DNA of 64,000 bases from Edaphobacter flagellatus (lineage in GTDB: Bacteria; Acidobacteriota; Terriglobia; Terriglobales; Acidobacteriaceae). Below are positions 1 to 64,000 of the stretch, one piece after another. Both the position numbers and the translations under genes were made by a program. Location: assembly GCF_025264665.1 (NCBI RefSeq), contig NZ_CP073697.1, positions 496,001 through 560,000 on the forward strand, read 5' to 3'. The notes under the pieces were generated by a model that was given only the letters and a program-made list of their open reading frames with translations, was not told the origin of the DNA and searched no databases. Every line of letters starts with the position of its first letter. Position 1 is the first letter of the stretch.

Positions 1-725
1 CAGCCAATTTCCTCACGGACGATATGGCCACGCCGCAGATCATCAGCAGCATCGCCGCCTACCTTCAGTTTGAAGTGCGTCCAGCCATCGGCGAGAGCTT
101 CCTTCGAGAGACGCCGGATCTTCTCCTCTGAGTAACCAAACCAGCCTACCGACGTGGTGTATGCGGGATACCCATTCTGCTCAAGGAGAGCCAGGCGCGC
201 TGCCTGTCCGTGATTTCTGGCCTCGGTGAGGATATCGCAGGCTTCGTGCGGAGTAATTGCATCATCGATATAGCGGAAGTCCACCGCTTTCAAAAGCTGG
301 CATGCCTCGAGATCGGTAAGCAACCGCCACAGCGGCTTCTTTTCAGCGCGCGCGTAGAGATCCCAGACAGCATTAACAAGGGCGCCTGTCGCCAGATGGA
401 TCACTCCCTTTTCGGGGCCCAGCCAGCGGAATTGGGAATCATCCGTAAGTTGCCGCGAGAAAGCGCACATGTCTTCGGTCAGCGAACTTAATGTGCGATT
501 GACAACATAGCGGGTGAGGTAATTCAGTGCTTCGACGACAAGATCGGTTCCGCGGCCCAGAGTAAAAGTGAGGCCATGCCCCTCAAGGCCAGAGTTTGTC
601 TCAAGAATGCAGTACGCTGCAGAATAATCAGGATCCTTATTAACAGCATCTGAGCCGATATGTTCGCGCGAAGTTGGAAAGCGCAGATCAATGACACGGG
701 CTCCGGTGATCGTTATTTCGCTCAA
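1..725 (-). CDS. L-fuconate dehydratase-like enolase-superfamily enzyme (3' end outside window)
   Basis: The reverse strand reads open from a TTG at 725 to the window edge, about 241 residues. The N-terminus reads SEITITGARVIDLRFPTS, followed by DPDYSAAY, FTLGRGTD, FRWLGPEKG and HFKLKVGGD. This pattern is typical of L-fuconate dehydratases (FucD/ENOSF1 group), which dehydrate L-fuconate to 2-keto-3-deoxy-L-fuconate; KLKVG is the start of the barrel with the catalytic Lys of the mandelate racemase/enolase superfamily. The metal-binding half lies outside the window. The TTG start is chosen because AAGGA sits about 10 bases upstream and the family's N-terminal strand begins right after it. It lies 56 bp downstream of an SDR gene on the same strand, probably in one operon. 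A related sugar-acid dehydratase is the main alternative. Confidence 0.85.
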   Translation of the reverse strand, partial: MSEITITGARVIDLRFPTSREHIGSDAVNKDPDYSAAYCILETNSGLEGHGLTFTLGRGTDLVVEALNYLTRYVVNRTLSSLTEDMCAFSRQLTDDSQFRWLGPEKGVIHLATGALVNAVWDLYARAEKKPLWRLLTDLEACQLLKAVDFRYIDDAITPHEACDILTEARNHGQAARLALLEQNGYPAYTTSVGWFGYSEEKIRRLSKEALADGWTHFKLKVGGDAADDLRRGHIVREEIG

Positions 726-781
726 TTTCTAAGTTTCCTTTTGTGTCAAAGTTATAAATTCGCTCTATGCATCGGCTCAGT

Positions 782-1531
782 TCAAGCCGCCGTCCATCCC
801 CCATCGATCGGCAGGACAGCTCCATTGATAAACTCCGCCTCTTTCGAACATAGATAGCGAACCATGGAGGCTACATCTTCAGGAGTTCCAAGCCGGCCGA
901 TTGGCTGTCGCGCCACCAACTCAGCACGAATCTTCTCTTTCTCATGAGAGTGATATTTCTCAAGGTAGCCTTCGACAAAGGGCGATTGAACCGTTCCCGG
1001 AGCGATGCAGTTAGCTCGCAACTCTTTTGGATAGTCGACTGCGATCTGTCGAGTCATCGCCTGCACCGCTCCTTTGCTGGCACAGTAGGCGAATCGCTGT
1101 TTCACTCCAACAGCTCCGGCGACAGACCCGATATTGACGATGGAGCCATGTGATTCGAGCAGGAGAGGAAACGCAGCCTTGGTCACCAGGAAGATGCTGT
1201 TTACATTGACGCGCATGACACGGTCGAAGTCCGCCTCAGAGGTTTGGGAGATATCACCGACCAAGCCAATGCCAGCGCAGTTAACCAAAATATCGAGGCG
1301 CGATAATGAGCCGATGGTCTTCATGATCGATGCCGTATCGGTCACGTCCATCGAAACAGCGCGGGCACCGGGAAGCTCTGCTGCGAGGGATTCACCCGCC
1401 GTGAGGTTGAGATCGGCGATAATCACCTGGGCACCTGCCCGGGCAAGTTCTCTTGCCGTCGCAGCACCAATCCCGCTGGCTCCTCCTGTCACAAGGGCAA
1501 CTTTATTTTCCAGGTAAAAGGCTTCCGTCAT
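782..1531 (-). CDS. SDR-family oxidoreductase, probable 2-keto-3-deoxy-L-fuconate dehydrogenase
   Basis: A 249-residue classical short-chain dehydrogenase. The Rossmann motif TGGASGIG is near residue 15, followed by the NAG motif (VNCAGIG), catalytic Ser in NIGSVAG and the YCASK (YxxxK) pair, with the C-terminus ending INGAVLPIDGGW as in this family. It lies directly upstream of the fuconate dehydratase gene. In the non-phosphorylative L-fucose pathway (Xanthomonas type) the dehydratase product is oxidised by an SDR, so that is the favoured role. It is inferred from context, because SDR sequences alone do not define substrate. It could instead oxidise L-fucose itself or another sugar acid. 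The start at 1531 gives the usual short lead before the first beta strand. Confidence 0.8.
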   Translation of the reverse strand: MTEAFYLENKVALVTGGASGIGAATARELARAGAQVIIADLNLTAGESLAAELPGARAVSMDVTDTASIMKTIGSLSRLDILVNCAGIGLVGDISQTSEADFDRVMRVNVNSIFLVTKAAFPLLLESHGSIVNIGSVAGAVGVKQRFAYCASKGAVQAMTRQIAVDYPKELRANCIAPGTVQSPFVEGYLEKYHSHEKEKIRAELVARQPIGRLGTPEDVASMVRYLCSKEAEFINGAVLPIDGGWTAA

Positions 1532-1608
1532 AGGTTGAAATCATACTCCCAAAAAAGAATATCCTGTTTTCCGGCATTCGTAAGCAAAGAATACTTTTAA
1601 AAGAAGAA

Positions 1609-1627
1609 CCCGGGCATAGCGCCCGGG
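1609..1627 (-). terminator. Intrinsic terminator of the propeller lipoprotein gene
   Basis: A perfect inverted repeat CCCGGGC / GCCCGGG with a 5-base loop lies 25 bases after the stop codon of the gene ending at 1653. On the minus strand it is followed by TTCTTCTTTT. It separates that gene from the SDR/dehydratase operon. Confidence 0.7.
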
Positions 1628-1652
1628 CCTCCAGCAAGCTGTGGTGTTCTTT

Positions 1653-3758
1653 TTAAGGTAGGGTCTGGAAACGTCCATTGCTCAGACCGAGAGCAAATGG
1701 CTGGTATACAGGCACGGCGGCTCCGATAACCTCGGTAATGAAGTTAGCCGGGCTTCCGGATGGTCCTTCATTAGCGATCCAGACATTGCCGGACTGGTCG
1801 ATCACAATCGAACGCCCCACCGAAAGATAGCTTGAACTCAGTTGCAGCCCGTTTGAGAACAGCGGAGTGCCCAGAGCACTGATCTCCGTCAGGCTGCCGG
1901 AACCTCCCGTATTCGCTGTCCAGATATTGGATCGGCCATCGAGCGCGATAGAGGTCGGCAGGGAGAGACCACCCAAGCCGGCTGCGGTTGGCCATCCACT
2001 CGCTATGGAGTAGCTGGTGGCGCTTCCGGTCAGAAATGGAATCACGCTGTTCGCGTTCGTGGATGAAGCGTACACACCATTCGCGTTGGCTGCAATGCCA
2101 TAGCTGTCGGTAGGAACTGTGAACTGCGTCGTTGTATAGCCGTTCAAGTAGTTGGGAGACCCCGAGGATCCTGCAGTCACTTGCGAGATAAAGTTGCTGC
2201 CTGACGAAACCCAGATCGCCTGGCTGGAATCCACCATAATGTGAATCGGATAGGGACCGACCACCGAGGAAATCTGTACTGGCGTGGTGGCGGTTGTGGC
2301 GGAAGCGCCATGGGGAATCATATAAAGCGACGTACCGGTATCTGTTGTGAAATAGATATTGCTTATGGTGTCGCCGTTGCCATTACCACCATCGGCGAAG
2401 ACAGCCAGTGGAGCAGCCGCTGTTGTGTAGGTCAATATGCTTTGATCAAATGGATTGTATCTAGAAATCGTATTTGCGCTACGCGAGGCGTACCATACAT
2501 TGCCCGACGCATCCACGACTGCACCACCACGGGCACCTCCACCGAGGGAGACACAAGCATTTGGTACGCCGGAAGAAGAGATCATGGAAAGATTTCCCGT
2601 CGCGTCCTGCCCATTGGCAATCCAGATATTGCCATTAGCATCCACGTTGAGTTCCTCGGGCATGCTGATGAAGTTACCATTACCAGTGCCGCACGTACTG
2701 GTCGAACTATAGGTAACAGAAATGGTCCAGTCCGACGGCGCGGCAGCTAGAGTGGGCTGAAACGACGATCCAACAGCGGGTATCAGGTTATACAGATTTT
2801 GAAGATTTGTGGTGCTGCCATTGGTGGGGTTGGCAAGCATGTAATAAAGCGCCTGCAACACATCCGTAGCCTGAGGGAAAGCTGCCGTACGATAGGGGCG
2901 CGATGTCACACTTGTGTCGGGAGGCGTCGCGTTGGCGAATAGCGTTGTGCACGGCGTGGCGCTCGCTGATGCGTTGTTGACGCATGATGCGATGATGTTC
3001 GCCAATGCATTAATCTTTGCAGTCTGCGGGGTCACAGTCACACTTGCGGATCCAGCACTTCCCGTAATGACTTTAGAGGTAATCGCTGTACCGTTTGCAG
3101 GGTCGACAAGATTGGAAATTGTCGACAGAGCGTTGACAATGGCGCGCTTCGAGATACTGATACCATCAGCACCAAAACTCTCGGTGACCGGATTGAAATA
3201 CTGCTGCAATGCAACCATACTTGCCACCGTTGTAGCTTCCGACAAACTAATGAAGCTTGATGCATTAATCTGGCTGCATGTACCGAACACTCCAAGAAAC
3301 ACTGCGGCTGTATTGTTGACAGACGGATCGTGAGTATTGATGGTGTTACCGCCCTGCGCTACGACGTAAACCAGCGGATCGCCTGTGACCGGGCACGAAA
3401 AATTATTTCCTGACGTTGTCTGACCATTTGTGGCGCTTTTGGAGAAAGAAAACGAGCCGTGTCCATCGTCTGCTGAACTTGTAACTGCTGCTACGATTGG
3501 CGCTCCATTTACACCACCAGACGGGTCTCCAGATCCCATACCGGATTGTCCGGCATAGTAAAGAGTGACTGTAGCAAAGGCGACCGGCTGGCTACCGCCG
3601 TGAACACTACCGCTAAGCTGACCTCCGGAAGTCAGGGGCGTTGCCGTCGGAGCGGTGGACGCCATATTTGAACAGCCAACATTCAACAAGACGCTGGCTG
3701 TCAGCAAGCTGAATAAAGATATCTGTCCTGCCCTTTGAACGAAATGAATGCCGTTCAT
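1653..3758 (-). CDS. Secreted lipoprotein with NHL/Vgb-like beta-propeller
   Basis: A 701-residue protein with a lipoprotein signal peptide: hydrophobic stretch, then LNVGC lipobox with Cys near residue 29. A Thr/Ser/Gly-rich domain resembling a carboxypeptidase-regulatory-like beta fold follows (GSVHGGSQPVAFATVTLYYA). The C-terminal half, roughly residues 330-690, has repeated blades of the type NIWIANG, NVWYASR, NIWTANT and NVWIANE, the pattern of virginiamycin-B-lyase-like/NHL propellers. No enzymatic residues can be assigned, so a binding or scaffold role at the envelope is inferred. The start is supported by GGAGGG nine bases upstream of ATG 3758. Genes of this style are common in acidobacterial genomes (general knowledge). 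Confidence 0.75.
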   Translation of the reverse strand: MNGIHFVQRAGQISLFSLLTASVLLNVGCSNMASTAPTATPLTSGGQLSGSVHGGSQPVAFATVTLYYAGQSGMGSGDPSGGVNGAPIVAAVTSSADDGHGSFSFSKSATNGQTTSGNNFSCPVTGDPLVYVVAQGGNTINTHDPSVNNTAAVFLGVFGTCSQINASSFISLSEATTVASMVALQQYFNPVTESFGADGISISKRAIVNALSTISNLVDPANGTAITSKVITGSAGSASVTVTPQTAKINALANIIASCVNNASASATPCTTLFANATPPDTSVTSRPYRTAAFPQATDVLQALYYMLANPTNGSTTNLQNLYNLIPAVGSSFQPTLAAAPSDWTISVTYSSTSTCGTGNGNFISMPEELNVDANGNIWIANGQDATGNLSMISSSGVPNACVSLGGGARGGAVVDASGNVWYASRSANTISRYNPFDQSILTYTTAAAPLAVFADGGNGNGDTISNIYFTTDTGTSLYMIPHGASATTATTPVQISSVVGPYPIHIMVDSSQAIWVSSGSNFISQVTAGSSGSPNYLNGYTTTQFTVPTDSYGIAANANGVYASSTNANSVIPFLTGSATSYSIASGWPTAAGLGGLSLPTSIALDGRSNIWTANTGGSGSLTEISALGTPLFSNGLQLSSSYLSVGRSIVIDQSGNVWIANEGPSGSPANFITEVIGAAVPVYQPFALGLSNGRFQTLP

Positions 3759-3797
3759 CTGAAATACCCTCCAAAGGTAAGTGGCGCAAAGTCGCGC

Positions 3798-3986
3798 TCA
3801 AAACTGGTTGTTCACGTTCATGTCCACCAGATGTTCAGCAAAAGCAGCAATGAGGAGGTGGTTCATTTCCGTTAGTGGCTTGCCGGAAACTCGCGATAGT
3901 TGATCCCGCTGCATGTGCAGTCCAGAATCGACAGAAGGTCGAATCGTTACAGTCAGCTCCGGCGAGGAAGGAAATAGGTGTTTCAT
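3798..3986 (-). CDS. Possible small hypothetical protein
   Basis: A 62-residue open frame lies upstream of the propeller lipoprotein gene, on the same strand and 39 bases before its start. It begins MKHLFPSSPELTVTIRPSV and has no recognised motif, signal peptide or membrane segment. No convincing ribosome-binding site precedes ATG 3986. It may be real, or simply the open leader region of the lipoprotein gene. Confidence 0.2.
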   Translation of the reverse strand: MKHLFPSSPELTVTIRPSVDSGLHMQRDQLSRVSGKPLTEMNHLLIAAFAEHLVDMNVNNQF

Positions 3987-4186
3987 AGCTCATGTGGAGC
4001 ATACCGGGGCGCTTAGAAAACTCTCATTGCACTTTTGGGGGAACGATGATCCCCAGCAGTGGGAGTCTGTTATCTCCCGCCACAAGCTGCTATCGTGTTC
4101 AGCGTGGCTCTTATAACAGTACCGAAACTGGCGGAGAAAACGCTAAACGCGGCAATACTCTAATTTAGGAATCTTTTCTGCACTCT

Positions 4187-6004
4187 ATGACGACCTCCAC
4201 TCCCGCTCCTTCCTTCGAATCGCCGTCAGTTTATGCAACACGCAATCGCTTCCTTCTGCTCGTTGCAGGTCTGGGCGGACTGCTCTATGGAGTGGATATC
4301 GGCATTATTGGAGGTGCGCTGCCCTATCTTGAGGCCACTTCCGGGCTCAATGCCGGGCAGCTCTCTATCATCGTTGCCGCTGTTTTGCTGGGCAGTGTCT
4401 TCTCAACCTTGTTTGCTGGATTGCTTGCAGACTGGATGGGAAGGCGCCCATTGATGATTGTCAGCGGGCTGACCTTCGTGCTCAGCATTCCAATGATTGC
4501 TCTCTCGCACGGCTACGGTCCGCTGTTCTTTGGCAGACTGCTGCAGGGAATCAGTGGCGGGTTGATCGGTGTTGTCGTGCCGCTCTATCTCGCAGAATGT
4601 CTGCCAGCATCGAACCGCGGCAAGGGCACCGGAATGTTCCAGTGGCTGCTGACGCTCGGTATTGTCTCCGCAGCCATTATTGGTATCTATTACAGCTATC
4701 GCGTCGAAGACGTCGCGAGAACTGCCGATGCCAATGCAGTGTTTGCGTTTAAAGACAACGCATGGAGAAGCATCTTCTGGGTTTCGCTTCCCCCAGGTAT
4801 TTTATTTGTGATTGGAAGCATGTTTGTTGCGGAGTCTCCGCGCTGGCTGTTTTTGCGCGGTAAGAAAGAGAAGGCACTGGCTGCGCTGCAACGCACAAAA
4901 CCCCGGGCGCAAGCTGAGGCCGAACTTAAAGAAATGGAGCAGATCGCACTCGCAGCAAAAGACTCCGGAAATACGAATACGCCCACTAAGGATTCTTTAT
5001 TGCGACGGAAGTATATTATTCCGTTTCTTCTGGCTTGCATCATTCTCTTCTGCAATACGGCAACCGGCGTCAATTCGATTATTGGCTATAACACCAGCAT
5101 CCTTCTGCAGAGTGGCCTGGCCGACATTCAAGCGCATTGGGGATATGTCATTTTCACCGTCATCAACTTTCTGATGACGATCATCGGTATGTCGCTGGTC
5201 GACCGCAAGGGGCGCAAGTTCCTATTGATGGTGGGAACGACCGGGATTACCGTTTCACTGATCGTGATTGCTCTGCTCTTTCACTCCACTGAAAAGTTGA
5301 ATCGCGATTGCCGTAGTGCTGTACAGGCATTAGTTACTCCCGACCAGGCACTGACACTTCCCTTCACCGCACCGCAGGCAAAGCTGTTCCTGGATGCTTC
5401 AGGTGGACAGACTTCAGAGATCAGCAGCGATCATGCATCGCTCGCTGTCATTTATTCATATGGAGATTTCACAGCTGCAACCAGCTACGTCCGCACAGAC
5501 GATCCAACAGCTCCTCCTATCAAGATCACACGAGAAAGCTCAATCCCCTCGACCAAAGTAGAGGCATTCTTCAAAAATCCATTCGCTGATCTCGATGCGG
5601 CTCGTACGGCTCCACTCAAGATTGAACGAGCGCTGGTTGGTCAGGTTCCAAGCTCAAGCCATGGTTGGCTCGTCGCTCTTGGCTTGTATTCATTTATGTC
5701 GTTCTTTGCCATAGGACCAGGAGTATGCGTTTGGCTAGCGCTGTCAGAGTTGATGCCCACCCGGATTCGTTCAAACGGAATGAGTGTTGCGCTGGTCATC
5801 AACCAACTTGTCTCAACCATATTGGCGGGAATCTTCCTGCCCGTTGTCAGCAAGTATGGCTATTCCACTATATTTTTCCTCTTTGCGGGCTTTACCTTAA
5901 TCTATCTGGCGGTCGCGATCTTCTTTCTGCCTGAGACGAAAGGCAAAACGCTGGAAGAGATCGAATACTATTTCGAGACCGGCCAAGAGGTCGGCACTCG
6001 CTAG
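4187..6004 (+). CDS. Sugar-porter MFS transporter with a large extra-membrane insertion
   Basis: A 605-residue protein of the MFS sugar porter family. Visible family signatures are GGLLYGVDIGIIGG in the first helix, DWMGRRPL between helices 2 and 3, ESPRWLFLRGK after helix 6, DRKGRKFLL in the second half, and PETKGKTLEEIE at the C-terminus. It should import a sugar by proton symport. It is over 100 residues longer than usual porters (about 450-500). The extra stretch, roughly residues 365-485, is hydrophilic and lies between two membrane helices in the second half, where an extracytoplasmic loop is expected. It is a single gene whose neighbours do not define the sugar. Confidence 0.9.
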   Translation: MTTSTPAPSFESPSVYATRNRFLLLVAGLGGLLYGVDIGIIGGALPYLEATSGLNAGQLSIIVAAVLLGSVFSTLFAGLLADWMGRRPLMIVSGLTFVLSIPMIALSHGYGPLFFGRLLQGISGGLIGVVVPLYLAECLPASNRGKGTGMFQWLLTLGIVSAAIIGIYYSYRVEDVARTADANAVFAFKDNAWRSIFWVSLPPGILFVIGSMFVAESPRWLFLRGKKEKALAALQRTKPRAQAEAELKEMEQIALAAKDSGNTNTPTKDSLLRRKYIIPFLLACIILFCNTATGVNSIIGYNTSILLQSGLADIQAHWGYVIFTVINFLMTIIGMSLVDRKGRKFLLMVGTTGITVSLIVIALLFHSTEKLNRDCRSAVQALVTPDQALTLPFTAPQAKLFLDASGGQTSEISSDHASLAVIYSYGDFTAATSYVRTDDPTAPPIKITRESSIPSTKVEAFFKNPFADLDAARTAPLKIERALVGQVPSSSHGWLVALGLYSFMSFFAIGPGVCVWLALSELMPTRIRSNGMSVALVINQLVSTILAGIFLPVVSKYGYSTIFFLFAGFTLIYLAVAIFFLPETKGKTLEEIEYYFETGQEVGTR

Positions 6005-6116
6005 GTGTCTGAAGAATCGGGATTTTCTTGTTTCGCAGACAACTTTTCATCAACCAGATTTACTCTATCGGAGTATAGTTCTAACAACTTTTGACTGCAC
6101 GACTGGAGATACTTTC

Positions 6117-6875
6117 ATGCGCTTCAACCAATTGACTCTGGCAGCGTCCCTCACACTTTCTACGGCCCTCATGCTCGGAGGCTGCAAGAGCTCGACTCCG
6201 GCAACGAATGAAGCAGCAGCCCCTGCAGCTCCGGCGCCTGCGTCACAGCCTGCGGCAGCTCCCGCAACAACGCCGGTTGCTGCGCCTGCCACAACTCCTG
6301 CGCCTGCTCCCGCGCCGGTAGCAGCTGCGCCAGTTGCCAAACCGGCAGCTCCAGTGGCTCCTCCTGCTCCGAAGACTCTTACGGCTCCTACCGGAGCAAC
6401 TGTCTCCGTTACGATTAATCAGCAACTGAGCGCCAGCAAGAATAACGTTGGCGATGGCTTTACCGGAGAACTCTCTGCCCCAGTTACGACATCCGGCGGT
6501 GCGACTGTATTCCCAAGGGGAACGAGCGTCTCAGGAACCGTCGTGGCAGCTAAAGGCCGTGGCAAATTCAAGGGCGCTGGCGATCTTGGAATTCAGATTA
6601 CGGAGATCGGTGGCCATCGCGTAAACACCAATGAATACGAAAAGGCTGAGAAGGGCAAAGGCAAGCGGACAGCTACGGTCATCGGTGGCGGCGCAGGCCT
6701 GGGCGCTCTGATTGGTGGTTTGGCCGGCGGCGGCAAGGGCGCTGCCATCGGCGCGCTGGCGGGTGCAGGTGCTGGAACAGCTGGAGCTGCCTATACCGGC
6801 AACAAGGATGTCGTTATCCCCGCCGAATCGGTCATCAGCTTTCACTTGACGGCTCCGGTCACCATCACGAAGTAA
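6117..6875 (+). CDS. Glycine-zipper lipoprotein with Ala/Pro-rich linker
   Basis: A 252-residue protein with a lipoprotein signal ending ALMLGGC (Cys near residue 23). Residues 30-85 form a low-complexity Ala/Pro linker. A beta-rich domain follows (GATVSVTINQQLSASKNNVG, FPRGTSVSGTVV), then a glycine-zipper stretch near residues 185-220 (GGGAGLGALIGGLAGGGKGA). Glycine-zipper lipoproteins are usually anchored in the outer membrane and linked to envelope integrity; the exact function is unknown. A GGAG ribosome-binding site eight bases before ATG 6117 fixes the start. A strong terminator follows. Confidence 0.8.
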   Translation: MRFNQLTLAASLTLSTALMLGGCKSSTPATNEAAAPAAPAPASQPAAAPATTPVAAPATTPAPAPAPVAAAPVAKPAAPVAPPAPKTLTAPTGATVSVTINQQLSASKNNVGDGFTGELSAPVTTSGGATVFPRGTSVSGTVVAAKGRGKFKGAGDLGIQITEIGGHRVNTNEYEKAEKGKGKRTATVIGGGAGLGALIGGLAGGGKGAAIGALAGAGAGTAGAAYTGNKDVVIPAESVISFHLTAPVTITK

Positions 6876-6899
6876 TTCATCGCGTTTTACACTTGTTAT

Positions 6900-6936
6900 C
6901 TGGGCGCCTGTGATTCAGGCGCCCAGATGCTTTTTT
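6900..6936 (+). terminator. Rho-independent terminator
   Basis: An 11-bp perfect stem CTGGGCGCCTG / CAGGCGCCCAG with loop TGATT is followed by ATGC and six T residues. It lies 25 bases after the stop of the glycine-zipper lipoprotein and ends that transcript before engB. Confidence 0.9.
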
Positions 6937-6970
6937 GCAGCCAACTCTATCCGGTGGATAAACTGGGGCT

Positions 6971-7582
6971 ATGCGGATGCATCCTGTCTTTCTTCTCTCA
7001 GCTACCGATGCGGCTCACTTTCCTGCGGAATCGAAGACCCATGATGCTCCTGAAATTGCATTCCTAGGGCGCTCGAATGTCGGTAAATCTTCGCTGATCA
7101 ATTCCTTGCTAGGGTCAAAGGAAGCCAGGGTTTCGTCGACGCCGGGCCGGACACGGGCTATTAATTTCTTTGCCCTCTATGAAACCCCGGGCGGAAGAAA
7201 AAAAGCTACTCCATTTTTGATATTCGCTGACCTGCCCGGTTATGGCTACGCCAAGATATCGAAATCGATCTCGGCCGAGTGGCCAAAATTTATTGAGCCT
7301 TATTTGGCGGAACGAGAGACGCTTGCCCTCTGTGTCTGCCTGGTGGATACCAACATCCCTCCCCAGGAGAGCGATCATCAACTGATCACCTACCTGAAGC
7401 AACAGCAGCGCCCTTTTGTTGTAGTAGGTACGAAAGCAGACCGACTCTCTAAGAATGTCCTTGCGAAAAATCTGGCTGCTTTAAAGCACGCGCATGGACT
7501 CGATGAGATTCTTCCTATTTCATCAAAGACCGAGGCAGGGATAAAAACTTTGTGGCAGGCGATTGCGGCAACAATCAGTTAG
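6971..7582 (+). CDS. engB: Ribosome biogenesis GTPase EngB (YihA/YsxC)
   Basis: A 203-residue protein of the usual EngB length. All G motifs are visible: G1 GRSNVGKSS near residue 33, G2 in STPGRTRAINFF, G3 DLPGYGYAK, G4 GTKADRL and G5 SSKT. EngB is a small cytoplasmic GTPase needed for large ribosomal subunit assembly. It follows a strong terminator, so it has its own transcription start. It converges with the acyltransferase gene, whose stop lies only eight bases away. Confidence 0.95.
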   Translation: MRMHPVFLLSATDAAHFPAESKTHDAPEIAFLGRSNVGKSSLINSLLGSKEARVSSTPGRTRAINFFALYETPGGRKKATPFLIFADLPGYGYAKISKSISAEWPKFIEPYLAERETLALCVCLVDTNIPPQESDHQLITYLKQQQRPFVVVGTKADRLSKNVLAKNLAALKHAHGLDEILPISSKTEAGIKTLWQAIAATIS

Positions 7583-7590
7583 TACGTTGA

Positions 7591-8178
7591 TCAGACGGAA
7601 TGCAGCGGTTTCGCAGGCACTCCAGCTACAATCGCCCCTGCAGAAACATCCCGGGTAACAACTGCATTCGCTCCGATGGTTGCACCGTCACCAATGGTGA
7701 CACCACTTAGCACGGTCACTCCCCTGCCAATCCAGACCTCATTGCCGATAGAAATTGCCTTCGCCATGTGCCCAGCGTCTCTTAGCGGTATTCCATCCGC
7801 ACGGGTATGGTTCGCATCGCGTACGCTCGTGTATTCGCCGATCATTGTGCCTGATCCGATACGGATGCCTTCCATCGCAACCAAATGAACTCCCCGGGAG
7901 ATTACTACACGATCACCCAAAATAATCCTGGCTGCTCCTTGTGTCTCAAGATGCAGGTCTGGATAAATCAGCGCCTCATCTCCAAAGAGGATGTTTCCTG
8001 TTCCATACACCGATGTGCGCCCCAAAACGACCACAGACGTCGGCAATTTTGCACGTAGCTGCGATGCGAGTGAAGCATGGCAATAGACGCGCCACAGCGA
8101 TTCGCGAAGCGCACCGCTTGCACGCAGAAGAGCCTGCAATGGAGTAACGAGCATGCTTTTTAGCGTTGAATGAGCCAT
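7591..8178 (-). CDS. Left-handed beta-helix acyltransferase (hexapeptide repeat)
   Basis: A hexapeptide-repeat transferase. An amphipathic N-terminus is followed by repeated coils such as [41 protein letters not shown] and [13 protein letters not shown], ending with [10 protein letters not shown], typical of the WcaF/maltose O-acetyltransferase group. It probably O-acetylates a sugar of the surface polysaccharide. The frame is open up to ATG 8235, but that start overlaps the upstream glycosyltransferase by 49 bases. ATG 8178 (MAHSTLKS) lies eight bases after that gene's stop and is preferred. It is co-directional with the glycosyltransferase at 8187-9227, probably an operon. Confidence 0.85.
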
Positions 8179-8186
8179 AGCCAGGG

Positions 8187-9227
8187 TTACCACGGCCTCG
8201 GGGGCGAGACGCGGCCACCCTGAGTATCCTTCCATGCCTGATTCATCAGAGAGATCAACGTTCTGTAATATTGCCCTCTTTCCCTGCGCTGTGGAGCCCG
8301 GCTGAAGCGATTGCGTATAACGGTGAGCCTATACATGGCAAGCTCGCTCCATTTGGCCATATAAACCTGTGGCCCATGATGCTTACGGTAATAAAGCAAC
8401 GTGCTGCGCATTCGCCACATGATTACCTGTGCTGTCATCGATGAGAATTCCAGGGTTGTCTTCAGCTGGCGGGAAGACTCTCCTCCTATATGGACGACGA
8501 CAACATCCGGCCAGTACCAGATGGAGTAACCCGCCTGTTTGATCCTTTTACAGAGATCCACCTCTTCGTAGTAAAGAAAGAACGCCGGATCAAACAAACC
8601 GATGTTTTTGAGAACCTCGGGGCGAATGATGGAAAAAGCTCCCGGAACCCAATCGACCGAAGCTGGCTGGTCTCTGTCGGCCCATGTCCGGTCGAAGTGC
8701 CCAAAAAATCTGGATTTAGGAAACATGCCCGCCAAACCTGACATCACGACGAGATCATGAATGATGCTATGGAATGAACGCGAAGATGGTTGCCAGTCCC
8801 CATTTCTTCCTACCAGCCTGGCACCGCCAAGGCCACAATTCGGCTCGCTATCCATGTGCTGAATAGCTTTTTCAAGCGCACCATCCTGAAAGAAGGCATC
8901 AGAGTTCAGCAGAACAAAATATCGCCCTTTTGCCTGCTCCAGAGCCAGATTATTTGCTGCTCCGAAGCCAAGGTTCACTTCACTTTTAAGTAGCTTGACC
9001 TCAGGGAAGTCCTTCTCGACCATCTCTGGGGAACCGTCTGACGAATGATTGTCGACGACGAGTATCTCGATCCGGAGATTCCCCGACTCGCGGATGACCG
9101 ATTCAATACACTCCCTTAAGATCTCCCTCGTATTAAAGGAGACAATGACGATTGAAGCATCGCATTCGTGGCAGTCCGGGGCCGTCTGTAACACAGTGCC
9201 TTCAGTATACGAATAAGACTGATTCAA
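8187..9227 (-). CDS. GT2 family glycosyltransferase (rhamnosyltransferase-like)
   Basis: A 346-residue GT-A fold enzyme. It shows [20 protein letters not shown] at residues 25-44, [19 protein letters not shown]-type spacing, LLNSDAFF (DxD-like metal site) and the acceptor-side motif [13 protein letters not shown]. This pattern is typical of WbbL-type rhamnosyltransferases. It would transfer a sugar in the cytoplasm onto a lipid-linked polysaccharide precursor. The donor sugar cannot be read from the sequence. It is divergent from the glycosyltransferase at 9403 across about 175 bases, which should hold both promoters. Confidence 0.9.
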
Positions 9228-9402
9228 ACTAAACCTTTTGTGCGGACATATAGGTCACCAGAGTGAAGTGACTTGTGGAGCTTCACGGAAGCTGCCAGAG
9301 ATACTGACTCAACCCGAAGCATCCTGTATTCTTCATGAAGAATTCGTAGTGCTTACACTTTGATCGCTTCCAGCCTAAACAATCTTCTGAGGTTCTCGCA
9401 TC

Positions 9403-10656
9403 ATGACTGGCACCGCCGCCTCTTCCAACAGTGAATTTGATGTCATTCTGATTGCCCCCAATGTTTCTGAACAAATGGGCGGCGAGGCCATTAAGGCACT
9501 TCAGATTTACCTGGAACTGGAGCGGCAGGGGGTCCGCGTACACCAGATTACGCATGAACGTGTACAGCCGGAACTGACGAAAAATCACCCTCAGATGAGC
9601 GTGTCGTACGTCTCCGACACCGCAATTGAAAAGACATTGCATCGCGGCAAGATCTTCGAGCAACTTCTGAATATGGTCTTTCTGCACGCTGCTGCCCGAC
9701 AGGCAAGGATTGTTTTGCAAAAGAGTCCCGACGCTGTCGTCCACTTTACGTCTCCGGTATCTCCGGTTTTGCCGTACCCTGTCCTTCCCAATGCAAAGGT
9801 TGTCATTGGACCGATCAACGGCAATATTCATTACCCTCCAGCATTTCGGCATCGGGAGAAGTTAGCTTACAAAGTGCGCCGATGGCTGCATCCGTCGATG
9901 CAATTTATGCACCGTATCTCCTTTGCAGGGAAACGTACTGCAAACGCTTTGCTTGTCGCTGGCGGTAAAAGGACGTACGAATCACTGCGCATGGCCGGCT
10001 GCAGGAATGAACAACTGGTCGACTCCATCGATAGCGGGATCATGGACCGCCTCTATCAAAGTCCTCGCATAACGCATGAAGGAACGAACTTTCGGTTCTT
10101 TCACAATGGGCGTTTGGTTGAGCACAAGGGGACAGACCTGATTATCAAAAGTCTTCTAAAGACGAAAAACCCAATCGAACTGGACATCATTGGTAGAGGA
10201 CCTGAGCTTGGGAACCTGCGAGCACTTGTTCAGCAGTTGTCTCTCGACAACCGCGTCCGATTCATTGAATGGGTTCCAGACCACAGCAAACTCGCCGATA
10301 TGTTGAGGCAGTACCGAGCATTTGTCTTTCCCAGCTTGGCTGAGGCAAATGGGATCGTCGTGCAGGAGGCTATGGTGCAGGGGCTACCCGTAATCGCATG
10401 CAACTGGGGTGGGCCTTCCCTGCTCGTCACACCTGAGACTGGAATCCTGATCGATCCCATCAGCGAAGATTACGTCATCGACCAACTGGCATCTTCTATG
10501 GATCTTTTAGCAGAGGATGGTGCTCTTGCTGAGAGCATGTCCATTCAGGCAAGATCTCGTGCATACGAGAATGGCTATCTATGGTCTGGGGTAATTCGAG
10601 ACTGGCGCAAGATTTACGCGAAGGTAACCGCCTCACGGGTAACTTCTCGGGCATAA
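9403..10656 (+). CDS. GT4 family glycosyltransferase
   Basis: A 417-residue GT-B fold glycosyltransferase. The N-terminal domain begins DVILIAPNVSEQMGGEAIKA. The C-terminal donor-binding domain has FRFFHNGRLVEHKGTDLII, LDIIGRGPEL, FIEWVPDHSKL and FVFPSLAEANGIVVQEAMVQGLPVI, including the E(x7)E motif of GT4 enzymes. It likely adds a sugar to a cell-surface polysaccharide repeat. GAGG lies about 10 bases before ATG 9403. It is separated by 233 bases from the biosynthetic operon that follows and is probably not part of it. Confidence 0.9.
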   Translation: MTGTAASSNSEFDVILIAPNVSEQMGGEAIKALQIYLELERQGVRVHQITHERVQPELTKNHPQMSVSYVSDTAIEKTLHRGKIFEQLLNMVFLHAAARQARIVLQKSPDAVVHFTSPVSPVLPYPVLPNAKVVIGPINGNIHYPPAFRHREKLAYKVRRWLHPSMQFMHRISFAGKRTANALLVAGGKRTYESLRMAGCRNEQLVDSIDSGIMDRLYQSPRITHEGTNFRFFHNGRLVEHKGTDLIIKSLLKTKNPIELDIIGRGPELGNLRALVQQLSLDNRVRFIEWVPDHSKLADMLRQYRAFVFPSLAEANGIVVQEAMVQGLPVIACNWGGPSLLVTPETGILIDPISEDYVIDQLASSMDLLAEDGALAESMSIQARSRAYENGYLWSGVIRDWRKIYAKVTASRVTSRA

Positions 10657-10889
10657 GACATATACACCTTCATAAAAATGCAAAACTGCCTTATTTGGCG
10701 GGATTTTTCGTGTTTTTGTGTATACGTCCTGTGATAGATTGGCGCTATTAATAAGCAGCGGTGGCTGCGTGGGTTCTCCATTTTATTAACATCTCGGTGG
10801 GTCCGTGGAGAGACATCTCCTGAGCCCCAATTTATCTGTCCGATAGAAGTTCTTCTGGTCGAATTAGAAATTCTTTAGGAGTAGGTGTT

Positions 10890-11840
10890 ATGGCACATAG
10901 CGCACCGGTCATCCCTCAATCCAACATCCCACTTAGCGTGGCTTCTCTTCCAACGGACGCTGCTATCCGTTTCGAGACGCCTTCTTTTGCTGAAATCTTT
11001 AATGTTGAGCCAGTGGCAACATCCCATAACCTGAGCACTCTCAATATATTTTCTCAAGATGCGTTACGGGCACTTGCGGAAAAGTATCAGGCCAATCCTC
11101 AGGATGCTTTTGTAGCTTCGAGCGCGCCGTCAGCCAATGCAGATTTCAATTCCGTTCCCCATGGTCAACATGCCCCACATGTAGCAATGACTCTGCTGGA
11201 TGAGCAGCCCTATCGCGTTCTTCTGAAACGTCCTGAAAAATACGATGCCGACTTCCGTGAATTGATTCATACGATTCTGCAGTGCATCTCCGATGCGAGA
11301 GGCGGGTTCGGACGTGAGAAAGTTGTGCGACTTGAATCCTCTGTCTTCATCACTTCAGCAAAATCGACAACCCCCATTCACTTTGATCCTGAGATCGGCT
11401 TTTTTTGTCAGATTGCCGGTGAAAAGATTTATCACGTGTATCCTCCAGCCAATGTTACGGAACCTGAACTCGAGCCGTTTTATATCAAAAGCTCGGTTGA
11501 GATTGGCAAGGTCGATGTAAACCGACGCGATCCTGCCCGCGAACATGTCTTTCACCTTTCGGCAGGAAAAGGCTTACATCAGCCTCAGAATGCACCACAT
11601 TGGGTAGAGACCTGCTCGTCGCAGTCGATCTCGTATTCCGTAGTGCTGGAAACGGATGCAACTCGATCCTTAGGACGGACGAGGGCGTTCAATCACTACG
11701 TTCGTATGGCTGGGCTGGCGCCGTCGACTCCAGGTGAGCATCCAGCCGCAGACGCACTGAAAGCAAACGCCATGAATGCCATTCTCCCCATGAGAAAACT
11801 AGCTGGGAAGGTTGTGCGGGGGGTACGGGGTCAACATTGA
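10890..11840 (+). CDS. Cupin/JmjC-like Fe(II)- and 2-oxoglutarate-type oxygenase
   Basis: A 316-residue protein. Its centre resembles the cupin_8/JmjC fold: TTPIHFDPE gives an HxD iron-binding pair, GEKIYHVYPPAN resembles the following strand with a possible 2-oxoglutarate-binding Lys, and QNAPHWVE supplies a plausible distal His. Such enzymes hydroxylate amino-acid residues, free amino acids or peptidyl intermediates. It is the first gene before the NRPS genes on the same strand, 360 bases upstream. A tailoring role, for example hydroxylation of Thr or the diamino acid, is inferred, not shown. TAGGAG about eight bases before ATG 10890 supports the start. A structural cupin without oxygenase activity is the alternative. 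Confidence 0.65.
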   Translation: MAHSAPVIPQSNIPLSVASLPTDAAIRFETPSFAEIFNVEPVATSHNLSTLNIFSQDALRALAEKYQANPQDAFVASSAPSANADFNSVPHGQHAPHVAMTLLDEQPYRVLLKRPEKYDADFRELIHTILQCISDARGGFGREKVVRLESSVFITSAKSTTPIHFDPEIGFFCQIAGEKIYHVYPPANVTEPELEPFYIKSSVEIGKVDVNRRDPAREHVFHLSAGKGLHQPQNAPHWVETCSSQSISYSVVLETDATRSLGRTRAFNHYVRMAGLAPSTPGEHPAADALKANAMNAILPMRKLAGKVVRGVRGQH

Positions 11841-12200
11841 ACTAAAATAGATGCGAGGAAGCACTGGAAGTAAACTTTCCTGTGAATTACCCCAATGTTT
11901 AGCTAGACAAAAATGAATGTGCTCTACGCCTGTGGAGAGACCTAAAGCACAGAAATATATAGAATTACTTCCTTTGTTGTTTTTGGACTGCATTGCCTTC
12001 TGGGTTCCCGATCATCCGAGGAGAGAGTATGGAAAAGCATCTTTCATTATCCGCAGATGGATTCGAATCATCTGCCGAGCCGTGCTCTGCTCTGTGTCTA
12101 AAGTGGCCAGCATCTGCCATCAGACACAAGACGCTAACTGATCCAAACTGTCCGAGTTCGCGATAACGCTAGCTTTTGCATACAACACAAGAGCTATCGC
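11841..12200 (+). other. Intergenic region before the NRPS genes
   Basis: This 360-base gap between the oxygenase and the NRPS initiation module contains no recognisable protein domain, terminator hairpin or clear sigma-70 promoter. Its only notable content is a 45-codon frame with a good ribosome-binding site (separate entry). Confidence 0.5.
12029..12166 (+). CDS. Possible 45-residue small protein ahead of the NRPS genes
   Basis: A short frame starts at ATG 12029 directly after GAGGAGAG, one of the best Shine-Dalgarno-like sequences in the window, and ends at TAA 12166. The peptide is 45 residues, begins MEKHLSLSADGFESS and has three Cys and no membrane helix or known motif. It is not an MbtH-like protein (no NxEx or WP pattern). 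It ends 35 bases before the NRPS frame opens. It could be a leader peptide, a small pathway protein or a chance frame. Confidence 0.3.
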   Translation: MEKHLSLSADGFESSAEPCSALCLKWPASAIRHKTLTDPNCPSSR

Positions 12201-14225
12201 TTGTCATGTATCCGTATGACAACATGGATGAAAGACCCTAGCAGAGTACCTATGGCATTACAAACCTCCAATCTCACCGACCCGCTCGTGGCAGGAGAAC
12301 TGAACGACTTCTCCAGAGGGGAAACCTCTGGCAATTCTCTGATATCGCTATTTGAGATTGCTGCAAGAAAGCACAAAGATCGCAACGCCATTGCCTATCA
12401 AGCCGATCAGATCACATATGGCGAATTAAACCGGGCTGCAAACCGGATGGCACGACTTCTTCGCAACCAGTCACTGCATCCTGGGCAGATCGTTGCTATT
12501 TATCTCGATCGCTCAATCGAAATGCTGGTTGCCATGCTGGGTGTTCTAAAAGCGGGTGGGGCTTATCTTCCTATCGACCCGAATTACCCATCTGCTCGTG
12601 TCGTTCAAACGCTCGAAGACGCTCGCCCCGTTCTAGTAATCACCAATCAGAAGTTAGCTGCCCAGCTTGGAGAAGTTCCGGGGCAGCTCCTCTTATTGAA
12701 TGAGCGTCCAGACACAACCAGCGAAGACGAGGCCAATCCTCCTTTGCAGGCGCATGCAGATGACTTGGCGTATGCCATGTACACCTCCGGCTCAACCGGC
12801 AAGCCCAAAGGGGTACTTGTTACTCATCGCAATGTCGTTCGCCTGCTCACGCAAACCGAGCCCTGGTTTCATTTCGACCAGGATGACATCTGGACGATGT
12901 TTCATTCCTTCGCCTTTGATTTTTCGGTCTGGGAGATTTGGGGACCACTGACAACAGGCGGAAAGCTTGTGATCGTTCCGTTTGTAACAAGCCGGTCACC
13001 GGAGGATTTTTACGCACTTCTCTCGGAACAAAAAGTAACGGTACTCAATCAAACACCATCCGCATTCTCGCTCCTCAATCAGGTAGAGGAGTCGGGCAAG
13101 AGATTACCTCTCGCTCTACGGCTGGTGATCTTTGGTGGAGAAGCACTCCAGTATCGATCCTTACGCAGTTGGTTTAATCGTCATGGAGATGAGATGCCCC
13201 AACTCGTCAACATGTACGGCATTACGGAGACCACGGTCCATGTAACCTATCGCATCGTACGGAAGGTCGATGCCGAAGACGAACAGGACAGTCTCATTGG
13301 CGTGCCGATTCCCGATCTTCAGATTCACCTTCTCGGCTCTGATCTGCTCCCCGTAGCCGAAGGAGAGATTGGAGAGATATGCATTGGTGGCGGTGGCGTC
13401 GCGCGAGGATATCTTAATCGCCCTGAACTGACAGCGGAGCGTTTTGTACCTGATCCATCAGGTGTCCCTGGAGCTACACTCTATCGCTCGGGAGATCTTG
13501 CTCGACGGCGTGCGGATGGGGAGCTTGTTTATCTCGGACGTGGCGATAGCCAGGTCAAAATCAACGGATTCCGGATTGAACTTGGAGAGGTCGAGGCTGC
13601 AATCGCCGACTATCCCGGAGTTCAGCAGGTGTGCGTCGCCGCTCATGCCAACGACGACGGGCAACAACGACTCGCGGCATATTTCGTCATGTCAGATGAG
13701 AGCCGACCCACTCCTGGCGAGATCAGCCGTTTTCTGTCTCAACGCCTGCCCCCGCAGATGCTGCCAGCCTTTTATACACAGATTGAGGCTATCCCTTTAA
13801 CCGGCAACGGCAAGGTAGATCGCGCAATGCTTCCAAAGCCTGCCTCCGGTTCAAACACCGCATCGGATTCGACAGCACCTTCCATCGTCTATGAATCCCA
13901 TACACAAGAGCTGGTTGCAGAGGTGTGGCGAGCGGTTCTGAATGCATCTCAAGTCGGCCTGGACGATAACTTCTTCGACATCGGCGGGACATCGGTGCTT
14001 CTTGTCTCGGTGCGGACGCAACTTCAGCAACGGCTCAACCGGGCAATTCCAGTGACTTGGATGTTCGAGTTCACGACGGTTCGCTCCATCGCGACACAAC
14101 TTAGCGAAGCCCAGGCAGGCACTCCATCACCATCCACCGCTCCTTTGAACGCGGCGCAGGAACAAGCGCGCAAACAGAGAGAGGCTTTTGCAAAAATGCG
14201 CGCGGCAAGAGGAACGTCAAGATGA
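12201..14225 (+). CDS. NRPS initiation module A(Thr)-PCP
   Basis: A free-standing adenylation plus carrier protein with no C domain. Numbered from 12201: A3 YTSGSTGKPKG near 194, A4 FDFSVWE near 240, A5 NMYGITETT, A8 QVKINGFRIELGE, A10 GNGKVDR; carrier DNFFDIGGTS with phosphopantetheine Ser near 598. The ten specificity residues read DFWNIGMVHK, the well-known threonine code. It should activate L-Thr and load its own carrier, feeding the KS of the next protein. Its stop overlaps the next start (ATGA), so translation is coupled. The frame opens at TTG 12201; ATG 12216, 12228 or 12252 are also possible starts and no ribosome-binding site decides. Confidence 0.93.
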   Translation: MSCIRMTTWMKDPSRVPMALQTSNLTDPLVAGELNDFSRGETSGNSLISLFEIAARKHKDRNAIAYQADQITYGELNRAANRMARLLRNQSLHPGQIVAIYLDRSIEMLVAMLGVLKAGGAYLPIDPNYPSARVVQTLEDARPVLVITNQKLAAQLGEVPGQLLLLNERPDTTSEDEANPPLQAHADDLAYAMYTSGSTGKPKGVLVTHRNVVRLLTQTEPWFHFDQDDIWTMFHSFAFDFSVWEIWGPLTTGGKLVIVPFVTSRSPEDFYALLSEQKVTVLNQTPSAFSLLNQVEESGKRLPLALRLVIFGGEALQYRSLRSWFNRHGDEMPQLVNMYGITETTVHVTYRIVRKVDAEDEQDSLIGVPIPDLQIHLLGSDLLPVAEGEIGEICIGGGGVARGYLNRPELTAERFVPDPSGVPGATLYRSGDLARRRADGELVYLGRGDSQVKINGFRIELGEVEAAIADYPGVQQVCVAAHANDDGQQRLAAYFVMSDESRPTPGEISRFLSQRLPPQMLPAFYTQIEAIPLTGNGKVDRAMLPKPASGSNTASDSTAPSIVYESHTQELVAEVWRAVLNASQVGLDDNFFDIGGTSVLLVSVRTQLQQRLNRAIPVTWMFEFTTVRSIATQLSEAQAGTPSPSTAPLNAAQEQARKQREAFAKMRAARGTSR

Positions 14226-17200
14226 CTTCGTTTGAAGAGAACATATACGACGAAGTATCTTCGGGCTCTGGCCTCGAGGGGATAGCCATTGTTGGCATGT
14301 CAGGCCGGTTTCCTGGCGCTTCCAGCGTCCAGGAGTTCTGGCGCAACCAGCTCGCTGGCATAGAAGCAATTTCCCAATTCAGCCTTGAGGAGTTGGAACT
14401 CTCAGGAGATAAAGCCGCAGCACACGAACCTAACTATGTTCGGGCGCGATCCATTCTGAAAGATATTGAGATGTTTGATGCCGAGTTCTTCGGCATCCTT
14501 CCCAAGGAAGCTCTGCTCATGGATCCACAGCACCGGCTCTTCCTCGAATGTTGCTGGGAAGCACTGGAAGATGCTGCCTATAACCCTTTCGACTATGTTG
14601 GGTCGATCGGTATTGTTGCGGGGTCAAGTTACGGAAGCTACTTTCTGTCGCAGCTCTGCAAGCAACCGGGATTTGCGCAAAATTTTCTTGAGAACTACCA
14701 GATCGGCAACTACTCCAGCATGATGGGGAATCAGCCGGAGTTTCTGCCGACACGCGTCTCTTACAAGCTCAACCTCAGAGGCCCCAGCTACGCAATTCAA
14801 ACCGCATGCTCCACGTCTTTGCTTGCTGTATGCCAGGCATGCCAGAGTCTGCTGACTTACCAAAGCGACATGATGCTTGCAGGCGGAGTCTCCATCACGC
14901 TGCCACAGAAGCGCGGCTACATCTATCAGGAAGGTGGAATGGGCTCCGCTGATGGACATTGCAGACCGTTCGATAAAGATGCTCAGGGTACCGTCTTCGG
15001 CAGCGGCATCGGCGTTGTCTTGCTCAAGCGCCTGGAAGATGCTGTAGCTGACGGCGATCATGTTTATGCTGTCATTCGTGGATTTGCATCCAACAACGAC
15101 GGCGCAACCAAGATCGGCTATACAGCCCCAAGCATTGACGGACAAGCAAGCGTCATCACCATGGCGCAGCAGTCTGCGGGGATCGACCCCAGAACGATCG
15201 AATATATCGAAGCCCACGGCACGGCAACCCCGCTCGGCGATCCTATTGAGCTTGCCGCACTCACAAAGGCTTTTCGTACAAGCACCAATGACAACGGCTT
15301 CTGCACGATAGGAACAGCTAAAGCCAATGTCGGACATCTGGATATAGCTTCAGGTATCACCGGGCTGATCCACGCAACGCATGTGGTCAAATACGGCCAG
15401 TTTCCTCCAACGCTGAACTTTAAACAGCCGACCGACAAGTTCGATTTCGCATCCAGTCCATTTAAAGTCACAGCAACCGCAGATACATGGAAGACCAGCA
15501 GCCATCCACGTCGCGCCGGAGTAAGTGCCTTTGGCGTCGGTGGAACAAATGCACACGTCATCCTTGAAGAAACTCCGCCTCCTAATTCCACGTCACCATC
15601 GCGGCCGGTGCAATTGCTTCTTCTCTCTGCCCGGTCGAAGGAAGCTTTAGACGCCGCAACACGAAATCTTGCGGAATACTTCAAAGCCACCCCTGAAGCT
15701 CACCTCGCAGATGTTGCTTACACGCTTCAAGTTGGCAGAAAAGCATTTGACTATCGCAGGACTGTCGCAGCAGACTCAACAGCCTCAGCCATCTCTGCGC
15801 TCGAATCCAGTCTTACGACTGGAGGCAACTACAGCAAGAGGAAGTCCTCCCCTCTTCGCATCAGTTTCATGTTCCCCGGACAGGGAGCTCAGCACGTGAA
15901 TATGGCACGTGAGGTTTACAAGACGGAGCCAGCCTTCCGTCAGGCTTTCGACCAATGTGCTTCCCTGCTGCATGCTGAAATCGGTGTCGACCTGCGCGAA
16001 ACGTTGTTTCAAGACGCAGCTGGATCAGGGTTCGATACGACGCAGACTTACTTTGCTCAACCTGCAATCTTCGCAGTTGAATACTCGCTGGCTCAGCTTT
16101 GGATGTCGTGGGGCGTTGAACCGCAAGCCATGATCGGGCACAGTATCGGTGAATTCGTCGCCGCCTGTCTGGCAGGAGTCTTCTCGCTCGAAGATGCTCT
16201 TCATCTTGTCGCAATACGTGGGCGCCTCATGCAAGAGCTGCCTAAAGGCGACATGCTGAGTGTCAGAACAAGTGAGGCCGAGATCACGCCATTGCTTGGG
16301 GACAGCCTGAGCATCGCAGCGATCAACGCACCACTGCTTTGTGTTGCTTCCGGGCCTGGCGAAGCTATCGCCAGATTAGAAGATGAGCTGACGAAGCGTG
16401 GGGTGATGCATCGTAAGTTGTACACATCACATGCCTTCCACTCTTCCATGATGGACCCCATTCTGGCATCATTTCGGCAAGAGGTGGATAAAGTGCGCCT
16501 CTCCAGTCCGACGGTTCCGTACATATCATGTGTGACCGGTAACTGGATTACGGCTAAGGAGGCAACCGATCCCGCCTACTGGACTCGTCATGTGAGAGAA
16601 AGCGTTCGCTTCTCTCAAGGCGTTTCCTTACTGATGCAGGAAGATTTTGCTCTATTAGAGGTGGGCCCAGGAAGCACTCTTGCCACGCTGGCCAGGCAAC
16701 ATAACGCTCTAGCCAAAGAGAAGGTGATCCTCTCTTCTTTGAGCGATGGCAACCCCGAGCATCGCGAAGATTTTGTTCTACAGCAATCACTAGGAACGCT
16801 TTGGGCCAATGGAACGACCATAAGCTGGGAGAAGCTTCATGCAGAGGAAAAACGCCTGCGTATTTCCCTCCCAACCTATCCGTTTGAACGGAGACGCTTC
16901 TGGTTTAGCGACTCCCAGGCAATCGTCGATGAAGGATTTACTACAACAACGGGAGAGAACCCGGTCGGGCCAGGTGAAAGCGTACCAGCCCTGATTTCGA
17001 AGGAGATCGTATTCATGAGTGAGACCACTCCCCAAGGCGTGAGTATTCCGCGGAAAGACTATCTGCGCGGTCTGATCGCCAATATCTTTGAGGAGCTTTC
17101 TGGCCTCACCATCGCCGACAGCGAACAAAATGCCTCATTTCTTGAGCTTGGATTCGACTCCCTATTTCTGACTCAGGTATCTCAGGGCCTGCAGAGCAAG

Positions 17201-20200
17201 TTTGGCATTAAGATCACGTTCCGCCAGCTTATGGGCGATCAATCGACATTGCTGGCGCTATCGGACTATATTGATCAACAACTTCCGCAGGGTGTGTTTG
17301 AAAGCCCCGTATCCGGAGAAGCTCAGGTGGGAAATGCAACGCCCGGCTCCGCAGGCGGAAACGCAGCTTCCGCTGCTGCACCCCAACCGGTCCAACCGGC
17401 AGCGCCTCAGTATGGCTCCGGTACAGCACCTGCCAACTCGCTTGAACAATTGATGCGCGACCAGTTGCAGGCAATGAATCAGCTCTTTGCCCAACAGATC
17501 TCTGTCCTGCAAGCCACAAGCAATGCACCGCAGGTGGCCACTGCCCCTACAGTTTCTGCTCCAGTCGCAGCACCAATCAGGACTACAGCAGCAACGGATA
17601 CACCGAAAGATTCGGCTGGAGTTGAACTGAAAGGCTATACACCTTTCAAGCCTCTACAGAAAAACGTCTCTGGAGAGCTGACACGGCGGCAAATTGAGCA
17701 CATCAAGAAACTGACTGAGTTTTATACCAGCCGTACAGCGACCTCGAAACATAAAACGCAGGAAAGTCGTAAGTATCTGGCCGACCCTCGTGTTGTTGCC
17801 GGATTCCGTGTCCAGTGGAAAGAGGTGATCTACCCGATCATCACCAAACGCTCAAAAGGCTCTCATCTCTGGGATCTGGATGGCAATGAGTACGTCGATA
17901 TCCTGAACGGTTTTGGCCCCATCATGTTGGGACACCGTCCTGATTTCGTCGAAGAGGCCATCGCAAAACAGCTGCACGAAGGCTTTGAGATTGGACCGCA
18001 GACAATTCTTGCAGGTGAAGTCGCCAAAGCTCTGTGTGAGATGACAGGCAACGAGCGCGCCACCTTCTGCAATACAGGATCAGAAGCGGTGATGGCTGCA
18101 ATGCGCTTGGCCCGCACTCTCTCAGGCAAGAACAAGGTGGTCTTCTTTGCCGGCGACTATCACGGCATGTTTGACGAGGTGCTGGTCAAAGGATTTAAGC
18201 GCGCGGGAGTTCCTCAGTCCGCTCCCATTGCGCCAGGAATTCCCCGTGAATCCGTCTCCAACATGATCGTGCTCGACTACGGCACAGATGAATCCCTGGA
18301 GTGGATCCGCATGCACATCCATGAGCTTGCTGCTGTACTCGTCGAGCCTGTGCAGAGCCGCCACCCCAACTTACAACCCGTCGCGTTTCTACGTGAGCTA
18401 CGCAAGATTACAGAAGAAGCCGATGTATGCCTGATCTTCGATGAGGTTGTGACAGGATTCCGCTCACACCCCGGAGGATGCCAGGCACTCTTCAATATTC
18501 GCGCCGACCTTGCAACCTACGGCAAGGTGATCGCTGGCGGCATGCCGATGGGTATCCTTGCGGGCAAAGCGCGCTACATGGATGCTCTGGACGGGGGCAT
18601 GTGGCAGTATGGCGACGACTCCTTCCCTGAGACTGGCGTAACATTCTTTGCCGGCACCTTTGTCCGTCATCCCTTGGCGATGGCTGCATGCGCCGCCGTG
18701 TTGAAATATCTCAAAGAGCAAGGTCCCGAACTGCAACAACGCCTGACGCAACGAACGAGCGATCTGGTAGCTCGCCTGAATGGTTTGCTTGCAGAAAACA
18801 AACTTCCCACCAAGATCGAGACCTTCGCCAGCTTCTTCTATTTCAGCCTGCCCAGCGATTTCCGCTTCGGCAGCATCTTCTACACGCATCTGCGCTCAAA
18901 GGGGATTTATTTGCTGGAAGGCTTCCCCTGCTTCCTAACCACTGCGCACAGTGATGAAGATCTGGAAAAGGTTTACCGCGCTTTCAAAGAAACGATCGCC
19001 GAAATGCAGGCGGGCGAACTTCTTCCTCTGCCCACAGGATCGACCTCTGAGCGAGTCGCAGCGGAAACGTTCGAAACAACCGGGAGCGCCACAAGCGCTC
19101 CGATCACGGAATCGCAGATGGAGATTCTGCTTTCCGCCGAACTGTCTTCTGAGGCAAATTGCAGCTTCAATGAATCCTTTACGCTGCGCCTGCGCGGCGA
19201 CCTCAACCAGCAGGCGCTGGAAGATTCGTTAACGGACCTCTTGACGCGGCATCAAGCTCTTCGTGCGACATTCGATCAAAATGCCGGCAAACAGTACTTC
19301 ACAGCTCCAGCCTCCGTACACCTGCCAGTCGTTGATCTTTCCAGCCTCACATCGGAACAGCAACAAGACCACCTGAGCATTCTTATCGAAGAAGATGCCA
19401 AGCAGGCCTTCGACCTAAAGCTTGGCCCCTTGGTGCGGATGCAACTGCTACGCTTCGGCGTGCAGGACCACGCTCTCCTCTTTAGCGCACATCATGTTGT
19501 CTGCGATGGATGGAGCATTAACGTTCTTCTTGACGAACTTTCGAAGATCTATAGTGCGCGTGTTACCGGGAGTGTCCCTGCTCTTGATCCAGTCATGTCG
19601 TTCAGTGAATATGCACTCTCGCAGGAGAAGCACTTCGCCGGAATCGAAGGCGCTGCGGTGGAGTCTTACTGGGTCAAAAAATTTGAGATTCTTCCTCCCC
19701 TACTCGATCTCCCGCTGGATCATCCACATCCAGCGATGAAGAGTTTTGAAGGAGCGACCTATAGCCGGAAGATCGACCTTCAAACATTGAAGGATATTAA
19801 GAAGGCGGGAGCGCAGCAGAAGTGCACTCTCTTCGTCACGTTGCTTAGTGCCTTCTCCGCATTGCTATCGCGCCTCTCCGGACAAGACGATATCGTCATT
19901 GGGATCCCAGCTGCTGGTCAGTCTCTTATCGAAGACAAGACGCTGGTTGGGCATTGCGTCAACTTCGTTCCCATGCGAACTCTTCCAGCAGAGGGCCTAT
20001 CGACAGCGCAGTTCCTGGATCAAGTTCGCAAAACGGTCTTCGATGCCTACGACCACCAGAACTACACCTTCGGACGCCTCGTCCGTAAGCTTTCCATTCC
20101 GAGAAACGCCAGCAGGCTCCCTCTTCTTGAAGTGCAGTTCAACCTCGAGAAGATCGGGGGAGCTTTAAACTTCAGCAACCTGCAATCTGAGGTCACCCCA

Positions 20201-22315
20201 AATCCCAAGAGCTTCGTCAACTTTGACCTCTTCGTCAATGCTGTAGAGAGCTCCGACGGATTGACTCTTCATGTTGACTACAACACAAACCTCATCAACG
20301 GTGAAACCGTTGCCCGCTGGATGGACTGCTATGAGGTTCTGCTGAAGGGCCTTGCGCAAGACGCTACTCAGCCGCTTGCTCGCCTTCCACTCCTGACCTC
20401 GCAGGAACGAGATCTTGCTCTATTTGCCTTCAATCAGACGGAAGCTTCTTTCCCTCAAGATCTCTGCGTCCACCAGGTGTTTGAACACCAGGTAGCCAAA
20501 AGCCCAAATGCGCCGGCACTTTTATTTGAAGACCAACTGCTGAGCTACGCTCAGCTGAATGAACGAGCGAATCGCCTTGCTCGTTATCTACTGGCTCACG
20601 GAGTCAAAGCAGGGGATGTCGTCGGTGTCTATATGGAGCGCTCCGTCGCTATGATTGTCTCCCTGCTAGCGACATGGAAGGCCGGCGCTACCTATGTTCC
20701 TCTCGATCCAACCTTCCCTGCAGAGCGCCTCCGTATGGTCTTCGAGGACATCTCCAACCCAACCGTTCTCACACAGGCGGCTATTGCCTCTGATCTGCCC
20801 TCGGGTAATGCTCGCCCTCTGCGTGTCGACGAACTTTGGCCTGAGATCGAACTTGAGGACGGCAGCAATCTGGACATTTCTTATGATCCTAACCGGATTG
20901 CCTATGTGATCTATACCTCAGGATCAACTGGCAGGCCAAAGGGAGTAGAGGTCACTCAGTCGAATGTTGTCAATCTACTGAATTCGATAGCCAAAACACC
21001 GGGCTTGACCGCCAAAGACGTTCTGGTCGCTGTAACCACAATCTCCTTCGATATTGCGGCTCTTGAGATCTTTCTCCCGCTCACCACAGGAGCAGAGCTT
21101 GTTCTTGCCAGCCGCGCCGTTGCCAGCGATGGCAATCAATTGATGCGGTTGCTGCGAGACTCTCACGCAACCATCATGCAAGCTACGCCAATTACCTTCC
21201 GCCTGCTTCTTGCGGCTGGGTGGAAAGGCAATCCGCACATTACAGCCTGGTGCGGTGGCGAAGCAATGCCCCGCGATCTCGCCAATCAGCTTCTTGATTG
21301 CGGTATTTCGCTCTGGAACATGTATGGGCCGACAGAGACAACGATCTGGTCAGCCACGAATCGCATCATCAGCCGCACAGGGTCTGTTCCCGTTGGCCTT
21401 CCGATCGACAATACGCAGTTCTACGTGCTCGATCCTCTGCAGCAGCTTGTTCCGATGGGCGTCTCCGGCGAGTTGTACATCGGCGGAGTTGGCGTGGCGA
21501 AGGGCTACTATAAACGCCCCGACCTAACATCTGCGCGATTCATTGCAGACCCGTTCAGCACGCGGACCGGCGCACGACTCTACCGCACAGGCGACAACGT
21601 TCGCCGTCTCGACAATGGCGAACTGGAATTCCTCGGCAGAGCTGACGGGCAGATTAAGCTCCGCGGGTTCCGTATTGAGCTGGGAGAGATTGAGAGCGTC
21701 CTCTCTACGCATCCATCTCTCGATCAGGCCGTAGTGCTTTTGCGCGAAGACATTCCCGGAGATAAGCGCCTTGTGGCCTACATGACGTCGCACAATGGCG
21801 CTACACCTGATAGCGGCGATCTGCGCACGTATCTGCTTGGCAAGCTTCCTGACTACATGGTTCCGGCAGCATTTATCTCTCTGCCTTCGTTTCCTATGAC
21901 GGCGAACGGCAAGATTGATCGTAAAGCGCTGCCGGCACCCAGTTGGACATCGCTCTCACAAAACACGAAGTATGTGGCTCCCCGTACCGCGCAAGAAGAG
22001 ACATTCGCCAAAATATGGGCGGAAGTTCTGCATCTGGAACGAGTAGGTGTCGAGGACAATATCTTTGAGTTGGGAGGCGACTCGCTGCATGTCTTCCAGA
22101 TTGCAGCGCGCGCAAATCAATCGGGGATCGAGGCTCGTCCGCGTCAGATTCTGCAATACAGGAATATCGCAGCAATTCTTGCCGATATTGAGAAGAACTT
22201 TTCGGCCCCGAAACAAGCGCCACTGGTCCCTGTATCGCGAGCAAAATATAGAATGACGCAACCACAACGCACGGAGCAGCCTGAGCCGGTCGATCCCGGA
22301 GGGCGCAGAGATTAA
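14222..22315 (+). CDS. Hybrid PKS-NRPS: KS-AT-ACP-aminotransferase-C-A-PCP
   Basis: A 2697-residue megasynthase. KS has Cys196, His332 and His372 in family spacing. AT has GHSIGE (Ser641) and HAFHS (737-741), a malonyl-CoA signature. ACP has GFDSL (Ser980), followed by a Pro/Ala/Gln linker. A class III aminotransferase (about 1150-1590) has PLP Lys1435 in TYGKVIAGG. The C domain has intact HHVVCDG (His1757-1758). In the A domain (about 2080-2580) the specificity residues read DILQWGMIWK, closest to the glycine code DILQLGLIWK. PCP has LGGDS (Ser2621). The order resembles mycosubtilin/iturin-type AMT modules. The KS should receive Thr, the AT adds malonate, the AMT turns the beta-ketone into an amine, and the C domain joins it to the next residue. 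There is no KR, so the ketone is left for the AMT. Confidence 0.95.
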   Translation: MTSFEENIYDEVSSGSGLEGIAIVGMSGRFPGASSVQEFWRNQLAGIEAISQFSLEELELSGDKAAAHEPNYVRARSILKDIEMFDAEFFGILPKEALLMDPQHRLFLECCWEALEDAAYNPFDYVGSIGIVAGSSYGSYFLSQLCKQPGFAQNFLENYQIGNYSSMMGNQPEFLPTRVSYKLNLRGPSYAIQTACSTSLLAVCQACQSLLTYQSDMMLAGGVSITLPQKRGYIYQEGGMGSADGHCRPFDKDAQGTVFGSGIGVVLLKRLEDAVADGDHVYAVIRGFASNNDGATKIGYTAPSIDGQASVITMAQQSAGIDPRTIEYIEAHGTATPLGDPIELAALTKAFRTSTNDNGFCTIGTAKANVGHLDIASGITGLIHATHVVKYGQFPPTLNFKQPTDKFDFASSPFKVTATADTWKTSSHPRRAGVSAFGVGGTNAHVILEETPPPNSTSPSRPVQLLLLSARSKEALDAATRNLAEYFKATPEAHLADVAYTLQVGRKAFDYRRTVAADSTASAISALESSLTTGGNYSKRKSSPLRISFMFPGQGAQHVNMAREVYKTEPAFRQAFDQCASLLHAEIGVDLRETLFQDAAGSGFDTTQTYFAQPAIFAVEYSLAQLWMSWGVEPQAMIGHSIGEFVAACLAGVFSLEDALHLVAIRGRLMQELPKGDMLSVRTSEAEITPLLGDSLSIAAINAPLLCVASGPGEAIARLEDELTKRGVMHRKLYTSHAFHSSMMDPILASFRQEVDKVRLSSPTVPYISCVTGNWITAKEATDPAYWTRHVRESVRFSQGVSLLMQEDFALLEVGPGSTLATLARQHNALAKEKVILSSLSDGNPEHREDFVLQQSLGTLWANGTTISWEKLHAEEKRLRISLPTYPFERRRFWFSDSQAIVDEGFTTTTGENPVGPGESVPALISKEIVFMSETTPQGVSIPRKDYLRGLIANIFEELSGLTIADSEQNASFLELGFDSLFLTQVSQGLQSKFGIKITFRQLMGDQSTLLALSDYIDQQLPQGVFESPVSGEAQVGNATPGSAGGNAASAAAPQPVQPAAPQYGSGTAPANSLEQLMRDQLQAMNQLFAQQISVLQATSNAPQVATAPTVSAPVAAPIRTTAATDTPKDSAGVELKGYTPFKPLQKNVSGELTRRQIEHIKKLTEFYTSRTATSKHKTQESRKYLADPRVVAGFRVQWKEVIYPIITKRSKGSHLWDLDGNEYVDILNGFGPIMLGHRPDFVEEAIAKQLHEGFEIGPQTILAGEVAKALCEMTGNERATFCNTGSEAVMAAMRLARTLSGKNKVVFFAGDYHGMFDEVLVKGFKRAGVPQSAPIAPGIPRESVSNMIVLDYGTDESLEWIRMHIHELAAVLVEPVQSRHPNLQPVAFLRELRKITEEADVCLIFDEVVTGFRSHPGGCQALFNIRADLATYGKVIAGGMPMGILAGKARYMDALDGGMWQYGDDSFPETGVTFFAGTFVRHPLAMAACAAVLKYLKEQGPELQQRLTQRTSDLVARLNGLLAENKLPTKIETFASFFYFSLPSDFRFGSIFYTHLRSKGIYLLEGFPCFLTTAHSDEDLEKVYRAFKETIAEMQAGELLPLPTGSTSERVAAETFETTGSATSAPITESQMEILLSAELSSEANCSFNESFTLRLRGDLNQQALEDSLTDLLTRHQALRATFDQNAGKQYFTAPASVHLPVVDLSSLTSEQQQDHLSILIEEDAKQAFDLKLGPLVRMQLLRFGVQDHALLFSAHHVVCDGWSINVLLDELSKIYSARVTGSVPALDPVMSFSEYALSQEKHFAGIEGAAVESYWVKKFEILPPLLDLPLDHPHPAMKSFEGATYSRKIDLQTLKDIKKAGAQQKCTLFVTLLSAFSALLSRLSGQDDIVIGIPAAGQSLIEDKTLVGHCVNFVPMRTLPAEGLSTAQFLDQVRKTVFDAYDHQNYTFGRLVRKLSIPRNASRLPLLEVQFNLEKIGGALNFSNLQSEVTPNPKSFVNFDLFVNAVESSDGLTLHVDYNTNLINGETVARWMDCYEVLLKGLAQDATQPLARLPLLTSQERDLALFAFNQTEASFPQDLCVHQVFEHQVAKSPNAPALLFEDQLLSYAQLNERANRLARYLLAHGVKAGDVVGVYMERSVAMIVSLLATWKAGATYVPLDPTFPAERLRMVFEDISNPTVLTQAAIASDLPSGNARPLRVDELWPEIELEDGSNLDISYDPNRIAYVIYTSGSTGRPKGVEVTQSNVVNLLNSIAKTPGLTAKDVLVAVTTISFDIAALEIFLPLTTGAELVLASRAVASDGNQLMRLLRDSHATIMQATPITFRLLLAAGWKGNPHITAWCGGEAMPRDLANQLLDCGISLWNMYGPTETTIWSATNRIISRTGSVPVGLPIDNTQFYVLDPLQQLVPMGVSGELYIGGVGVAKGYYKRPDLTSARFIADPFSTRTGARLYRTGDNVRRLDNGELEFLGRADGQIKLRGFRIELGEIESVLSTHPSLDQAVVLLREDIPGDKRLVAYMTSHNGATPDSGDLRTYLLGKLPDYMVPAAFISLPSFPMTANGKIDRKALPAPSWTSLSQNTKYVAPRTAQEETFAKIWAEVLHLERVGVEDNIFELGGDSLHVFQIAARANQSGIEARPRQILQYRNIAAILADIEKNFSAPKQAPLVPVSRAKYRMTQPQRTEQPEPVDPGGRRD

Positions 22316-25300
22316 TGAGTTCCGAAACCAGTGTCCGAGAACCAGCATACGATCCTGTTCCTCCAGGAGCTGATTATTTTGCATTCCCTTTGACTCCAGG
22401 GCAGAAGGCGATGCTGCCGAAAGATTTAGACAGCACATACGATCCGCGATTCAACGGCGCCTTTCGCATGAACCTCGATGGGCCGATTGATCTCACCCTG
22501 TTGGAACGCTCGCTTTTGCAGATTATGCAGCGGCACGAAGCATTGCGCACAAGCTTTCGTGTAGTCGACTCCGAGATTCAGCAAATCGTTCTTCCGGACC
22601 CGGTCTTTTCTTTGGAAGCTGTGGACCTGAGAGCACTCCCCCCAGATAAGCAGGATGCCGAGGTTGACGCAATCTGTTTGCATGAGGCACAGACGGGTTT
22701 CGATCTAACAAAGGCTCCTCCTCTCCGAGCCAAGCTTCTCCATCTGAATGATTCAAGGCATATGCTCGTCCTCACGATCCATCAGATTATCTGTGACGGG
22801 TGGTCGATTGGCGTTCTTATGGAAGAGATGTCGAAGGATTACACCGCACTCGCTCGCCAGGAAACAGCTCCCCTACCCCCTTTAAACTTCCAGTTTGGAG
22901 ACTATGTAGTCTGGCAATTAGAGACGATTGCCCAACCTGAAGCGCAAACACAACTCAGCTGCTGGCGTGAAAGACTTGCCCGCTGTCCGCAGTTAGAGGT
23001 TGCATTCGACCACGATCCCGCCGAGCGCTCGATTCAAAGCGGCATCGTCTCGCAGCTTCTTCCCCGTAGCCTCACAGAAGAGCTACGCAGTCTGGCGCAG
23101 TCTCAAAACACAACCTTTTTTGTTGTTACCATGTCTGCCTGCATGGCTCTTCTGTATCGCTATACAGGAAAAACGGACCTCGCGCTAAGAACACCTCTGG
23201 CTGGACGCACACGGGTTGAGTTTGAACCTCTCATCGGCCAGTTCGTCAATCAAGTTATCCTTCGTTCCGAGTTCTCAGATATGTTTACGTTTGCCGATCT
23301 CGTAGCACAGGTACGTGAACGTGTCTGGGAGAGCCTCGCCAACCAGGACATTCCCTACGAAACCGTTATCCACGCGATGGAAGGCGAAGCAGTCAACCCC
23401 AACGACCTATATCGGGTTAACTTCGTCTGTCAGCGCGAATACGGTCGTGGCGGCCCATTTCTGTTCGAGCTAAATGGCACACGCCTGACGACGCTGCCTT
23501 CAAAGTCTCAGGGTGCACTGTACGATCTCAATTTTTTCCTCGTTGAGCGCGAAGCGGGTTGGCGTCTCTCCCTTGAGTATCGAACTGGCCTTTATACACA
23601 GGAAACAGCAGACAGCCTTCTCCAGCACTTTCAGGAGTTGATGAAAGAGGTCATCCGCAATCCGCTACAGCGTCTCTCTGCAATCGCCTTAACTCCAACC
23701 CAAGCATTAGAGAAACGCATCCAAAACCTCCCCTCCCCCGCTACTGATATGGAGGAGACTACGAAAAACCCTCAGGAAGAGATACAAGCCATTCCGGCAA
23801 GCTTTGCTCAGGAACGCTTTTGGACATTATCTGAAGTAGATCCAGCCAATCCAGCCTTCCATATGCCCGTAAGGTTGCGACTTACTGGAAAGCTCTCCGT
23901 CCCGTTACTAGAAAGAAGTTTCCGCGTGCTGATCGACCGGCACGAGATTCTGAGAACCACATTTTCGGAGATCGACGGCACTCTGATGCAGGTCATCCAT
24001 AGCGCATCTCCGTTTTCGCTTCAGCAGATCTCAGTGGATGCCATACCTGAACATAATAGAGAGGTTACCGCCGCTTCCAGCATTCAAGAATTACTGGAAG
24101 AACCCTTCAACCTCTCGACGCTGCCGCTCTTCCGCGCAGCCTTATATCGCCTTGCCCCCGAAGAACACATTCTCGTACTCAGTATTCACCACTCCATCGC
24201 CGATGCCTGGTCGATCCAGGTGTTTCAGCGGGAACTCTGGACAGCATACGAAGGCTTTCGCCAAAACAACGAATTTTCTTTCGAGCCGCTCACCCTCCAA
24301 TATGGAGATTTTTCTATCTGGCAAAGAGAAGGTGTTGAATCTGAGGCAACCCAGGAACATCTCTCTTTCTGGCTAAAATCTCTTTCGGGCGAGCTTCCCG
24401 TTCTCAACTTCCCAACTGACTACGCTCCTGCGCAGCAGGATGCTCCCAAGAGCTCTCTTGAAACGCTTCTTCTTTCCGATGAGCTCTCCAAAGCACTCAA
24501 GCAATTCGCTCAGGCGAACGACACGACACTCTATGTCGTCACACTGGCAAGCTTCGCGTTGATGCTGTCACAGGGGGCGAATGCGCACGATCTCATCATT
24601 GGCTCTCCGGTCGTCAATCGCAGGGTTGAAACGGAACCCCTGATGGGTCCATTCGCCGGCCCAGTCGCGCTTCGTCTTGGCCTGAACGGCGATCCTACCC
24701 TTCGTGAATTTGTTCTTGCCGCGCGAAACACAACGGTTGAAGCTCTGGGGCATACCGAGCTGCCGTTTGAGCTGTTGCTCGATAAATTGCAGGTTAGGCC
24801 AGTAGCAGGCAGAAGTCCGCTCTTCCAGTTCTACTTCTTCTGCCAGACTGCGTTTTTGCAGGCTCGCGAACTACAGGACCTCACCATCGCCCCTATGCCG
24901 ACGACCAGCATCGGCACCCCTTTTGAGATACAACTCGCCATCATCGAGAGAAAGGAAGGCGTACGCGCCGAACTGGAATACAACGCCAACCTCTTTCATT
25001 CCGCCACGATGAAAGAATGGCTGCAGTATTACCAGAGCATCCTCACCGCTCTCACAGGCAATCCCGATAGCAGAGTAAGTGAGCTTCCAGTTCCGCCACA
25101 CAGGGCTAAAGATACTGTTGCCGCTTCCAGTCATATTGCGGAACAGTCCTCGCTGCAAAAGGGCCCAGAAGCATCTCTCGTTGAAACATCCTCCTTTGCC
25201 AACGAACCTTTGACTTCTGAGCTGAAGCAAATGTGGCAAGCGGCTCTTGGCAACGACAAGATCGGACTGCACGATAATTTTTTTGCCCTGGGTGGCCGCT

Positions 25301-26211
25301 CTCTGGTGGCGGCTCGCCTTATCGCCAAGATCAATAAGCAGTACTCCCTGAAACTCGGGCTGGCGACATTTTTCAACTGCCCAACCATTGCAGAGCTTGC
25401 CGCACTGATCCACGGACAATTAACTCCGCAGGAACCATCGTCGATTGTTGCCGTCCAACCTGAAGGCACCAGTGCACCTCTGTTCATGGTTCACGGTGTC
25501 GGCGGCAACGTGTTGAACTTTTATGACCTCGCGAAGAGCCTTGGCTTTAATCAACCGGTATATGGCGTCGAGGCTCAGGCGCTCCAATCGTCGGCACCTC
25601 CACTTACCTCTCTCGAGGAATTAGCTGCCTACTATGTGAAAGAGGTTCGGAAGATTCAACCGGAAGGCCCCTATCACTTTCTTGGTTATTCCTACGGTGG
25701 ATTCGTAGCCTTCGAGATGGCGCGCCAGCTACAGATGGCAAATCAGAAAGTGGAGCTCGTAGGAATGCTCGATACCCCTGTCTGGCGACATCCTGTTCAC
25801 GAAGAACACCACACATTTCGTAAGGCAGTTCGTCAGATCATGGCGGTTTGGACACCGTTCTTCCATCGTTTGCGTCCCTGTACTCCGATGGAGATCTTCG
25901 ACGGCATCAAAAGTACGATACTTAGGACTTTTTACACCTTCGCCACCGCGAATGGCATGGTCATTCCTCCTCGCCTTAGAAGCGTTTATCACATCAATTC
26001 ATTCGCTGCAGTGAACTATGTGCCAAAAAGCTACGACGGCATTGTCACGATGTTCCGTGCATCACGGGAGAAAGGCCCCAGGGATCTGGGCTGGGGAAAA
26101 TACTCTACTCAGCCGGTACGTGTGTTTGAGATCCCTGGAGCTCACCTGCAGGTTTTATCGAACGAGAATCTGCCTCGTGTCGTCAAAAGCCTTCGTCAAT
26201 GCTTATCTTAA
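22315..26211 (+). CDS. NRPS termination protein: C-C-PCP-thioesterase, no A domain
   Basis: A 1298-residue protein with two consecutive C domains, a carrier and a type I thioesterase. C1 (about 20-460) carries HQIICDG at 156-162: the second, catalytic His of HHxxxDG is Gln. C2 (about 490-930) carries HHSIADA at 625-631, keeping both His but with Ala for Gly. The carrier has LGGRS (Ser996). The TE has GYSYGG (Ser1126), Asp1153 and His1277, a complete triad. No adenylation domain lies between or after the C domains, so the carrier must be loaded in trans or used only for transfer to the TE. Start and previous stop overlap (TAATG), showing translational coupling. The TE would release the product by hydrolysis or cyclisation. 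Confidence 0.92.
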   Translation: MSSETSVREPAYDPVPPGADYFAFPLTPGQKAMLPKDLDSTYDPRFNGAFRMNLDGPIDLTLLERSLLQIMQRHEALRTSFRVVDSEIQQIVLPDPVFSLEAVDLRALPPDKQDAEVDAICLHEAQTGFDLTKAPPLRAKLLHLNDSRHMLVLTIHQIICDGWSIGVLMEEMSKDYTALARQETAPLPPLNFQFGDYVVWQLETIAQPEAQTQLSCWRERLARCPQLEVAFDHDPAERSIQSGIVSQLLPRSLTEELRSLAQSQNTTFFVVTMSACMALLYRYTGKTDLALRTPLAGRTRVEFEPLIGQFVNQVILRSEFSDMFTFADLVAQVRERVWESLANQDIPYETVIHAMEGEAVNPNDLYRVNFVCQREYGRGGPFLFELNGTRLTTLPSKSQGALYDLNFFLVEREAGWRLSLEYRTGLYTQETADSLLQHFQELMKEVIRNPLQRLSAIALTPTQALEKRIQNLPSPATDMEETTKNPQEEIQAIPASFAQERFWTLSEVDPANPAFHMPVRLRLTGKLSVPLLERSFRVLIDRHEILRTTFSEIDGTLMQVIHSASPFSLQQISVDAIPEHNREVTAASSIQELLEEPFNLSTLPLFRAALYRLAPEEHILVLSIHHSIADAWSIQVFQRELWTAYEGFRQNNEFSFEPLTLQYGDFSIWQREGVESEATQEHLSFWLKSLSGELPVLNFPTDYAPAQQDAPKSSLETLLLSDELSKALKQFAQANDTTLYVVTLASFALMLSQGANAHDLIIGSPVVNRRVETEPLMGPFAGPVALRLGLNGDPTLREFVLAARNTTVEALGHTELPFELLLDKLQVRPVAGRSPLFQFYFFCQTAFLQARELQDLTIAPMPTTSIGTPFEIQLAIIERKEGVRAELEYNANLFHSATMKEWLQYYQSILTALTGNPDSRVSELPVPPHRAKDTVAASSHIAEQSSLQKGPEASLVETSSFANEPLTSELKQMWQAALGNDKIGLHDNFFALGGRSLVAARLIAKINKQYSLKLGLATFFNCPTIAELAALIHGQLTPQEPSSIVAVQPEGTSAPLFMVHGVGGNVLNFYDLAKSLGFNQPVYGVEAQALQSSAPPLTSLEELAAYYVKEVRKIQPEGPYHFLGYSYGGFVAFEMARQLQMANQKVELVGMLDTPVWRHPVHEEHHTFRKAVRQIMAVWTPFFHRLRPCTPMEIFDGIKSTILRTFYTFATANGMVIPPRLRSVYHINSFAAVNYVPKSYDGIVTMFRASREKGPRDLGWGKYSTQPVRVFEIPGAHLQVLSNENLPRVVKSLRQCLS

Positions 26212-26235
26212 GCATCACGCGGAAAGACACAGCGA

Positions 26236-27627
26236 TTACTTAGCGGGCCACTGCTCAAAGTGAACCTCTTTGAAAGGAGAGGTATTGCCGGAATCGAGCA
26301 ACGATGAACCTTTGCCATAAAGCGTTTTATTAAAGAAAGCAAGGGCGTAATCCCTGACAATCATCTCCATCCTCGCCGGCTTTATCGGTCCGGTATGCGT
26401 GATACGTCGAAAAGGCGAGACCAAGGGCTGATCGGTAAAGTCTCCATGCAGAGCGCCGTCAATGACAAGCCGATAGCCGCCAAAGCGCTCAAGACTGCTC
26501 AAGACATTCTTTTCGTCGCGTATGTCGAGCTCAGCATTCACATGCTCTGCAGGAACCGGCGAGTTTACAAGCAGATGTTGCGGATCAACGCTATCCTCAT
26601 ACATCCACATCAATGACTTGCCTTCTGACCGGTCACGCACTCCATCAAACGTCCACCCATCCATATTGATGGCCGACCGGACGCGAGGATCAACACTGCA
26701 GATTCGCTCCGCTGCCGATCCACCGAAGGAGTGGCCGAGAGCTCCGACCATCTCTGTATTCAAATGGCCATGCCAGGGACTCTGCGGATCGAGATTGGCA
26801 GCCTGAAAAGTGTTTAGGACAAATATCTGGTCAGCCGTCCATTTCTGCAGTTCCATATTCCATAACGCTTCGGTTTTGTCAGCGGAAACTATTCCAAGAT
26901 CCAGAATCGGCGATCCCAGGATTCCGTTAATCACGCGGCCGTCGGGGAGCGCGACGCGGTTTGAGTTGTACGGATGGTCGGTAGCGATAACGACATATCC
27001 ATGGCTGGCCAAATCTTCTGCGATAAACGTGTCACTGATGCGTGTCGCACCCCACCCGTGACCAAACAGGATCACTGGAAATGGACCGCCCTTCGCAGAG
27101 ACAACCGCGTCTTCGCGGGAGTTCGTCCATAAAACGCTTTGATAGGAATTCTTTAATCTGCTTTCGCGCCAGCGACGGTAAGGAGCCAGGTGATTACTGG
27201 AGCTCTCCGCTGGATACCATACTTGAACAATCAGCTCCCGATCGCGCGTACGGTCAGAACCTGCATCTTCTTTACGGCTGTCGTCTCTCAGATAGACGAT
27301 TCGTGTGCCTACTGGATAAGCTCCCGTTGGCTTAGGGAGGGAAAACATCGGTACGGCAAAAGAGAGCGCCGCACCTGCCAGGCACAGCGTGAGGACAAGC
27401 AGGGAGACGGTGATTGTCCTGCGAATCGCCAGACCTACTGCCAGAACCACAACCGCGATATAGACGGGCAGCATCTGCCAGTGACCGCCTTCCCGCCCAA
27501 GATGAATTATTGCAAGCAGCAGGCAAAGAAAGACGAAGAACGATTTCACCAGCCTTGAGAGGCTCGTCAATTCGACCAATGCAGCGATAACCAGGAAAAT
27601 GGTCAATGCAACTTCAAATGGCCGCAT
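26236..27627 (-). CDS. Membrane-anchored alpha/beta hydrolase, PAF-acetylhydrolase-like
   Basis: A 463-residue protein with about four N-terminal membrane helices (residues 1-105) and a C-terminal alpha/beta hydrolase domain. The domain has GHGWGATRIS (oxyanion region), nucleophile Ser in GALGHSFGGS, a likely Asp in NMDGWTF and a likely His in GALHGDF. This pattern matches platelet-activating-factor acetylhydrolase/chlorophyllase-like esterases. It converges on the thioesterase end of the NRPS operon with only 24 bases between stops. The substrate is unknown. A role in hydrolysing or detoxifying an ester product is possible but rests only on position. Confidence 0.75.
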   Translation of the reverse strand: MRPFEVALTIFLVIAALVELTSLSRLVKSFFVFLCLLLAIIHLGREGGHWQMLPVYIAVVVLAVGLAIRRTITVSLLVLTLCLAGAALSFAVPMFSLPKPTGAYPVGTRIVYLRDDSRKEDAGSDRTRDRELIVQVWYPAESSSNHLAPYRRWRESRLKNSYQSVLWTNSREDAVVSAKGGPFPVILFGHGWGATRISDTFIAEDLASHGYVVIATDHPYNSNRVALPDGRVINGILGSPILDLGIVSADKTEALWNMELQKWTADQIFVLNTFQAANLDPQSPWHGHLNTEMVGALGHSFGGSAAERICSVDPRVRSAINMDGWTFDGVRDRSEGKSLMWMYEDSVDPQHLLVNSPVPAEHVNAELDIRDEKNVLSSLERFGGYRLVIDGALHGDFTDQPLVSPFRRITHTGPIKPARMEMIVRDYALAFFNKTLYGKGSSLLDSGNTSPFKEVHFEQWPAK

Positions 27628-27737
27628 GACGCCTCAAGTATCTTTCGTCTCAGTTGGATTCGGAGCGGATTTTACTCCATTGATTCTGCATTTGTATCAG
27701 GATTTTATCGATTCACTCGTAGAAATCCTGGCCATCA

Positions 27738-27767
27738 TTGGAAAAGCCTGAGTACGCCGTATATAGT
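27738..27767 (+). promoter_or_regulatory. Candidate sigma-70-type promoter for the PP2C/kinase pair
   Basis: TTGGAA (27738-27743) and TATAGT (27762-27767) are separated by 18 bases, inside the 225-base divergent gap upstream of the receiver/phosphatase gene. This is a match by eye only, with no second copy for comparison. Confidence 0.3.
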
Positions 27768-27852
27768 CGAACATACTAAGGAACTACCTGTTTTCGATTT
27801 ATGAACGCCGGGAAGAATCGAGCATCTTCGCGGCTCTGCCTGGGTTGATGGT

Positions 27853-29055
27853 ATGTGCATGAACATTCTTGTCGCCGAAAACGATATGACGACACAGTCA
27901 TTGCTGCTGGGTTGGCTGCAAGAGTGGAATCACCATGTAACCACCGCGAGAGATGGATTCCAAGCGCAAGCTTTACTGCAGCAAGGCGAGTTCGACCTCC
28001 TGCTCAGCAACTGGACCCTCTCTGGCATGGATAGTTTGACGCTATGCCGCCATATCCGTGAAAACCCGGCTCCCACGTACTGTTACATCATTCTCTACAC
28101 GCTGAACGACGACGAGATGGACTTTGTCGCAGGCATGGATGCCGGAGCCGACGACTTTATCAGCATTCCGCTCGAAGCTGACAAACTGCGCGTGAGAATC
28201 AGGGCAGCGGAACGCATTCTGACACTGCGGCAGGAACTGTCGGAACAGAATGCCAGTCTCAATCGGCTGAATGAAAAGCTTGGCGCCGCTTATAAAACAA
28301 TCCAGTCGGATCTGCAGGCCGCATCTGCGCTTCAGGCTGGCCTGATGCCCAAAATCTCCGAGGTCCACCCGTCTTTCTGCCTCGATTGGCTTGTATTGCC
28401 CAGCAGCTTCCTGGCAGGCGATAACCTGAACTATTTCATGATGCAGGATCGCTACCTGATCTTCTATCACCTTGATGTGGCGGGCCATGGAATCCCGTCT
28501 GCCCTGCTCTCGGTGACGCTCAATCATCTGCTCTCTCCACAACCCGGCAGTCCGATGGTCCGATTTGACCCCCATCTTGAACTCAAGAGGATTGTGCCTC
28601 CGGTCGACGTTGTGAGTGAGCTGAACCGGAGATTCCAGCCCCAGGGCGATGGCTACTTCACCATGATCTATGGGGTTCTGGACACGCGAACTCGCGAGGT
28701 GCGCTTCTGCCAGGCGGGTCATCCAATCCCCTTGAAGATCAATCACGAAGGTGAGATCACACCCATCGGCGATGGTGGTTTTCCCGTCGGACTGTGGCCG
28801 GACATGACATATGAGGAAACTGTGACGGACCTCCATCCCGGCGACCGGCTTTTGCTGTACTCTGACGGTGTTCTGGAATGTGTGAATTCCGAAGGAGTTC
28901 CATATTCCATCGATAAGCTGAAAGAAATCCTTCTCCAGACAACTGGACTCCCTCCCAAGGCAGCACTGAAATCCATACAGCAGGACCTCGAACAATGGAG
29001 TCAGGGCAAGAATTTTCCTGATGATATTTCTATGTTACTTATCGAGAGCAGGTAA
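27853..29055 (+). CDS. Pseudo-receiver fused to SpoIIE/RsbU-type PP2C phosphatase
   Basis: A 400-residue protein with an N-terminal receiver fold (1-120), a coiled linker (about 125-160) and a PP2C phosphatase domain (about 165-400). The phosphatase shows DVAGHG, FCQAGHP, LLLYSDGVLE and a terminal DDISMLL, the metal-binding frame of RsbU/SpoIIE enzymes, which dephosphorylate STAS anti-anti-sigma proteins. In the receiver the acid pocket is kept in part (AEND), but the phospho-acceptor Asp is Asn53 (LLLSNWTLSGMD) and the conserved Lys is Ile105 (DDFISIP). It probably cannot be phosphorylated in the normal way. The next gene, 25 bases downstream, is an RsbW-like kinase, so the pair forms a partner-switching unit. 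Confidence 0.9.
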   Translation: MCMNILVAENDMTTQSLLLGWLQEWNHHVTTARDGFQAQALLQQGEFDLLLSNWTLSGMDSLTLCRHIRENPAPTYCYIILYTLNDDEMDFVAGMDAGADDFISIPLEADKLRVRIRAAERILTLRQELSEQNASLNRLNEKLGAAYKTIQSDLQAASALQAGLMPKISEVHPSFCLDWLVLPSSFLAGDNLNYFMMQDRYLIFYHLDVAGHGIPSALLSVTLNHLLSPQPGSPMVRFDPHLELKRIVPPVDVVSELNRRFQPQGDGYFTMIYGVLDTRTREVRFCQAGHPIPLKINHEGEITPIGDGGFPVGLWPDMTYEETVTDLHPGDRLLLYSDGVLECVNSEGVPYSIDKLKEILLQTTGLPPKAALKSIQQDLEQWSQGKNFPDDISMLLIESR

Positions 29056-29080
29056 TGTACTTAAGTAACCGGGGCGTTTC

Positions 29081-29569
29081 ATGATCGTGTTCTCGTTATG
29101 CGAGGAGTCAGCTTTGCAGGACCAGGTGAATTACTCCATCACGTTCAGTATTGAAAGTCAGCTGAACCAGATCAGCCTGATTCGTGCTGCCCTTTCGGGG
29201 GTGCTGAACCATCTGGGTGTCATTGAGTCGGATATCTTCTCGCTTGAGCTGGTAGTTACAGAGATCATTAACAATACGCTGGAGCACGGTTATGCGGGTG
29301 CGACGGACAAACCGATCGAAGTGAATGTGCGCGTTCAAGGAACTGAAGTGCAGATTGATCTCAGCGACTGCGCTCCGCCTTTTCCTGAAGAGCAACTGCA
29401 TCGCCTGACGGGCGATCCGAAACCACTTGAAGATGCGGATGAAGCGTGGCCGATGCGCGGACATGGGCTTCAGATCGTCAGGCAGATTGTGGATTCAATC
29501 GCTGTTCGATCGGATCAGCAGCGGAACCACATGACGATCCGGAAGCACGTGGGGCTCCAGGCGAGCTAG
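29081..29569 (+). CDS. RsbW/SpoIIAB-like HATPase serine kinase (anti-sigma type)
   Basis: A 162-residue GHKL-type ATPase. The N box is ELVVTEIINNTLEHGY (near 60-75), G1 is DLSDCAPPF and G2 is RGHGLQIV. This is the minimal anti-sigma/STAS kinase fold. It would phosphorylate a STAS antagonist and, when free, bind a sigma factor or other target. It is 25 bases downstream of the PP2C phosphatase and probably co-transcribed. The partner is plausibly the STAS protein at 33880. The first 15 residues are not conserved and the start is uncertain; ATG 29081 has only a weak ribosome-binding site. Confidence 0.88.
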   Translation: MIVFSLCEESALQDQVNYSITFSIESQLNQISLIRAALSGVLNHLGVIESDIFSLELVVTEIINNTLEHGYAGATDKPIEVNVRVQGTEVQIDLSDCAPPFPEEQLHRLTGDPKPLEDADEAWPMRGHGLQIVRQIVDSIAVRSDQQRNHMTIRKHVGLQAS

Positions 29570-29648
29570 TACCCACTCCGTACAAAATTGCGCAAAGTAT
29601 TCCATCCAGATGGTTTACAGGCGCACCCCCTTAAGCTTCAGGGCAGTA

Positions 29649-29674
29649 AAAATCCGGCTCTTGCGCCGGATTTT
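29649..29674. terminator. Bidirectional terminator between convergent genes
   Basis: A perfect 10-bp inverted repeat AAAATCCGGC / GCCGGATTTT with a 6-base loop gives A and T tracts on both sides. It lies between the convergent stops of the anti-sigma kinase (29569) and the sugar transferase (29738), so it can serve both. Confidence 0.8.
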
Positions 29675-29737
29675 GGCTTCTCTTCTACTTGTTATTTTAT
29701 CAACGCTGTCAAGCGTTTCTCCTCTCGAAGAGCCTGC

Positions 29738-31261
29738 TTAGAGCAGGCCGGGGCCTCCCGGAAAAATCACGCGGCCGAAGTACTGGAAAAACAATTTGAG
29801 GTTGTAAAGGAAGCTTCGCCGAACGGTGTAATAGGCATCGGCGAGGTAGCGCTGGGTTTCGTCCCTGGGATCACTCAAAGACAGCGCAGCCTCTGTAATG
29901 AGGCCCGAGGAGCCCTCCAGATAGAGAGCACGCCAATCGCTGGGAAGTTTTTCGATCTCCTCCACTGTCCTGGGCGGAAGTCCGACAAAGCTGATCTTTC
30001 CCTGAGCAACAGCGAAGAGCCCGGGGAGAAACTGGCGCAGAAACGTACGCCATCCTGCCACGCGACGGACCACCCATGCGTCGGCCCCCAGGCACAGAAG
30101 AGGATACGTACGCGAGGCAACCTCATTTTCACGCGCGGGGAGCTGAACCATGCGAACGGGGGTATATGTAAGTCTCCGCAAGAGGGCGTAGACGACGAGA
30201 GAGAGCAGCGAGACCGGCAAGAAGAGGATGATCAACAAGATGGCGAGAATAGGCTCGAGAATCCTCGCAAGCATGTTGGATCGGCGTACCTGTTTGAGTC
30301 CGCCGAGAAGGAAGCTTTCGACGACTTCGACGCTGGTCCCCAGACGAACGTTGATCAGCAGGTTATGGTCGACGAGGGCCTTGTTCAGCTCAAGCCCCTG
30401 GCCGATGTAGCTCCCTGCGGTAATCAAGGAATGCTCAATGGAGGTGTCGCTGTCGACGATGCACTCGCCTTCGATGACGACATTTGGACCGAGGCGGACA
30501 CCGCGGTTCACCCGGCTGTTGGGGCCGAGGTAGAGCGGAGGGACAAGTTCGACCGTGGGATGAATGACCACATTGCGCGATATCCAGACGTTGGACTCGC
30601 GCTCCACGCCGCTGATCATAAGCCCTTCGAAGCGGCGATCCAGCAGCGCGGTCTGTGTCTCCAACAGAGCGGCAGGCGTAGAACCATCGAGCCACTGAGA
30701 AACATGGAGGACAGTTGCCTCAGAGCTGGCGGCCATACTTTCGAGCTGCTGGCGAAGCTCGTCGATCGACTGGCTGGCGAAGGCGTCCGTCACGGATCCG
30801 GCGGGAAACACAGCCGCACCCCGCCAGACAGAAGAACCGGCAACGGCTTGCTGACCGTCCGCAGCTGGGTCGTCCTGCACAGAGCCATAGAGCAACACCG
30901 GCTGTGACGCTTTCACGGAAGGAAGATCGATGCAGGGGAAACACTCTGCATGAATCAGGCACCAGGGCTGGTCTTTGAGCGCGGAGATGATCTTGAGGGA
31001 GCGATAGGGCCGGTCGGGCTGCGTTGCCAGGTGATAGCGGAACCTGCATCCCCAGCGGTCGCCGTTGCCAAGCAGGGATTCGACCTCTTTAGGCGCATGG
31101 CTGACGATCAGCTCAATCGAGGTAATCTTTTGTGCGGCAAGCGATTCGATGACATGCTGCAACATGGGGCGGTCGCCGAGCGGGAGCAGCGCGAACGACC
31201 GGTTTGCATCCAATCCGTGCATTAGCGGCGAATGGCCGGGGACAACGATGACGCCAATCAT
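29738..31261 (-). CDS. Fusion of nucleotidyltransferase-like, beta-helix and polyprenyl sugar-transferase-like domains
   Basis: A 507-residue protein. Residues 1-215 resemble an NTP-transferase (VVPGHSPLMHG, LLPLGDRPMLQHVIESL). Residues 225-325 form hexapeptide-like coils (SNVWISRNVVIHPTVEL, GVRLGPNVVIEGEC). Residues 335-360 are one membrane helix (LARILEPILAILLIILFLPVSLL), followed by a region reminiscent of bacterial sugar transferases (GKISFVGLPPRTVEEIE, then a truncated GLITEAALSL). Such a joined architecture suggests an enzyme acting on undecaprenyl-linked sugar precursors. The classical GxGxxG nucleotide loop is not clear, so catalysis is unproven. Its start overlaps the stop of the upstream GT26 gene (ATGA), so they are translationally coupled. 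Confidence 0.7.
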   Translation of the reverse strand: MIGVIVVPGHSPLMHGLDANRSFALLPLGDRPMLQHVIESLAAQKITSIELIVSHAPKEVESLLGNGDRWGCRFRYHLATQPDRPYRSLKIISALKDQPWCLIHAECFPCIDLPSVKASQPVLLYGSVQDDPAADGQQAVAGSSVWRGAAVFPAGSVTDAFASQSIDELRQQLESMAASSEATVLHVSQWLDGSTPAALLETQTALLDRRFEGLMISGVERESNVWISRNVVIHPTVELVPPLYLGPNSRVNRGVRLGPNVVIEGECIVDSDTSIEHSLITAGSYIGQGLELNKALVDHNLLINVRLGTSVEVVESFLLGGLKQVRRSNMLARILEPILAILLIILFLPVSLLSLVVYALLRRLTYTPVRMVQLPARENEVASRTYPLLCLGADAWVVRRVAGWRTFLRQFLPGLFAVAQGKISFVGLPPRTVEEIEKLPSDWRALYLEGSSGLITEAALSLSDPRDETQRYLADAYYTVRRSFLYNLKLFFQYFGRVIFPGGPGLL

Positions 31262-32700
31262 GTAGTCAGGCCTCCGGCCCGCGGGGATGAAGGACGGGCG
31301 TGAAGCCGCTCTTCCGCCAGCCGGTAGAGGAAGACCGCGTTACCGAGAAAGTAGCGGCGCCACATACGGCGAGGTTCCTGCCAAAAGCGATAAAACCACT
31401 CCATGCCGAGCTCACGTATCCAGACCGGAGCGCGAGGAATTCTACCGGAGTAGAAGTCCAGAAGACCACCAACTCCAATAGAGACCTTTGCTGCCAGTTG
31501 AGTCTTGTGCGAGGCAATCCATTTTTCCTGCCGGGGAGCGCCAAACGCTACAAGGAGTATATCCGCACGGGAGTCCTTAATTGCTTCAAAGATCGAGGGT
31601 TCTTCCTCGGGGGAGAAGTATCCATGCCGGCAGCCAGCGATTCTGAGATCGGGATAGCGCTGGGTGATCCAGTCGGCTGCAGCTTCGGGAATGCCGGGCC
31701 GTCCTCCCAGGAGGTAGAGGCTCAGCCCTGCCTGCTCGGCGGCGTCGCAGAGAAAAGGCAGCATATCGGTTCCATTGATGTTCTCGCGAACGTGCTGATT
31801 AAGAATTGCACCGGCGATCCGCACACCGATTCCATCGGCCAGCACCAGCTGGGAACTCGCCAGGGTCTGTTTGTACTGGGAGTCGTTGAAGGCGATGTTG
31901 ACGCAGTCGGCGTTGACGAAGCTGACCTGCGAGGGAACGCCGGACTGGGCCATGGAGATGATGCGGGCAGAGGCCTCGGCCATCGTGAGGTTATCGATGT
32001 TTACGCCGAGAAAGCTGAGCTTCGGCGGAGCGTCGCTGGCTCCTCCACCAAAGAAGGCCGTTGGAATGGCGCGGGCCGCGATGCCGAGGTCTCCCCATAG
32101 GGAGTTGGTTTCGATGTACTCAAGATCGAGGCCAACCTCAGTGGAGTAGGCGATATTGGCGCGCTTCCTGAGCCACCAGAGACTCAGGAGGCCGGGACGG
32201 AGATTGTAGCGCTTCCAGGCCATCCGCTCGCCGCTGAAGGTCTCGGCAGGCGAGGCGGCACGAGGGCCGATGAAGGACATCTCGCCGCGAAAGACGTTGA
32301 CCAGCGCGGGCAGCGAGCGAAGAAAGCCGAGCCGGGAGAGGAAAGAAGACGGGGGGAAATGGATCTCGTACTGCTGGAAGTGGGTTGCCCAGCGCCCAAG
32401 ACGGGTTTGCTCGCGGAGACCTCCACCGGAGAGACGGGCAAGAAGAAGCAGAGCCAGCAGGAAGGGGCTAAGGATCGCAATCAGAAACGCGGCAAGGGTG
32501 GCCTCGATGAGGCGGCGAAGCACTTCCGCAGCCCAGATACTGAGGGTCCAGGCGAGGGAGTGGCGAAATAGAGCCCGCTTACGCTGCCGGATGCCGTCTT
32601 TGGAGAATTTGTCATCCAGGTTCGCGAGAAGATGGCTTCGACTTGGCGTATCGGATACATACCCCTGCTGCGAGTCCAACTCCTGCTTTTTCGCCGGCAT
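31258..32700 (-). CDS. Fusion of bacterial sugar-transferase domain and WecG/TagA/CpsF (GT26) glycosyltransferase
   Basis: A 480-residue protein. Residues 60-215 look like a polyprenyl-phosphate sugar transferase: a membrane helix, RGEMSFIGPRAASPAE and YNLRPGLLSLWWLRKR. Residues 225-470 are a GT26 domain: FLGVNIDNLTMAEA, VSFVNADCVNIA, VLADGIGVRIA, LYLLGGRPGIPEAAA, VAFGAPRQEKWI and GVGGLLDFYSG. The two successive activities that start a lipid-linked repeat unit, priming and second sugar, appear joined in one chain. The PGT catalytic Asp-Glu pair is not clearly kept, so the first domain may be structural. It lies in an operon with the PGT gene at 32705 and the gene at 29738. Confidence 0.85.
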   Translation of the reverse strand: MPAKKQELDSQQGYVSDTPSRSHLLANLDDKFSKDGIRQRKRALFRHSLAWTLSIWAAEVLRRLIEATLAAFLIAILSPFLLALLLLARLSGGGLREQTRLGRWATHFQQYEIHFPPSSFLSRLGFLRSLPALVNVFRGEMSFIGPRAASPAETFSGERMAWKRYNLRPGLLSLWWLRKRANIAYSTEVGLDLEYIETNSLWGDLGIAARAIPTAFFGGGASDAPPKLSFLGVNIDNLTMAEASARIISMAQSGVPSQVSFVNADCVNIAFNDSQYKQTLASSQLVLADGIGVRIAGAILNQHVRENINGTDMLPFLCDAAEQAGLSLYLLGGRPGIPEAAADWITQRYPDLRIAGCRHGYFSPEEEPSIFEAIKDSRADILLVAFGAPRQEKWIASHKTQLAAKVSIGVGGLLDFYSGRIPRAPVWIRELGMEWFYRFWQEPRRMWRRYFLGNAVFLYRLAEERLHARPSSPRAGGLTT

Positions 32701-32704
32701 GGTT

Positions 32705-33514
32705 TCAATACGCTCCGCGACCAGTAAGGATGGCCGGGATGGTCTTAATCAAGAGATACAGGTCAAGTATAACGCTATGACTATCAATATATTGCGCGTC
32801 GAGTCTAACCTGCTGCTCGAAGGAAAGCTCGCTTCTTCCGCTGACCTGCCAGATACAGGTGAGCCCTGGCTTGACCTCAAGCCGGCGGCGGTCGCTGATG
32901 GTATAGCGGGCGACCTCGGATGGGACAGGAGGACGCGGGCCGACCAGAGACATGTCTCCGCGCAGGACACACCAGAGCTGTGGCAGCTCGTCCAGGCTGA
33001 GTTTGCGGATGATGCCGCCGATGAAGGTGATCCGGGGATCACGCTTCATCTTGAAGGTAATGCCATCGTTTCCGTGCTGATTTACGGCAGCAAGCTCCTG
33101 CTTCCGCTTCTCGGCATCCACCACCATGGAACGGAACTTCGGGAAGGGGAATTCCTTACCCCAGAGTCCCACGCGGGTCTGCCAGAAGAAGGCCGGTCCT
33201 CCGTCCTGTAGACGGATGAGAATCGTCAGGATCAGGAAGACGGGCGAGAGCATAACCAGCGCAATGGAGGAGACAATGATATCCATGGCGCGCTTGAAGA
33301 ACTTCGCCCCGGTAACGACAAATGACCAGGTGAAGATCTTGAGGTGCGCGCGGAAGACACGCAGGCGCCCCCCCGCAAAGCTCGAACCACCGTATCCCCG
33401 GTAGAGCTGATCCACCAGGGACTTTCTTCCAAAATCCACCTGCAATCGTGTGGCGCCCACGCAGTTCCCCTTCTGCGAGCTACTATCACAAAGCGGCACG
33501 TGCTTTAGGTTCAT
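32705..33514 (-). CDS. Undecaprenyl-phosphate sugar phosphotransferase (priming transferase)
   Basis: About 269 residues from ATG 33514, which follows GGGAGGA. The frame also opens from GTG 33526. One membrane hairpin ([25 protein letters not shown]) is followed by the catalytic domain of the WcaJ/GumD/WbaP family: FKFRSM-type motif [55 protein letters not shown] and LDAQYI. It starts polysaccharide repeat units by moving a sugar phosphate onto undecaprenyl phosphate at the inner membrane. It lacks the long N-terminal membrane domain of PssY/WbaP proteins (monotopic form). It is first in a three-gene minus-strand operon. Confidence 0.92.
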
Positions 33515-33675
33515 GCATCCTCCCACACGAATCTCTAAGATTAAATCTCGTTAGAGAAAAGCGCTGTACCGCGTTCGTGGGATATGATCGATTTTCGTTA
33601 GATCAGAGAACCAAGAATCGCCTGGGATGTGACCGCACTCATGGTTATATGCGTCCAGTATCGTACCGTTTTCGG

Positions 33676-33780
33676 ATGAAGTATACTACGCGGTCAGAAC
33701 AAAACAACGACTTTCCGGGAACCATGTTTGTGGTGACGTTCGTGCTGGCTTCGGTGGCAATTGGGACTCTTTCGGCATAA
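33676..33780 (+). CDS. Possible 34-residue single-helix membrane peptide
   Basis: ATG 33676 to TAA 33780 encodes 34 residues: a polar N-terminus (MKYTTRSEQNND) and a hydrophobic C-terminus (TMFVVTFVLASVAIGTLSA) long enough for one membrane helix. There is no clear ribosome-binding site. It may be a small membrane protein or chance coding. Confidence 0.2.
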   Translation: MKYTTRSEQNNDFPGTMFVVTFVLASVAIGTLSA

Positions 33781-33842
33781 AGCCTGATGTGATACATCTG
33801 GAATCTGACTCAGAGAGTGTCAGGGCACGGTGACGCTATAGC

Positions 33843-33857
33843 AGCCCCGGTGGGGCT
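33843..33857 (+). promoter_or_regulatory. Short hairpin in the leader of the STAS gene
   Basis: AGCCCC / GGGGCT with a 3-base loop lies 22 bases before ATG 33880, just upstream of the GGAG ribosome-binding site. There is no T-run, so it is not a terminator. A role in translation is speculative. Confidence 0.25.
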
Positions 33858-33879
33858 AAATGATTCCTGGAGTTGGATA

Positions 33880-34218
33880 ATGCAGGTTTTGAGTTCAGAA
33901 AAAGAGGGCGTTGTAGTGGGGAAGGTCGATGCCAAGTCCCTGGATGCAAGCAATGCCCGGGCGTTTAAGGACGCGATCAAACCTCTGCTAACCCATGGAG
34001 CCCGGCTGGTGCTCGACCTTTCGAAGGTTGAGTTTATCGACAGCAGCGGGCTTGGCGCCCTGGTTTCGTGCCTTCGCGAGGCTCATGCCGATGGCGGGGA
34101 GATCAAGCTCTCCGGCCTGAGCAAGCCTGCTCGCGCGTTGTTTGAGCTGGTGCGCATGCATCGCGTCTTCGAGGTCTTCAACAATTCTGACGAGGCCGTT
34201 ACGTCATACATAGCGTAA
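33880..34218 (+). CDS. STAS-domain anti-anti-sigma factor
   Basis: A 112-residue protein from ATG 33880, with GGAG seven bases upstream. The frame is open from 33817, but the added residues are not STAS-like. The core has LVLDLSKVEFIDSSGLGALV, where the Ser of DSSGLG is the usual phosphorylation site, then IKLSGLSKPARALFELVRMHRVFEVF. It should bind the RsbW-like kinase when unphosphorylated and release its target. The matching kinase and phosphatase lie about 4-5 kb away, on the other side of three sugar transferase genes. Confidence 0.92.
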   Translation: MQVLSSEKEGVVVGKVDAKSLDASNARAFKDAIKPLLTHGARLVLDLSKVEFIDSSGLGALVSCLREAHADGGEIKLSGLSKPARALFELVRMHRVFEVFNNSDEAVTSYIA

Positions 34219-34318
34219 AAACGATGCTTCCCTTCCCGATGGCCCTGAAGATGGCCGTATGCTCCCTGCGGGCCTGGTTCCCTTTGTGCAGCACCATTCG
34301 GATCACGATGAGGTCCTC

Positions 34319-35554
34319 ATGGTGACGGCTGCGGCGACGCGGATGGGATATCTCGTAAGCAAGTATCCAGCGGTCTCGCATACCTTCATTCTGCGTGAGA
34401 TCGCAGCACTGCGATCGAGGGGCTTCGAGATCGAAGTTGCCTCGATCAACGATGCAGACGATCGAAGCGCCATGACGCAGGTGGAGCAGGTAGAGGCGAG
34501 CCGGACGTTTTATGTGAAGCAGGCTGGGCCCTGGGGTGCACTGAAAGCTATGGCGTGGCTCGCATTGCGTGCTCCGGGCAGACTGTTGGTTGGCTTACGG
34601 ACTGCACTGAAGCTTGGCGGGGCAGATGTTTCCCGCGTGATGCTCTGCCTGTTCTATCTGGCGGAGGCCGCTTTACTTGCCCGCTGGATGCGACGCCATG
34701 CCCTAGTGCACCTGCACGTCCACTTTGCGACTCCAGCGGCCACCGTGGCCCTCCTGCTGGCCCGCATTGCTCCAGTGACGTTCTCGATGATGGTTCATGG
34801 GCCAGACGAGTTTTATGACGTCACCAGCTATTTTCTGGCAGAGAAGATCGAGGCGGCCCGGTTTGTGGTCTGCATCAGCTTCTTTGCCCAGAGCCAGTTG
34901 ATGAAACTCTCTCCCGGCGAGCAGTGGCCGAAGTTTGATGTTGCGCGGCTGGGGGTGGACTGCGGACACTTTGCTCCCCGCCCATTTCGCGCTTCGCCCG
35001 AGGTATTTGAGGTCCTCTGCGTGGGCCGCCTGGTTCCCACAAAGGGGCAGCGAATCCTGATCCAGGCCGTGGAACAGCTTCTACAGCGGGGACGCCGGGT
35101 TCAATTGCGCTTTGTGGGAGATGGGCCGGACCGGAAGAACCTGGAGCTGATGGTGACCGAGAGAGGGCTCGCAGGGGAGATACGCTTTGAGGGCGCGATG
35201 AATCAGGACCGTATCCGAGCGTTCTATCAGGCAGCGGACGTCTTCGCTCTGGCCAGCTTTGCGGAGGGGATTCCGGTTGTCCTGATGGAAGCGATGGCGA
35301 TGGAGATTCCGTGCGTCTCGACAGGGATCAATGGCATACCGGAGCTGATTCGGGATGGCGTGGATGGCCTGCTTGTCGCCCCGTCGGATGTCGAGGGCCT
35401 GGCAGGAGCGTTGGCCCGGCTGATGGATGATGCCTCGCTGCGGGAGACTCTTGGAAAGGCCGGACGTCAACGTGTGCAGAAGAGCTATGAGCTTTCTGCC
35501 AATGTCGACAGGCTGGCTGAGGTCTTTCGACGCAGGCTGGAGACGATTCATTGA
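34319..35554 (+). CDS. GT4 glycosyltransferase (WcaL-like, colanic-acid type)
   Basis: About 411 residues from ATG 34319, preceded by GAGG; the open frame begins at 34259. The N-terminus MGYLVSKYPAVSHTFILREI is characteristic of the WcaL/AmsK group of EPS glycosyltransferases. The donor domain has VLCVGRLVPTKGQRILI, LRFVGDGPDRKNLE and ADVFALASFAEGIPVVLMEAMAMEIPCV. It acts in the cytoplasm on the lipid-linked repeat. It ends in a TTGA overlap with the next glycosyltransferase gene, so the two are probably coupled. Confidence 0.92.
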   Translation: MVTAAATRMGYLVSKYPAVSHTFILREIAALRSRGFEIEVASINDADDRSAMTQVEQVEASRTFYVKQAGPWGALKAMAWLALRAPGRLLVGLRTALKLGGADVSRVMLCLFYLAEAALLARWMRRHALVHLHVHFATPAATVALLLARIAPVTFSMMVHGPDEFYDVTSYFLAEKIEAARFVVCISFFAQSQLMKLSPGEQWPKFDVARLGVDCGHFAPRPFRASPEVFEVLCVGRLVPTKGQRILIQAVEQLLQRGRRVQLRFVGDGPDRKNLELMVTERGLAGEIRFEGAMNQDRIRAFYQAADVFALASFAEGIPVVLMEAMAMEIPCVSTGINGIPELIRDGVDGLLVAPSDVEGLAGALARLMDDASLRETLGKAGRQRVQKSYELSANVDRLAEVFRRRLETIH

Positions 35555-36774
35555 TCCCATGGCTCTTACGAACGCTGTGGGAGGCGGCAGGAATAGCTGC
35601 AGCCTGCATGACGCTGCCCGGCACCGTTGAGCTGTTTATGCTGAGCGTTGCGGCGCTGCTTCCGGTTCAGCGAAGAACCCAGCCACCTTCCCGCGCGGGG
35701 TGGCGTGTCGCTGTAGTTATTCCGGCCCACAATGAAGAGGTGGGCATCGCAAAGTGCGTCACAAGCCTGTTGCAGGCCGATCACGGAGATATGGTCGTCG
35801 ACATCTATGTGATTGCGGACAACTGCACGGATCGGACTGCTCCGGTCGCAGAAGCTGCAGGAGCCAGGGTGCTGACTCGCACGAATGATCTGGAGCGCGG
35901 CAAGGGATATGCGCTGCACTACGCGTTTACAACCTTGGAAAAGCAGGGTTACGACTGCTTTCTGATCGTCGATGCCGATACGGATGTTGCGCAAAACTTT
36001 ATTGTCGCCGCAGCAGGGACGATGCGTGACGGAGCCGATGCAGTACAGGCACGATATCTGGTGAGCAATCTGGAGGAGAGCACGCGAACCAGGCTGATGG
36101 GGCTGGCGCTGCGGGCCTTCAACGTGGTGCGTCCGCTGGGCCGGGAACAACTTGGTCTGTCGGCAGGAATTCTCGGCAACGGGTTTGGGCTGCGCCGGGA
36201 GACGCTGGCGGCTGTTCCCTATCTGGCGTCCTCTGTGGTGGAAGACCTGGAATATCATCTGTCGCTGGTGCGGTCAGGACGCCGGGTTGCTTTTGTGAAC
36301 GAAACGACCGTCTTTGGCGAGATGCCGGTACGCGGTAAGGGTGTTAAGACACAGCGCTCTCGCTGGGAGGGCGGACGGCTGCGGATGATGATGGAGAAGA
36401 GCCCGGCCCTGTTGCGTAGCGTACTGCAGGGGCAGCTTTCTCTGCTGGAGCCACTGTTGGAGCTTCTGCTGTTTCCGCTGGCGTTCCATGTTGCGCTGCT
36501 GGCTGTTGCTATCTCAACGCCGTTGCCTTTCGTGCGGATGGTAGGGCTGGTAGGGGCTGCCGTGGTTCTATTACACCTGACAGCTGCGATTGTTGTGGGG
36601 GGAGGCGGCTGGCGCGATGTGAGCACACTGGCGGCTGCACCGTTCTACATCGTATGGAAGCTGATGTTGATTCCTTCCCTGCTGCGTAATGCGCGGTCGA
36701 ATCATGCGTGGGTGCGCACGAGCAGGAATGCCGAGATCGAAGCCTCTTCTGACGACAAGACACCGCCCAGATAA
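35551..36774 (+). CDS. Membrane-associated GT2 glycosyltransferase
   Basis: A 407-residue protein from TTG 35551, which overlaps the previous stop. An N-terminal membrane helix is followed by a GT2 domain: VAVVIPAHNEEVGI, VIADNCTDRT, LIVDADTDV (DxD) and QRSRWEGGR (QxxRW-like motif of processive GT2 enzymes). Three C-terminal membrane helices lie around residues 300-385. It resembles cellulose-synthase-like/EPS glycosyltransferases that extend or modify a chain at the membrane. If TTG is not used, the next Met is at residue 20, inside the first helix. Confidence 0.88.
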   Translation: MIPWLLRTLWEAAGIAAACMTLPGTVELFMLSVAALLPVQRRTQPPSRAGWRVAVVIPAHNEEVGIAKCVTSLLQADHGDMVVDIYVIADNCTDRTAPVAEAAGARVLTRTNDLERGKGYALHYAFTTLEKQGYDCFLIVDADTDVAQNFIVAAAGTMRDGADAVQARYLVSNLEESTRTRLMGLALRAFNVVRPLGREQLGLSAGILGNGFGLRRETLAAVPYLASSVVEDLEYHLSLVRSGRRVAFVNETTVFGEMPVRGKGVKTQRSRWEGGRLRMMMEKSPALLRSVLQGQLSLLEPLLELLLFPLAFHVALLAVAISTPLPFVRMVGLVGAAVVLLHLTAAIVVGGGGWRDVSTLAAAPFYIVWKLMLIPSLLRNARSNHAWVRTSRNAEIEASSDDKTPPR

Positions 36775-37034
36775 ACGGAGCGTTCACAGCCGGGATCTTC
36801 GTTCTTGATAAAGTTAAGCCTTGCCTTCCTGATTTTTGGACGTTCTTCGTCGTGTGGTCGAGAGCGGAAACGGCCTACGACCTCTCGTGAATAAGTCATC
36901 TGTCGCGGCAAGGGATTTCCACTAAAAAGATGTCCAAATTTTGCCTTGACCCTGAATGCCCCATGTGTGTAGGTGTTGCTTATTGTAAAAACGCATAAAA
37001 TCAGCTTCCAAGCCAATGTGCACGGGGATTTATT

Positions 37035-38261
37035 TTGCGTAGTTCGAGCCGACCGGTTGTATTGATAGGCGCCACCACATGGTGGCAGCTATCGGCACGT
37101 ATGGCCATAGCGTTGCTACGCCACGGATGCAGGGTGATTACGGTATGCCCCCCGGGACACCCTCTCCGATTTGTAAGCGGGATCGAGAGCCACTATCTGT
37201 ATGAAAGTGTGGATTCAGCGCGATCGCTGAAGAACGCGATTGAGAGGTCGAAGGCCGATGTGATTGTGCCCTGCGACGATGGCGTAGTCTGGCAGCTTCA
37301 CTGGCTGCATGACCGGTTTCCGGAGCTTCGGGAGATCATTGAGGAGTCCTTAGGCCCATCTGCCATGTATGGCGTCATTCGCAGCCGCGGCGAGCTATTG
37401 AGGACAGCGGCTGCCTTAGGAATACGCACACCTGAGACCGTCGATATTCAGTCGAAGAATGATCTGGCCCGCTGGAAGGGTGCGGGCGTCCTGAAGCTGG
37501 ACGGCAGTTGGGGTGGAACAGGAGTCGAGATTGTCGGCTCCGCTGCCGAAGCGGCAGAGGCCTATGACAGACTTTCAAAGCCGAAAGGACCCAGCTTTAC
37601 CTGGAAGCGATTTCTGGTGAATCGAGATCCGCTTGCATTATGGTCTCGCAAGAATGCAGGCCCGCCACGCGTTACGCTCCAGGAGTTCATCGCTGGACGC
37701 CCGGCGAATGCGATGATGGCTTGCTGGAAGGGTGAAGTGCTCGCCATGGTGGCGGTCGAAGTTCTCAACAGCCAAGGTGCCACTGGCTCGGCGACGGTCG
37801 TACAGATCATCCGGAATGAAGAGATCACACAAGCTGCTTGCAAGCTGGCGCAGAAACTCCAGCTCAATGGGTTTCATGGACTCGACTTTATGCTGGAGCG
37901 AGAGACGAAGCATGCGTATCTGATTGAATTGAACCCACGCTGCACCCAGCTGGGACATCTTCGCCTGCCGGAGCAAGGAGACCTTGCGGGTGCCTTTACC
38001 AGCAAGTTGAAGAACGAAGAACGATCCGATCCGGACGCGCCGATCACTCGAGAAGCAATTGCTCTCTTTCCTCAAGCTTTTTTATTGAGTCCCAGGAATC
38101 CTTATCTGGAGCTGGGATACCACGATGTTCCGTGGGAAGAGCCTGATCTGTTACGAGAGTTGCTGCGGGAGTCCTGGCCAAACCGTCAGTGGCCGGCACG
38201 CCTGTATCACTTCTTCCGTCCGCCAAAGCTACCTAAGGATTTGCAGATTCAGGCAGACTGA
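37035..38261 (+). CDS. ATP-grasp domain protein in the EPS locus
   Basis: A 408-residue protein from TTG 37035 with GGGG about 10 bases upstream. It begins with a Rossmann-like domain (VVLIGATTWWQLSARMAIALLRHG, IVPCDDGVVWQL). The ATP-grasp domain follows: VLKLDGSWGGTGVEIV for the phosphate loop, TLQEFIAGRPANAMMACWKG, and a C-terminal metal site GLDFMLERET...YLIELNPRCTQLGHL. ATP-grasp enzymes make carboxylate-amine or related bonds. In a polysaccharide locus this may attach an amino acid or another acid group to a sugar, but the substrate is unknown. It is convergent with the GT2 gene at 38274. Confidence 0.82.
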   Translation: MRSSSRPVVLIGATTWWQLSARMAIALLRHGCRVITVCPPGHPLRFVSGIESHYLYESVDSARSLKNAIERSKADVIVPCDDGVVWQLHWLHDRFPELREIIEESLGPSAMYGVIRSRGELLRTAAALGIRTPETVDIQSKNDLARWKGAGVLKLDGSWGGTGVEIVGSAAEAAEAYDRLSKPKGPSFTWKRFLVNRDPLALWSRKNAGPPRVTLQEFIAGRPANAMMACWKGEVLAMVAVEVLNSQGATGSATVVQIIRNEEITQAACKLAQKLQLNGFHGLDFMLERETKHAYLIELNPRCTQLGHLRLPEQGDLAGAFTSKLKNEERSDPDAPITREAIALFPQAFLLSPRNPYLELGYHDVPWEEPDLLRELLRESWPNRQWPARLYHFFRPPKLPKDLQIQAD

Positions 38262-38273
38262 ACCGTACTGCGT

Positions 38274-39308
38274 CTAGGGCTGTTTGTATTCAACCAGCAT
38301 GGCGCGTTTCCCTCTTCTGCGATTCAGCTTGTACTGTAACTGCCCAATGTAGATGGGCAACTGTTGCAGATGAGAGTGAACACCGTACATCGCCAGCGCT
38401 ACAGTATCTTTGGTCTTCCAACGTGCCTTCCACGCGGAACGAGCGGCAAGCAGCAGGAAAAAAATACCAACACCAAGCAGTGGCCATATTGCGCGAAGAA
38501 GGATGGAACACAGGAGTCCGGCCAACGAGAGGCCAACCAGAATCCATGCGCGATTGCGATTGCGTCTGCACTCCTCCGTCCAAAATGACTGAGGCGACGA
38601 TCGAAAGCGCTCGGATACCTCGGCGAAGGCATGGCCTGCGCGGGTTGAACGCTTCCAGTACTGCCGCCAGTGATAAATAGCCAGGTCGTGCCCGGTCATA
38701 GGACGGTCGACGTGCAAAATGATATAGCCGAGTGCAGCGATCCTTCGGCATAGCTCCGGCTCTTCTCCGGCGATTAAGGTTTCGTCGAAGCCGTTGACCT
38801 GCACCAAAACATCTCGCCAGAACAACGCATCGCCGCCGCAATAGAGCGTTGGGCCAGCTTCATAAATCCAGTCGAGATCGAGTGTGCGGATATAAATGGA
38901 GCGCCTGGGGTAAAGCTCGCGGCGATGACCCCATACGACTGCGATCGCAGGGTTCAGGAACTCCTGCAGCGAGTCGCTTACGAAGCGTGGGTGGAGAATC
39001 GTATCTCCATCCAGAAAGAGCACGATGGCTCCCGTTGCCGCGCGCCAGCCTGCATTTCTGCCTAACGCCGCCGATGGCCGCTCCGGATGCAGCACAATCG
39101 TCTTCGCGCCCATGGACTGGGCAAGGCCGACGCTTCCATCCTGCGAATTGGAGTCAACGTAGAGCACCTCGATCGCAAACCCGTCACGATCCATCGCATA
39201 GACCGATTCGAGGCACCGACGCAGGCGCTCTCCTTCGTTTCTGCCGATCACTACGACCGAGACGGTAAGGTTAGTCAGACTGCGCGAGGGTTTTGTCGTG
39301 GCATTCAT
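38274..39308 (-). CDS. GT2 family glycosyltransferase
   Basis: A 344-residue enzyme. It has VSVVVIGRNEGERLRRCLESV, VDSNSQDGSV, NAGWRAATGAIVLFLDGDTIL (DxD) and VNGFDETLIAGEEPELCRRI, with one or two membrane helices near the C-terminus (LVGLSLAGLLCSILLRAIWPLLGVGIFFLLL). It likely adds a sugar to the EPS repeat. It overlaps the stop of the acetyltransferase gene upstream by four bases (ATGA). It is the last gene of the Wza-acetyltransferase-GT2 operon. Confidence 0.9.
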   Translation of the reverse strand: MNATTKPSRSLTNLTVSVVVIGRNEGERLRRCLESVYAMDRDGFAIEVLYVDSNSQDGSVGLAQSMGAKTIVLHPERPSAALGRNAGWRAATGAIVLFLDGDTILHPRFVSDSLQEFLNPAIAVVWGHRRELYPRRSIYIRTLDLDWIYEAGPTLYCGGDALFWRDVLVQVNGFDETLIAGEEPELCRRIAALGYIILHVDRPMTGHDLAIYHWRQYWKRSTRAGHAFAEVSERFRSSPQSFWTEECRRNRNRAWILVGLSLAGLLCSILLRAIWPLLGVGIFFLLLAARSAWKARWKTKDTVALAMYGVHSHLQQLPIYIGQLQYKLNRRRGKRAMLVEYKQP

Positions 39309-39859
39309 TGTTCGTGTCCGCTTACTGCAGCTTCTACAGGCTCCGCAACCTTACGGGGTATGATGCGTGCCGGTATGCCGACAGCAATCGAATTGGACGG
39401 CACATCGGAGATAACCACCGCATTCGCTCCAATCGCAACGTCGTCGCCGATACGTATGGGGCCGAGCAGCTTTGCTCCGGCGCCGATATCGACGCGATTG
39501 CCTATAACGGGCGAGCCTCGTACGCCACGGTTGCGCAAACCTACGGTGACGCCGTTACGCATTACGCAGTCGTCACCGAAGATAGCATCGCCACTGACGA
39601 CGATGCCGCCGATGTGCTCAATCACGAAGCGACGGCCGATGACGGCTTCGCAGGGCAACTCCGCGCCAAGAAGCATCTCCGAGAAGAATTTGAGTACTTT
39701 GTAGGCAAACGAGAATGGAACACGCAGAGCACGTGACTGGATGCTGTACCTCCAGCGCCCGAATCGATAGATCAAGAGCACCCAGAAGCCATGACGACCC
39801 CAACGACAGTCGTGTGTGCGCCAGTCCTCACGGATATTTTCGAACACTGTTGCTCCCAA
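39305..39859 (-). CDS. CysE-like serine O-acetyltransferase family protein (EPS acetyltransferase)
   Basis: A 184-residue protein with the short N-terminal helical part of CysE-type enzymes (NIREDWRTHD, LLIYRFGRWRYS). Beta-helix coils follow: FVIEHIGGIVVSGDAIFGDDCVMRNGVTVG, VIGNRVDIGAGAKLLG and IRIGDDVAIGANAVV, ending in AVGIPARII. EPS loci often carry such a paralogue to acetylate sugars, and its position between Wza and a glycosyltransferase favours that over cysteine synthesis. It sits 29 bases downstream of the Wza-type gene. Confidence 0.85.
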   Translation of the reverse strand: MGATVFENIREDWRTHDCRWGRHGFWVLLIYRFGRWRYSIQSRALRVPFSFAYKVLKFFSEMLLGAELPCEAVIGRRFVIEHIGGIVVSGDAIFGDDCVMRNGVTVGLRNRGVRGSPVIGNRVDIGAGAKLLGPIRIGDDVAIGANAVVISDVPSNSIAVGIPARIIPRKVAEPVEAAVSGHEQ

Positions 39860-39888
39860 GCAGGCTGGAGATACCAGACTGCATCTGC

Positions 39889-40923
39889 TTAGCGCAGAAG
39901 CGCTCCAATCGTAAACAGATTTACAAGCGGCGAAAGCTTCTCAAAGCTGTAAGCCAATTTATTGAACCCGCTTTCGGGAATATAGATGATGTCACCCGAT
40001 TGCAATGTAAGATCAAGCGGCTTTGGCCCCAGAACATCTTTGTATGAGATGACCTGCGTCTTTCCGGGCGTGGTATCGGTACCGCGATGGATGATCTGAA
40101 TGTCAGGATAGCGTCCTGCCTTCTCTGTCGGCCCACCAGCCATGGCAAGAAGCTGAGGCAGGGTGCTTTTCTTTTCGAGCCGCTGCGTCCCCGGACGCAC
40201 AACCATTCCAAGTACTGAAACGTACTTATCTGGGCCGGGGACAAAGACAACATCGTCGCGCATGAGCCGCATATTGGCCAGAGGGTTTCCCTCTTCAAGA
40301 AGGCTTCGCAGCTGGACCGTAACCATGGAGGCGTTGCCGCGATAGATCATGCATTCTTCGGGCACAGCCATCGGAATGGGCAATGCGCCTGCTGTACCTG
40401 CGGCCGGGGCTCCTGAACTAGCTGCCGCCCCCGAAGCCCCCTGAAGCTGTCCGCCACGCGAGATCACCTCAAGCAGAGTGGGTGTGGTATCGAAGGTCAA
40501 CAGACCGGGATGCTCGACTGCACCAAGCAGAAGGATGTGATTCGACGTGTAGTGATCCACACCTACCGATACCGTAACTCCGGCATAGTAAGAGCTGAGT
40601 GCGTTCTGGATAGCAGTAGCAGCCTCCTCGCGGGTTTTATCTGCCACCATAATGGTGCCCGCGATGGGCAGCGTGATCTTTCCATCGGGTCCAATCGTGT
40701 GCTTGGCGGTCAACTCAGGACGGCCTACGACCTCAACGGTGATCTCATCACCGCGCCCGAGTTGGTAAGGCTGGTCGGCTGGCGCCTCAAAGGACTTCAA
40801 CATCGCCAGAGGATTTTGTTTCAGCTCTGTAGCAGGAGCAGTATTCTGCGCATCACAGACCGGGTGAGCGAGTGAGACACACGCTGTCAGCAGAAACATC
40901 ATATTGGTCAGCTTCATACGCAT
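39889..40923 (-). CDS. Wza-type polysaccharide export protein
   Basis: About 344 residues from ATG 40923, with TTAGGAG nine bases upstream; the frame runs open to 41010. The signal region MFLLTAC contains a possible lipobox Cys, as in Wza. The export domain begins YQLGRGDEITVEVVGRPELT, then IGPDGKITLPIAG, followed by two SLBB-like segments (LLLGAVEHPGLL and VLGMVVRPGTQ) and a C-terminal DIIYIPESG. It forms the outer-membrane channel for EPS export and would pair with the GumC-type protein at 57291. It is first in an operon with the acetyltransferase and GT2 genes. Confidence 0.93.
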   Translation of the reverse strand: MRMKLTNMMFLLTACVSLAHPVCDAQNTAPATELKQNPLAMLKSFEAPADQPYQLGRGDEITVEVVGRPELTAKHTIGPDGKITLPIAGTIMVADKTREEAATAIQNALSSYYAGVTVSVGVDHYTSNHILLLGAVEHPGLLTFDTTPTLLEVISRGGQLQGASGAAASSGAPAAGTAGALPIPMAVPEECMIYRGNASMVTVQLRSLLEEGNPLANMRLMRDDVVFVPGPDKYVSVLGMVVRPGTQRLEKKSTLPQLLAMAGGPTEKAGRYPDIQIIHRGTDTTPGKTQVISYKDVLGPKPLDLTLQSGDIIYIPESGFNKLAYSFEKLSPLVNLFTIGALLR

Positions 40924-41035
40924 GGCAAGAACTCCTAAGCCCTCATCCCACAGGCATTTACTATGATATGTGAATAGTAGGGATTTCCAGAGCACTTCGG
41001 CATGCCCCAACGGTAACCTGCGGTCACCTACAACC

Positions 41036-41914
41036 TCAATCCCCTTGTTTTACAAGATGGCTGCTCAGCCTCGAAAGGGGAAAGTTCAGCTGAAGGATAC
41101 GACAATTGGGGGAGTCGGTCGCCACTGCTCCTATAGCAGCATCTCCTGGATCGATATCGCTCAAAAAATAATGCTTTTCCGTTCCGGTTGGATCGTAAAT
41201 CAGCACAGGGGTATGCCATGCAGGGGCGGCTGGGACCTCGAAACTGGATAACGGCAACGAAAGCCCTCTTCCATCTGCCTTTGTGATGGCTTCCTTCTGT
41301 GTCCAACAGCGATAAAAGGCTCTGCGGCGCTCGTCAAGCGAAGAAAGCGCCTTCAAACGTTCGAGCTCCTTTGCGGTAAATGCAGATTGCGCGATCTCCA
41401 AAATATCGATGCCAGCATCGATATGTTCGACATCTACGCCAACAGTTTCCTGCCGACTCAACCCGATCAGAATCGTTCCTTTCGAGTGAGAGACATTAAA
41501 CGAAATGTGCTCAGCACTATTGACAACGGAAGGTTTGCCGAAGGGGCTCTCCTTGAGCACAATGTCCAGAGGGGGCATACGCAGGGCATTTCCAAGCAGA
41601 ATACGCAGACAGGCTCTTCCAACGGCAAACTCCTCACGTGGCCTGCTAGCACGTCGTCGCTCGGCCCGGCTGCGCTCCTCAGGGATTAGATAGTTGGCAC
41701 AGCCCGGAAAGAATGCATCGTCTGTCAGCTGAAAACGCCAGAGCTGAAGCTCTCCATCCGCCAAAGGCAGAAGAGAGTCGGCTGCATTCCATTCTCGATA
41801 ACGTTCTGTATCAGGAGGCTCAGTCATACGATCACAATTCTGCGGATAAGTGATGATCTGTTTCTTGAATGCTTGTGAGGTGATGTCTCTTTTCACTAAT
41901 CTAATCTGTACCAT
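41036..41914 (-). CDS. Sfp-type 4'-phosphopantetheinyl transferase
   Basis: Up to 292 residues. The PPTase signatures are VGVDVEHID (metal Asp/Glu), FTAKELERL and FYRCWTQKEAITKADGRGL (WxxKEA), with FNVSHSKG before them. It moves phosphopantetheine from CoA onto carrier proteins. The four carriers of the plus-strand line and the two of the minus-strand line need such an enzyme, and this is the only one in the window. The frame opens at 41914; ATG 41827 (MTEPPDTE) is an equally good start, with no decisive ribosome-binding site. It lies 112 bases upstream of the Wza gene. Confidence 0.93.
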   Translation of the reverse strand: MVQIRLVKRDITSQAFKKQIITYPQNCDRMTEPPDTERYREWNAADSLLPLADGELQLWRFQLTDDAFFPGCANYLIPEERSRAERRRASRPREEFAVGRACLRILLGNALRMPPLDIVLKESPFGKPSVVNSAEHISFNVSHSKGTILIGLSRQETVGVDVEHIDAGIDILEIAQSAFTAKELERLKALSSLDERRRAFYRCWTQKEAITKADGRGLSLPLSSFEVPAAPAWHTPVLIYDPTGTEKHYFLSDIDPGDAAIGAVATDSPNCRILQLNFPLSRLSSHLVKQGD

Positions 41915-41995
41915 CCATTAGGCGGTAGTTATACGCCTATTTGTGGAGCTGGGCTTCATTATCGATTACCAGGATCAACAGATTATCGGAGGCGC

Positions 41996-44470
41996 ATGAT
42001 ATTCCACGTTCCCACAGTTAAAGTTCTCTCGCAGACAAAGCGATTGTGGCGCACTCCCGATAACAATGAACGGTTCGAGCATCCTCTCTCTACGCTGACC
42101 CAATTTGGATTTGTTTTTGGGCTACTCATCGGCACTGTTGGATGTCACCCAGCTAAAGCACAAAATGGCCCAGGCGGCGTGACCGACATTGCAATCGATA
42201 CCACGGCAATACAGACAGACGTAAAGCGCTTAGGCATCAATATTCCGATGCAGACGTACTACGATTCGGGGCAGATGTTGCGCAACCTGGTCTTCAGAAA
42301 CTCAGGATTCGAAGGCGAGATATGGCAATCGATCCTGCGTTGCAAAGCAGCAACGGCAACCAGCTGCACAGACTGGAATCAATGGGGACAATGGCCTCAG
42401 GGGTTTCTGGATGGAGCCAGCTTCGAATTTATTAGCGGAGCTGCAGCTGGCGAAACCGGTGTGGTGACTGCCAGTCTACCCGCTCAATCGCAGATCCAAA
42501 ACCAGGGTGCCACGATTATCTTTTCGACACTGGCGAAACAACCGTCGGCCGATGATTTCGTCATCGTCCGCAAGACCTCCCCAGGCAATGCCCAGGCTGG
42601 CTGGTGGGTGAACAATGGTGGGGGCGCAGTACTTTCCACGGAATTCCATGACCTGTCGCCAGAAACTCAAGGCAAGCAGGCTCTCAAGATCGACGCCGTC
42701 GGATCTGGACGATGGGGAGAGATCGCATCGTATTTTGATACGCTCGAAAGCCACTCCTTTGTACGGCTCAACGGAACGTATCGGCTTACATTTCGCGCGA
42801 AGGGGCTCGGCGGGGATAATCAGGTTCGCGTCAGTCTGTCTCGGCAGTCTAAGCGAGGAAATAACTTTTTTTCGAAGGACCTCAAGCTCTCCAATAAATG
42901 GACGAACTACAGCTACGACTTCACGACAAACGAATCGAATTCTGATTTTGGGAGTGTGTCGCTCAAATTTTATGTTCCGGGAAGCACGGTTCTGCTGGAT
43001 GATGTAAGCCTCGTTCAAGTAAGTAACTCAAATACAAACCCGACAGTATTTCGCGATGAAGTTGTAAGCGCTCTGAAAGACCTGCATCCCGGAGTATTGC
43101 GTTATTACGACGACGCCAATACCGGGAGCACCATCGATAACATCATTGCTCCGCCATTCGCTCGCCTTCGCGCGGGCTCAAGCAGCCGAGGATCAACTTA
43201 TGAAGACCTCGCAATTGGGCTGCACGAGTTTCTTCAGCTATGTCAGCTTATTGGCGCTGAGCCTTACTACAACATGCCTCCGGGCATGAGCACGACTGAG
43301 GCCAAGAATTTGATCGAGTATCTCGGCGGGTCTCCCAGCACACCTTATGGCGCGAAGCGGGTTGCGCGTGGGCAAACGGCACCATGGACAAGTGTCTTCC
43401 CCGTGATCCATCTTGAATTGGGAAATGAGCAATGGAACTCCTTCACCTTTCCGGGTGCCTCCATCTCCGATGGGCCCACTTACGCAAAGCGCGCCAAAGA
43501 AATCTTCGCAGCGGCGAGGAGTTCTTCTTCTTACCAGCCCGGCAAATTTGATCTTGTTATCGGCGCTCAAGCAGTGAATACATGGCTGACTGGCCAGGAA
43601 TTAGCGAACGGCGATGGCTATGACAGTATGGCAATCGCACCTTATCTTTTCACTCGATTCGATGATGCAAGTTCGAATGAGGCCATCTTCGGTTCCATGT
43701 TCGCGCAACCGGAGATGCTGGATAGCCTCCCTTCCGGCTACGTGTTTCAGCAGGCAAAAGCAGTAAAAGAAGCGAAGCGGCCTGCGAAGCTTGTGGTCTA
43801 TGAAGTTAACCTCCACACTCTAAGCGGATCGGCAGATCAAACGAGCATTGACAACACCATCCCTTCGATAGGAGCCGGCCTGACTGTTGTCGACCACATG
43901 CTGCTCATGCTGCGCGATCTTGGCGTAAAGACGCAGTCGATATGGGCATTGAGTGGCTATTCCAATGGCTTCAGGAACTCGTCTACAAGCAAAGATCAAA
44001 CCTCACCGCTATTTTCAATCGTGGTTGATATGGGAGGAGCGACTAATCTTCGTCGACCGCAATTTTTAGCGGAACAGTTGGCAAATCAAGCAATCCTTCC
44101 TACGATGCTCTCGACTAAGATGGGGGGCACCAACCCGACATGGCATCAGGCGAAAAGCAGGAACGATGATATTCAAATCGACAAGGCACACGAGATACAA
44201 GCATTTGCATTTGCCGATGGAAAGCAGCGCAGCATCATCGTATTCAACCTGAGCCGCACTGAAATGCGCCCGATCACATTCTCTGGAGTAAATGCTCCGG
44301 CCGGCACTGTAGCTATAAGTCAGCTGACATCAAAAAATATTACGGATGGCAATGAGACTTCTTCGCGAGTTTCCATTACGGAAAAACCATCGAATAGCTT
44401 TGACTCACACTCCGCTTACCAACTTCCACCATTCTCGATGACAGTCTTCAAATGGAGTTCATCTCACTAG
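41996..44470 (+). CDS. Secreted clan GH-A glycoside hydrolase with N-terminal carbohydrate-binding-like domain
   Basis: An 824-residue protein with an N-terminal hydrophobic export segment (FGFVFGLLIGTVGCHPAKAQ). A jelly-roll-like region at about 180-330 (TYRLTFRAKGLGGDNQVRVSL, VLLDDVSLVQV) resembles carbohydrate-binding modules. The TIM-barrel part has HLELGNEQWN, the clan GH-A acid/base Glu after Asn, and VVYEVN for a possible nucleophile, as in arabinofuranosidase/GH51-GH39-like enzymes. It ends in a beta domain (PPFSMTVFKW). It likely trims or degrades a polysaccharide outside the cytoplasm. A second, partial copy lies at 62913. The 3' end overlaps the convergent thioesterase gene by 23 bases. 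Confidence 0.82.
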   Translation: MIFHVPTVKVLSQTKRLWRTPDNNERFEHPLSTLTQFGFVFGLLIGTVGCHPAKAQNGPGGVTDIAIDTTAIQTDVKRLGINIPMQTYYDSGQMLRNLVFRNSGFEGEIWQSILRCKAATATSCTDWNQWGQWPQGFLDGASFEFISGAAAGETGVVTASLPAQSQIQNQGATIIFSTLAKQPSADDFVIVRKTSPGNAQAGWWVNNGGGAVLSTEFHDLSPETQGKQALKIDAVGSGRWGEIASYFDTLESHSFVRLNGTYRLTFRAKGLGGDNQVRVSLSRQSKRGNNFFSKDLKLSNKWTNYSYDFTTNESNSDFGSVSLKFYVPGSTVLLDDVSLVQVSNSNTNPTVFRDEVVSALKDLHPGVLRYYDDANTGSTIDNIIAPPFARLRAGSSSRGSTYEDLAIGLHEFLQLCQLIGAEPYYNMPPGMSTTEAKNLIEYLGGSPSTPYGAKRVARGQTAPWTSVFPVIHLELGNEQWNSFTFPGASISDGPTYAKRAKEIFAAARSSSSYQPGKFDLVIGAQAVNTWLTGQELANGDGYDSMAIAPYLFTRFDDASSNEAIFGSMFAQPEMLDSLPSGYVFQQAKAVKEAKRPAKLVVYEVNLHTLSGSADQTSIDNTIPSIGAGLTVVDHMLLMLRDLGVKTQSIWALSGYSNGFRNSSTSKDQTSPLFSIVVDMGGATNLRRPQFLAEQLANQAILPTMLSTKMGGTNPTWHQAKSRNDDIQIDKAHEIQAFAFADGKQRSIIVFNLSRTEMRPITFSGVNAPAGTVAISQLTSKNITDGNETSSRVSITEKPSNSFDSHSAYQLPPFSMTVFKWSSSH

Positions 44471-45251
44471 CGCAACGATGATCGGCAATCAGCAATTGCT
44501 CCGTCAGTAAATGGAGAAGCGATGCCCTGCTCTCTCCTGACAGATAGAAGTGATCTCCTGGAAACCGCTGAAGGCGAAAGTCTCCCGTCGTATGCACACT
44601 CCACTGCTGGAGCCCCTCGTCCCAAACACTTTGATCATTCCTTCCGGCCGATACAATGAAGGGACATGTGAGTGGAGCCTTCGATTGGTACTGATATGTC
44701 TCGATCAACTTCAAATCGGCCTGAAGGATGGGCAGATAAAAATCCAGCATCTCTTGATCGCGCAGAAGCTCCTGCGGCAAGCCACCATACCGAGCTTCAA
44801 TTGTGGCGATAAATTGATCAGAAGGCAGATCATGAAGCGGCTTGGCTGATAACTTTAGATGTGCAGCTACGCGTCCCGAAAGAAATAGGAACTCGGGCTT
44901 CCTCACGCCTCTGCTACTCAATTCTTGCGCGAATTCGTACGCAAGCACAGACCCCATGCTATGGCCAAAGATTGCATAGGGCATATTACAGCCGTCCGCT
45001 AAAGCTTCTGTCATCTCACGAATCAGCAATTTGCTATCAGAGAACGAACTCTCATTCAATCGTGTTTCGCGCCCAGGCAACCTAATAGCACAAAGCTCTA
45101 CGAAAGATGGCATTAACCGCTTCCACGGTTGATAGGCTGCTGCGCCTGAACCTGCGTGAGGTAGACAAAACAGACGAATCCGTGCCCCACTTACACGATC
45201 CCGTGGGGATATCCATTTATCTCTTTCTGAATCATGGAAATCGATCATCAA
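44448..45251 (-). CDS. Type II thioesterase (RifR/GrsT family)
   Basis: A 267-residue alpha/beta hydrolase with RLFCLPHAGSGAAAYQPW, nucleophile Ser in IFGHSMGS, a plausible Asp in SAGRNDQSV and His in PGDHFYL. Type II thioesterases clear wrongly charged or stalled carrier proteins of NRPS/PKS lines. It is 26 bases downstream of the alanine NRPS gene and is last in the minus-strand biosynthetic operon. It overlaps the convergent glycosidase by 23 bases. The start at ATG 45251 has an adjacent Met. Confidence 0.93.
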   Translation of the reverse strand: MMIDFHDSERDKWISPRDRVSGARIRLFCLPHAGSGAAAYQPWKRLMPSFVELCAIRLPGRETRLNESSFSDSKLLIREMTEALADGCNMPYAIFGHSMGSVLAYEFAQELSSRGVRKPEFLFLSGRVAAHLKLSAKPLHDLPSDQFIATIEARYGGLPQELLRDQEMLDFYLPILQADLKLIETYQYQSKAPLTCPFIVSAGRNDQSVWDEGLQQWSVHTTGDFRLQRFPGDHFYLSGESRASLLHLLTEQLLIADHRCASEMNSI

Positions 45252-45277
45252 TCAGGATGCTAACCTTCAATAACACA

Positions 45278-48118
45278 TCAATGCAAAGCGAACCGGCTTC
45301 TAGGTTTTTCCTTCCGTTCTATCTCCTCGGCAAGCAATCGGATGGTTGGGGCTTTAAAAAGCACCGACAGCATCAGTGCAACCTCAAGCTGCTTTTCAAT
45401 GTCATTGAATATTTGAAAAGCCAGCAAGGAATGCCCGCCTAGCGAAAAAAAATCATCATCGCGACCGATCGGCGTACGTTTGAAGTTTTGCTCCCATATT
45501 GCAACCAACTTACGCTCAATCTCGGTTGCGGGCTTGGATTCCTGCGTTGAGTACGCAGATACGGTTGGTTTGGCATTTGCCAAGGCTCTCTTATCAACCT
45601 TGCCGTTCGGAGTTACAGGAAGACTTTCTAAAATCAATATCTCTCGCGCTACCATATAAGAGGGGAGAAACTTCTCCTGAAATGCGATCAGGTCTTTACC
45701 TTCTACGGGGCTTGCAGAAACGGTGACATAGGCTCGCAAGGACGCGCCGGATGCAGTATCCCCTTGATGCATGAGCACTACCGCCTCACGAACTCGTGGG
45801 TATTGCAGGAGAATTCCTTCTATTTCACCAAGCTCCACACGAAATCCTCTAATCTTTACCTGCTGATCTATCCTGCCAAGGTATTCAATACTACCGTCGG
45901 CTTTATACAAGCCAAGGTCTCCTGTCGAATAAAGACGACCTGCATCCGGCAAATGCTCCATGGTGACAAAGCGCTCTTCCGTTAAATCAGGCTGATTGAT
46001 ATAACCTCGCGCAACACCTTCGCCACCAATAAAAATCTGACCAGGCACCTCTGGCGGGACAGGTTGATGCCTGGCATCCAATAAATAGATTTTTGTATTC
46101 GCAAGCGGACGTCCGATTGTAGCGGGCGAAATAGATCGACGGGTGCAAAAGGTGGAGTATGTCGTCGTCTCCGTGGGCCCATACAGGTCAAAAATACGCG
46201 CATCTGGAAGCTGCTGCTCAAGCTTCTTCACTAACGAAACCGATAAGAGTTCGCCCGCTAAATTGACGCAAAGCACCGACCGAGGAATTTTTTGAGATGC
46301 AATAAATGCGCCAATAACGCTTGGAACCGTATTAATAAGCGTGGGCTGGCTGGAAACGTCGATCTGAGCCAATTGCAAAAGATCATCGACCAGAATCACG
46401 GTTGTGCCAGTGGTCAATGGAAGGAATATCTCAAATACAGACAGATCAAAACAAATTGATGTCGATGCAAATATCTTGGCACGCTCTTCTGAAGAAAAAT
46501 TCTCCTTCGCCCAGGAAAGCAAGGACATCGTGCTGCGATGCTCTATCGCAACACCTTTAGGGCGCCCTGTCGAGCCAGACGTATAAATGACGTAGGCCAG
46601 ATCATTTGAAGAAACTTTGATTTCCGGATTTAAGCGCGGCAGCTTCGTAATCGCCGACGCCTCTCGATCAAGCCAAATTATTTCGCACTCACGAACAAAA
46701 ACATTAGCGTGCTCGTCATTCGAAACGACGATCTTAGCCCTACTATCTTCGAGCATCACATCGAGTCTTTGCGCAGGATAAGCAGGGTCCAATGGAAGGT
46801 ATGCCGCGCCTACCTTCAACACCGCCAACATCGTCGCAATCATGTCGACTGAGCGACGCATGCATATGCCTACGATGTCACCTGCCTGCACCCCTCTCTG
46901 AAGCAAGCAGTGAGCTATCAGATTCGCCCGCACATTCAGTTCGGAATAGGATACTGCGTGGCGTCCACTGACGACGGCAATCGACTCCGGGTTGAGCTCG
47001 ACCTGATGCTCAAACATGGAATGAATTGCCGCTGCCGGGAACTCCATCTGGGTTTGGTTCCATTGAACAAGAATTTGTTCTCGCTGAGCTGCGGAAAGGA
47101 TGCTTAACTCACCAATCGGGCAATTCGGATTCTCAGCAATAGATCCCAAGAGAGCATTAAAACTTTCGATAAAGAGAGCGACACTCTGATCAGAAAACAG
47201 ATCGGCTCTATATCTAAAGCAACCTGAAACATCAGCATCTGAGCAATGAGTCAAGTAGAGAGACAGATCAAAACCGAAGTCATCTATCTGGTCTGGGACG
47301 AGCACCAGGCATTTATTCTTCCTGGAAAAATCAAAAGCAACCAAAAATTGAAAAAGTGGATGTCTCGCCTGCTCTACGCTGATCGGTAGTTCGCCCAGCA
47401 ATCTGGATAACGGAATACTGCTATTTTCATATGCCTCCAGTATCGTTTTATTCGATACGCGAAGCAGATCGAGAAATGACTTTAAGAAATCCAGCCTGCA
47501 ACGAATCGGGACAAAATTTTCTATTGTGTCTTCTAAAACCGATTCATTATGACGCTGTTTCCGCATCACTGGAACACCAATACAGAAGTCCTCTTTATCG
47601 GCATAGCGAGACAAAAGCAACGAGAATGCAGTCAACACGACTGTTTCAAAAGAGCTCTGTTCCGCTGTACCAACCGAACGTAATGAAGCCACCACGGCAC
47701 GCGGGATCGAAAAGGACGCCGTACTACTTTCAGCAGGTGCAGAGGTTGTCGTAGAACGGCGAGAGGGTAATTGAAGAAAACTGGCTACACCATCAAGTTG
47801 CGTCTTCCAATACTGCAGATGTGGAGTCCATTGCCCAGCAGGACTTAAACGTTTTCTCGCCTCAATTCCTAAATTATTTTTCCTCAGATCATTGATCGGA
47901 TTCGAACGATCCTGAAGGAGAACCAGCAGACGCTCCTTGCGGCGGCGCAACTCCGACTTGAGTTCTTCATTTAGAGCTCCGGGCGTTGCATTGACTCTGA
48001 GCTGCCCTTGGACGACCCTGAGTTCGATATCGCTGCGTTTGAGAATGCCTAAAAACGCAGCATCGTCCAGCACCTGCAATTCTTTGTCAAAACTTTCCAT
48101 TGGACTCGACGTATCCAT
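45278..48118 (-). CDS. NRPS with TubC docking domain, N-terminally truncated C domain, A(Ala) and PCP
   Basis: A 946-residue protein. Residues 20-70 fit the TubC N-terminal docking domain (GILKRSDIELRVVQGQLRV, LKSELRRRKERLLVLL). A C domain then begins in mid-fold at HLQYWKTQLDGVASF near residue 103. The N-terminal lobe with HHxxxDG is missing, while later C motifs remain (DFCIGVPV, ENFVPIRC, HPLFQFLVAF). The A domain has YTSGSTGRPKG, FDLSVFE, LYGPTETT and NGKVDK. Its specificity residues read DLFNNALTYK, a known alanine code. The carrier LGGHS has Ser897. It should load L-Ala and depend on another C domain for bond formation, perhaps the stand-alone C protein encoded 74 bases upstream. Confidence 0.92.
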   Translation of the reverse strand: MDTSSPMESFDKELQVLDDAAFLGILKRSDIELRVVQGQLRVNATPGALNEELKSELRRRKERLLVLLQDRSNPINDLRKNNLGIEARKRLSPAGQWTPHLQYWKTQLDGVASFLQLPSRRSTTTSAPAESSTASFSIPRAVVASLRSVGTAEQSSFETVVLTAFSLLLSRYADKEDFCIGVPVMRKQRHNESVLEDTIENFVPIRCRLDFLKSFLDLLRVSNKTILEAYENSSIPLSRLLGELPISVEQARHPLFQFLVAFDFSRKNKCLVLVPDQIDDFGFDLSLYLTHCSDADVSGCFRYRADLFSDQSVALFIESFNALLGSIAENPNCPIGELSILSAAQREQILVQWNQTQMEFPAAAIHSMFEHQVELNPESIAVVSGRHAVSYSELNVRANLIAHCLLQRGVQAGDIVGICMRRSVDMIATMLAVLKVGAAYLPLDPAYPAQRLDVMLEDSRAKIVVSNDEHANVFVRECEIIWLDREASAITKLPRLNPEIKVSSNDLAYVIYTSGSTGRPKGVAIEHRSTMSLLSWAKENFSSEERAKIFASTSICFDLSVFEIFLPLTTGTTVILVDDLLQLAQIDVSSQPTLINTVPSVIGAFIASQKIPRSVLCVNLAGELLSVSLVKKLEQQLPDARIFDLYGPTETTTYSTFCTRRSISPATIGRPLANTKIYLLDARHQPVPPEVPGQIFIGGEGVARGYINQPDLTEERFVTMEHLPDAGRLYSTGDLGLYKADGSIEYLGRIDQQVKIRGFRVELGEIEGILLQYPRVREAVVLMHQGDTASGASLRAYVTVSASPVEGKDLIAFQEKFLPSYMVAREILILESLPVTPNGKVDKRALANAKPTVSAYSTQESKPATEIERKLVAIWEQNFKRTPIGRDDDFFSLGGHSLLAFQIFNDIEKQLEVALMLSVLFKAPTIRLLAEEIERKEKPRSRFALH

Positions 48119-48192
48119 AATTTGTTCAGAGCTACTTCTGATTCGGACTACCGCAGATAATTCAACATTGCAGATTCTGAACTACTCGAAAA

Positions 48193-49569
48193 CTAAACGA
48201 TCCATTCTTCACGACTGAGATTTGAGTCGCGACTTTCAACTGTCGCATGTTCCTTTAAATGGCCCGAGAAAAGATGATCCACGGATATATTTGGGGCATG
48301 AGCGCTGCTACGAACAGCATATTGCATCCGCGATAAAAGCGCTTCTGCTGCGGACGGGTCAACGATACGCGTATTCACGGATACTCGTATCTGTAACCCC
48401 ATAGAATCCAACTCCGTCACGTGCAGGCTAATAGGGCTGGCTTCGCTAACGGCCACGACACCAGACCTGATCGACCATTCATCGTCTACAGAATGATTTC
48501 GAACACGATCGGCTGGGAGAAACGACATAACAATATCAAAAAGCCGCGAACGTCCATGGCGAAATAGCTCGAGCACCCTTGCAAGATGGTCGACAGGTAT
48601 TCTTTTATGACGCAGATCGGCATCGATCTGCGCGCTATAACCTTGAACGGTCTCTAAAAAAGACTTACCTGAAGCGACATAAAAGCGAACCGGCATAACC
48701 CCCGAAAACATTCCTAATGTCAAACGTGACGATTGGTCACGTCGATGAAGCGCCATCGCAGTAACAAGATCCGATTGGCCATAGTGTTCTGCCGAAACAG
48801 CAGCAAAGATTGCAAACAGAATACGGAAAGGGGCGATTTTTATATCACTTGCAAGCTTCTGCAAACATTCCCACAACTCTCCGGAGAGGGTCCAATCAGC
48901 AAAAAAAATGCCTGTTTCATCCGTCTCCCGATCATCAACGACAAGAGGAGGCGGAAGAGGCGTGAACCGTGCAACCCAATATGCAAGGTCCTGCTTATAT
49001 TCCGTCGAAGCAAGATATTCTTTGTCCGCCTCTATTCCTGGCAGATAGGAAGTAGGAGGGCTTAGCTCCCGTGGCTCGTCGGTGGTCAGAGCGAGGTAGG
49101 CCTCCGTCCAATATTGCATTGCAAGAGACGTAGATACCGAGTCAGCAATCAGGTGATGGAAGCGCCAGATAAGATAACAGGCATTATCGCCTGCTTCTAC
49201 CAGTTCGAGGCCAAAGAGTGGGTGATCTCCAAGCGGCATAGGCAAGCGAATGTATTGCTGCAAATACAGCCGAAAGGCCTCGTCAACATCGTATGAATCC
49301 GGAAGGGGCGAAATTCTCAAAGGGGCTTCGATTGAGCTGTCGAGCCACTGCCTTGGCCTATCATTATCAACGCGAAGGCGCAGTGCATCATGCCTGGCCA
49401 TAACGAGCGACATGGCCTGTCGCACATAAGCCTCTTCCAAGCGAGCAGGGATACGTGACCATCCTCCAAGTTGCAGGATCATATTGCCGTTCAGCTTGGC
49501 ATCTAACCATACCGCTTGCTGAGCAAGGCTGAGATCTAACCAATTTCTTTCGACTATGCCTTCTCCCAT
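48193..49569 (-). CDS. Stand-alone NRPS condensation domain
   Basis: A 458-residue complete C domain with nothing attached. It has LSLAQQAVWLDAKL at the start, HHLIADS at 138-144 (both His kept, Gly of the motif is Ser), YWVARF, LVTAMALHRR and HGRSRLFDIVMSFLP. It would join an upstream acyl or peptidyl chain to an aminoacyl carrier. It lies between the PKS and the alanine NRPS whose C domain lacks the catalytic lobe, so it is the natural candidate to supply that activity in trans. The tail (DSNLSREEWIV) is acidic/hydrophobic and could be the peptide bound by the TubC docking domain, which is speculative. Confidence 0.92.
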   Translation of the reverse strand: MGEGIVERNWLDLSLAQQAVWLDAKLNGNMILQLGGWSRIPARLEEAYVRQAMSLVMARHDALRLRVDNDRPRQWLDSSIEAPLRISPLPDSYDVDEAFRLYLQQYIRLPMPLGDHPLFGLELVEAGDNACYLIWRFHHLIADSVSTSLAMQYWTEAYLALTTDEPRELSPPTSYLPGIEADKEYLASTEYKQDLAYWVARFTPLPPPLVVDDRETDETGIFFADWTLSGELWECLQKLASDIKIAPFRILFAIFAAVSAEHYGQSDLVTAMALHRRDQSSRLTLGMFSGVMPVRFYVASGKSFLETVQGYSAQIDADLRHKRIPVDHLARVLELFRHGRSRLFDIVMSFLPADRVRNHSVDDEWSIRSGVVAVSEASPISLHVTELDSMGLQIRVSVNTRIVDPSAAEALLSRMQYAVRSSAHAPNISVDHLFSGHLKEHATVESRDSNLSREEWIV

Positions 49570-49605
49570 GAATGGCTACCGTGCCTTCCTGTGAACCGCT
49601 AAGAA

Positions 49606-52600
49606 TCAGGCTTGCGCACTACTGAACTCAGGAGCCTTTGAAGTAACACTCGAAACTGGATCATTCTTATCGAATGCAAGTGCTTTGATGCCAAGATCAG
49701 CAATAGAAGTAACGTTGCCCGCGCTCAATAACTGCATTACAGGCATAGGCTGTCCAAGATCACGTTCTATTGCCACTGCAAGCTCAACCGCCATGAGCGA
49801 ATCAAGACCCATATCTGCCAGAGGCTGCTCTACATCAATCTGCGCGGCGCCAGTTCCAAGAACCTTGGCAGCATGCTCCTGAATACAAGCAATCATCAGG
49901 TTGCGTCGCTCGGATGCCGGAGTAGATTTCAGGCGATCTGCCAGAGTTACTTCCGCATGAAGCGCGGAGACGCCTTCTGATGCAATGATCGGGGAAAAAC
50001 GCGGAACCAACGTCCCAGGTAATATCCTTCCTATCCGTTGCAAATCGAACCGAGCCACACACACGCGTGTAGCGCCAACTGAACTAAGCCGTCCTAAATC
50101 CCGCAGCGCATCCCGCGAAGGTGTGGCATCTAATCCAGTACGCGTTCGCAACATATCAGCCACATTGGAATGACGCGTCAAAAAGCCTGCGTCCTTAATC
50201 GCTCCCCATCCAATTGCCAAACCAGATCGTCCCAAGGAACGTCGATATTGTGCCAGTGAATCCAGGTACAGATTCCCCGCAACATAAGCCCCCTGCCCTG
50301 GATTACCGATCACTGCGCTCGACGAGGAATAGAGCACAAACATGTCGATCGGATCCTGCAGCGTGGCTTGATGAAGGTTCCAGGCCCCTGAAACTTTAGG
50401 CTCGAGGACGCGGGCAAGCTTATCTTCCGTAATCTGCATTACTGGAGCGTCCTCGATCACCGCCGCAGAGTGGACGATGCCTGCAATAGGAGCCATCGTT
50501 GCTCGAATGGAAGTAATCGCAGCCGACAAGGAATTGGGATCAGAAATATCAGCAGCAAAAGCCTTTACAACCGCGCCGGCCTCTTCGAGATCTTCGACTC
50601 CAGCAATGGCTTCCTCAGTAACGGCTCCGCGCCGGCCGATGAGTGCAAGAGATGTGGCACCCTGTTCAACCAGCCATTTGGCTGTTGCCAGGCCGAATCC
50701 GCCAAGGCCTCCTGTAACAATGTACGTTCGGTTCGGCTTCACTGCGGATTTGGTGTTAACAACTGGAAGCAAATCAGAGACATCGAATTTCATCGATATA
50801 ACCAACTTGCCTATGTGTCTAGATTGCTGCATTGCTCGAAACGCCTCAGATGCACGCGACACAGGGATGCTTTCAAAAGGCAGCGGGCGTAAAGCATTCT
50901 CCTCAACGAGCTGCATGATCTCTTTGAAAAGCGACTGCGCCAGATCTCTATGTTCGACAAGAAGCGTATCTGCATCGATTGCGAAGTAACTTAAATTCTT
51001 TCGAAATGGTCGTAGGCCAATGTGTGTATTGGCGTAGAGGTCACGTTTACCAATTTCCAGAAAACGGCCAAACGGGCGAAGGCATTGCAGGTTCTTCGTA
51101 ATAGCCTCGCCGGCGAGCGAGTTAAGAATGACGTCAACACCAGCCCCGCCTGTCAGCTCCATCACCTTGTCTGCGAATTCAAGCGAGCGGGAGTCCAAAA
51201 CATGGTCAACTCCTAGTCGCCGGAGCATGCGACGCTTGCGCTCCGATCCGGCAGTACCGAATATTTTCGCTCCTTTTAGCTTTGCAATCTGAATGGCGGC
51301 AATGCCAACGCCGCCAGCTGCTCCATGAATGAGAATCGATTCGCCCTGCCTCAGATTCGCAAGGTGATCGAGCGCATAGTAGGCCGTCAGAAATGCAGTT
51401 GGAATCGTTGCGGCTTCTGAAAAACTAATATTGTCGGGGATGCGGTTTACAGCATTCACATCTGTAGTGACATGGCTTGCAAAGCAGGATGATGCAAATG
51501 CAACAACTCGATCGCCAACTTTAAATCCTTTTACGTTCGAGCCCACACGGACAACTTCACCAGCGCACTCCATTCCAATTGTTGGTCCCGAAAATCCTTC
51601 TTCCACTGCTTCCTCAGGTAACATTCCCATTGCCCAAAGGACGTCTCGGAAATTGAGCCCAGCGTTATGAATAGCAATTTCGACTTGATTCGCCTTCGGA
51701 GCCGCTCGCTCCATAGAACGGAGATAAAGAGAGTCCAAGCCTCCCTGTGAAATAAAATCAAGGCGGAAGCCGTCTATTTCAGACTTCGCAGCTGCTGGTG
51801 CATTGCGCGCCTCGTCCGTCATCGTGACCAATCGTTCTCTGTTGACGAAGCGGTACCCGGAGACAAGCTGCACCTCTGTCTCATCATCTCTACGAAGTAA
51901 TTCTTCAGCAAGAACAGCGGCTTCATCTTCTGAAGATCGAGGATGAAGATCAATCAAGCGGCATCCCAGGCCTGGATGCTCATTTGTAATGACGCGGCCA
52001 ATTCCCCACAATGCGGCGTGGCCTGGATCGATCGGCCCTTGATCGAACGCAGTGGAAAAGGCCCCACGAGCAATCAATGTGAGCTGCAGATTTGTGTTTT
52101 GCTGTCTTCCCGATTCCAGAACCCGTACGACATCAAGGACTGCCATACAACGACGTAGTTGCGTAGCGAGCAACACCGCGCTTTCTGCTTCAGGAGACGA
52201 CGCAGAGGAAATATAGACAACAGACAACGCCTCATCTGATACAAGGGACGCGATCTCTTCTGCGCACAGCCTGGCATCTGAACCAAGGGCATGCACAGTC
52301 ACGGTATGCCCTTGCGATTGAATCATCTCAACCAGCATCTGATTAAACGCACGAGGCTCAGCGCTTATATTGTCTTCAACAAGAATCGCCCATCGACGCA
52401 GATCTGCCGACTCAACCCTCTTAGCGCTTCTCGAGACTTCTAGACCGGATCGAATATCATTTCTTTGAGCGAGCAGTACAGATTGCTGCGATTCCCCTGC
52501 GCCTGCATATGCCGCATCAGAAAAGGCCGCAACTTTTGGAAAACCTGCTCTGCTCAATTCATCTGAGCATTGAGCTGCGCTCCGCCATTGCAATGAAGGT

Positions 52601-55600
52601 GCTTCCTCTATTAGCAACAGTTCCGCGAGTGTGTCCTGACGGACATGCAAGGCCAGCATGTGTCCATCGGGCGTCATGACTCGCTTCATACGATTCAACA
52701 ACAAGCCTGCATCAGGAGTATTTGCGAGCGTAGAGCCTGCAACAACCAGATCAAAATAATGCTCCGGAACTCCCTGATCGACAAGGTCCGAATTTACATC
52801 CAGAGTTGAATAACGGACAAATTTGTAGCTGCTAAACCGATGCTTGGCACGTTCGATAGCAGCATCTGAAAAATCCGTGAACAGATAATCCGCCCGCAAC
52901 TCAGGAAGCACAGGCAGCAACCATGAGGATAACGAACCGCTACCGCCACCGATCTTAAGTATTCGCAGCGGCCGATCACCAGGCCATGCTTGAACAAGAG
53001 CCATCACCACAGCTCGTGCAATTTGATTGTAAGTAAGCTGGAAGGGCGGCGTATCAAATAGCCTATCTAAAGCCAGCGTACTGCGATCCTGGCGCTCACC
53101 GCGAAGCATTGCGGGCAGGTCATCGCAAATCTGAGCGATGAGCATCAACTCCGTCTGATAGGCGGGATATCGATAAAGCAGGTCTCCCCATAAAGATTCA
53201 GGCTCAGCTGCAAGCTCAACGCCTTGCCTCCAGAGCTTTCCTTCGGAAACAAGTATTCCAAGCCTTGAGGCAAGGCCTAGTATTTGATCCAGCAAATTTA
53301 CTTGCTCCGCATGGACCAAGCCAGACCGGACAAGCAATTCTGGATCAAGGGCGTCTTTCTCAGGATGAAGAGCTCCGATGATCTCTGCCAGACGCGCTCT
53401 AATCAGCCGGTGTAGCTGGGGAAGAATTTCTTTATAGAAGATCGAACGTTGGTTGTCTTCTGCCAGACGACCAAGCTCAAGTTTTAAGCCATCTTGAATC
53501 GATAAAGGCGAGGGTAATGCCGGCAACTCTGACGGCAGAGGAGCATGCTCATCTAGACGCCACCATTCGGATATCAATGGCGAAGCGATTCCCTGCCCGA
53601 AGTCCATCTTCGCACAGCGAGCTCGATCAACGGCAAGCAAAAGATTTCCCTGCGGATCAGCGATCCTAAAATCCGCGACTATCGATCTTTCTGTTTCCTG
53701 CCTGAACACAACATGGCAAACAATTGACGCTGGCAGCGGAGCGAGGCTTCGCAGATGCTGGAAGTACACCGGCAAAACAGCACAGTTTCGTTTTTCATGC
53801 TGCTCCGCCAAAGTCACTAAAGCCTGGAGGCAAGAGTCCAGCAATGCTGGATGCGTTCGATAGGAAGGCAAAGACTCCTGATCGACATCAGGAAGATCAA
53901 TAAAGGCGAGCGCCTCTGATACCGCGGCGTCAGGCGGGCTCATCAAGATCTTTGTAATTCCCTGGAACGCAGGCCCGTAATTCAGACCGCGGGTCGCTGC
54001 TGCTTCATAGTGCTCCTCGAAGGTTTTCTGGCAGGTTAGCTTCGACGAAATTTGATCGATACCAATTTGTTGTTTCGCGGAAGATACCTCACTACGGCTT
54101 ATTCGTCCGCGAACATGAAGCAGCCAATCACCGGAGTACTGGTCCTGGCAGGAGCGTACCTCGAAGATCCCGGTTGCCGTATCGACCGAAGTCTGTACCA
54201 ACGGATCACCGTGCGGCGGAATGGCAAGCGGTCTTGAAATATCGAGATCATCGATATCGAATGCCGCTCCGCCATAAACTCTTTGTGCCGCAGCATAGGC
54301 CAGCTCAATGTAACCAGCCGCAGGAAAAAGAACTGCACCCTGAACAACATGATCCTTCAGATATGTGATCTGGTTTGTATCGAGCGTATTGCTCCAGACA
54401 CCCTCTCCCGAAGTCAGACGATATCCAAGCAATGGATGATCGCGCTGAGTAGGCTGATGGATATCTGGCAGAATCACGCTGCCGCGCCAATGGGATGTCT
54501 TTTGCCACGGATACAAAGGAAGAATCGGAGGAGGAAATGGCTTCCTGAAGACCTGATCCGGATCGATCGCGCCATGAGCATGGCAGGCACATAAAGCAGT
54601 CCACAAATTATCAACTTCAGGTTCTGGACCCTTCACCCCCGGCCGGCGAAGTGTCTGCAACGAAGCTATCGCTGAACCTGCCGACTTCGCTATCTGTTGA
54701 ATGTACTCCTTCAAAACCGGATGAGGCCCAACCTCAAGAAAAACGCCAATCTTCTTTTGCTCTAAAAGAGCTTCTATCGCCTCACGGAATCGTACCGGCT
54801 CTCGAACATTGCGATACCAATATTGCGCATCCAACGCTTTACCCGAGATCTCCACGCCATCCACAGTGGAGATGAAAGAAAGCTTCGTCTCTTTCGGGCA
54901 GATCGCAGCGAGTCCTTCGAGAAGTTCTTCGCGAATGGGCTCCATGGCAATCGTGTGAAAGGGATAGTTCAGTTGCAGCAAACGAGCAAACTTTCCCTTT
55001 TCGGTCAGAACACGAATCAATTTCTCCAGTGCAACTGGATCACCTGCAACCGTAACGGAATCCGGCGCATTCTCAGCCGCAATCTCAAGCCAGCCATCTA
55101 TACCTTGTATGGCATCGCGGGCCTCAGCAGTACCGATCCCAAGAGCAGCCATGCGCCCCTCACCTGCGGTTCTGGCCTGCGCCTTGCTGCGATAGAAAAT
55201 GACTTTTGTTGCATCTTCAAGAGTCAGCGCTCCGGATACATAAGCTGCCGCGACTTCTCCAACGCTATGCCCGGTCACAGCCACGGGTCTCATCCCGGCT
55301 TCATGCAACACACGAGTTACTCCAAGCTGCAAAGCAAAGAGCAAGGGTTGCGCGAACTCTGTCAGCGCCACGCGGCTTTCTGCCTCAGGCCGTCCCATCT
55401 CCTCTATCAGCGACCAGCCCGCAAGCGGTGCAAATATCTTGTCTATCGCCTGAATCTCGCTTCGGAAAAGCTGATTCTCTGCCAGTAGCTCTCGCCCCAT
55501 CCCCCACCACTGAGGCCCATTTCCTGAATAGACAAAGGCCAACGGCTCTACAGGAAGCGCACTGGTTCCGGTGGCAAGCCGTCGGACGGTTTTACCCGCG

Positions 55601-57252
55601 AGGTATTCATCTAACCGCTCTATCGCTTCGTCAGACGTTTTCGCTGCAACAGCAAGCCTGTACCGCTGTGGCGAGCGTGTTGTTGCGGCACCAGCACATA
55701 TATCCTCCCAGCTTGGCGCAGAAGCACTGCGCAACAGGTCGACATAATCTCGGACCACTGCAGCCAAAGCCGCTTGAGAGTGTCCGGAAAGCACCAGTAC
55801 CCGCTGAAAATCCGTCGGCGGCTCCGCTTCGCGCTTCAATGAAATCTGCGGTGCACGATACTCCTGCACCACCAGATGCGCGTTCGTTCCTCCAAAGCCA
55901 AACGAGTTGACCCCAATAACGACGGGACGCTCTTGCGCTGGGATTGGAGTCCTCTTTGCAACGACATCGAGCTTCCAGTCTTCAAAATCGATCTTCGGAT
56001 TGGGATTCGCAAAATGCAGGTTCGCCGGAATCTCCCCGTGCTGCAACGAGAGCAACACCTTTGTCAGACCCGCGATGCCAGAAGCTGCTTCAAGATGGCC
56101 AATATTGGATTTGACAGACCCGATCAGGCAACGCGATCCATCCTTTCGGGGAGAGCCCAGCACCCTTCCCAGCGCTCCGCATTCGATCGGATCACCAACT
56201 GCCGTACCTGTGCCATGTGCTTCGACATAGAACACATCTTCCGGCGATACCCCGCATTGCGTATAGACCTTGCGCAATAGGCGCTCTTGCGCATCGCCAT
56301 TGGGCATCGACAATCCCAGAGTTTTGCCATCGGAGTTGACGCCGCTTGCCAGAATTACTCCCAGGATGCGGTCCCCATCGCGCTCAGCGGCGGCGAGCGG
56401 CTTGAGCACGACCAAACCTCCGCCTTCGGAGCGAACATACCCATCGCCACTCGCGTCGAAACTCTTGCAGCGACCCGATGGCGAAAGCATAGATGCCTTC
56501 GAAAATCCAATCCAGGGTCGGACATACACCAGAAGGTTGACACCGCCAGCCAAGGCAACCGAGCATTCCCCCGTCAGCAGACTTGCACAAGCCTGATGGA
56601 CGCACACCAGGCTTGAAGAACACGCCGTGTCCAAGGCGATACTTGGTCCATGCAGATCAAAGATGTAGGAGATGCGGTTGGCCGCAATGCTGAGCGCGCT
56701 TCCCGTATTCGAGTAAGCATCCGGAGCCTGCGGGCCGACAAGGTGCGCATAATCATTACCCGAGATGCCGATAAAAATCCCCGTGTCAGTACCAGCCTGC
56801 TGCCTGGGCGACAGTGAGGCATTCTCAAAAGCCTCCCACGCCAACTCCAGCAAAAGCCGATGCTGCGGATCGACCTGTCTTGCCTCCTTCGGCGATATCC
56901 CGAAGAACTCTGCATCGAAAGCATCGATGCGGTCTAAAAATCCGCCAGCACGTGTATAGACACGTTCATTGCGCCCTGGATCAGGATGATGCCAGCCAAG
57001 GTCCCAGCGGTCCCCTTGCATCTCACCAACAGCATCAACACCTGAGCGAAGCACTTCCCAGAGAAAATCCGGTGAATTGGCTCCCCCAGGAAACCGCCCA
57101 CTCATTCCGATGATCGCGATCTCTCGCCCAGTGCGATGGGAGCTCACTTCTGCTTGAGTGAGTTGAATCGATTGGTCTGTTTCAACGGCAGATCGAGTAA
57201 CCTTGGCTCTCATCAACGCAGCATTCTCATAATTGGTAGAGGATGCCTGCAA
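49606..57252 (-). CDS. Reducing type I PKS: KS-AT-DH-MT-ER-KR-ACP
   Basis: A 2548-residue single-module polyketide synthase. KS has DTACSSS (Cys211), EAHGTGT and NIGHLEAASG. AT has GHSVGE (Ser663) and YPFHT. DH has DHVVQGAVLFP (His968) and LLDSCLQ (Asp1139). The MT-like region (about 1360-1560) has ILKIGGGSGS. ER has HGAAGGVG near 1978. KR has GGLGGFG near 2180, catalytic Tyr2323 in AYVAGN and an IED motif in the LDD position (B-type-like). ACP has GLDSL (Ser2485). A full set of reducing domains predicts a saturated chain, possibly alpha-methylated. With no loading module it may be iterative, as in highly reducing synthases. It starts 38 bases after the GumC-like gene; TTG 57252 or ATG 57213 may be the start. 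Confidence 0.93.
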   Translation of the reverse strand: MQASSTNYENAALMRAKVTRSAVETDQSIQLTQAEVSSHRTGREIAIIGMSGRFPGGANSPDFLWEVLRSGVDAVGEMQGDRWDLGWHHPDPGRNERVYTRAGGFLDRIDAFDAEFFGISPKEARQVDPQHRLLLELAWEAFENASLSPRQQAGTDTGIFIGISGNDYAHLVGPQAPDAYSNTGSALSIAANRISYIFDLHGPSIALDTACSSSLVCVHQACASLLTGECSVALAGGVNLLVYVRPWIGFSKASMLSPSGRCKSFDASGDGYVRSEGGGLVVLKPLAAAERDGDRILGVILASGVNSDGKTLGLSMPNGDAQERLLRKVYTQCGVSPEDVFYVEAHGTGTAVGDPIECGALGRVLGSPRKDGSRCLIGSVKSNIGHLEAASGIAGLTKVLLSLQHGEIPANLHFANPNPKIDFEDWKLDVVAKRTPIPAQERPVVIGVNSFGFGGTNAHLVVQEYRAPQISLKREAEPPTDFQRVLVLSGHSQAALAAVVRDYVDLLRSASAPSWEDICAGAATTRSPQRYRLAVAAKTSDEAIERLDEYLAGKTVRRLATGTSALPVEPLAFVYSGNGPQWWGMGRELLAENQLFRSEIQAIDKIFAPLAGWSLIEEMGRPEAESRVALTEFAQPLLFALQLGVTRVLHEAGMRPVAVTGHSVGEVAAAYVSGALTLEDATKVIFYRSKAQARTAGEGRMAALGIGTAEARDAIQGIDGWLEIAAENAPDSVTVAGDPVALEKLIRVLTEKGKFARLLQLNYPFHTIAMEPIREELLEGLAAICPKETKLSFISTVDGVEISGKALDAQYWYRNVREPVRFREAIEALLEQKKIGVFLEVGPHPVLKEYIQQIAKSAGSAIASLQTLRRPGVKGPEPEVDNLWTALCACHAHGAIDPDQVFRKPFPPPILPLYPWQKTSHWRGSVILPDIHQPTQRDHPLLGYRLTSGEGVWSNTLDTNQITYLKDHVVQGAVLFPAAGYIELAYAAAQRVYGGAAFDIDDLDISRPLAIPPHGDPLVQTSVDTATGIFEVRSCQDQYSGDWLLHVRGRISRSEVSSAKQQIGIDQISSKLTCQKTFEEHYEAAATRGLNYGPAFQGITKILMSPPDAAVSEALAFIDLPDVDQESLPSYRTHPALLDSCLQALVTLAEQHEKRNCAVLPVYFQHLRSLAPLPASIVCHVVFRQETERSIVADFRIADPQGNLLLAVDRARCAKMDFGQGIASPLISEWWRLDEHAPLPSELPALPSPLSIQDGLKLELGRLAEDNQRSIFYKEILPQLHRLIRARLAEIIGALHPEKDALDPELLVRSGLVHAEQVNLLDQILGLASRLGILVSEGKLWRQGVELAAEPESLWGDLLYRYPAYQTELMLIAQICDDLPAMLRGERQDRSTLALDRLFDTPPFQLTYNQIARAVVMALVQAWPGDRPLRILKIGGGSGSLSSWLLPVLPELRADYLFTDFSDAAIERAKHRFSSYKFVRYSTLDVNSDLVDQGVPEHYFDLVVAGSTLANTPDAGLLLNRMKRVMTPDGHMLALHVRQDTLAELLLIEEAPSLQWRSAAQCSDELSRAGFPKVAAFSDAAYAGAGESQQSVLLAQRNDIRSGLEVSRSAKRVESADLRRWAILVEDNISAEPRAFNQMLVEMIQSQGHTVTVHALGSDARLCAEEIASLVSDEALSVVYISSASSPEAESAVLLATQLRRCMAVLDVVRVLESGRQQNTNLQLTLIARGAFSTAFDQGPIDPGHAALWGIGRVITNEHPGLGCRLIDLHPRSSEDEAAVLAEELLRRDDETEVQLVSGYRFVNRERLVTMTDEARNAPAAAKSEIDGFRLDFISQGGLDSLYLRSMERAAPKANQVEIAIHNAGLNFRDVLWAMGMLPEEAVEEGFSGPTIGMECAGEVVRVGSNVKGFKVGDRVVAFASSCFASHVTTDVNAVNRIPDNISFSEAATIPTAFLTAYYALDHLANLRQGESILIHGAAGGVGIAAIQIAKLKGAKIFGTAGSERKRRMLRRLGVDHVLDSRSLEFADKVMELTGGAGVDVILNSLAGEAITKNLQCLRPFGRFLEIGKRDLYANTHIGLRPFRKNLSYFAIDADTLLVEHRDLAQSLFKEIMQLVEENALRPLPFESIPVSRASEAFRAMQQSRHIGKLVISMKFDVSDLLPVVNTKSAVKPNRTYIVTGGLGGFGLATAKWLVEQGATSLALIGRRGAVTEEAIAGVEDLEEAGAVVKAFAADISDPNSLSAAITSIRATMAPIAGIVHSAAVIEDAPVMQITEDKLARVLEPKVSGAWNLHQATLQDPIDMFVLYSSSSAVIGNPGQGAYVAGNLYLDSLAQYRRSLGRSGLAIGWGAIKDAGFLTRHSNVADMLRTRTGLDATPSRDALRDLGRLSSVGATRVCVARFDLQRIGRILPGTLVPRFSPIIASEGVSALHAEVTLADRLKSTPASERRNLMIACIQEHAAKVLGTGAAQIDVEQPLADMGLDSLMAVELAVAIERDLGQPMPVMQLLSAGNVTSIADLGIKALAFDKNDPVSSVTSKAPEFSSAQA

Positions 57253-57290
57253 CCCGGCATCAAAGATTTATAAATATTCCGCAGCGCACA

Positions 57291-59510
57291 TCACTCTTCG
57301 CCGGCAGTCTGGAATTGAGATGCCTGGTGTTGTGGTGTGCTCTCAGGAGTGTCGTAAATACTGACTTGATAATCCTCATGAGAGTGACGCGCAGCCCCTG
57401 TCTCTCTCCTGCGAACCTCGGATTGACGACTCTCTACGCTTCGTGTGACAGCAATAAAGTCATCATCCGCATACCGCAGCTGAATATCGTTCAAAACGGT
57501 TGCTACACCTGGAACGCTTAGCCGCTGCATAACAGCCAGACTGCCCGTCAGGTCATCTCGCGTTGTCTGCGCCGACTCTGCAATGAGGACTGTAATATCA
57601 GCTAACCGCGCAGCAAATTCAGCTTCGGTCGAAGTTCTCATCGGCAGCGCTTCAATAAACAACAGATCGATATTCTGTTTAAGTTTTTCGAGGTTTTCTG
57701 CGACAAAACTTTCTCTTCGCGGACGCATCAACCGCCGTTCCCCAGGCTTCGCAAGCCTCGTTTCGCCTGCCTCATCCGGATCGTCCAGCAGAGCTCGATC
57801 CCACGCAACGTCCGGCTTCTTATCAGCGCTTCCCTGCGCCAACGTCAGGTTTTGTAACGCCGACGATGCTTTCAGGATCATTGTCCGGTATCCAAGCTTG
57901 TCCATCCTGGCAGCGACTTTGCTCACCAGGTCTGTGATATTCATGTTGGCCGAGGCCGCGGTGAAAACATAGGTTCTTGCACCGCTCGTGCTGTGCGCCT
58001 GATCCAGCCCAGCCACAAACCGCAACATAAATTCATCAAGAACTTTCCCATCGACCTCCTGCGGATCAGGAAGCACCGCCATCGGGGGAAATCCTAATGT
58101 TTTCTCAATGTCCTCTCCGATATAAATCCGCGGGTCCATCTTTTGCTTCAGGAACGCCGTCGCCAGCGCAGCCAGAAAAGCGAACGGGAAAGCCCCGATC
58201 AGAATGAAGATCTTTTTGCTGGCTTTTGGCTTCAGCGGGACCTCCGCCGGAAGCAGTAAATGCACCAGCCCAGAAGACTGATTCTCCAACTGAATCGAAT
58301 TCACCGCACTATCCACCTCAGTCAGCTGAGCTTGGAGACGCGTAATCTGCGCTGCCAGATCCGCTGCCTGCTGCAGCTTCGGCGTGTTGCCGGTAGCGAT
58401 GGATGTCTGCTGTGCGAGCTGCCCCTGCAGACGCGAGACGACATCGGCGGTTCGGTTCGATTCCAGCTTCAACTTCTCCTGAAGCTGCCGCACCGCCTTA
58501 TCGCGCAGCTGATTCGTCATATTCTCCAACGACTGATCTAACCGTTGGAGCTCATCTTCGTCCTGCTTATATAACGGATTCTTTGGCGTCAGTCCTGCCA
58601 TCTCGCTGACAAGCTTGCTTCGCCGGGTCGCAATCGACTGCTTGAGGCTCGACAGCCCGGAATCACTGGCAATCAGGTCATCTGCCGCTGCCTTCAAAGC
58701 TCCCGACGAGTCAGGACCATGATTGACCAGAGAGGAAAGCTGCGCTTCTGCAACTGCATGAGCCGCACGCGCCGATGCCAGCTGGGTTCTCAGTTCTCCA
58801 AGCTGGGTGTCGTAAGGATTGCCATTTTCTCCGGATGTATCGGCGACTCCAAGCGACGAGCTTAATGCCGCCTGCTGCTGGCGGGCAGACGCTAGCTCTG
58901 TCTGCAACCGAGCCTGCTCTTTTAATAGAACCTCAAGTTGCTGCTGGGTCTGCGCCAGCTCATCAAGGCGCTCTTTGCGAATATAGGAGTTCGTAACTGC
59001 ATTCACAATATTCGCAATTACAGTGGGGTTTCCCCCATCCAGAGTGATTGAGAGCTGATAGCTTCCAGCATCTCTCTCAACCTTCAGATCATGCTGCAGC
59101 CTGGTAATCGCAGATTGTTCCGATTCTCCGGGCCGAGTCCATGTATCTGGCTTCAACGACTTCAATGCGTCCGAAAGAATATCCGAGCGGACAATCGTCT
59201 GGAGCTGCTGCTGAATATACGTGTCGTATCGCATCGAATCATAAGTTCCGCCACTTGCATCCGTAATAACCTTTGCTTTAGCCGGCTGAACATAGATCAA
59301 CGAGTTCGTTTCATAGTACGGAGCGCGTTGCAGCCCAAAGGTGAACACCAGCGCGAACAGAGTGACGCCAACAGCAAGAGCCAGTATCCTGTGCATCCGG
59401 AAGGCACGCAATACCTCGCGCTTGAGGTCATTGAATTGCTTTGACGGCGGCACATCATACTCAGTCTCCCGAGAAGACTCAGGTGACGGCTTGAAAATTA
59501 CCGGATTCAT
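57291..59510 (-). CDS. GumC/Wzz-type polysaccharide co-polymerase with degenerate kinase domain
   Basis: A 739-residue protein. The Wzz region begins after a membrane helix near 42-62 (LALAVGVTLFALVFTFGL). A long coiled coil spans about 185-420, a second membrane helix lies near 433-455 (IFILIGAFPFAFLAALATAF), and a cytoplasmic BY-kinase-like domain follows (YVFTAASANMNITDLVSKVAARM). The Walker A Gly-Lys-Ser/Thr is absent, so it is probably not an active tyrosine kinase. It controls EPS chain length and export with Wza and Wzy. It is followed at 38 bases by the PKS gene on the same strand, an unusual neighbour. The gene begins about 400 bases from the divergent Wzy-like gene. Confidence 0.9.
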   Translation of the reverse strand: MNPVIFKPSPESSRETEYDVPPSKQFNDLKREVLRAFRMHRILALAVGVTLFALVFTFGLQRAPYYETNSLIYVQPAKAKVITDASGGTYDSMRYDTYIQQQLQTIVRSDILSDALKSLKPDTWTRPGESEQSAITRLQHDLKVERDAGSYQLSITLDGGNPTVIANIVNAVTNSYIRKERLDELAQTQQQLEVLLKEQARLQTELASARQQQAALSSSLGVADTSGENGNPYDTQLGELRTQLASARAAHAVAEAQLSSLVNHGPDSSGALKAAADDLIASDSGLSSLKQSIATRRSKLVSEMAGLTPKNPLYKQDEDELQRLDQSLENMTNQLRDKAVRQLQEKLKLESNRTADVVSRLQGQLAQQTSIATGNTPKLQQAADLAAQITRLQAQLTEVDSAVNSIQLENQSSGLVHLLLPAEVPLKPKASKKIFILIGAFPFAFLAALATAFLKQKMDPRIYIGEDIEKTLGFPPMAVLPDPQEVDGKVLDEFMLRFVAGLDQAHSTSGARTYVFTAASANMNITDLVSKVAARMDKLGYRTMILKASSALQNLTLAQGSADKKPDVAWDRALLDDPDEAGETRLAKPGERRLMRPRRESFVAENLEKLKQNIDLLFIEALPMRTSTEAEFAARLADITVLIAESAQTTRDDLTGSLAVMQRLSVPGVATVLNDIQLRYADDDFIAVTRSVESRQSEVRRRETGAARHSHEDYQVSIYDTPESTPQHQASQFQTAGEE

Positions 59511-59913
59511 GCGGCTCCTTGAGACGTATCCTGCGGCCCGGGCTCTAGCCCTTCAACGCGTCGTGAAGGTGAAGTGCCAAAGCCTTCTCCATAGGATATT
59601 CCACGAAATATTCAGACAAACATCACTCTTTAGCAGTAGCTTTTTATTTCAACGGAAGGCATCCATTCGAACAGGTCCCGCGAAGTCCCACAGCCCAACC
59701 CGCTGTCGTAAGTACTTCATTCTGTTCAACCTGGGAAATATCTAAAGGACCTTGAGGCAATCATACCAAAACTTCGATCTCTGCCCTCAAGTATTCACCA
59801 TCTCGTTCCTGCCTTCCTTTTGCATATGTTTTTCAATGGCCAGAAGTCTTTTATCCATATACTGGTAACGATGTCGCTGCTGCACACCTAGTGCACCCAA
59901 AAGATGCTCAGGC
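59511..59913. other. Divergent intergenic region between GumC-like and Wzy-like genes
   Basis: About 400 bases with no convincing gene, RNA or terminator. Promoters for both divergent genes must lie here, and possibly the promoter of the whole GumC-PKS-NRPS run. No clear -35/-10 pair or sigma-54 element was found by eye. Confidence 0.4.
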
Positions 59914-61275
59914 ATGCCCATTATTACCCTTATTCCAGGCCTTATTTGCATCATCGTCATGATGCGCCAGAAAACACAGGGTGCATTCCTGAATGTTTTT
60001 CTTCCTGCGCTGTTGCTGATTCCGGTTGACTTCTACCTCAGAATTCCCGGTCTCCCTCCGCTCAATATCGTTGAGGCTACCCTGGTTCCATTAGGCATCG
60101 GCATGATCTTTACAGATCTGCCTCGATGGCGCTTCTCTCGTGTCGATCTATGGGTTCTGTTCTTTGTCTTTACCACCGGATATACGGAGTACCGGGCGGG
60201 CTCAACCAGCGCCTCCATGCTCACCTACTTCGTCAGCATCACAACCGGTCTGTTTCCCTATATGGCTGGCAGGCTGCTCATTGAGCAGACAGGTCTGCGC
60301 ACAAAGACCGTCAAACGTATCGTCGAACTCGTCTTTTTCGCTGCCATCTTCTCGATGTATGAGTACGTCAGAAAATCCAACCCTTATCAGTGGTTCTGGG
60401 GGCACTTCTATCCTGGCCAGTGGGCAGGATGGATTACGCAGATACGCTGGGGCTTTGGCCGAGTCGCCGGTCCTTATTCGCAGTCAGAACTAGCCGGTAT
60501 GGTCTTTTTCTCTGCTTTAATTCTTGCTATCTGGCTTCAATACAGAAGATATCCGGGCCAGGCGCCAATCCGCCCCCGACCCCTCAAAAACCCGCGGCTT
60601 GTCGTCTTTGTCCTGGCGCTCATCCTCGGAATGACCCAGGCTCGTGGCCCCTGGCTTGGAGCCATCGTAGCCCTTGCCGTCGCTTCCATTGGATGCGCAC
60701 GGATACCAAAACGCCGGGCTTTTATCCTGCTTGTCCTGGGCATCGTTGTCGGAATACCAGCTTACTTTGCCGCCAAAGAGTACAGTTCCGGAAAACGAGT
60801 TGACTATGGCAGCGAAAAAGAAACAGCTCAATACCGGGCGCAGCTCTTAGACAATTACCTCCCCATCGCCGAAGCAGGCGGCGCCTGGGGTTGGGGAGCA
60901 CTTGGCTTTCCCCGTGTCAACGGTCAGATTTCAATCGATAACGAATATCTTTTTAGCTATCTGGCACACGGCTATCTCGGCGTTATTGCACTCATTCTCG
61001 CCATCTCCGACAGCATTCTTAAGCTGACTTGGATGGGATTCAAAACCAGATCACCACGCGAACGACACTTCGTCTTCTCGCTTTTGGGCGTCATCGCAGG
61101 AATAGCGTTCACGATTACAACTGTCTTCCTCGGATCGCAAACCTATGAGCTTCTCTTCCTCTTTTTAGGATGGGCGCAATCCGTTCGTCCGCTCTCCAGA
61201 GTTGCAGTTCTTCAACAGAAATTAGAAGCGCCCGTAACTCTCGAAGAAACCCTGGGCATGCGCATCTACACGTAG
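59914..61275 (+). CDS. O-antigen ligase/Wzy-type polymerase
   Basis: A 453-residue polytopic membrane protein with about ten helices. It has the Wzy_C/O-antigen ligase pattern: TQARGPWLGAIVALAV followed by a long periplasmic stretch (residues about 285-345), then helices and a C-terminal FLGSQTYELLFLFLGW. In an EPS locus with Wzx, Wza and GumC it most likely polymerises repeat units at the periplasmic face. Low sequence conservation makes the split between polymerase and ligase uncertain. The start at ATG 59914 lacks a strong ribosome-binding site. Confidence 0.85.
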   Translation: MPIITLIPGLICIIVMMRQKTQGAFLNVFLPALLLIPVDFYLRIPGLPPLNIVEATLVPLGIGMIFTDLPRWRFSRVDLWVLFFVFTTGYTEYRAGSTSASMLTYFVSITTGLFPYMAGRLLIEQTGLRTKTVKRIVELVFFAAIFSMYEYVRKSNPYQWFWGHFYPGQWAGWITQIRWGFGRVAGPYSQSELAGMVFFSALILAIWLQYRRYPGQAPIRPRPLKNPRLVVFVLALILGMTQARGPWLGAIVALAVASIGCARIPKRRAFILLVLGIVVGIPAYFAAKEYSSGKRVDYGSEKETAQYRAQLLDNYLPIAEAGGAWGWGALGFPRVNGQISIDNEYLFSYLAHGYLGVIALILAISDSILKLTWMGFKTRSPRERHFVFSLLGVIAGIAFTITTVFLGSQTYELLFLFLGWAQSVRPLSRVAVLQQKLEAPVTLEETLGMRIYT

Positions 61276-61302
61276 ACAGCGCCCCGCATTATCCGGTTAT
61301 TG

Positions 61303-62697
61303 CTAGGCAAACAAGCGTCTCAGAGTAAAGCAGGTTAGCAGAAACGCGATAAAAATTGCCGTGAGCTGGGCATCCTGCTTGAAAGGCTTCACCCCTTCGC
61401 GCGTCGCGCCTGTTTGAATCACCAGGTAGAGAGGAAAATCTCCAGCAGCAATCGCAATCACCGCGCCAACCATGCCCCAGAAATGGAAGGCCAGAGGCAG
61501 CCCGACAAGCATCGCAACACAGTAGGCCGCATTACCATATGCGTTGTAGTTCGGCTTCCCCAACGAAAACAGCACTGGCGATGTCGTCTGATACATCAGC
61601 GTATGCCACAAGCCGATGGCAAGAATTGGAATCATCCAGCCCGCATCGTGATAACGCTTGTCATAGAGGTGCAGGATGATCAGGTTGCCCCACACAGCCA
61701 TCATTGTCAGCAGAAATGCGCCCAGCAGCAGAATGTAAAAGCGATAGAAGAAAAATTTCTGCTGAAATTCGTCTTTCTCCATATGGACGATCTTCGACAC
61801 AAACGGATACGCCACGCGCGAGCTCAGGGCAAGCATGATCGACCGGGGTACATCCGATAACTGATACGCCAGTCCATAAACTCCAAGGACCGCCAGACTC
61901 ACCAGCTTACCCAGAATGAGCCGGTCCGCCTGCGAAGCAAAAAAGAAGAATGCCGTCCCAATCAGAATCCATTTGCCGAAATGAATAATGCTGCTTAGCG
62001 CCTTCTTGTCCCAGCAAAAGTGATTGCGAATCCCCGGGGCCAATGCCGGAATATAGCTCAGTACCAGGCGGAATATTGTCGATGCGATCTGCCCTGCCAC
62101 AATGGCCCAGACAGAAGGACGAAGGTACGCCCAGATAATCGTCACGATCAGCGTCACGACGTAAGAGCTGCCATCGATCAGAAATAACCGCCGCACACCC
62201 ATGTGGCGAGAAAGCGACAGCAGGTTGGTACTGTTGAAGCTTCCAATCAATGTGCTTAAAGCCAAAACCGGAAGCAACAACTTAAACTTCGGGTCGTGAT
62301 AAAAGACCGACATCGGCCAGGCGATCAGTACAGCGACCACCCAGATAGCAACACCACGAATCACCTGAATCGTCCAGGCCGTGTTCAGAAAGTCCGGCTC
62401 ATCCCCATGAGGCGACTGAATAATGCTCGGTGCAAGCCCGAAATCCGAAAGCAGGTTAATCCCCACGATCAGTGTCATGACGAGCGTGATTTCGCCAAAA
62501 TACGTCGGCGCAAGCAATCGTGTCAGAACAAGGCTGCTGACGATTCGCAGCGCCATTCCCGAGCCATATTCCACAATGGACCAGAACGACGCCCGCAAAG
62601 CCTTTTTTTCAAGAGCACGAAGTACGACGGGCGTATCTTCAGTCACAGTCTCTAAACCCACAATGATTACTACCCTTGGCGTTCTGGATTTATACAA
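61303..62697 (-). CDS. Wzx-type flippase (MOP/polysaccharide transporter family)
   Basis: A 464-residue protein with about twelve helices. The N-terminus has ALRASFWSIVEYGSGMALRIVSSLVLTRLLAPTYFGEITLVMT, the usual opening of Wzx/RfbX-like flippases (LxRLLxPxxFG), then LSDFGLAPSIIQ. It flips undecaprenyl-linked repeats across the inner membrane. The frame opens at TTG 62697, but GTG 62661 has AAGGG upstream and is an equally good start. It is convergent with the Wzy-like gene, 27 bases apart. Confidence 0.9.
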   Translation of the reverse strand: MYKSRTPRVVIIVGLETVTEDTPVVLRALEKKALRASFWSIVEYGSGMALRIVSSLVLTRLLAPTYFGEITLVMTLIVGINLLSDFGLAPSIIQSPHGDEPDFLNTAWTIQVIRGVAIWVVAVLIAWPMSVFYHDPKFKLLLPVLALSTLIGSFNSTNLLSLSRHMGVRRLFLIDGSSYVVTLIVTIIWAYLRPSVWAIVAGQIASTIFRLVLSYIPALAPGIRNHFCWDKKALSSIIHFGKWILIGTAFFFFASQADRLILGKLVSLAVLGVYGLAYQLSDVPRSIMLALSSRVAYPFVSKIVHMEKDEFQQKFFFYRFYILLLGAFLLTMMAVWGNLIILHLYDKRYHDAGWMIPILAIGLWHTLMYQTTSPVLFSLGKPNYNAYGNAAYCVAMLVGLPLAFHFWGMVGAVIAIAAGDFPLYLVIQTGATREGVKPFKQDAQLTAIFIAFLLTCFTLRRLFA

Positions 62698-62859
62698 GTT
62701 TGCGCAAGCCAGTAAAATCTCATCTTGATTGGCTCAGACACACAAGGACATTCCCATTCTACGGGAGTCCACGCTCATCTATAGTAAAACGCCTGTCGAA
62801 CCGCGAAATACCACTTCGGTACTCCCTGCTTAGGCGACAAGAAGCCCACAAACAGTTAT

Positions 62860-62887
62860 GGCGCTGGCAGAATCCTCTGCCAGCGCC
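62860..62887 (-). terminator. Terminator after the partial glycosidase gene
   Basis: A perfect 11-bp inverted repeat GGCGCTGGCAG / CTGCCAGCGCC with a 6-base loop lies 25 bases beyond the stop of the gene ending at 62913. Only a weak T-run follows on the minus strand. Confidence 0.65.
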
Positions 62888-62912
62888 AATACCGCGCAAC
62901 ATCCCTCTAATC

Positions 62913-64000
62913 CTACTGCTGCCAGCTAAAGACCGTCATGGAAAACGGAGGCAGCGAATAAGGAGTCGAGGCCTGGAAGCTTGAAACGGTCGAGCTTGTA
63001 ATGCCGACAGTACCCGTCGTCTCGTTATTGTCCGTGATATTGGCCGATGTCAGCTGACCAATCGTCACTGTTCCTGTTGGAATGTTGGAACCTGAGAACG
63101 TTACAGGCTGAGCAGACGTACGGCTCAGGTTGAATACGATAACACTCCTGCTATGAGCTCCATCGCTGAATGCGAAGCTCTGAATCATATGAGCGCCGCT
63201 CAACTGAATCGAGTCATTCGCGCTGAGTGCCTGCACCCATGTCGGGTTCGCACCCGAGAGCGTCGTCGGCAGCAGCGTCGGCAGAATCACGCTGTTTGCC
63301 AACTGCTCGGCGAGGAAGTTCGGGCGGCGTAAATTCGTCTGACCTCCGATATCGATCACCGAACCGAACAATGGCGTCGATTCCTGCCCACCTGTCGCCG
63401 TATTGTTGAACTGGTTGTTATATCCGCCCAGGGCCCAGATACTCTGAGTCGTGATCCCCAGGTCCCTCAACATCAGCAGCATGTGTTCAACCGTCGTCAG
63501 ACCCGAACCAACCGATCCAACAACAGAGTTCACCGTGCTCTGGCTGGCCGTACCGCTCAGGGTGCTCAGGTTGACTTCATACACGACAACCTTTGAGCTC
63601 CCTGATTTCGCCGTCTGAGCCTGCTGATACATATAACCGCTGGAAACACTGTCCACCATCTCCGGCTGCGCAAACATCGAGCCGAAGATCGCCTCATTCG
63701 ACGACGTATCACTCAGGTTATTGAACAGATATGGAGCCACCGAAACTGAATCATAGTTCGCACCGGTAGACATTTCCTGACCGGTATACCATGGCACCCC
63801 GGCCCAGCTTCCCATAACGAGATCAAAGCTCTGTGCGTTATAAGATGACGAACTCTTTGCCGCACCGAAGACCGCTGCAATACGCTGGCCGTAAGCAAGC
63901 GGGTCGTTGATCGCAGCGCCGTGGAACACGCCATCGTTCCACTGCTCGTTACCCAGCTCAAGATGGATCACGGGGAACACCGAGGTCCACGGAGCAGCCT
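62913..64000 (-). CDS. Clan GH-A glycoside hydrolase, paralogue of 41996-44470 (5' end outside window)
   Basis: The reverse strand is open to the window edge, giving about 362 residues of C-terminal part. It repeats the features of the complete copy: APWTSVFPVIHLELGNEQWN with the acid/base Glu, SSNEAIFGSMFAQPEM, VVYEVNLSTLSG, EHMLLMLRDLG, SIWALGGYNNQF and the final PPFSMTVFSWQQ. The residues preceding GTG 63980 also match the other copy, so that codon is internal and not a start. It is likely a secreted polysaccharide-degrading or -trimming enzyme, on the outer side of the Wzx/Wzy genes. Confidence 0.85.
   Translation of the reverse strand, partial: AAPWTSVFPVIHLELGNEQWNDGVFHGAAINDPLAYGQRIAAVFGAAKSSSSYNAQSFDLVMGSWAGVPWYTGQEMSTGANYDSVSVAPYLFNNLSDTSSNEAIFGSMFAQPEMVDSVSSGYMYQQAQTAKSGSSKVVVYEVNLSTLSGTASQSTVNSVVGSVGSGLTTVEHMLLMLRDLGITTQSIWALGGYNNQFNNTATGGQESTPLFGSVIDIGGQTNLRRPNFLAEQLANSVILPTLLPTTLSGANPTWVQALSANDSIQLSGAHMIQSFAFSDGAHSRSVIVFNLSRTSAQPVTFSGSNIPTGTVTIGQLTSANITDNNETTGTVGITSSTVSSFQASTPYSLPPFSMTVFSWQQ

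What the first reader, a model, noticed from the sequence alone, without database searches (positions are those of the whole stretch)
12201..22315. Threonine-primed PKS with aminotransferase: predicted 3,4-diamino-5-hydroxyhexanoyl unit
Seen: A-PCP without a C domain (Thr code DFWNIGMVHK), then KS-AT(malonyl)-ACP-AMT-C with no KR. Known: AMT domains of mycosubtilin/iturin synthases convert beta-keto-ACP to beta-amino-ACP, normally on a fatty chain. Inferred: here the KS would extend Thr, so transamination gives a vicinal diamino acid related to statine, a building block I do not know from an AMT line.
Basis: partly seen in the sequence, partly recalled or inferred. Interest (0 to 1): 0.85.

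Follow-up and report, generated by a model that had tools for sequence, protein, structure and literature searches.

The report
Threonine-primed line predicted to form diamines
A bacterial gene cluster appears to take the amino acid threonine, lengthen it by two carbons and put a second amino group next to the first, a building block not known to us from this kind of enzyme line; relatives with the same layout occur in many other bacteria.

Summary
In detail: domain order, Thr code (DFWNIGMVHK), malonyl-type AT, AMT and no KR. The line goes on with C-A(Gly-like)-PCP and a third gene, C-C-PCP-TE, without an A domain. In other bacteria A-T is fused to this KS. 18 of 19 counted A-T proteins with a separate KS gene share a C-terminal docking-like motif. 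The Thr code stands in all 14 same-genus lines read. 3,4-Diamino-5-hydroxyhexanoyl-Gly is the best-supported intermediate; no chemistry was seen. The domain order is not new: a 2013 survey lists it in Pedobacter heparinus. Nine searches of an open-access library found no vicinal-diamino product of an AMT line. Open: what loads the A-less last module, whether a neighbouring cupin/hydrolase pair feeds it, and why polysaccharide genes lie beside many of these lines.

The parts
10890..11840 (+). Cupin_8/JmjC-like gene, candidate Fe/2-oxoglutarate dioxygenase (HFD motif), putative tailoring hydroxylase
   Evidence: Pfam Cupin_8 5e-8; HFD at residue 164; a cupin gene is seen beside 11 of the 14 same-genus lines, window included, at 25-83% identity to this one
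12201..14225 (+). A-PCP loading protein, Thr code DFWNIGMVHK, no C domain; C-terminal docking-like peptide AAQEQARKQREAFAKMRAARG
   Evidence: A 12345-13832, PCP 13899-14111
14282..15571 (+). KS, aminoacyl side of the KS tree
15860..16705 (+). AT, malonyl-type motif HAFH
   Evidence: motif rule recalled
17069..17281 (+). ACP
17687..19027 (+). AMT, class-III aminotransferase; catalytic Lys1435; Asn1229 and Glu1319 at positions that separate aminoacyl from acyl AMTs
19097..20404 (+). C domain, inferred to join the diamino-acyl unit to the next residue
20468..21931 (+). A domain, Gly-like code
21989..22195 (+). PCP, followed by a PVSRxKYR-type tail at the end of the protein
22315..26211 (+). C-C-PCP-TE without A domain; first C has HQxxxDG in place of HHxxxDG, second C has HHSIADA
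26236..27627 (-). PAF-acetylhydrolase-like hydrolase (GHSFGG in the translation, hydrophobic N-terminus); seen beside the same 11 genus lines as the cupin

Best explanation
A hybrid NRPS-PKS line. The A-PCP protein activates L-Thr and docks to the KS. The KS condenses Thr with malonyl-ACP to 4-amino-5-hydroxy-3-oxohexanoyl-ACP. With no KR present, the AMT transaminates the 3-oxo group, giving 3,4-diamino-5-hydroxyhexanoyl-ACP. The C domain joins this unit to Gly on the next PCP, and the third protein (C-C-PCP-TE) finishes and releases the chain. It belongs to a widespread class of amino-acid-primed AMT lines with various starter codes (Thr, and Val-, Pro- and Asp-like by recalled codes). Shown: domains, motifs, code, phylogeny, relatives. 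Inferred: every chemical step, the last residue and the release.
For: Domains and motifs. KS tree: all 61 rows labelled A-T-, T-only- or NRPS-primed stand apart from a 16-row side (11 acyl-ligase-primed, 2 PKS-primed, 3 other KSs) at 100/100, window on the aminoacyl side; AU test p 2.75e-16 against moving it, the acyl group having been taken from the tree itself. A-T-KS in one ORF in 21 of the lines so read. Docking-like motif on 18 of 19 A-T proteins with a separate KS gene (three further A-T ORFs, L059, L064, L080, cut or run into the KS, were left out), against 1 of 45 T-KS, 0 of 32 T-C and 0 of 43 T-TE linkers and 4 of 37 second-PCP tails. Thr starter code in 14 of 14 same-genus lines while the last module varies. 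L041, L130 and L131 keep A(Thr)-T although their last module has its own Gly-like A. The AMT matches the solved MycA AMT over 449 residues (E 7e-135). One AMT position is Met in 14 of 14 acyl AMTs but Asn in 51 of 59 aminoacyl ones; another is Gly/Ala in 14 of 14 but Glu in 58 of 59. AMT is the best conserved of the domains compared with L021 (88%). Recalled precedent: BioA and GSAM, class-III relatives, act on alpha-amino ketones or pass through a vicinal diamine.
Against: No biochemical data. The last module lacks an A domain, so the Thr A-PCP could serve it. Cupin and PAF-AH-like genes are seen in 11 of 12 same-genus lines with an A-less last module and in 0 of 2 with an A domain there (only a few kb of flank were held), which is what a load-modify-shuttle system would show. 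L041 lacks the docking-like motif. In T-only lines the loading of the starter PCP is unclear: in G066 the only A domain at E<=1e-40 is the one after the AMT. The AMT tree splits less cleanly than the KS tree: L052, L059, L086 and L107 lie outside the main aminoacyl group, L079 with the acyl AMTs. The AMT substitutions follow phylogeny and have not been placed in a structure. The code may also fit N-methylated Thr.
Confidence: 0.74

Rival explanations
1. Load-modify-shuttle only (SyrB1-like, recalled): the Thr A-PCP serves the A-less terminal C-PCP. Threonyl-PCP is oxidised by the cupin enzyme and carried to the last PCP by an acyltransferase; the KS is primed by something else.
For: Last module A-less; Fe/2OG-like cupin and an alpha/beta hydrolase beside the line, seen in 11 of 12 A-less same-genus lines, in 0 of 2 with an A domain, and not seen at L041.
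Against: A(Thr)-T is kept in L041, L130 and L131, whose last module has an A. A-T is fused to the KS in many relatives. The docking-like motif marks A-T proteins next to KS genes. The KS is on the aminoacyl side. The hydrolase has a hydrophobic N-terminus and a GHSFGG motif, unlike SyrC as recalled.
Confidence: 0.1
2. Both roles (overlaps the main explanation): the Thr A-PCP primes the KS and, after cupin modification, also loads the terminal PCP.
For: As for the main explanation, plus the cupin/hydrolase/A-less co-occurrence.
Against: No SyrC-type acyltransferase recognised among the proteins scanned; the lines with a cupin are close kin, so they count few independent events (inference).
Confidence: 0.2
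3. The KS is primed with a fatty or other acyl chain, as in mycosubtilin, giving an ordinary beta-amino acyl unit.
For: The AMT modules with a stated role in the passages seen (mycosubtilin, microcystin, zeamine, chitinimine) act on acyl or polyketide chains (PMC3870968, PMC3547906, PMC13291983).
Against: KS tree and AU test, AMT tree; no acyl ligase among the ten neighbouring proteins scanned.
Confidence: 0.04
4. The 4-amino-3-oxo thioester cyclises to a tetramic-acid-like lactam before transamination, or the AMT is inactive.
For: gamma-Amino thioesters cyclise readily (chemical knowledge).
Against: AMT catalytic residues intact and AMT the most conserved domain compared with L021; downstream C-A-PCP and C-C-PCP-TE are kept.
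Confidence: 0.08

Closest known systems
Mycosubtilin synthase MycA AMT module (PDB 6kfm, 6kfr, 6kfu)
   Same: In-line class-III AMT after a KS and ACP, followed by a C domain; AMT E 7e-135 over 449 residues
   Different: MycA-type lines are primed by an acyl ligase-ACP; their KSs and AMTs fall on the acyl side of the trees; Met and Gly in place of Asn and Glu
A-CP-KS-AT-CP-PLP1 protein C6XWU5 of Pedobacter heparinus and similar entries (PMC3870968 Table 2, section 7 read)
   Same: Same domain order; predicted cluster product Nrp-Mal-Gly-Pk
   Different: A catalogue entry; in the section and passages seen no diamino product is discussed, and the words 'starter' and 'aminoacyl' do not occur in the main text
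Statine-type modules (A-PCP to KS with KR), recalled
   Same: Amino-acid-primed KS and malonyl extension to a gamma-amino acid
   Different: A KR makes a 3-hydroxy group; here the AMT would make a 3-amino group
BioA and glutamate-1-semialdehyde aminomutase (chemistry recalled)
   Same: Class-III aminotransferases that act on alpha-amino ketones or pass through a vicinal diamine; GSAM models match the AMT below their cut-offs
   Different: Free-standing primary-metabolism enzymes, not carrier-bound
SyrB1/SyrB2/SyrC syringomycin shuttle, recalled
   Same: Free Thr A-T, Fe/2OG enzyme, A-less last module
   Different: Here the A-T is coupled to a KS gene with a docking-like motif; no halogenase was identified among the proteins scanned

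Membership tests
KS-AT-ACP-AMT beta-amination module (MycA-like) | Class-III AMT domain with PLP lysine in line after KS/ACP, no KR | tested here: met
KS-AT-ACP-AMT beta-amination module (MycA-like) | Priming by acyl ligase-ACP and an acyl-type KS | tested here: not met
   No acyl ligase among the ten neighbouring proteins scanned; KS on the aminoacyl side, p-AU 2.75e-16
KS-AT-ACP-AMT beta-amination module (MycA-like) | Beta-amino thioester formed | not testable with these tools
   needs protein MS
Amino-acid-primed PKS module (A-PCP to KS) | A-PCP without C domain directly upstream, KS grouping with A-T-primed KSs | tested here: met
Amino-acid-primed PKS module (A-PCP to KS) | Threonyl transfer to the KS | not testable with these tools
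   needs an assay
Statine-type module | KR domain reducing the 3-oxo group | tested here: not met
   no KR in 14222-22315
SyrB1-type trans-loading | A-less terminal module | tested here: met
SyrB1-type trans-loading | A-T present only where a terminal module lacks A | tested here: not met
   L041, L130, L131 keep A(Thr)-T with a full last module
SyrB1-type trans-loading | SyrC-like aminoacyltransferase | tested here: inconclusive
   only a PAF-AH-like hydrolase with hydrophobic N-terminus seen next to the line

The most novel reading that the evidence does not exclude
These lines form a class, spread over several phyla, whose AMT has been retuned (Asn and Glu at the two separating positions) to make beta,gamma-diamino acids from amino-acid starters. 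In many of them the diamino peptide is handled together with a surface polysaccharide: it leaves by a Wzx/Wza route, or the A-less terminal C domain transfers it onto an amino sugar.
Probability: 0.13. Interest if true: 0.85.

Novelty: new variant of a known kind. Interest (0 to 1): 0.63.

Why it matters
In the papers seen, in-line transamination acts on acyl and polyketide chains. If the KS here passes on an aminoacyl unit, one PKS module gives a vicinal diamine, a motif that chemists make with effort and that resembles aminodeoxystatine protease inhibitors (recalled). The starter codes of relatives would give a family of such units. Two AMT positions and a docking-like motif give tests that can be run at once.

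Tried and rejected
Considered and set aside: fatty-acyl priming; a statine-type module (no KR); the Agrobacterium siderophore cluster read among the plasmid hits, whose aminotransferase is a free-standing gene; codon-rate tests against L021, where dS is saturated or high, so only identity is used.

Weak points of the counts. 'Acyl-ligase-primed' was assigned by a low GrsA alignment score or a FAAL-like motif, not by a family model. L092 was first put there; its N-terminal part reads as a piece of an A domain with a methyltransferase-like insert, so it and L079 are left out of the comparison. Counted as labelled, 11 of 12 such KS rows fall on the acyl side. L059 and L064 show only the end of the A domain, cut by contig ends. 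The docking pattern was written after seeing the tails; a first, cruder pattern matched 11 of 24 tails, and shuffled tails match the final one 5.8 times in 19 on average. L128-L137 were not in that count. The polysaccharide profiles were built from loci of this set: outside the family 4 of the 12 positive loci are seeds (L049, L051, L056, L070), leaving 8 of 37; in the family 6 of the 21 are seeds (window, L026, L028, L040, L041, L042), leaving 15 of 28, many of them kin with one shared operon. The AMT lines were drawn with an aminoacyl-type query and capped at 80 loci, so the ratio of aminoacyl to acyl lines is no census. Literature: nine answered topic searches and one for the code in an open-access library that lacks most subscription papers; the rows listed were not all opened. 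Structure prediction was not run, since the tool's description promises no coordinates.

Full report
What is there. Three co-directional genes overlap by 4 bases and 1 base (coordinates): 12201-14225 A-PCP; 14222-22315 KS-AT-ACP-AMT-C-A-PCP; 22315-26211 C-C-PCP-TE. The A code of the first is DFWNIGMVHK, identical to the Thr code of DhbF2 (PMC4169593, passages). The A domain after the AMT reads DILQLAMI-K or, with another template, DILQ-GMISK; relatives such as L026 read DILQLGMIWK, a Gly code in PMC12283262 (passages). Catalytic residues of KS, AT, ACP, AMT and the first C are present. No KR, DH or ER is found in the second protein. A cupin/JmjC-like gene lies upstream and a PAF-acetylhydrolase-like gene downstream on the other strand.

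Relatives in the family. 27 of 200 family genomes, own included, hold the ACP-AMT region. All 26 others were fetched. Upstream of the KS, 10 have an A-T gene (L021, L024-L027, L029, L041-L044), 8 a T domain fused to the KS (L028, L030-L035, L037), 1 a small T gene (L040), 2 NRPS modules with a Thr-like A code (L038, L039), 2 show no primer in the stretch (L022, L023), 2 are cut (L036, L045) and 1 has PKS modules (L046). In the genome of L022 an A-T gene with a Val-like code lies on another contig. The contig of G175, one of the family genomes, has the same number (13 of its record) and length, 81,953 bases, as the named record of L047, 'Acidobacteria bacterium', and both loci show the same line, so the family is probably acidobacterial.

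Relatives in the genus. A phylum search (396 genomes, 24 with a match at E<=1e-100) lists 14 lines in the window's genus. All 14 were read: window, L021, L027, L029 and L128-L137. All have the A-T gene directly before the KS with the Thr code, two with one position unaligned (L129, L136). Their last modules differ: C-C-T-TE in 4, C-T-TE in 8, C-A(Gly-like)-T-TE in 2. So the Thr A-T stays with the KS while the last module changes.

Relatives elsewhere. A scan of one genome for each of 84,980 species with the AMT alignment gave 80 kept loci of more. Many carry A-T-KS-AT in one ORF with the AMT, among them Caballeronia, Xenophilus, Pedobacter, Lysobacter, Spirosoma, Mucilaginibacter, Winogradskyella and Chlorogloea. 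Starter codes are of several kinds (Val-, Pro- and Asp-like by recall).

KS and AMT trees. In a tree of 85 KSs, 16 rows (11 acyl-ligase-primed, 2 PKS-primed, 3 other KSs) stand on one side with support 100/100. All rows labelled separate A-T (22), fused A-T (21), T-only (15) and NRPS (3) stand on the other, with 5 other KSs, 2 lines without visible primer and L092. Moving the window KS to the acyl side costs 103 log units, p-AU 2.75e-16; the 16-row group was taken from the tree, which makes the p-value lenient. The AMT tree shows a like but less clean split: the acyl AMTs group together with L079, L092 and 8 AMTs without visible primer, and L052, L059, L086 and L107 lie outside the main aminoacyl group.

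AMT positions. Comparing 14 acyl AMTs (MycA included) with 59 aminoacyl ones, the residue before the GFG/GYG motif is Met in 14 of 14 and Asn in 51 of 59 (Met 4, Ser 2, Cys 2), and a residue five after the Tyr-His of the YHG motif region is Gly/Ala in 14 of 14 and Glu in 58 of 59. In the window they are Asn1229 and Glu1319. That they line the substrate pocket and touch the gamma-amino group is inference from recalled class-III structures. The nearest solved structure is the MycA AMT.

Docking. 18 of 19 A-T proteins whose KS is a separate gene end in a basic, Gln-rich peptide (window: AAQEQARKQREAFAKMRAARG); the exception is L041. The pattern is seen in 1 of 45 T-KS linkers, 0 of 32 T-C, 0 of 43 T-TE and 4 of 37 second-PCP tails; shuffled A-T tails give 5.8 of 19. 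Another motif, PVSRxKYR, is in 11 of 37 second-PCP tails and in none of the 139 other stretches.

What speaks for a second role of the A-T. The last module has no A domain. Cupin and PAF-AH-like genes lie beside 11 of the 14 genus lines; the 3 without are L129 and the two lines with an A domain in the last module, though only a few kb of flank were held. A Thr that is oxidised on the A-T and shuttled to the last PCP would fit, as in syringomycin (recalled). L041, L130 and L131, with a full last module and still a Thr A-T, show that this cannot be its only role in the family. The first C of the last protein has Gln for the second His of HHxxxDG in the window and L021 but not in L022 or L024; its role is open.

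Known or new. PMC3870968 (section 7 read, passages elsewhere) lists A-CP-KS-AT-CP-PLP1 in Pedobacter heparinus (predicted Nrp-Mal-Gly-Pk), a longer form in Thiorhodococcus and, with an upstream C, one in Salinisphaera; no diamino outcome is discussed in what was seen. No paper listed showed, in title, abstract start or the passages opened (PMC13291983; PMC8776678), a vicinal-diamino unit from an AMT line. The window is thus filed as a new variant of a known kind.

Polysaccharide neighbours. Profiles for Wzx, Wza, Wzc, Wzy, UGD and glycosyltransferases match beside 21 of 34 aminoacyl lines of the family (15 of 28 without seed loci), 12 of 41 elsewhere (8 of 37 without seeds), 0 of 17 acyl-primed lines and 1 of 14 background loci. 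In L026, L041, L130 and L131 a Wzx-like gene stands directly before the A-T gene. A Rhizobium plasmid line has a flippase and a pyruvyl transferase near by. This is a lead, not part of the main claim.

Noticed in passing
window 39889-62697: A second PKS/NRPS set (KS-AT-DH-MT-ER-KR-ACP 49606-57252, free C 48193-49569, C-A-PCP 45278-48118, TE 44448-45251, PPTase 41036-41914) lies inside a polysaccharide locus (Wza-like 39889-41010, Wzc-like 57291-59510, Wzy 59914-61275, Wzx 61303-62697).
   Followed up: partly
L130:15458-16954, L131:3149-4582, L026:15606-17021, L041:14223-15647: Wzx-like flippase gene directly upstream of, and on the same strand as, the Thr A-T gene.
   Followed up: partly
L028, L031-L037, L040 (last gene of each line): Terminal modules hold a weakly scoring A-like region with no readable code between a C and a T domain.
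   Followed up: no
L024:15661-17307, L046:15612-17225: CmlA-type diiron beta-hydroxylase beside lines; in L024 it stands next to a Val-like A-T, so the starter may again become a beta-hydroxy amino acid.
   Followed up: no
L038:126-6386, L039:114-6338: C-A(Thr-like)-T followed by a domain with an epimerisation-like HHxxxDGxSWR motif (rule recalled) and an A-less C-T, upstream of the KS.
   Followed up: no
window 41996-44470 and 62913-63980: The CBM_4_9 protein and the protein at 62913 are 61% identical over 355 residues: a duplicated pair at both ends of the polysaccharide locus.
   Followed up: no
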